DNA from: a virus
Strand: one strand, 5' to 3'
Virus record (IMG/VR): IMGVR_UViG_3300034121_000196
Span: 1 to 21,929 of that record
DNA length: 21,929 nucleotides
Both the position numbers and the translations under genes were made by a program. How positions within the stretch are numbered: position 1 is the stretch's first letter; every line of letters begins with the position of its first letter. Shown here in pieces: positions 1 to 21,929 of this stretch. The notes below the pieces were generated by a model that was not told the origin of the DNA, made no database searches, and was given only the letters and a program-made list of their open reading frames with translations.

Positions 1-71
1 TTCCTGAAGCGCCGCAGGACGACCCCATGGCAGACCTCAACGACGAACTGACGCGGAAGACGAAGGTATGA
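1..71 (+). CDS. 3' end of an unidentified upstream gene (partial)
   Basis: An open frame enters from the left edge and ends in TGA at 69-71, overlapping the ATG of the next gene (ATGA). About 22 codons are visible. They encode a hydrophilic, acidic-then-basic tail ending in ELTRKTKV. The four-base overlap matches the coupling seen throughout the operon, so this is probably the C-terminus of another virion gene; a capsid or scaffold-type gene would be usual here. Nothing in the visible part identifies the product. Confidence 0.6.
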   Translation, partial: PEAPQDDPMADLNDELTRKTKV

Positions 72-721
72 TCCTTTCCGACGTAATTACAGAGGCCCGG
101 AAGCTGCTTCAGGACACGAGTTCTGAGGCAAGCCTTCGGCGTTTCACGGATGAGGTACTCTTGGGGTTTGCCAATCAGACCTTGAAGCGCATTGCCCTGA
201 TCCGCCCGGACCTCTTTTCTTACGTCGGAACCATTACCTGCACGGCTGATGAGGTTCTCCAGTCTGCACCTTCCGACTCCATCCGCCTCATGGAAGTCTT
301 CCGTGTGCAGGGTGGCAGCGCAGTGCGCGAGACCAATCGGCAGACCATTGACCAGACTTATCCCGGATGGGTGGACGACACCGCTGGCGCTACGGTCAAC
401 TGGATGCGGCATCCCCGCAACCCGAACAAGTTCTTCATCTACCCGAAGGCTCCTGCCGCGCAGGTCCTGATTGGTGAGTACGCCAAGGCCCCGCCTGATT
501 ACGCCAGCGGAACGACGGTTGAGCTTCTGCCCGACGCCTACTTCACTACGGTGGTGGACGGCACTGTATTCTTGGCCGAGAGTATCGACAACGAGCATGT
601 GACCAACGGGCGGGCCAAGATGTTCTTCGACAGCTTCACTGCCACCCTCGATACCAACTACAAGACGCGACTCTTCACCGATCTTGATAGCGGTGGTCTG
701 GATAAGAGGGACCTGCCCTGA
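68..721 (+). CDS. Phage adaptor-like protein (DUF6682-type)
   Basis: This 217-residue protein is probably a head-tail connector that docks under the portal. The N-terminus (residues about 4-50) reads as two helices, with SDVITEARKLLQD followed by FTDEVLLGFANQTLKRIALIRPDLF. That pattern is typical of phage adaptor proteins of the DUF6682 type, where a helical bundle precedes a beta-rich part. The middle (about 100-150) has the usual NWMRHPRNPNKFFIYPKAP stretch. The start ATG overlaps the upstream stop (ATGA). The stop overlaps the next ATG (TGATG), so translation is probably coupled on both sides. The family assignment is from memory of sequence patterns. The role as adaptor is inferred from the family and from the nozzle-like gene further downstream. 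Confidence 0.65.
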   Translation: MILSDVITEARKLLQDTSSEASLRRFTDEVLLGFANQTLKRIALIRPDLFSYVGTITCTADEVLQSAPSDSIRLMEVFRVQGGSAVRETNRQTIDQTYPGWVDDTAGATVNWMRHPRNPNKFFIYPKAPAAQVLIGEYAKAPPDYASGTTVELLPDAYFTTVVDGTVFLAESIDNEHVTNGRAKMFFDSFTATLDTNYKTRLFTDLDSGGLDKRDLP

Positions 722-1389
722 TGGCTACGCGCACGTTTATCTCACTCGAAAACAAATTGGCAGCGAACGTACCGGGGTGCCCTCGCCCTACGATTGAGCA
801 GTTCGTTCGGGATATTGCCATCGAGGTTTGTGAGAAGACGCTTGTTTGGAGATACAAGCAGCCTACCATTACGCTGGTTGCCGGTACGTATGAGTATGCG
901 TACGACCTTCCGGCGAGTACTGAGATAACAGCCGTCACGCACACGAAGTTAAGTAAAGATGGTGTATTCGCTGATAGGTTGTTTCCGGCAACACAGGATG
1001 ACTTGCTTCGGATGTACCCGGACTGGCCGTCCTCTGACGTAGATAAGAGATCGCAACCGCGTTACTTGAGCCAGATCGATCCGTCCATGTTTGTTGTTGC
1101 GCCCGTACCGGATAGCAGCGTTACTTATACGGTGGATATGTTTCTGGCTCTCAAACCGTCTCTGTCTTCGACGGGTATGGAAGAGACTATATTCAACAAC
1201 TGCGAAAATCTAATCATTCACGGTGTGTTGCAACATCTGCATACAATTCCTGATAAGTCGTGGACCGACTATGGTGTTGCGTCCTATCATGCGAAACAGT
1301 ACACATACAAAACTGCTGCGAAACGGGCACAGGTTAATCTTGGTGTGGTTCGTGGCCCGATGACTGTTCAGATGAGACCGTTGGAGTAG
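721..1389 (+). CDS. Second adaptor / connector-type virion protein
   Basis: This 222-residue protein starts at the ATG of a TGATG overlap with the previous gene. Residues about 16-44 read VPGCPRPTIEQFVRDIAIEV and then CEKTLVWR. This is a recognisable block of a phage virion family commonly found beside DUF6682-type adaptors in podovirus-like genomes. It is followed by a beta-rich middle with repeated proline-containing turns (DLPAST, VAPVPDSS) and a helical C-terminal third. No catalytic motif is visible. It is probably part of the connector or tail-completion complex. Codon use differs from its neighbours, with more A/T-ending codons such as tta, agt and aaa around 930-1000 and 1190-1240. 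That may mean exchange with another phage. Confidence is good that it is a virion gene and modest for its exact position in the virion. Confidence 0.6.
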   Translation: MATRTFISLENKLAANVPGCPRPTIEQFVRDIAIEVCEKTLVWRYKQPTITLVAGTYEYAYDLPASTEITAVTHTKLSKDGVFADRLFPATQDDLLRMYPDWPSSDVDKRSQPRYLSQIDPSMFVVAPVPDSSVTYTVDMFLALKPSLSSTGMEETIFNNCENLIIHGVLQHLHTIPDKSWTDYGVASYHAKQYTYKTAAKRAQVNLGVVRGPMTVQMRPLE

Positions 1390-1397
1390 GGTAGACC

Positions 1398-2480
1398 ATG
1401 GCCGTCCTCATTAAAAACAACGCCTTCAGCACCCTTGCTTCCGGGATCGATAACTCCGTTACGTCGATTACTGTAGCAGCAGGCACGGGGTCTCTCTTCC
1501 CCGCCGCAGGCGGCGCTGACTACTTCTACGCCACGCTCATCAACACATCAAACCAACTTGAAGTTGTGAAGGTCACATCGCGCTCGACTGATACGCTGAC
1601 CGTGGTTCGTGCGCAGGATGGTACAACCGCCCGCGCATACTCTTCCGGTGCTCGTATCGAGCTTCGTGTTACCGCAGCCCTCCTCACAGATATCCGCGAC
1701 TCGATCACCCCCGCTGACGGCACGGTCACGACGGCCAAGATCGTTAACGACAATGTGACCTACGCCAAGATACAGAACGTCTCTGCTACGTCGCGCATCC
1801 TTGGGCGCAAGTCCGTAGGTGTCGGTGATGTTGAAGAGGCTACGCTCTCCGAAGTCCTAGACTTCATCGGCTCCGCAGCGCAAGGCGACATCCTTTATCG
1901 CGGAGCGTCTGCTTGGGAGCGCCTGCCTGCTGGTACAGCCAATCAGGTTCTGAGGACGGCTGGTGCTGGTGCCAACCCGTCTTGGTCCAACGCTCAGACT
2001 TTGGCTACCTCGCAATCATTAACCGGGTCTACGATTACGTTTTCGAGTATCCCAACCGGTGTTCGGCAGATTGAGGTCACGATTTCTGGGATGAGCCTAT
2101 CTTCCACCAGTGGGTTTAGGCTCCGCTTGGGCACGAGTAGCGGCTTGGCAACCTCTGGGTATAATTCCGTTAGTAAGTGTATCTTTAGCGATAGCGGCGG
2201 CGGCGGTAACATCCAAAGTGCGTATAGTAGTACCGGCTTTATATGCCTGCTATGGGACGATGCCAGTTATTTGGGGAGTGGGACGTTTACTCTTACGAAC
2301 GTGACGGGTAACACGTGGGTCGTTACACATACTCTCGGTGTATATCCTGCTGATATGTCTACAGGAATGACTTCGACTGGTGGCGGCACCGTAGCACTTG
2401 GCGGTACGCTTGACCGCGTTGCTCTTGTTCCCGTGAGCGGCACTTTTGACGCCGGTACTGCCAACATTCTCTATCTGTAA
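1398..2480 (+). CDS. Tail fibre-like protein
   Basis: This 360-residue protein has a three-part layout typical of short phage tail fibres. Residues about 6-100 form a conserved N-terminal attachment-type domain (NNAFSTLASGI, then FPA, YFYATL, LTVVRAQDGTTA, ELRVTAALL). Residues about 105-200 carry fibre-shaft motifs (VTYAKIQNVSATSRILGR, GDVEEATLSEVLDFIG, GDILYRGASAWERLPAGTA, GANPSWSNA) that recur in many phage tail proteins. Residues about 205-360 form a serine/threonine/glycine-rich beta domain, probably the receptor-binding tip. The start follows the previous stop by eight bases, with a GGAG about 11 bases upstream. The tip-coding half (about 2000-2470) looks more A/T-rich than the N-terminal half, as expected for an exchangeable receptor-binding part. 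The host receptor cannot be deduced. Confidence 0.75.
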   Translation: MAVLIKNNAFSTLASGIDNSVTSITVAAGTGSLFPAAGGADYFYATLINTSNQLEVVKVTSRSTDTLTVVRAQDGTTARAYSSGARIELRVTAALLTDIRDSITPADGTVTTAKIVNDNVTYAKIQNVSATSRILGRKSVGVGDVEEATLSEVLDFIGSAAQGDILYRGASAWERLPAGTANQVLRTAGAGANPSWSNAQTLATSQSLTGSTITFSSIPTGVRQIEVTISGMSLSSTSGFRLRLGTSSGLATSGYNSVSKCIFSDSGGGGNIQSAYSSTGFICLLWDDASYLGSGTFTLTNVTGNTWVVTHTLGVYPADMSTGMTSTGGGTVALGGTLDRVALVPVSGTFDAGTANILYL

Positions 2481-2495
2481 CCTAGCGGGGCACGT

Positions 2496-2738
2496 ATGTT
2501 TGATGACCAAGCCTTCAAGGTTCTGAACGCTCTGATGCAGTGGGTCATCATGCCTGTAACTGCGTTTGTCTGGGTGATCTACAGGCAGCAACAGAAACAC
2601 GAGACTGCAATCGCAGTTCTTCAAACGGCGACTGATACATCACGCCAAGCCCACGACCGAGAGATCAAGGAAATCCGCGAGACATCTCGCGCGATCATGG
2701 CGAAACTAGACTCAATCGAGGAGGCACTACGCAAATGA
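2496..2738 (+). CDS. Small membrane protein with coiled coil, lysis-region
   Basis: This 80-residue protein has one hydrophobic segment (residues about 8-29, from VLNALMQWVIMPVTAFVWVIY). A charged heptad-type helix (about 32-80) follows, ending in DSIEEALRK. One N-terminal membrane span plus a coiled coil resembles inner-membrane spanins or XhlA-like holin accessory proteins, though it is shorter than typical Rz and no specific family is recognised. It opens a run of small genes around an endolysin, so a lysis role is plausible. A purine-rich GCGGGG lies about five bases before the ATG. The stop overlaps the next start (ATGA at 2735). Confidence 0.65.
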   Translation: MFDDQAFKVLNALMQWVIMPVTAFVWVIYRQQQKHETAIAVLQTATDTSRQAHDREIKEIRETSRAIMAKLDSIEEALRK

Positions 2739-2899
2739 AGAAGATGATGTCCGAGTACGGCGGCAAGGAAAAGTACAAGTCCAAGGGTGCCATGAAGCGC
2801 CACGAAGGCATGGAAAAGCCCAAGATTGAGCGCATGGAACGGATGCGCGGATACAAGGACGGCGGCATGGTTGTGAAGGTCAAGGGTAAGAACTGCTAA
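2735..2899 (+). CDS. 54-residue basic protein with YKDGGMV motif
   Basis: The ATG at 2735 overlaps the previous stop (ATGA), and the TAA at 2897-2899 overlaps the ATG of the endopeptidase gene (TAATG), so this short frame fills the gap exactly. The product starts MKKMMSEYGGKEKYKSKGAM, is rich in lysine, methionine and glycine, and ends in YKDGGMVVKVKGKNC. No membrane segment is present. Similar short Lys/Gly-rich proteins ending in a DGGMV-type tail occur beside lysis or tail genes in other podovirus-like phages (from memory). The function is unknown. The DGGMV motif recurs in the internal virion protein encoded at 6634-7470, which suggests the product may be virion-associated. Confidence 0.65.
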   Translation: MKKMMSEYGGKEKYKSKGAMKRHEGMEKPKIERMERMRGYKDGGMVVKVKGKNC

Positions 2900-3306
2900 T
2901 GCAGTTAACATCCAAGGACGAAGCACATCTCAAGAGGGTCCACCCGGACCTTGCCCGTGTCATTCGCCGCGCTGCGACCATGTGGCCGCACAAGGATCAG
3001 GTGTTCTTCATCACCTGCTCCACTCGCACTTTGGAGGAACAGAAGAAGCTTATCGCTGCTGGCGCTTCGAGGACCCTGCGTTCTAGGCACCTCCCCGGTA
3101 AGACCAACAAGCTCTCTCATGCTGTTGATCTGGCAGTGCGGATGGGTAAGACCGTTAGGTGGGACGAACCGCTTTTCGTTCAGATGTCGAAGACGATCAA
3201 AGCAGCAGCGAAAGCTGAGAAGGTCACCCTTGAGTGGGGCGGTGACTGGAGGACGTTTTCGGATAAGCCCCACTACCAATTGCCGTGGAAGCAGTATCCC
3301 GGTTAA
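2899..3306 (+). CDS. M15-family endolysin (L-Ala-D-Glu / D-Ala endopeptidase type)
   Basis: This 135-residue enzyme of the peptidase M15 (VanY/T5 endolysin-like) family would cut peptide stems of peptidoglycan during lysis. Family motifs are present in order: the CSTRTLEEQKKLIAAG helix (40-55); SRH with zinc ligand His64; HAVDL with ligand Asp77; and EWGGDWRTFSDKPHYQL, where Glu112 or Asp116 is near the catalytic position and His125 is the third ligand. Phage relatives usually read SRHxxGHAVDL. Here six extra residues (68-73, KTNKLS) sit between the glycine and HAVD. The length matches single-domain phage endopeptidases. No signal peptide is present, so a holin would be needed. The start is coupled to the upstream stop (TAATG). 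Confidence 0.9.
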   Translation: MQLTSKDEAHLKRVHPDLARVIRRAATMWPHKDQVFFITCSTRTLEEQKKLIAAGASRTLRSRHLPGKTNKLSHAVDLAVRMGKTVRWDEPLFVQMSKTIKAAAKAEKVTLEWGGDWRTFSDKPHYQLPWKQYPG

Positions 3307-3319
3307 CAGGAGATAAGTT

Positions 3320-3487
3320 ATGTTCTCTAGTATTGACAAGGCACTTGTTGCGCTCGTCATGGGCCTGTTGTTCATCGTCCAGACCTACACCGGTTTCAGC
3401 ACGTCGTGGATCACCGCTGACACGGTTTCAACCATCGTTGGCCTGATCACGCCGGTTCTTGTCTGGGCGGTCCCCAACAAGAAGTGA
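3320..3487 (+). CDS. Holin-like two-span membrane protein
   Basis: This 55-residue protein has two hydrophobic segments (residues about 7-24, VALVMGLLFIV, and about 36-51, VSTIVGLITPVLVWAV). They are joined by a short polar turn (GFSTSWITAD), and the protein ends in a basic tail (PNKK). Size, topology and the position directly after the endopeptidase fit a class II-type holin that would release the endolysin to the periplasm. The start ATG has a strong AGGAG (3308-3312) seven bases upstream, one of the clearest ribosome binding sites in the operon. Its stop overlaps the GTG of the next gene. Holin function is inferred from topology and context. Confidence 0.7.
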   Translation: MFSSIDKALVALVMGLLFIVQTYTGFSTSWITADTVSTIVGLITPVLVWAVPNKK

Positions 3488-3714
3488 CTTGGCAAGAGGC
3501 CATAGCGACAATCGTCGTTCTGTCAGGGCTGGGCGCAGGAGCATTCCTGTTTGCCCAGCGCCCGTCGTTCTGGATCGAGTTTGGCGTTCGGCTGGGTCAG
3601 CGGTTGTGGCCGCTGCTTATTAAGCGTATGTCTCCCGAGAAAGAAAAAGAGTGGCGCGACTGCATTCGTCGCGGTGGTGAATGGGATCACCGCCGCAAGA
3701 AGTGTAAGGACTGA
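3484..3714 (+). CDS. Single-span basic protein of the lysis cassette
   Basis: The frame starts with GTG at 3484 inside a GTGA overlap with the holin-like gene. The 76-residue product has one N-terminal membrane segment (about 5-24, AIATIVVLSGLGAGAFLFA), an amphipathic middle (FGVRLGQRLWPLLIKR), and a highly charged C-terminus with SPEKEKEWRDCIRRGGEWDH followed by RRKKCKD, including two cysteines. The C-terminal block resembles small proteins next to holins in other alphaproteobacterial phages (from memory). A role in lysis, for example as a spanin-like or holin-modulating protein, is a guess from position. No lipobox is visible, so it is not an obvious outer-membrane spanin. Confidence 0.65.
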   Translation: MTWQEAIATIVVLSGLGAGAFLFAQRPSFWIEFGVRLGQRLWPLLIKRMSPEKEKEWRDCIRRGGEWDHRRKKCKD

Positions 3715-3719
3715 GGGCA

Positions 3720-6338
3720 ATGGCCGGTATAAAGATCACGAACTTCCTCGGCATTGCACCGAAGCTGTCGCCTGAACTTATTGGCGCGCAGTTTGCGCAG
3801 ATCGCCGTGAACCTGAACCCGTACTCGGGCGACCTGATCCCATATCGCGTGTCCAAGGAAATCGTTAACACCAACCGTGGCGCTGGCGTCAAGACGATCT
3901 ACCCGATGCGCGACCCCAACGACGCTACGGTCAACAAGTGGCTGTCGTGGACCTCGGACGTGGATATCGCTGTCCCGACGACGCTGGATGAAGAAGAGCA
4001 GCGCATCTACTATACTGGAGATGGCGTACCGAAGGTAACGGACTACAGCCTCGCTGTGTCTGGCGCTGGCCCTTACCCCGTTTCGGCTGGTAACTACGAC
4101 CTCGGCCTCCCGCTTCCAACGACCATACCATCTGCATCTGCAACAGCGTTTACCGAGAAGACCACCAGCACCGTTGCTCGTGATGGGGCCGGTATTGCTA
4201 CGGTTGTGACTTCTGCCGCGCACGGCTTGGATGTTGGGTCTCGTGTAAACGTCTCACAGTTGTCCTATCGGACGGCGACGTACGCGCGTGCTGTTACAGG
4301 TGTAGTTACTGTCACTCTAACCTCGCACGGCTATGAGACCGGTGCGCAACTCTTTATGAGTTTTGACGGTACTGGAGCGTCAAACCCTCCGACAGCGGCA
4401 GGGACGTATCCGATCACTGTAGCAACTTCTAGCACGTTTACGTTTACTGACACAGCTAACAACACGACCATCGCGGCTGGCACAAATTGCGAAATCGGTC
4501 TCTATGACTTCAACGTAGTCAATGCCGAAATCGTTACTGTCCCTAACAGCACGACGTTCACGGTCGCTTCTGCTGGTCCTAAGACTTCCACTATCACGGC
4601 GACGACCGGCAAGGTGAACCTCGCTGGCACTGTTCAGAGCCGCAAGTACGTCTACACATGGATCACCCCGTGGGGTGAGGAGTCGATCCCAAGTGAACCG
4701 TCTGATGCCGTTTACGTACGCGAAGGCCAGACTGTTACGGTTAGCGGATTGCCGACCGCCAAGCCCAGTGGTAACAACTTCATTCGCGGGTTCCGGCTTT
4801 ACCGCACCGTGGTCAGTGCCTCTCAAGGTACGCAATACTTCCTGCTGAAGACGGTGTACTTCACAAATGCAATGACGTTTGCTGCCCGCGCCGCAAATCT
4901 TGCCACGGTGAAATTCCAGCACCCACATAACCTGATCGTCGGTGACAAGATCAAGATCACAAGTACGGCCTTCGGTGGTACACCCGACACCAGCTTCAAC
5001 GTAACGGACGGCACGGTTGCTTCCGCGCCGGATAAGTACACGATTACGTACACAAGCGCCGGTTCGGACAAGGCGAACACTGCAACCTCCGCAGGTACAC
5101 TCTTCTGGGATGTGACTGAACCCGGCAAGACAACCTATAGGTACTACGAGTCCAGCACCTTTACGGACGACTTCAAGGTCGGTGGTCTGGTCTTCATACT
5201 CGACTCACTCTACGCCGACGCACCGGATGCAAACATGCAGGGCCTCACGATGGCTCACAACAACATCTTGGTCGGTTTCGTGCAGAACGAAGTTTGCTTC
5301 TCAGACCCCGGTCGCCCGTGGTCGTGGCCGTTGCGTTACCGCATTGTGGTGGAGCACAAGATCGTGGCTGTTGCCGCAGTCGGCGGTGCCATCTTTGTCC
5401 TGACGACCGAGTACCCCTATCGCTTGTACGGCGATAACCCTGCTCAGATGACCGCTACCCGGTTCGACATTCCAATGCCATGCACCTCGAAGCGAGGCGT
5501 GGTCAACATGGGCTACGGTGTTCTTTATCCAAGCTATGGTGGCATCGCGCTAATTGGGTCCGACACAGGTGCCGTCCTTGCTACGAAGTCGATCCACGAC
5601 CGGGACACATGGACTGAAGCCTGTGATCCATCGACTATCGTTGCCGAGTTCTATAACAACAAGTACTTCATGTCCCACTCTACGGGATCGATGTTGTTCG
5701 AGCGCGACGATCAGATCGGTGGCGTCATGGTGACAACGCCCATCAAGTTCAACGCTGCATACTACGACGCGCGTTACGACAAGTTCTACTATGTCACTGC
5801 TGACAGCGGTGAGATTTATGAGTGGGACGCGGACGGCCAGCCCTTGCTTGCTACCGAGTGGAAATCCAAGGTGTTCATCAACAAGGAGTACACCAACATC
5901 GGTGCGGCTCGTGTCGTGGCTGACTTCAGTACGGATCAGGACGCGCTCGATGCCATCAATGCTTTCAACGCCGCTGTCGTCGTTCACAACACCGAAATGT
6001 GGAGCCTGTCTGCTGACCTCGGTACGCTCAACGGGCAGCTTAGCTACACTGACCCAGTGACTTCGGCCTATACGATTGTCGATAACTCCATCGGTCTATC
6101 GCTGGTCAACGGGGATGTACGTACGCAGTATTCGCTTGAAGCAATAGGCGCATACTTTGTAAACTTCCGCCTATGGGCCAACAAGGTTATCGTCGCTGAC
6201 GTGGTGATCTCGGACTCGGAAGTCTTCCGGCTTCCCACGGGCTACAAGTCGGACACCTTCGAGGTCGCGGTCAGCGGTTCTGCCCGCATCCGGGCTATTC
6301 ATCTTGCAGATACACCCCAAGGTTTGGTGAACGTATGA
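3720..6338 (+). CDS. Tail nozzle / tubular protein B-like, with inserted beta modules
   Basis: This 872-residue protein begins ITNFLGIAPKLSPEL followed by AQIAVNLNPYSGDLIPYR, the usual opening of podovirus nozzle-like proteins that form the tail tip below the adaptor. After residue 300 there is a fibronectin-like stretch (SRKYVYTWITPWGEESIPSE, then FIRGFRLYRTV). It is followed by a repeat-rich part that could form the nozzle barrel (TMAHNNILVGFVQNEVCFSD, YPYRLYGDNPAQMTATRFDI). Three copies of an 'HG-x4-G' beta module sit at about 151-286 (two copies, one apparently inside the other) and 388-463. The ATG lies five bases after the previous stop, with GAGGG just upstream. The last bases overlap the next gene (ATGA). 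The nozzle role rests on sequence pattern and gene order. Confidence 0.7.
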   Translation: MAGIKITNFLGIAPKLSPELIGAQFAQIAVNLNPYSGDLIPYRVSKEIVNTNRGAGVKTIYPMRDPNDATVNKWLSWTSDVDIAVPTTLDEEEQRIYYTGDGVPKVTDYSLAVSGAGPYPVSAGNYDLGLPLPTTIPSASATAFTEKTTSTVARDGAGIATVVTSAAHGLDVGSRVNVSQLSYRTATYARAVTGVVTVTLTSHGYETGAQLFMSFDGTGASNPPTAAGTYPITVATSSTFTFTDTANNTTIAAGTNCEIGLYDFNVVNAEIVTVPNSTTFTVASAGPKTSTITATTGKVNLAGTVQSRKYVYTWITPWGEESIPSEPSDAVYVREGQTVTVSGLPTAKPSGNNFIRGFRLYRTVVSASQGTQYFLLKTVYFTNAMTFAARAANLATVKFQHPHNLIVGDKIKITSTAFGGTPDTSFNVTDGTVASAPDKYTITYTSAGSDKANTATSAGTLFWDVTEPGKTTYRYYESSTFTDDFKVGGLVFILDSLYADAPDANMQGLTMAHNNILVGFVQNEVCFSDPGRPWSWPLRYRIVVEHKIVAVAAVGGAIFVLTTEYPYRLYGDNPAQMTATRFDIPMPCTSKRGVVNMGYGVLYPSYGGIALIGSDTGAVLATKSIHDRDTWTEACDPSTIVAEFYNNKYFMSHSTGSMLFERDDQIGGVMVTTPIKFNAAYYDARYDKFYYVTADSGEIYEWDADGQPLLATEWKSKVFINKEYTNIGAARVVADFSTDQDALDAINAFNAAVVVHNTEMWSLSADLGTLNGQLSYTDPVTSAYTIVDNSIGLSLVNGDVRTQYSLEAIGAYFVNFRLWANKVIVADVVISDSEVFRLPTGYKSDTFEVAVSGSARIRAIHLADTPQGLVNV

Positions 6339-6622
6339 GTTTTGTTGCTCTACCTCCGGTCCCGATCTCTGGTCTAAGTGAAGCCGAGTTCCAGCTTCTG
6401 GCCGCGCTTACGCAGAATATCTCTGTGCTTACTGGTCAGGTTTCTTCTTCGAGTAAGGCCATTATCCCCGGACAGTTGACCCTTGGATTTGCTCCTGATG
6501 GACAGGCAAGCGGTGCGGCTAGTGACGTGGCGACCCTTACGACAGAATTACAAATCCTAATAAACGATGTACAAGCATTGCGTGATACGTTAAACATTCT
6601 GATTGCGCAGCTTCGGGCTTGA
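6335..6622 (+). CDS. Small helical virion-region protein, unknown function
   Basis: This 95-residue protein is coupled to the nozzle gene by an ATGA overlap. Its N-terminal half has a helix (SEAEFQLLAALTQNISVLTGQ). A small proline/glycine-rich middle (IIPGQLTLGFAPDGQASG) follows, then a C-terminal helix with heptad spacing of leucines and isoleucines (VATLTTELQILINDVQALRD to the end). No cysteines, membrane span or catalytic motif are visible. The shape suggests a small oligomeric virion or chaperone-like protein. I do not recognise the family. Codons such as tta, ata and aat around 6545-6600 are more A/T-rich than in flanking genes. Confidence 0.6.
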   Translation: MSFVALPPVPISGLSEAEFQLLAALTQNISVLTGQVSSSSKAIIPGQLTLGFAPDGQASGAASDVATLTTELQILINDVQALRDTLNILIAQLRA

Positions 6623-6629
6623 GGAGAGA
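6621..6629 (+). promoter_or_regulatory. Ribosome binding site deciding the 6634 start
   Basis: GAGGAGAGA lies four to eight bases before the ATG at 6634. It is the strongest Shine-Dalgarno-like sequence nearby. It favours the ATG at 6634 over the in-frame TTG at 6619, which would place this purine run inside the coding sequence. Confidence 0.65.
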
Positions 6630-6633
6630 TGTT

Positions 6634-7470
6634 ATGGCTGGCACTATGAACGGGCGCGGCGGTCTTAATCCGTCCGGCGTTTTTGACATCCGCAGGTTGA
6701 TGCCTCAGAACCCGTTCAATAACGTGAACCCGCAGGCAGCGGCTATGCCGCTCGGTAGTGCGCCACCGATGGCCGGTTCGACCCTCAACATCCGCGCTCC
6801 GCAATTACCGCCTGCCTACGCAGACGGAGGAATGGTGCCCCCTGCACCGCCAGCAGCCCCACCGATGACCCAGCCCGGTATGTCGCCCCAACAGCCCGGT
6901 CTGGCCGCACCCGGTGGGGCTGCGCCCACTCAACGCATGTCGCTTCAGCAGCTTCAGCAGGAAGCCCAGAAGTTCGCACAGGCCAATCCGCAGGCAGTCC
7001 AAGCGATCCGCGAAGCCCTCATGGAGGGTGTGCAGGACGGCGATATCACGCCGCAGCAGATCACGATGCTGGTTCAGATGGCGGTCGCCGCAGCACAGAA
7101 CCCGGAACTCTACCCCCGTCTGCGCCAGATGGCGATCCAGCAGGGTATGGCCGATGAAGAAGACCTCCCCATGCAGTACGATCAGGGGATCGTTTTCTCG
7201 CTTATCGTGGCCGGTGCGGCCATGCAGCAGTCCGGTGGTCAGGGTATGGCCGCACCGCAGGTTCCCGGCGCTCAAGCGCCAGCGGCCATGATGAAGGATG
7301 GTGGTCATATCACCATGACCCGCAGCCCCACGGGTGACAACACAGGCCGCGCCGATGACATCCCCATTCGCGTATCTGGCGGTGAGTATGTCATCCCCAA
7401 GCATGTCGTGGAGCGCAAGGGCACGGACTTCTTCGACAAACTCATCGGTAAGGACACGGGTGTAGCATGA
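6634..7470 (+). CDS. Internal virion-type protein with Gln/Pro-rich linker and DGG / GEYVIP motifs
   Basis: From the ATG at 6634 the product is 278 residues. It has a proline/alanine-rich N-terminal part containing YADGGMVPPAPP and a glutamine-rich helical part (SLQQLQQEAQKFAQANPQAV, then DITPQQITMLVQMAVAAAQN). The C-terminal module reads DGGHITMTRSPTGDNTGRAD, then DIPIRVSGGEYVIPKHVV and TDFFDKL. That last module recurs in many podovirus structural proteins as 'DDIPIRVSDGEYVIP', but its function is not known to me. The gene lies between nozzle and ejection-type genes, so an internal or tail-associated virion role is likely. The stop overlaps the next ATG (ATGA at 7467). Confidence 0.65.
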   Translation: MAGTMNGRGGLNPSGVFDIRRLMPQNPFNNVNPQAAAMPLGSAPPMAGSTLNIRAPQLPPAYADGGMVPPAPPAAPPMTQPGMSPQQPGLAAPGGAAPTQRMSLQQLQQEAQKFAQANPQAVQAIREALMEGVQDGDITPQQITMLVQMAVAAAQNPELYPRLRQMAIQQGMADEEDLPMQYDQGIVFSLIVAGAAMQQSGGQGMAAPQVPGAQAPAAMMKDGGHITMTRSPTGDNTGRADDIPIRVSGGEYVIPKHVVERKGTDFFDKLIGKDTGVA

Positions 7471-8738
7471 CCCAGATCACTTATATCAAGTCGTCGCTGC
7501 GGCACTCCTCCGCGCTTACGGCCCCAGAGGTCGCCCTCACGCAGTTCGGCCTGTGGAAGAGCATCAAGCGGGCATTCAAGAAGTACGCCAAGCCGCTTGC
7601 AGTGGTGGCAGGTATTGCTCTCGCCATCGCCGTCCCGTTCATCGCTGCACCGGTTGCCGGTATGATCTTTGCAAATACAGCCCTTGCTGCTGGCGCAGGT
7701 ACGTTCGGAGCCACCATCGGTGGTGCCCTTGCCGGTGCTGGCCTCGGTGCTGTTTCAGGTGCCTTGACGGCCTACGGTACAGGTCAGAACGTCCTCATGG
7801 GTGCCGCCCTTGGCGGTCTCGGCGGCGGTGTCGGCGGCGGTTTTGCTGGGTATGCAGGTGGAACACTCGGAGCCGCAGGTAGCGCAGCCGGTACAGCCGG
7901 TACAGCAGGAACGACTGTTGCTTCCGGCACAGCCGGTACGCTCCCTGCTAACGCGCAGATTGTTCCAACCTCTGCTGCGATTGGTAACGCGGCTGCATCT
8001 ACTATTCCCGGTCAAGTCGGCGTACCAGTAGGTCAGGTCGCAGCAGGTGCTACAAGTGCAGGTATGTCAACGGTAACGAAGGGTCTGCTCGAAGCTACAC
8101 TCAAGGTGGCTCCTTCTGCTGTCGGTACGCTTGTCTCTAGCCTTGCGCCGTCTGACGTGGGTCAGGCAACGGCGGAACTTCAGGCTGAGATGCAGCGACT
8201 TCAGAACTCTGACATCGACGCCTACAATAAGGCGAAGGTTCTGTACGACCAACTTTATGCACGTTATCAACAGATCGATCCCGTCGCCGCTGCGCAGCTT
8301 GCTGAAGCAGACGTTCAGATGAAGACTGCTGGTCTTATCTCTGGAGTAAATGTCGCTCGTGGTGCTGCGTCTGCTGAATATGCCGGTGAGGCTGAGAAGC
8401 GCCGCCTTGGAGTACAGGGTTCGCAGGAAGCTTCCGGTGCATATACTGGTACATACTATCAGGGCGAAGGCGAAAAGACACGGGCACTTGCTGGTCTGTC
8501 CGGGGTTAATCCCCGATATACTTCAAGCAGCGGTAACTATCTCGCCAACCGTGTAAATCGTGCTGAAGCGCAGCAGGCTGGTCTTACGGAAGATATCACT
8601 GCTGGTTTGACGCCCTACACCTTGGCACTGGCTCCGAGAGACACGACTGTTACGAGCGAAGACTACGACCGACTGCTGAGAGAAAACGACAGTCTGCGCC
8701 GTCGCAGGCTCACTGAAGACAGTCTTACTGGCGCTTGA
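7467..8738 (+). CDS. Internal virion-type protein with Gly/Ala-rich hydrophobic region
   Basis: This 423-residue protein has three parts. The N-terminus is basic (GLWKSIKRAFKKYAKPL, residues 28-44). A long Gly/Ala-rich hydrophobic region follows (about 44-150, with AVVAGIALAIAVPFIAAPVA and then glycine-zipper-like GGALAGAGLGAVSG). The C-terminal half is helical (about 225-320, ELQAEMQRLQNSDIDAYNKA) and ends in a charged helix (EDYDRLLRENDSLRRRR). An AGTAGTAG stretch is coded by 9-base repeats (CAGCCGGTA at 7885 and 7894, with another at 7930). The hydrophobic glycine-zipper pattern fits a protein that inserts in a membrane, as in ejected internal proteins of podoviruses. That role is inferred from composition and from its place before the transglycosylase-bearing gene. 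No catalytic motif is visible. Confidence 0.6.
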   Translation: MTQITYIKSSLRHSSALTAPEVALTQFGLWKSIKRAFKKYAKPLAVVAGIALAIAVPFIAAPVAGMIFANTALAAGAGTFGATIGGALAGAGLGAVSGALTAYGTGQNVLMGAALGGLGGGVGGGFAGYAGGTLGAAGSAAGTAGTAGTTVASGTAGTLPANAQIVPTSAAIGNAAASTIPGQVGVPVGQVAAGATSAGMSTVTKGLLEATLKVAPSAVGTLVSSLAPSDVGQATAELQAEMQRLQNSDIDAYNKAKVLYDQLYARYQQIDPVAAAQLAEADVQMKTAGLISGVNVARGAASAEYAGEAEKRRLGVQGSQEASGAYTGTYYQGEGEKTRALAGLSGVNPRYTSSSGNYLANRVNRAEAQQAGLTEDITAGLTPYTLALAPRDTTVTSEDYDRLLRENDSLRRRRLTEDSLTGA

Positions 8739-8746
8739 GGTTCTAG

Positions 8747-11017
8747 ATGGCATACGTAGCAGGGCTTTACACCAAGGCCAGTCAGGCTTCCGCTGACGAG
8801 GCAAAGCGGTTCCGCGACTTCCAGACCCAGATCGATGAGATGGGTGCGCGTGAACGCGCAGGTCTGATGCGTCAGCAGCAGGCCGCTATGGATCGTCAGA
8901 TGGCTGGTCTTGTCCAGCCGGGTCAGCTTTATACGCCCGAAACGCTGCCGCGTGTTTCTCCCGCCGGGACTTCAGTTGCGACCTCGCCGCTTCCGGCGAT
9001 GATGCCCGAGCAGCAAATCCAGCCTGAACTCGCTGCGCCTGCCGGTGCTGTTCCTGCACCTACCGCTGGACTTACACCGTTCCGCATGTCTCCGGGTCCG
9101 ATTGAGGCTGGCGGTACTATGCCTGCCGCGCCCATCCCCGGTGGCGGTGGGTTTACCCCCGAGCCAGAAGCATCCGTTATTGGTAATGTTGCCGGTGAAT
9201 ACGGTGCGAGGCAGCGGGCCACCATAGAGTACAACCGTCTGCGCGGTTCTCTTATGACCAACGTATTCGGTGATGTTGGTAGCTGGTTTGGTTCACAGGC
9301 TGACTACGACAAACGCCAGCAGATGAAAGCTGCGCAAGCAGAAGCTCTTAATTGGTATGAGTCAACGGCGGTAAAGGACTTTATGCTTGCCAACCCTGTG
9401 GCGCTTACTGAAGCCCAGCAGGACCCGATCCGTTATTTCGTCAGGAACAAGGACAAGCTCGGCAAGAAAGCCGCTGCACCCGCAGCGGCTGCACCCGCTG
9501 AACAGCCCGCACCCGGTGGTACGCAGCCCATCCCCGAACCGACCTCTGTCGGCATTGCTCCGCTCGAAGTGCCCGCTGCCGTACCTGTGAAGGACGAAGC
9601 GTTTGCAGCGCAGTCGGCTGTGAAGCTTGAGAATGAGTTCCTGCCGCGCGTTGCTGAAGTCCCGCAGATGATGACTTCGGATACCGTTCAGCGCCTTGTG
9701 CGCCGCGCAACGGAACTTGGTGTGGACCCTGCTGCCGCTGTCGCCATCTACGGTGTCGAGACAAACTTCGGTCGTCGCGTAGGCGTCAGCGAGAAGGGCG
9801 CTCGTGGTCTGATGCAGGTTATTCCTGCTACGTTCGACGGGATGAAGACGTTCTTCACGGACCCGGCTGAGATCAAGCGGTATAACATCCCGCAGTCCCT
9901 CGTGGATGCTGCGAAGAATATGTCTGCCGACGACGAAAACAGCTTCGATGCCGGTCTCCTGCGTATGAAATATGCAGAGTATAAGGGCGTGGACAAGAAC
10001 CTCCTTGGTGCCGGGTACAACGCTTCTGCTGAGACGATTGCCAAGCTTGGTCGTCCACTGGCAACTGGCTCTGGCATCACGAACGAAGACTACAACAAGG
10101 CGTACATCGCACTCTACAACGAGGCGCGTAACTACGTTGGTCTTGAGCCGAACGTCCAGATGGCAGACTACGAAGCCACGGCACCACTCAGGCTTCAGGA
10201 GATCGATACCAACGAGCAGCTTGAGCTTACGAACTACAACAACGAGATCGGTCTGCTTCAGAAGCAGAACGAACGTATCCTCGCCCAGCGCAACATCATC
10301 GCGCAGCAGATCGCGTTCGCTCAGCAGAGTGGTTTTGCCAACCGCATTCCGGCATTGCAGCAGCAGCTTCTCCAAATCGATGACCTCCTTATGCAGGTGA
10401 CGCAGCAGGCCAACCAGTTGAACGCCGGGTATCAGACCAAGTTCAACGAGTTCAACATGCAGCGCACGACGGAGTTCAGTAACGTTGCTATCGGCAGGAT
10501 GCTCCGTGGTGATCCAAGGTCGCTGTCGGAGCAGTGGTCCCGTGCCTATGGAGAACCTGTCACCATCCAGCGCCGGTCTGACGGCAAATACAATATCTTC
10601 ATGGGCGAGGATGGTCGCCGCATGAGTCCCGCAGCGGGCCTGACCCCGGAAGAGGTCGCGTATATGTTTAAGATGGAGTTCGATGACGCCTTCAGTGCGC
10701 AGGAAGCTGATCAACGGCAGAAAGCCCGTGATGCCGCAGTGCAGCATGACCGGGAGTTGGAGAAGATTTACGTCGAGAACGTCGGAAAGATCGAGGTCGC
10801 CAAGATCAGCAAGTCGCCTGTGCCCGGTTTCAGCAAGCCGGAACCCGTAAGGTACAACGAAGCGGGAGTTGCCATCGAGTTCATTTCCTTCGGTGAGGGT
10901 GCTTACGGTGACCAAATCATCCGCATCAAATCCCCGCCGCAGCAGGAACTTAAGGATGGTATTCTCACCATCGATCAGGCTATAATCACCCGCGAACTCA
11001 GACCGGGACTTCAGTGA
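8747..11017 (+). CDS. Internal virion protein with lytic transglycosylase (SLT) domain
   Basis: This 756-residue protein carries a lytic transglycosylase domain at about 310-465. YGVETNFG supplies the likely catalytic Glu338, GLMQVIP (354-360) is the second motif, and AGYNAS (422-427) is the third. The N-terminal 230 residues are Gln/Ala/Pro-rich, with a second Ala/Pro linker at 240-285. A long coiled coil (about 484-570, LQKQNERILAQRNIIAQQIA) and a charged helical C-terminus follow. This arrangement fits a virion-borne enzyme that opens peptidoglycan during DNA ejection, comparable in role to T7 gp16. A GAGG lies seven bases before the ATG, overlapping the previous stop. The C-terminal stop abuts the giant gene (TGATG). 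The domain call is secure. Virion location is inferred from context. Confidence 0.85.
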   Translation: MAYVAGLYTKASQASADEAKRFRDFQTQIDEMGARERAGLMRQQQAAMDRQMAGLVQPGQLYTPETLPRVSPAGTSVATSPLPAMMPEQQIQPELAAPAGAVPAPTAGLTPFRMSPGPIEAGGTMPAAPIPGGGGFTPEPEASVIGNVAGEYGARQRATIEYNRLRGSLMTNVFGDVGSWFGSQADYDKRQQMKAAQAEALNWYESTAVKDFMLANPVALTEAQQDPIRYFVRNKDKLGKKAAAPAAAAPAEQPAPGGTQPIPEPTSVGIAPLEVPAAVPVKDEAFAAQSAVKLENEFLPRVAEVPQMMTSDTVQRLVRRATELGVDPAAAVAIYGVETNFGRRVGVSEKGARGLMQVIPATFDGMKTFFTDPAEIKRYNIPQSLVDAAKNMSADDENSFDAGLLRMKYAEYKGVDKNLLGAGYNASAETIAKLGRPLATGSGITNEDYNKAYIALYNEARNYVGLEPNVQMADYEATAPLRLQEIDTNEQLELTNYNNEIGLLQKQNERILAQRNIIAQQIAFAQQSGFANRIPALQQQLLQIDDLLMQVTQQANQLNAGYQTKFNEFNMQRTTEFSNVAIGRMLRGDPRSLSEQWSRAYGEPVTIQRRSDGKYNIFMGEDGRRMSPAAGLTPEEVAYMFKMEFDDAFSAQEADQRQKARDAAVQHDRELEKIYVENVGKIEVAKISKSPVPGFSKPEPVRYNEAGVAIEFISFGEGAYGDQIIRIKSPPQQELKDGILTIDQAIITRELRPGLQ

Positions 11018-14000
11018 TGGCTAATCCGCTCGATCCGACCTTCTCCCCGCTCACCTCTGGTCTTGCAGCCCCGCCGCCTTCAATGGCGGAAGATTACGCC
11101 ACACGACTCAGACAGGCGGGTCTGGCACAGCGGCAGGGGTTTGTTCAGGAACCGGAGCTTCCTACCGGCAGGACGGCACGCCTCGCTTACAGTCCTTCGA
11201 CCAAGCAGTTCTTCGTCGGCGGTTATACCTTTGACGATGACAACGACACTGCTGCCGTGGCGCTGTCGAAGTATGCCAACCAAGAGGCTCCGCTTCCTGA
11301 AGGTGACTGGCAGGAGATCGATCCGGCCAGCTACGCACAGTATGTTGAGGGTATCCGCAGTCCCGGTTTCTTCCAGCAGATCGCCAATAACTTCGACATT
11401 GGCCTTGACGAAATGCAGCAGACGCTGGGTTACGGTCTTATGTTCGCTGGTGCGACCGAGACGGGCGCACGCTTGGCAGACCAGAGTGCCGACCTCGCCA
11501 AGACCCAGATTTACCAGCGCAACATCGAGAACATCGGTGAGAATGGCGTCCTTGACTGGGTCGCTGCAACCATTGGTCGTCTCGGCCCCAACATTATTGA
11601 GTCGGTGATCACTGCCGGTATCGGTGCCGGTATCGGCTCTGCGGCCACTCCCGCTGGTACAGCAGGTGGTGCGGTTCTGGGCTTCTTCGGCAAGTCTGCC
11701 GTCAAGAAGGCGCTCTATGAAGCTGCCAAGAAGCACTTCAAGGGTCAGGCATTGGATGCCGCAGAGAAGAAGCTTCTTCTGTCCAGCGCGGGTATGCTGA
11801 ACGCTGCGTCCAACGCAGCCAAGACCAAGCTGGCTCCCGGTGCCTTCAACCAGTTCATGGAGGAAGGTCTTCAGGCTGGTGCCGAAGCCGTAGCGAAGAG
11901 GGTTGCCGCCCGTGCTCCCACGGAGATTGGCGCTGCCGGTCTGTCTCTGGCATCCAACGTCTTCCAACAGACCGGACAGGCTTATGGCGAGACCATGGCT
12001 GACGGTGGCGAAGGTAATCGCGCTGTCGCTCTCGGTGTTGGTGCAATTGGCGGTATCGCGGATACGGCTGGTGAGTTCCTGCTGGCTGGCCGTGTGTTCA
12101 GCGAAGCGATGGGTGACGTTGCCGGGTCCATTACCAAGCGCAAGAAGGCCCTCAACATCCTCAAGCGCGTAGGCGCTGGCGCTGGCGTAGGTGCGGGTAT
12201 GGAAGGCGGAACGGAAGCGTTCCAAGAAGCCCTCCAGCTTGCTGCTAACCCGGTGGTCGATGTTAATACGGCAGAGGGCCAGAGCCGTCTGCTCAACGCC
12301 TTTGCTGGCGGTGCGCTCCTTGGTGGTGGCTTCGGTGGTGCCGGTGGTATCTTTGCTGGTAGCCTCACTGACAACAAGCAGGAAGCCAACCTTCTGCTAC
12401 CGGTGGCGAAGACCGACCCCGGCTACGCCCAGTACCTCCTCGATGTGAAGAAGCAGCTTGGCGAGGCTGAGTACAACAAGGTCTTCGGCCCGCCGCAGCC
12501 TTACACTCGCATCATGGAAGACGAGGCCCGCACGGCTTCCTTCCCCACGCAAGAAGAGTTCCTCGCTGGGCGGGCACGGCTGGGTGTTGTCCCTCCGTCT
12601 GCTGCGCAGCCGCAGGGTGAGTTGTTTGCAAATGCCCCGATGGGCAATGTTCCTGCGCCCGTACCGGCTGGACCGATGCTGCCGGAAGCACCTGCGGTTG
12701 GTCAGGGCGCTTTTCCGTTCACTCCGTCTGCGCGATATCCCGTCCCGGCTGTTCTTGCAAACATCCCCAGCCCAGCGGAGATGGTGGGTCCGATTGTGCC
12801 GTCTGGCACGCAGGCATCTCTTCCATTTGCAGGTGCTGGACAGGCCCCTGCGCCTGTGCCGACTGGTCCTATGCTTCCGCCCAGCACCGACATGGGCGGT
12901 ACGCAGCTTGGTCTGTTCCAGACATATGCCCCTCCTGCGGCGGCTACGCCGCAGGGTGAGTTGCTGCTCCGTGGTGGTGCTGGCCGCGCTCCCGCGCGTG
13001 TTCCTACTGGTCCGATGCCGCAGCCGAGTGCTGACATGGGCGGTGTTCAGGGCGCACTCCAGCCGCAGAAAGAACCGCCTGCACCTCCTCCCCCGACCAA
13101 TGCCATGCAGCCGCAGCTAGAGCGCCTTAAGCGCGGCATGGAGTTCGAGCAGGCCCGCAGGCAGGCTGCGACCCGTGCCACCCCGGCTGAGCGGGTATAC
13201 ACCGAAGCCACCATTGACCAGCCGATCACGCTGGATGTTGATGCAGTCATATCGCCGGATAAGCTGGGGAAGAAACTTACTCCCAACGAGCGCGACCGGC
13301 GCAAAATCCTCGCCGGGTTCAACACTCTGACCCAGCCACAGCAGAACCTCATTCTCGGTACGTTCGGCTACGACGAGGCGCAACTTATTGCTTATGTGCG
13401 CCGCGAAAAGCCCCCGGTGGTAGTCAAGCAGTTCGCCACGCTGGCGCGGGTGAATGAGGACGCCTTCAAGGTCGATATCCCGAAGCCTCTTAAGCGTGGA
13501 GAAAAGAATGCCGCTCAGCCCGGAGCAGGAACAGAAGGTGCAAAGCCTGCTGGAGAGCGGGCGGGCAAAAACAGAGGCGCAGGCGAGGGCGATAATGTAC
13601 GCGCAGGAGCAGAGGCCACCGAAACCCAAGCGCAGCCCGCAGCGGAGCAACCTGCCGCCCGGAGTGAAACCCTACGGGAAGAAGCTGGTGGGGCCGCTGT
13701 AACGGTCGAGTCTACCGAGAGGCGCTTGAAAGGCACTCCGGGTGCGCCCCCCGATTACCTCGTGACCCTATCCGATGGTCGTACGGCGATCATCTACAAG
13801 GACAACGATAGCAAGGACTGGCGTATTGATCACCCCGGCGCTCGTGCTTTCGCACCGTCGCAGGTCGGCTACGCTTCCGATGTACTTGGTGCGACCAAGA
13901 AGGAAGCCCTCGAAAATGTGGTTGATGCACTCGACCGTATGGAAGCTGCTGTCGCCGCATCGAAAGCCGAGAAGGACGAAGTACTAAAGCGTGGCGAAGC

Positions 14001-17000
14001 CGGAAAGCCTGCTCGTAAGTCGGACCTTCAGATGTTCCTTGATACATACAAGGACCCTAAACTGATGGTTGGTATGCGGGGGAACCCGGACCTCAAGGAC
14101 GTTGTGGAGTACGCCGATTGGCTTGGGTCCCTTTCCAAGAAGGACCTTGCCAAGATCGAACTTGTGTTTGTCAAAAGCGACAACCCGTTTCTTGCTGCTG
14201 GTAGTATGGACCCAGTCAGGGTACGGGCAAAACTGGAAGAACAGCTAAGCCCAAAAGTGGAAGGGGCAGCGGTCGCCCCCTCGCAAGAGGCCGCAGAGGA
14301 ACCTAAGCCCGTCCTGACCAAGGCCGAAAAGAAAGCAGCAGAGAAGGCTGCGCGGGAAGCCAAGAAGTACAAGAACCTCCCTGAGAAGGAGCAGATCGCT
14401 CTCGCCAAAGAGGCAGAGCGACAGGGGACAATTATTGCCACGGCTATGGAACTTGAGCAGGACGTTCCGACGCTCAAAGAGATGTTTGCCGAAGTCACCG
14501 ACGTGGAAGCCGACCTCTATGAGGTGTACGGCACCATTGGTAATATCATCCTTGCTCAGCGCGAGAACCAGAAGAAAGGCACATCCGTAAAGGACGCTGC
14601 CAAACAGTCGTTCATCGAGAGTGTCGGTACGCTCTACAACTGGGCCACCAAGCCGGGTTTGTCGCAGGAAGCCAAGAACACTGCTGCTGCCTTCTTGGAT
14701 GTGCAGATTTCCGCCAGCGAGACTGTGCCGCTGAAGGAAGGCGTGAAGCAGGCAATCAAAGACGCTGAGCAGGGTATGTTCAGCCTCTCCCAGTTCGACG
14801 CTGTAACTAATCCAGTGGATGAGAACGGTCGCCCTGCCAAGGGTGTGAACCCGATCCGGGCCAAGGCTATCGTGGACAAGTTCCGCAGTGGTCTCGCCAA
14901 GGCTCCGAAGTTCTTCGTCTACAAGAACCAAGCTGATCTCCAGCGCCGCAACCCTGACCTCTACCAACGCGCAGTGGCAGCGCGTCCGCAGGGAGATTTC
15001 GATACTGCCATGGCTTCCGGCTACGCCTTCGATGGTACGGTGCTGGTCTTCACCGACCGTATCCCGACCGAAAAGTACATGCGGTTCCTGCTGGCTCACG
15101 AAGCCATCGGTCACTTTGGTATGCGCTCCCTGCTGCCCGCGAAGCAGTTCGATGCGCTCATGGACTACGTCTATGATAATAACCCCAGTGTGCGTCAGTC
15201 GGTTGATGGTGCCCTGAAGGGTAGCAAGGACCTCGGTGCCCGCCGCGAGGCGGTCGAAGAGCACATGGCAAAGTTCGCTGAGAAGCTGGACAGCAGCATT
15301 CTCAGGCGCGTGTGGTCTGCCATCAAGGACGTGCTGAACAAGCTCGGCGTTAAGTTCGAGGACGACATCGTCCGTTATCTCGTGTCTCAGGCCCGCAGCA
15401 CCGTGCGCAATGGTTCGTCCATGTTCACGCCCAGCACCTTCGCGCTCAACCTCCAGACCGTGATGACCAACAACGGCACTGGTCGCTTCAGCATCGACCC
15501 GGCCTACTCTGCACAACATACGTTGCGCAATCAACTGGACCTCATGGCTACGCCGCCCGCCAGCATCGAGGAGACGGGCAATACTCTCAGGGACCTCAAG
15601 ATCGATGGTCTCGATATGTTCGAGAACTTCATGCGCAACACCTTCCGTTTGCGCAACTTCAATGCCTTGCGTAACCATGGGGCACAGATCGCTGAGCATC
15701 TCAAGGACGCCATGCGCACGAATGCGCAGTCCCTGTACAATATGTACAACGAGCGTCTTGCGAAGCTATTGGCGCTGACGGGCGACTCCCGCAGGGTTGT
15801 TTCCTATGCCATGGTGATCAGCCGCCGTATCGCCAGCCCCCGGTTCAAGCTGGACAAGGAACTCCGCAACAAGGCGCTACTGGTTCTTGGCGACGAACGT
15901 CTGGATGGTTCCGGGCGTGATACGAAGGTTGATGAGGATGTACTCAAGAAGCTCCTCGACCTCGGTACGCTGTCCAAGAAGGAACTCGAAGACGGCGCGG
16001 AAATAACCTACGAGGAAGCCATCGAAGGCGGAAAGACCAAGAAGGTCACCGTCAAGGTCAAGGGTCTACAGGAAGAACTCGGTCGTGGTCTGACGGACGA
16101 AGAGTACGACATCTATGTTCAGACCCGCAAAGACCTTGCTGATCTCGACATCGAACGCCTGAAGGCGCAGTTCGACAACTTTTTCCTTGCTGAGAAGGTA
16201 TCCACCAAGGGTATCAACAAGGTCCTTGCCGACAAGGAGATGACAGCCGACGACGGCAAGTTCGTCAGGGACATCGTGAACCACGCCAAGAAGCTCTTCG
16301 TGGATGACATGGAGTACGACGAGCGCGGTATGCCGGATGTCACGACCAAGACGGCTATGCGCATGGAGCAGTTCTTCAAGGCGGTCAACACAGCCATCGT
16401 GAAGAAGGAGTTCACCGACGACCTCAAGAAGGACGTGCGGGAGTTCTATTTCCCGAAGCCGACGAAGAAGCTGACGAAGGAAGAGGAACAGGCTAGGGCC
16501 GAAGCCTTGGCAAAGGGTAACGAAAAGTCCGAAGCCGCCATCAAAAAGATCGAGGACTTCCGCAGCCGCCGCACAGAGTTCAGCGGTCTTGAAGAGCAGA
16601 GTGTAATTTATACTGTGCAAGACAGGGTCAAGGAGATCGTCCTTGCCGACGCCGCTTTCGAGCGGGCGCAGATGTTTGTGCGCAGGTCCATCGCTTCGTC
16701 GCACGTCCCACTGTGGCGCGAGGGTAAGTTCCAAGTCCGTGTTGAAGCGCAGATCAACGGCAGGACGGTCCAGCTTCACCCTGACGTGCAGAACAAAATG
16801 ATCTACAGCTTGGCTCCGAATTTATCGGAGGCTGAAGGTGCAGCGGCGTTCTACAACGACAAGATGAAAGATATTGAGTACAGCGGTCTCGTCAGGGACG
16901 ATGCGACCGGCGAGTACAAGACGCAGACTTTCAAGGTATTTGCCCGCGCATCCAAGACCGTGGATACCGTGTCGTCCGATCCGTCCATCGACATCGACAA

Positions 17001-19203
17001 CTTCCTCTACGTGTCGCGCGTTCTTGGTATTCCTCTGGCCCCGGACAAGCACGCCAAGGCGATCACCATGCTGACGGCTCCGGGCAGTGCGCTTCGTAAG
17101 TCGTTGAAGTTCGATGACACCCCCGGCTACGATCCCAGCAGGACGGTCGAGGCTGTTGCACGCCATGTAACCACACGCTCTTCGCTCATCGTGAAGACGC
17201 GCTTCCAGCCGCTGCTCCGTGATCTCATGGATCAATCCTCCGAGACGGGCCAGAAGTGGTTTGGTGACAAGGAAGCTGTCATCACCGCCAAGGAGCGCCT
17301 CGACGCCGCGACTGACCAGAAGCAGAAGGACTACTGGCAGGACAGGCTCAACAAAGAACTCTATATGTACGTCACCACTAACCCCGGAGCCAAGGGGTGG
17401 GATGGTAGCCGCTCGACGTTCAACAACCAGCCGACCAAGGCCAGCCTTGGTATGCGTTACTACAGCGATACCAGCGCAGAGTTCGACGCCATCAACGATG
17501 CACCTAACATCTCGGAGTCCACGTTCGAGGGTAAGCGGTTCGCTGCGCTGGCAAAGATGGTCACCAGCATCGGCTTCCTTGGCGGTATGTTCACGCAGTT
17601 CGCGCAGAACCTGATGTCGCCCGCTACGAACGTGCTGCCGTATCTCGCATCCAAGGACAGCCAAACGGGCTTCGGCGGCGGCTTCGGTGTGGCGGTCATT
17701 CCTGCATACCTCAAGGCGTTCAAGGACACAGTAGCCATCAGCAGCCTCAAAACGCTCACCAACCCCCTTGAAGATGCCAAGGCATTCGAGAAGATTGCCA
17801 ATGAGATCAAGGCCGCGCGCGATGCTGGTGACACTGCCAAGGAAGCTCAGCTTGTCCAGCAGTACAGCCTTAGCTACTACGAAGCTCTGAACATCGCCCG
17901 CGAAATCCGCGAAGGTAAGCTCATCCCGGCACAGGCAAACTCCCTGCTGGAGACTGCCCGTGGTATGTTTATGAGTGGATCAGGAAAGCTGGACAAATTC
18001 GGTAAGGGCTTCCTCAAGTTCTCCGACGTGTACATGATCCCGTTCAATATCTCGGAGCAGGCCACCCGCCGCGCCACCTTCCTCACTGCATTCAGGCTGG
18101 AGTTCAACCGTCTGAAGGAAGCCGGGTTCAACGAGGACAAGGCCAGTGAGATGGCCCGCCTCTTCGCCGTAGACACGGTGGATAAGACGCTGGGTGAATA
18201 CTCCAATACCAACCGCCCGCCCATATGGCGCGATGGCGTCATGTCGCTCCTGTTCGTCTACAAGACCTACCCGCTGACATCTCTCCTGCTGTTCAAGAAT
18301 ATGTCCCGCGCAGGCAAGCTCGGTATGTTGACCTCGCTCTACGTGCTGGCTGGTGCTGCTGGCTTCCCGCTGGTGGACGACATCGAAGACCTTATCGATA
18401 CGCTCTCGCAGCGGTTCGGCCTCGACATTGGTCAGGGTCCTGCCGTGCGCATGGCGATTGTCCGTCAGCTTGAAGAGTTCTTCCCCGGCTGGTCTGACCT
18501 GATCCTGCGCGGCCCGATGAACCACTACACGGGTGCGGACGTTGGTGCGAAGTTCGGTCTGGAGGACTTCCTCCCCGGCACGGGTATCTTCCTCAAGGGT
18601 GCCAACACCACGGAAGAACTCAAGAGCATCGCTGGACCTGTGATCGGTATGGGTCTGAGCATGGGCAACTTCCTGTATGACTTCGGTCGCGCTCCGCTTT
18701 CGGCCACTGTCAGCGCGGTAGACGTAGCCCGCGAAGCTCCGATCTCGCTTGTCCGTGCCATCGGTGACAGCGTAGCCTACATGCAGAACGGTGCCGTCGT
18801 GGATCGCCGGGGCTACATCGTCTCGCCGGAAGTCAGTGCGTTCACGGTGATGTCTCGCATCCTTGGCTTCTACCCTGCTGACGCAGCGCGGCAGTACGAC
18901 TTCATCAAGTATGCTAACCGCATGAACTACGACTACAAGGAAGTCGGGGTCGCTTACCGCATGGCTTGGGTCAAGGCTATGATGACAGGTGACAGGTCAC
19001 AGGCTGCACGCATCGTGCGCGAGGTCAACGACTGGAACGAGGCCAACCAAGGTGGACCGGGGGTCATCCGTAACTTCCTGCGCAACGCCCAGAAGGCGCT
19101 TCAGGAAGCCCGCCGTCCTGCTGGTGAGAGGTTCCTCAAGTCTGCGCCAGTCGCATCCCGCGCCAGCTACGACCGCTTCATGGGGTATATCGCACCAGAG
19201 TGA
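11017..19203 (+). CDS. Giant (2728-residue) large polyvalent / ejection-type protein
   Basis: It is much the longest gene in the window. The N-terminal 450 residues are Gly/Ala-rich with hydrophobic helices (about 189-230 and 309-450, SLASNVFQQTGQAYGETMAD, TEAFQEALQ, GGGFGGAGG), a common opening of phage large polyvalent proteins. Residues 529-690 are a Pro/Ala/Gln linker with three repeats. Residues 829-895 are low complexity. A Lys/Glu helix lies around 1100-1160. About 1253-1470 is a zincin-like domain with HEAIGH (1361-1366) and a Glu-rich helix (1411-1415). About 1898 reads PLWREGKFQV, a pattern of polyvalent-protein-associated domains. The last 600 residues include hydrophobic helices (2180-2210, 2436-2450). 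It probably travels with the DNA into the host, but this is inference. The ATG at 11017 (TGATG) is preferred to the GTG at 11014. Confidence 0.75.
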   Translation: MANPLDPTFSPLTSGLAAPPPSMAEDYATRLRQAGLAQRQGFVQEPELPTGRTARLAYSPSTKQFFVGGYTFDDDNDTAAVALSKYANQEAPLPEGDWQEIDPASYAQYVEGIRSPGFFQQIANNFDIGLDEMQQTLGYGLMFAGATETGARLADQSADLAKTQIYQRNIENIGENGVLDWVAATIGRLGPNIIESVITAGIGAGIGSAATPAGTAGGAVLGFFGKSAVKKALYEAAKKHFKGQALDAAEKKLLLSSAGMLNAASNAAKTKLAPGAFNQFMEEGLQAGAEAVAKRVAARAPTEIGAAGLSLASNVFQQTGQAYGETMADGGEGNRAVALGVGAIGGIADTAGEFLLAGRVFSEAMGDVAGSITKRKKALNILKRVGAGAGVGAGMEGGTEAFQEALQLAANPVVDVNTAEGQSRLLNAFAGGALLGGGFGGAGGIFAGSLTDNKQEANLLLPVAKTDPGYAQYLLDVKKQLGEAEYNKVFGPPQPYTRIMEDEARTASFPTQEEFLAGRARLGVVPPSAAQPQGELFANAPMGNVPAPVPAGPMLPEAPAVGQGAFPFTPSARYPVPAVLANIPSPAEMVGPIVPSGTQASLPFAGAGQAPAPVPTGPMLPPSTDMGGTQLGLFQTYAPPAAATPQGELLLRGGAGRAPARVPTGPMPQPSADMGGVQGALQPQKEPPAPPPPTNAMQPQLERLKRGMEFEQARRQAATRATPAERVYTEATIDQPITLDVDAVISPDKLGKKLTPNERDRRKILAGFNTLTQPQQNLILGTFGYDEAQLIAYVRREKPPVVVKQFATLARVNEDAFKVDIPKPLKRGEKNAAQPGAGTEGAKPAGERAGKNRGAGEGDNVRAGAEATETQAQPAAEQPAARSETLREEAGGAAVTVESTERRLKGTPGAPPDYLVTLSDGRTAIIYKDNDSKDWRIDHPGARAFAPSQVGYASDVLGATKKEALENVVDALDRMEAAVAASKAEKDEVLKRGEAGKPARKSDLQMFLDTYKDPKLMVGMRGNPDLKDVVEYADWLGSLSKKDLAKIELVFVKSDNPFLAAGSMDPVRVRAKLEEQLSPKVEGAAVAPSQEAAEEPKPVLTKAEKKAAEKAAREAKKYKNLPEKEQIALAKEAERQGTIIATAMELEQDVPTLKEMFAEVTDVEADLYEVYGTIGNIILAQRENQKKGTSVKDAAKQSFIESVGTLYNWATKPGLSQEAKNTAAAFLDVQISASETVPLKEGVKQAIKDAEQGMFSLSQFDAVTNPVDENGRPAKGVNPIRAKAIVDKFRSGLAKAPKFFVYKNQADLQRRNPDLYQRAVAARPQGDFDTAMASGYAFDGTVLVFTDRIPTEKYMRFLLAHEAIGHFGMRSLLPAKQFDALMDYVYDNNPSVRQSVDGALKGSKDLGARREAVEEHMAKFAEKLDSSILRRVWSAIKDVLNKLGVKFEDDIVRYLVSQARSTVRNGSSMFTPSTFALNLQTVMTNNGTGRFSIDPAYSAQHTLRNQLDLMATPPASIEETGNTLRDLKIDGLDMFENFMRNTFRLRNFNALRNHGAQIAEHLKDAMRTNAQSLYNMYNERLAKLLALTGDSRRVVSYAMVISRRIASPRFKLDKELRNKALLVLGDERLDGSGRDTKVDEDVLKKLLDLGTLSKKELEDGAEITYEEAIEGGKTKKVTVKVKGLQEELGRGLTDEEYDIYVQTRKDLADLDIERLKAQFDNFFLAEKVSTKGINKVLADKEMTADDGKFVRDIVNHAKKLFVDDMEYDERGMPDVTTKTAMRMEQFFKAVNTAIVKKEFTDDLKKDVREFYFPKPTKKLTKEEEQARAEALAKGNEKSEAAIKKIEDFRSRRTEFSGLEEQSVIYTVQDRVKEIVLADAAFERAQMFVRRSIASSHVPLWREGKFQVRVEAQINGRTVQLHPDVQNKMIYSLAPNLSEAEGAAAFYNDKMKDIEYSGLVRDDATGEYKTQTFKVFARASKTVDTVSSDPSIDIDNFLYVSRVLGIPLAPDKHAKAITMLTAPGSALRKSLKFDDTPGYDPSRTVEAVARHVTTRSSLIVKTRFQPLLRDLMDQSSETGQKWFGDKEAVITAKERLDAATDQKQKDYWQDRLNKELYMYVTTNPGAKGWDGSRSTFNNQPTKASLGMRYYSDTSAEFDAINDAPNISESTFEGKRFAALAKMVTSIGFLGGMFTQFAQNLMSPATNVLPYLASKDSQTGFGGGFGVAVIPAYLKAFKDTVAISSLKTLTNPLEDAKAFEKIANEIKAARDAGDTAKEAQLVQQYSLSYYEALNIAREIREGKLIPAQANSLLETARGMFMSGSGKLDKFGKGFLKFSDVYMIPFNISEQATRRATFLTAFRLEFNRLKEAGFNEDKASEMARLFAVDTVDKTLGEYSNTNRPPIWRDGVMSLLFVYKTYPLTSLLLFKNMSRAGKLGMLTSLYVLAGAAGFPLVDDIEDLIDTLSQRFGLDIGQGPAVRMAIVRQLEEFFPGWSDLILRGPMNHYTGADVGAKFGLEDFLPGTGIFLKGANTTEELKSIAGPVIGMGLSMGNFLYDFGRAPLSATVSAVDVAREAPISLVRAIGDSVAYMQNGAVVDRRGYIVSPEVSAFTVMSRILGFYPADAARQYDFIKYANRMNYDYKEVGVAYRMAWVKAMMTGDRSQAARIVREVNDWNEANQGGPGVIRNFLRNAQKALQEARRPAGERFLKSAPVASRASYDRFMGYIAPE
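12652..13059 (+). repeat. Three diverged Pro-rich repeats in the giant-protein linker
   Basis: Three units of about 23 residues share the pattern PA-x-VP-x-GPM-x-P followed by an M/V-G-(G)-x-Q-x-x-L/F end. They lie at residues 546-568, 611-634 and 659-681 of the giant protein (nt 12652-12720, 12847-12918, 12991-13059). The bases have diverged more than the residues, so the repeats are old or held by selection on the protein. Confidence 0.65.
13508..13702 (+). CDS. Embedded out-of-frame small ORF inside the giant gene (putative)
   Basis: A 64-codon frame lies in a different frame within the giant gene. It starts at an ATG preceded by GGAG (13498-13501) with a six-base spacer and ends in TAA. 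The product begins MPLSPEQEQKVQSLLESGRA, continues with a helix-like KTEAQARAIMYAQEQ, and ends in a basic, proline-rich tail (PPKPKRSPQRSN, then GVKPYGKKLVGPL). It looks like a globular or nucleic-acid-binding protein rather than a random frame. The giant protein's own frame here is low complexity (Ala/Gly/Glu/Gln) and uses codons (gga, gca, gta, cta, aga) that are unlike its surroundings. I recognise no family. It may be an expressed nested gene or the remains of an inserted gene. An in-frame ATG at 13454 exists but lacks this ribosome binding site. Confidence 0.4.
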   Translation: MPLSPEQEQKVQSLLESGRAKTEAQARAIMYAQEQRPPKPKRSPQRSNLPPGVKPYGKKLVGPL

Positions 19204-19319
19204 TGGTGGCCCGTATCGTGGAGCCTTACGGCATCGCGCCCCCCAAAGGAAGAAACGAGGGCCTTAGCGGATGCTGTTATATCTACCGACCTGCACCTGC
19301 GGCGAGTAGCCCGGAATGA
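19203..19319 (+). CDS. 38-residue ORF coupled to the giant gene (putative)
   Basis: The ATG at 19203 overlaps the giant gene's stop (TGATG), the same junction type used elsewhere in the operon. The TGA at 19317-19319 directly abuts the stop of the opposing gene at 19320. The product starts MVARIVEPYGIAPPKGRNEG and ends with LSGCCYIYRPAPAASSPE. It has two adjacent cysteines. LSGC resembles a lipobox but no hydrophobic signal segment precedes it, so a lipoprotein is unlikely. No family is recognised. It is the only thing occupying this stretch besides possible terminator structure, and may be non-functional. Confidence 0.35.
   Translation: MVARIVEPYGIAPPKGRNEGLSGCCYIYRPAPAASSPE
19231..19274 (+). 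other. Possible imperfect stem-loop after the giant gene
   Basis: GCATC (19231-19235) can pair with GATGC (19270-19274). The next GC/GC and GCCC/GGGC pairs are separated by small bulges, leaving a loop of about 17 bases. A mildly T-rich stretch (TGTTATATCT) follows. It could help end rightward transcription, but the bulges make it weak evidence. Confidence 0.25.
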
Positions 19320-19331
19320 CTAACGGGCTAC
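19306..19331. terminator. Candidate bidirectional hairpin at convergent gene ends
   Basis: GTAGCCCG (19306-19313) and CGGGCTAC (19324-19331) form a perfect 8-bp stem with a 10-base loop. The loop contains the TGA of the rightward 38-codon ORF and the stop (CTA, read TAG) of the leftward transglycosylase gene. There is no T-run on either side, so a classic intrinsic terminator is not shown. The position between convergent operons makes transcription ending or 3'-end protection the likely role. Confidence 0.45.
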
Positions 19332-19736
19332 CTTGTTGGCGTAACGGGCTGCTGCCTTAGAAACCTTGCGTCCGTAGGCTACACTGATGCCTTGGTTATG
19401 GCAAGCAGCAGCACGCCACAGGTTGCGGGTCTTCTTCCAACAGAGCGCCAGATGCTTCATGCCCGCATCAGTCTGGGTCGCACAGGATGCTGCCCGGATG
19501 TTCTTATACCCAAGCGCACGCGCTGTGGACGGCAGGATTTGCAGAGGGCCTTTCTCCCCGGCAGCGCCAGTGCGTCCGCACTGCACGCCGCTCTCGACCT
19601 TGGCAACACGAAGAGCGAACTCTACCGGGACACCGTGACGCTTCGCGGAACTGACCACCAGTGGCTTCGCATCAGCAAACACCATGGTGGTGGAAAGCAC
19701 GAGGGCCACACCTGTGGCAGCGATAAACTTCTTCAT
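19320..19736 (-). CDS. Secreted lytic transglycosylase (SLT-type)
   Basis: This 138-residue protein has an N-terminal signal peptide: MKK, a hydrophobic core (FIAATGVALVLSTTMVF), and likely cleavage after ADA at residue 23. The SLT-type domain has AKVESG with catalytic Glu48, GPLQILPSTARALGY (63-77) as the second motif, and HNQG (113-116) in place of the usual YNAG. Four cysteines (53, 85, 99, 112) suggest disulfides in the periplasm. It resembles short SLT proteins of alphaproteobacteria (from memory). The start has AGGAG seven bases upstream, sharing its first bases with the TAG of the preceding primase/helicase gene, so the two are probably co-transcribed. It could act in lysis, in cell-wall remodelling during infection, or against superinfection; the sequence does not decide. 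Confidence 0.8.
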   Translation of the reverse strand: MKKFIAATGVALVLSTTMVFADAKPLVVSSAKRHGVPVEFALRVAKVESGVQCGRTGAAGEKGPLQILPSTARALGYKNIRAASCATQTDAGMKHLALCWKKTRNLWRAAACHNQGISVAYGRKVSKAAARYANKVAR

Positions 19737-19746
19737 GCACTATCTC

Positions 19747-21929
19747 CTATACAACGACCTGAAGCTGGTTCAGGGTCATGTTATCAACGGTATTGTCAGC
19801 GTCATCGAGAATGCTGCGCAACCTGTCGTGGTTAAGGTTGAGGCCAAGAACGTATATCTGACCGGGCTTGGTGGGACAGTCCTTACCGATTGAAAACTTC
19901 TCCGATTTAGGTGTGGCATTTATGCCACTCAAAGTGAAGGTCTTGACGATGGCGTTGTAATCACCGTGGTTCGTGTTGACCCACTGCTTAAAATGTTTCC
20001 TGTCTATCATCATCGTACCACTGGTGAACGGCTCACTCGCCGCCTTGCGATACGCATCGATGCGCACCCGGATACCGTTACGAGGGATGCGGCTCTGGTC
20101 TGTCAACGCCCTTGGGTTACCAAGTGTGTGCATGACGGTGACCGTCTCGCTGGAAGCATCGTTGAGATATGCAGCCAGCATATCAAAGGCGTCCATCTGG
20201 TTGGACTTAACCGTGTCGCGCAGCAGGCCAATCTGACTGAGGATAGCACGTGTGCATTTCTCATAGTCGTACTGGATCAGGTTAAGTTTGCTGGCAAGCT
20301 CGTTGCCCAGATCAGCGTTTACGATGCCCTGCTCCCAGAAGCGTTCCTGACCGGAGAACCTCACATCGTACTTCTGGAAAAACCGGATGCGGTGATCTTC
20401 GATCATCGCCCTGCAACCATCCTCGCCAAGCTCCACGAGATGTTTGAGTATCACTTCACCGGCCAAACCGTGGTTGTTACTGAGTGTGTCGAATATCTTT
20501 TTGCCAGCGTTAGAACTGTCGCTGAACATCGGTACAGCGTGCATGTTGATCTCCAGCAGTCGGGCAAGCTGCGCGTCCGTATCCATACCAGAGGACATCA
20601 TCTTGGAACCCAGTGACCTGTTGGATGAGGTCACGCATGGTAGGCCCCACGTCTTGGCTTCCCTCTCCTCGGCGTTCTTGTTAAGGCGGGCCTTGTCCTT
20701 GCCTTGAGTAACCCAATAGCAAAAGTCACCGACCTCCTTGTCGGGCATCATGGTCGCTTCATCGATAGTAATGGGTAGGTTGTTATAGAACCCGAAGCGG
20801 GAGAACACGGCGTTCTGTGTGTACTTTGCTGCGAAGTGCAGCTTGTCTGGGATACCGTAGATCGACTGCATCCAAAGCTGAGCGATGGACTTGCCCGATC
20901 CTGTCGGGCCGCAGAGGCTGATCACCACGCCACGAAGTCCACTGAACTGGTACAGTGGTGCAGAGAACGCCACGCCAAGGGCGAAGCCGTGAACGGGTAG
21001 ATTGCCACGCTCGATGACGGAGGTAAGCAGGGACCAGTCGCGGAGGCTACCCTTTACATCGAACAACTTCTCGCCAAGCTTCTGAGATGTGGCGGCGAGG
21101 TTGATGTTCTCAACCACTGCGGAGCCACTGTCGTCGCGCTTGATGATCCGGTCACCGATCAGGAACTGGGTATTGTTCTCCTTCCACCCCATGGTGGAGT
21201 AGAGATTTGTCACCGCCTTGATCTTGCGGAGTTCGTCCATGTATGAGCGTAGCATTGTTTGAAAACTCAGCGTTTGGTTCTTGCTGGCAAGAACGATCCC
21301 TTGGTCTGCGATAGCTGTTGCGAACTCCCGGTTCTCTGCGGCGAGGAAAGCCTGTCGGAAGCGAAGTTCCTTCCACCCTGAGTGCGGGCGGTTCCAGTGG
21401 TAGCGCACCACCTCGTAGCCCAGTGTCTCGTCGTAGCCATAACCTACTGGATATAGGTCGAACTTGCACACGTCGATATCCGTGCCGTCCGTGACTTGCT
21501 TGATGCCGTCTGCCGTGCGCTTGAACGGCTTGGGGATTTGGACTTGGAACGCTACCTGATCCGGTGCGGTCTGCTCGATGGTGACCTCTTCCCGCTGCAA
21601 GCCCAGCCGTGCTGGTGATCCGATGCGCCCGTTGAAGCGGCACGACTTGCAGATATCCGGGCGCTCACTGTCGAACTTGGCGCAGGTAGTAGGACCAGTG
21701 GCGGCGTTCTTCCAGTGATCTACCTTGCGGATGGTCTCGTCTTCGCTGAAAGTGGGATGGTCCTTCGACCACGCGATAGCTGTATCCTCTGGGGCTTCGC
21801 AGAAGGCAGCGATGCCGATCACCCCATACCACATGGGTTCACTGACATCCTTCTGGTTGTTAACTGCCCAGTTAACCTGAGCGCACTTGGAGACGATCAC
21901 ATCCGGTTTGGCTGGAGGGTAGTCTTGTC
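19747..21929 (-). CDS. Primase/helicase-type AAA+ ATPase, DUF927-like (N-terminus outside window)
   Basis: The frame is open to the right edge, past the GTG at 21898-21900, with PPAKPDVIVSKCAQVNWAV running through it, so the true start lies outside. Numbering from that GTG, residues 60-100 have a cysteine cluster (GPTTCAKF, then ICKSCRFNGRIGSP) seen in phage primases ahead of the helicase. GPTGSGKS (331-338, nt 20887-20910) is Walker A, ITIDE (377-381) is Walker B, TSSN (424-427) fits sensor 1, and Arg447 in DAQLARLLE fits an arginine finger. The pattern from Walker A through KDKARLNKNAEE matches DUF927-type helicases. It probably unwinds DNA at the phage fork and may carry a primase domain upstream. 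It is transcribed opposite to the virion operon. Confidence 0.8.
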   Translation of the reverse strand, partial: QDYPPAKPDVIVSKCAQVNWAVNNQKDVSEPMWYGVIGIAAFCEAPEDTAIAWSKDHPTFSEDETIRKVDHWKNAATGPTTCAKFDSERPDICKSCRFNGRIGSPARLGLQREEVTIEQTAPDQVAFQVQIPKPFKRTADGIKQVTDGTDIDVCKFDLYPVGYGYDETLGYEVVRYHWNRPHSGWKELRFRQAFLAAENREFATAIADQGIVLASKNQTLSFQTMLRSYMDELRKIKAVTNLYSTMGWKENNTQFLIGDRIIKRDDSGSAVVENINLAATSQKLGEKLFDVKGSLRDWSLLTSVIERGNLPVHGFALGVAFSAPLYQFSGLRGVVISLCGPTGSGKSIAQLWMQSIYGIPDKLHFAAKYTQNAVFSRFGFYNNLPITIDEATMMPDKEVGDFCYWVTQGKDKARLNKNAEEREAKTWGLPCVTSSNRSLGSKMMSSGMDTDAQLARLLEINMHAVPMFSDSSNAGKKIFDTLSNNHGLAGEVILKHLVELGEDGCRAMIEDHRIRFFQKYDVRFSGQERFWEQGIVNADLGNELASKLNLIQYDYEKCTRAILSQIGLLRDTVKSNQMDAFDMLAAYLNDASSETVTVMHTLGNPRALTDQSRIPRNGIRVRIDAYRKAASEPFTSGTMMIDRKHFKQWVNTNHGDYNAIVKTFTLSGINATPKSEKFSIGKDCPTKPGQIYVLGLNLNHDRLRSILDDADNTVDNMTLNQLQVVV

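Follow-up and report, generated by a model that had tools for sequence, protein, structure and literature searches.

The Rz1 gene of phage lambda, located inside Rz, is a same-strand nested phage gene. Genes E and K of phiX174 are likewise nested on the same strand, and overprinting has been reviewed (PMC8227390). The S gene of hepatitis B virus (HBV), which lies within the polymerase gene, serves as a model in which a short gene is situated between two coding modules and a longer frame later runs through it (PMC8227390). In phage Fc02, olg1 and olg2 are same-strand overlapping ORFs in alternate frames for which internal initiation has been proposed; they are genes of the immunity region tied to superinfection exclusion (PMC9936078).

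The present analysis concerns a 21,929-nt virus sequence from IMG/VR (hereafter, the window). Sequence comparison argues strongly that its positions 13508–13702 hold a genuine protein-coding gene that lies within the mosaic linker of a giant gene, on its strand and in its +1 frame. Similar to Rz1 and to phiX174 E and K, it is a short gene inside another, on the same strand, in another frame and with a putative start of its own. Unlike them, it sits in a giant, mosaic container of the virion type, the constrained frame is the nested one and not the container, and no homology links it to these genes. The product also differs from those of these lysis genes in having no lipoprotein signal or membrane segment. 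A nested lysis gene of the Rz1 type was rejected, as the product has neither a lipobox cysteine nor a membrane segment; no cysteine and no hydrophobic segment were present in the aligned homologue sequences, and no signal segment was found. The olg1 and olg2 genes of Fc02 share the same-strand, alternate-frame layout with the nested gene, with no known sequence link. Nested same-strand phage genes are already known, and the one described here is new, homology to the known ones not having been found. Its less common features are that the container frame is passive, that the gene coincides with recombination junctions and that it sits in a giant gene of the virion type.

Nested frame, its putative start signals and its surroundings

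The earlier note on this DNA had described a 64-codon out-of-frame ORF with GGAG six bases before its ATG, and its coordinates, spacer and frame were confirmed. The frame runs on the plus strand from the ATG at 13508 to the TAA at 13702 and translates to MPLSPEQEQKVQSLLESGRAKTEAQARAIMYAQEQRPPKPKRSPQRSNLPPGVKPYGKKLVGPL*. It is displaced by one base in the 3' direction relative to the giant ORF and overlies amino acids 832–896 of the giant protein (Table 1). Counted from the ATG at 13454, the same open frame comprises 82 amino acids; conservation starts only at 13508, and the upstream extension, which is not conserved between lineages, is probably not part of the nested gene.

The window contains 98 listed ORFs of at least 60 amino acids, and upon synonymous recoding of the giant frame, the +1 frame stayed open in 76–90% of trials. 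The length and openness of the 64-codon frame alone are not significant and not unusual in the window; it is conservation that decides whether the frame is coding. The strength of the Shine-Dalgarno (SD) site against background is only moderate, as 16% of the out-of-frame starts were as strong in duplex energy in the window and 50% in the relative L021. No promoter-like site, tRNA or Rfam element was found at the locus. The product is basic, with a pI of 10.0–10.7 among the homologues. Structure prediction showed a single N-terminal helix at residues 5–34 followed by an unstructured tail (pLDDT 75, pTM 0.32). This proline-rich tail, which is basic and conserved, ends in LPPGVKPYGKKLVGPL.

Table 1. 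Coordinates of the nested gene, its container and neighboring features in the window.
Feature	Position	Strand	Remarks
Nested gene	13508..13702	+	64 codons plus TAA; +1 in giant gene; basic product
GGAG Shine-Dalgarno-like site	13498..13501	+	6-nt spacer to ATG 13508
Open upstream extension of nested frame, from ATG 13454	13454..13507	+	Differs between lineages
Giant gene (container)	11014..19203	+	2729 aa, GTG start at 11014
Giant-gene cassette right after nested stop (aa ~897–970)	13703..13925	+	Shared with L021/L028
Virion structural proteins	68–721 and 721–1389		PHROG matches
Tail fibre	1398–2480		PHROG match
Spanin-like, Rz-like	2496–2738		PHROG match, E = 0.0009
Endolysin	2899–3306		PHROG match
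Internal virion protein	3720–6338		PHROG match
Transglycosylase SLT domain gene	8747–11017		
Primase/helicase-like gene	19747–21900	opposite	

The surroundings of the giant gene are those of a tailed-phage late region. The giant protein is composed of a conserved N-domain (approximately aa 1–509), a mosaic middle and a conserved C-domain beginning at approximately aa 1277. Its C-terminus is related, with 24–27% identity, to giant proteins of F116 (p60), vB_PalP_Y7 and other phages, some of which are annotated as DarB-like or PLxRFG; the likeness to such proteins lies in the C-terminus of the container. No trace of the nested gene was found in F116, Y7, Y11 and Mel-JY34, nor was the N-domain of the window found there.

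Two further observations were made on the late region. A 95-aa ORF at 6335–6622, which follows the internal virion protein gene, had no PHROG match and showed strong computed anti-SD pairing. Long open frames were also noted on the minus strand at 9362–10915 (517 codons) and 14245–15699 (484 codons), opposite the transglycosylase and giant genes, respectively, and these two are probably a by-product of codon bias.

Homologues and selection on the two frames

Relatives were sought in IMG/VR by a scan with the product, which gave L001 and L002–L006, by the giant C-domain, which gave L012, and by an alignment search, which gave L021. L002–L006 represent one lineage with identical loci where compared, and the comparison comprises five independent sequences only: the window (W), L001, L002, L012 and L021. 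The nested product is encoded by the four other lineages with identities of 77, 75, 52 and 48%; in the scan itself, L001 matched with 77% identity and L002–L006 with 45% over the best segment. Every copy is nested in the +1 frame inside the same giant gene and is free of internal stops, one copy per contig, and the nested gene was present in every giant gene found via the N-domain of the window. L013, obtained with the C-domain, is a fragment and starts downstream of the nested-gene site. In the five-sequence alignment, the motifs QARAI and LPPGV are invariant and the end KKLxxPL is conserved. The start codon occupies the same column in all five lineages, being ATG in four and GTG in L012, and each start is preceded by an SD-like site. 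This site reads GGAG in three lineages (the window, L001 and L012); L002 has AGGAGG, spaced 6 nt from the start, and L021 has a weak AGGA.

No free-standing copy was found in IMG/VR, phage records, bacterial genomes or plasmids. In tblastn, neither the 50,697 phage records searched nor the plasmids gave a meaningful match to the product, and neither the product nor the giant N-domain had a confirmed match when scanned against bacterial genomes. Sequence profiles of PHROG, Pfam and PDB showed no significant match; the product scored 13.7 bits against RRXRR (PF14239), which is below the Pfam gathering cut-off of 25 (E = 0.056). No structural match to the predicted fold was obtained. Gene callers generally skip genes lying wholly inside another, and family libraries could lack such genes. 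The outcomes that the earlier note named as refuting its reading, a nested frame broken by stops in homologues or the absence of both homologues and constraint, were not observed; the nested frame was intact with its start codon in all five lineages.

Depending on the lineage, the nested frame is already open for 15–141 nt before the conserved start, and +1 shifts can be stimulated by SD-like sites, as would suit entry from the giant frame by a +1 ribosomal frameshift, with a truncated giant protein carrying this tail as the product. However, conservation begins exactly at the start codon kept in all five lineages, and the residues upstream of it in the nested frame are unrelated between lineages. 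Moreover, no slip site or slow codon common to the five lineages was seen, and in L012 the frame opens just 15 nt before the start. A frameshift origin is considered very unlikely and was rejected on the conserved starts.

The distribution of differences over codon positions was compared between the two frames. At nested positions 1/2/3, the differences numbered 2/1/9 for L001–L012, 10/11/23 for W–L001 and 29/22/38 for W–L021; L002–L021 alone among the pairs showed nearly no bias (21/21/23). Parsimony counts across the five sequences were 47/40/66. In the N-domain of the giant gene, W and L022 differ at giant positions by 9/9/49, the third position being dominant as elsewhere in that gene. Over the nested gene, most differences are at giant position 1 (nested position 3), a pattern opposite to that in the remainder of the giant gene. 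In sliding windows, a clear reversal was observed only over the nested gene (823–886, W–L022, 23/10/14; 820–889, L022–L023, 13/3/3). Such a codon-position reversal is a simple test applicable to other giant phage genes.

Across all ten pairs, dN/dS was 0.05–0.61 in the nested frame and 0.99–4.24 in the giant frame, and amino acid identity was higher in the nested than in the giant frame in every pair. When the same substitutions were placed at random, 8.1 nested amino acid changes were expected between L001 and L012, as against the 2 seen (P = 0.00005), and 27.1 between W and L001, as against 15 (0 of 20000 trials); the changes in the giant frame over the nested segment were as expected from random placement. 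These patterns indicate that the nested protein is under purifying selection and that the giant frame over it is unconstrained beyond staying open, which bears out the earlier note where it looked to constraint in the two frames. The locus represents a case in which selection acts on the hidden gene and the container frame is a passive one, and it suggests the linkers of giant phage proteins as places to seek further hidden genes. The nested gene itself is recognisable only through DNA comparison.

A highly improbable alternative is that the open frame arose by chance and that conservation of the segment is at the DNA level only, for instance as a recombination site, or reflects a need of the giant protein. 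The mosaic linker does recombine at its edges, and open +1 frames are common in the GC-rich giant gene. DNA-level conservation, however, would not produce the pattern seen, in which the differences have a period of three in the nested frame and tend to leave its amino acids unchanged (P ≤ 0.00005), and the giant frame is without constraint beyond openness. It is hardly credible that the bias is caused by an antisense gene whose codons are in register with those of the giant frame and whose wobble base would be that of the nested frame. An antisense ORF at 13117..13650 lies in that register, and the frame is also low in dN/dS; it nevertheless has stops within the segment in four of the five lineages, whereas the nested frame has none. 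The nested and giant frames are the only two of the six that are stop-free in all five lineages, and both the antisense frame and the third frame were rejected on this ground.

Proposed expression and function of the nested gene

In the proposed mechanism, the mRNA of the giant gene would offer ribosomes an independent initiation site, made up of the internal SD and its ATG (in one lineage, GTG). A separate basic protein of 64–78 aa would be made alongside the giant protein, and the giant frame across the same bases would be tolerated as a linker. The product, as modelled, would most likely work by binding a partner. A role as an accessory factor of the giant protein or of virion assembly/ejection is put forward tentatively, because the product and the giant protein are always encoded together, within the late structural region. 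Our second guess, only slightly less likely, is a peptide for host takeover or anti-defence.

Mosaic linker, codon usage and relative age of the two frames

Comparison with L012, L022–L024 and L028 showed that the middle of the giant gene (window 12541–14850, aa ~510–1270) is a patchwork of exchangeable modules between strongly conserved ends, with different modules held in common by different pairs of phages. In this region, L001 and L012 share only the nested gene, the common DNA covering bases 602–791 of the block (gene, 601–795) at 95% identity; their sequences meet again about 340 bases past the end of the nested gene in L001. In the window, the nested gene and the part upstream resemble L001, and the cassette beyond the stop resembles L021. 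L001, L012 and L002 lack this cassette; on the sequence comparison, it marks the nested gene's 3' end as a recombination junction. The restriction of L001–L012 sharing to the gene, together with the switch in the window from L001-like to L021-like sequence, indicates that the ends of the gene coincide with exchange junctions.

The earlier note had also remarked that the giant-frame codons over this segment are unlike those of their neighbors and that the nested frame looks gene-like, and this held on measurement. The CAI-like value of the segment was 0.526 in the giant frame, below every 65-codon window of the genes of the window, and 0.608 in the nested frame, at the 96th percentile of +1-frame windows. 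In four of the five lineages, the giant-frame segment was lower than every comparable gene window, and in L021 it lay at the 1.3rd percentile. Across lineages, the nested frame ranged from the 90th to the 100th percentile of +1-frame windows. RSCU correlation over the segment was −0.09 for the giant frame, 0.31 for the nested frame and 0.33 for the unused third frame. As the third frame equals the nested one in this measure, RSCU does not settle which frame is older.

That the gene behaves like a precisely bounded DNA cassette when L001 is compared with L012, and that the giant-frame codon usage over it is foreign to the giant gene, would also be expected of a small gene inserted recently into the linker, now non-functional and merely read through. 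Such a dead insert is extremely unlikely, as selection persists in all pairs drawn from the window, L001 and L012, and the start is kept and stops are absent in all lineages. The reading of the earlier note is supported, expression being proposed on sequence grounds. Its two options, a nested expressed gene or the insertion of a small gene into a tolerant linker, are not exclusive; they merge into a gene that is nested, still selected and possibly of greater age than the frame that crosses it.

It is conceivable that the small gene is the older and constrained one and that the giant frame grew or fused through it. If so, about 65 unselected residues of the giant protein would be a mere read-through of a needed gene, and the small gene would stay fixed while the flanking modules are swapped among phages. 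By analogy, the engulfment of a small gene by a growing frame, as modelled for HBV S, is possible. That model fits the odd codon usage of the giant frame, although the virus and its proteins are unrelated and, at the present locus, ancestry is judged only from codon usage and the absence of constraint. Among the relatives examined, no outgroup separating the nested and giant frames was found.

Downstream of the linker, L024, of the lineage of L002, and L028, of the lineage of L021, carry an insertion in the giant protein after window aa ~1424 that is absent from the window, and this insertion holds a mid-protein stretch resembling a twin-arginine signal, MSRRGFLKGAGSVIGAVAVP.
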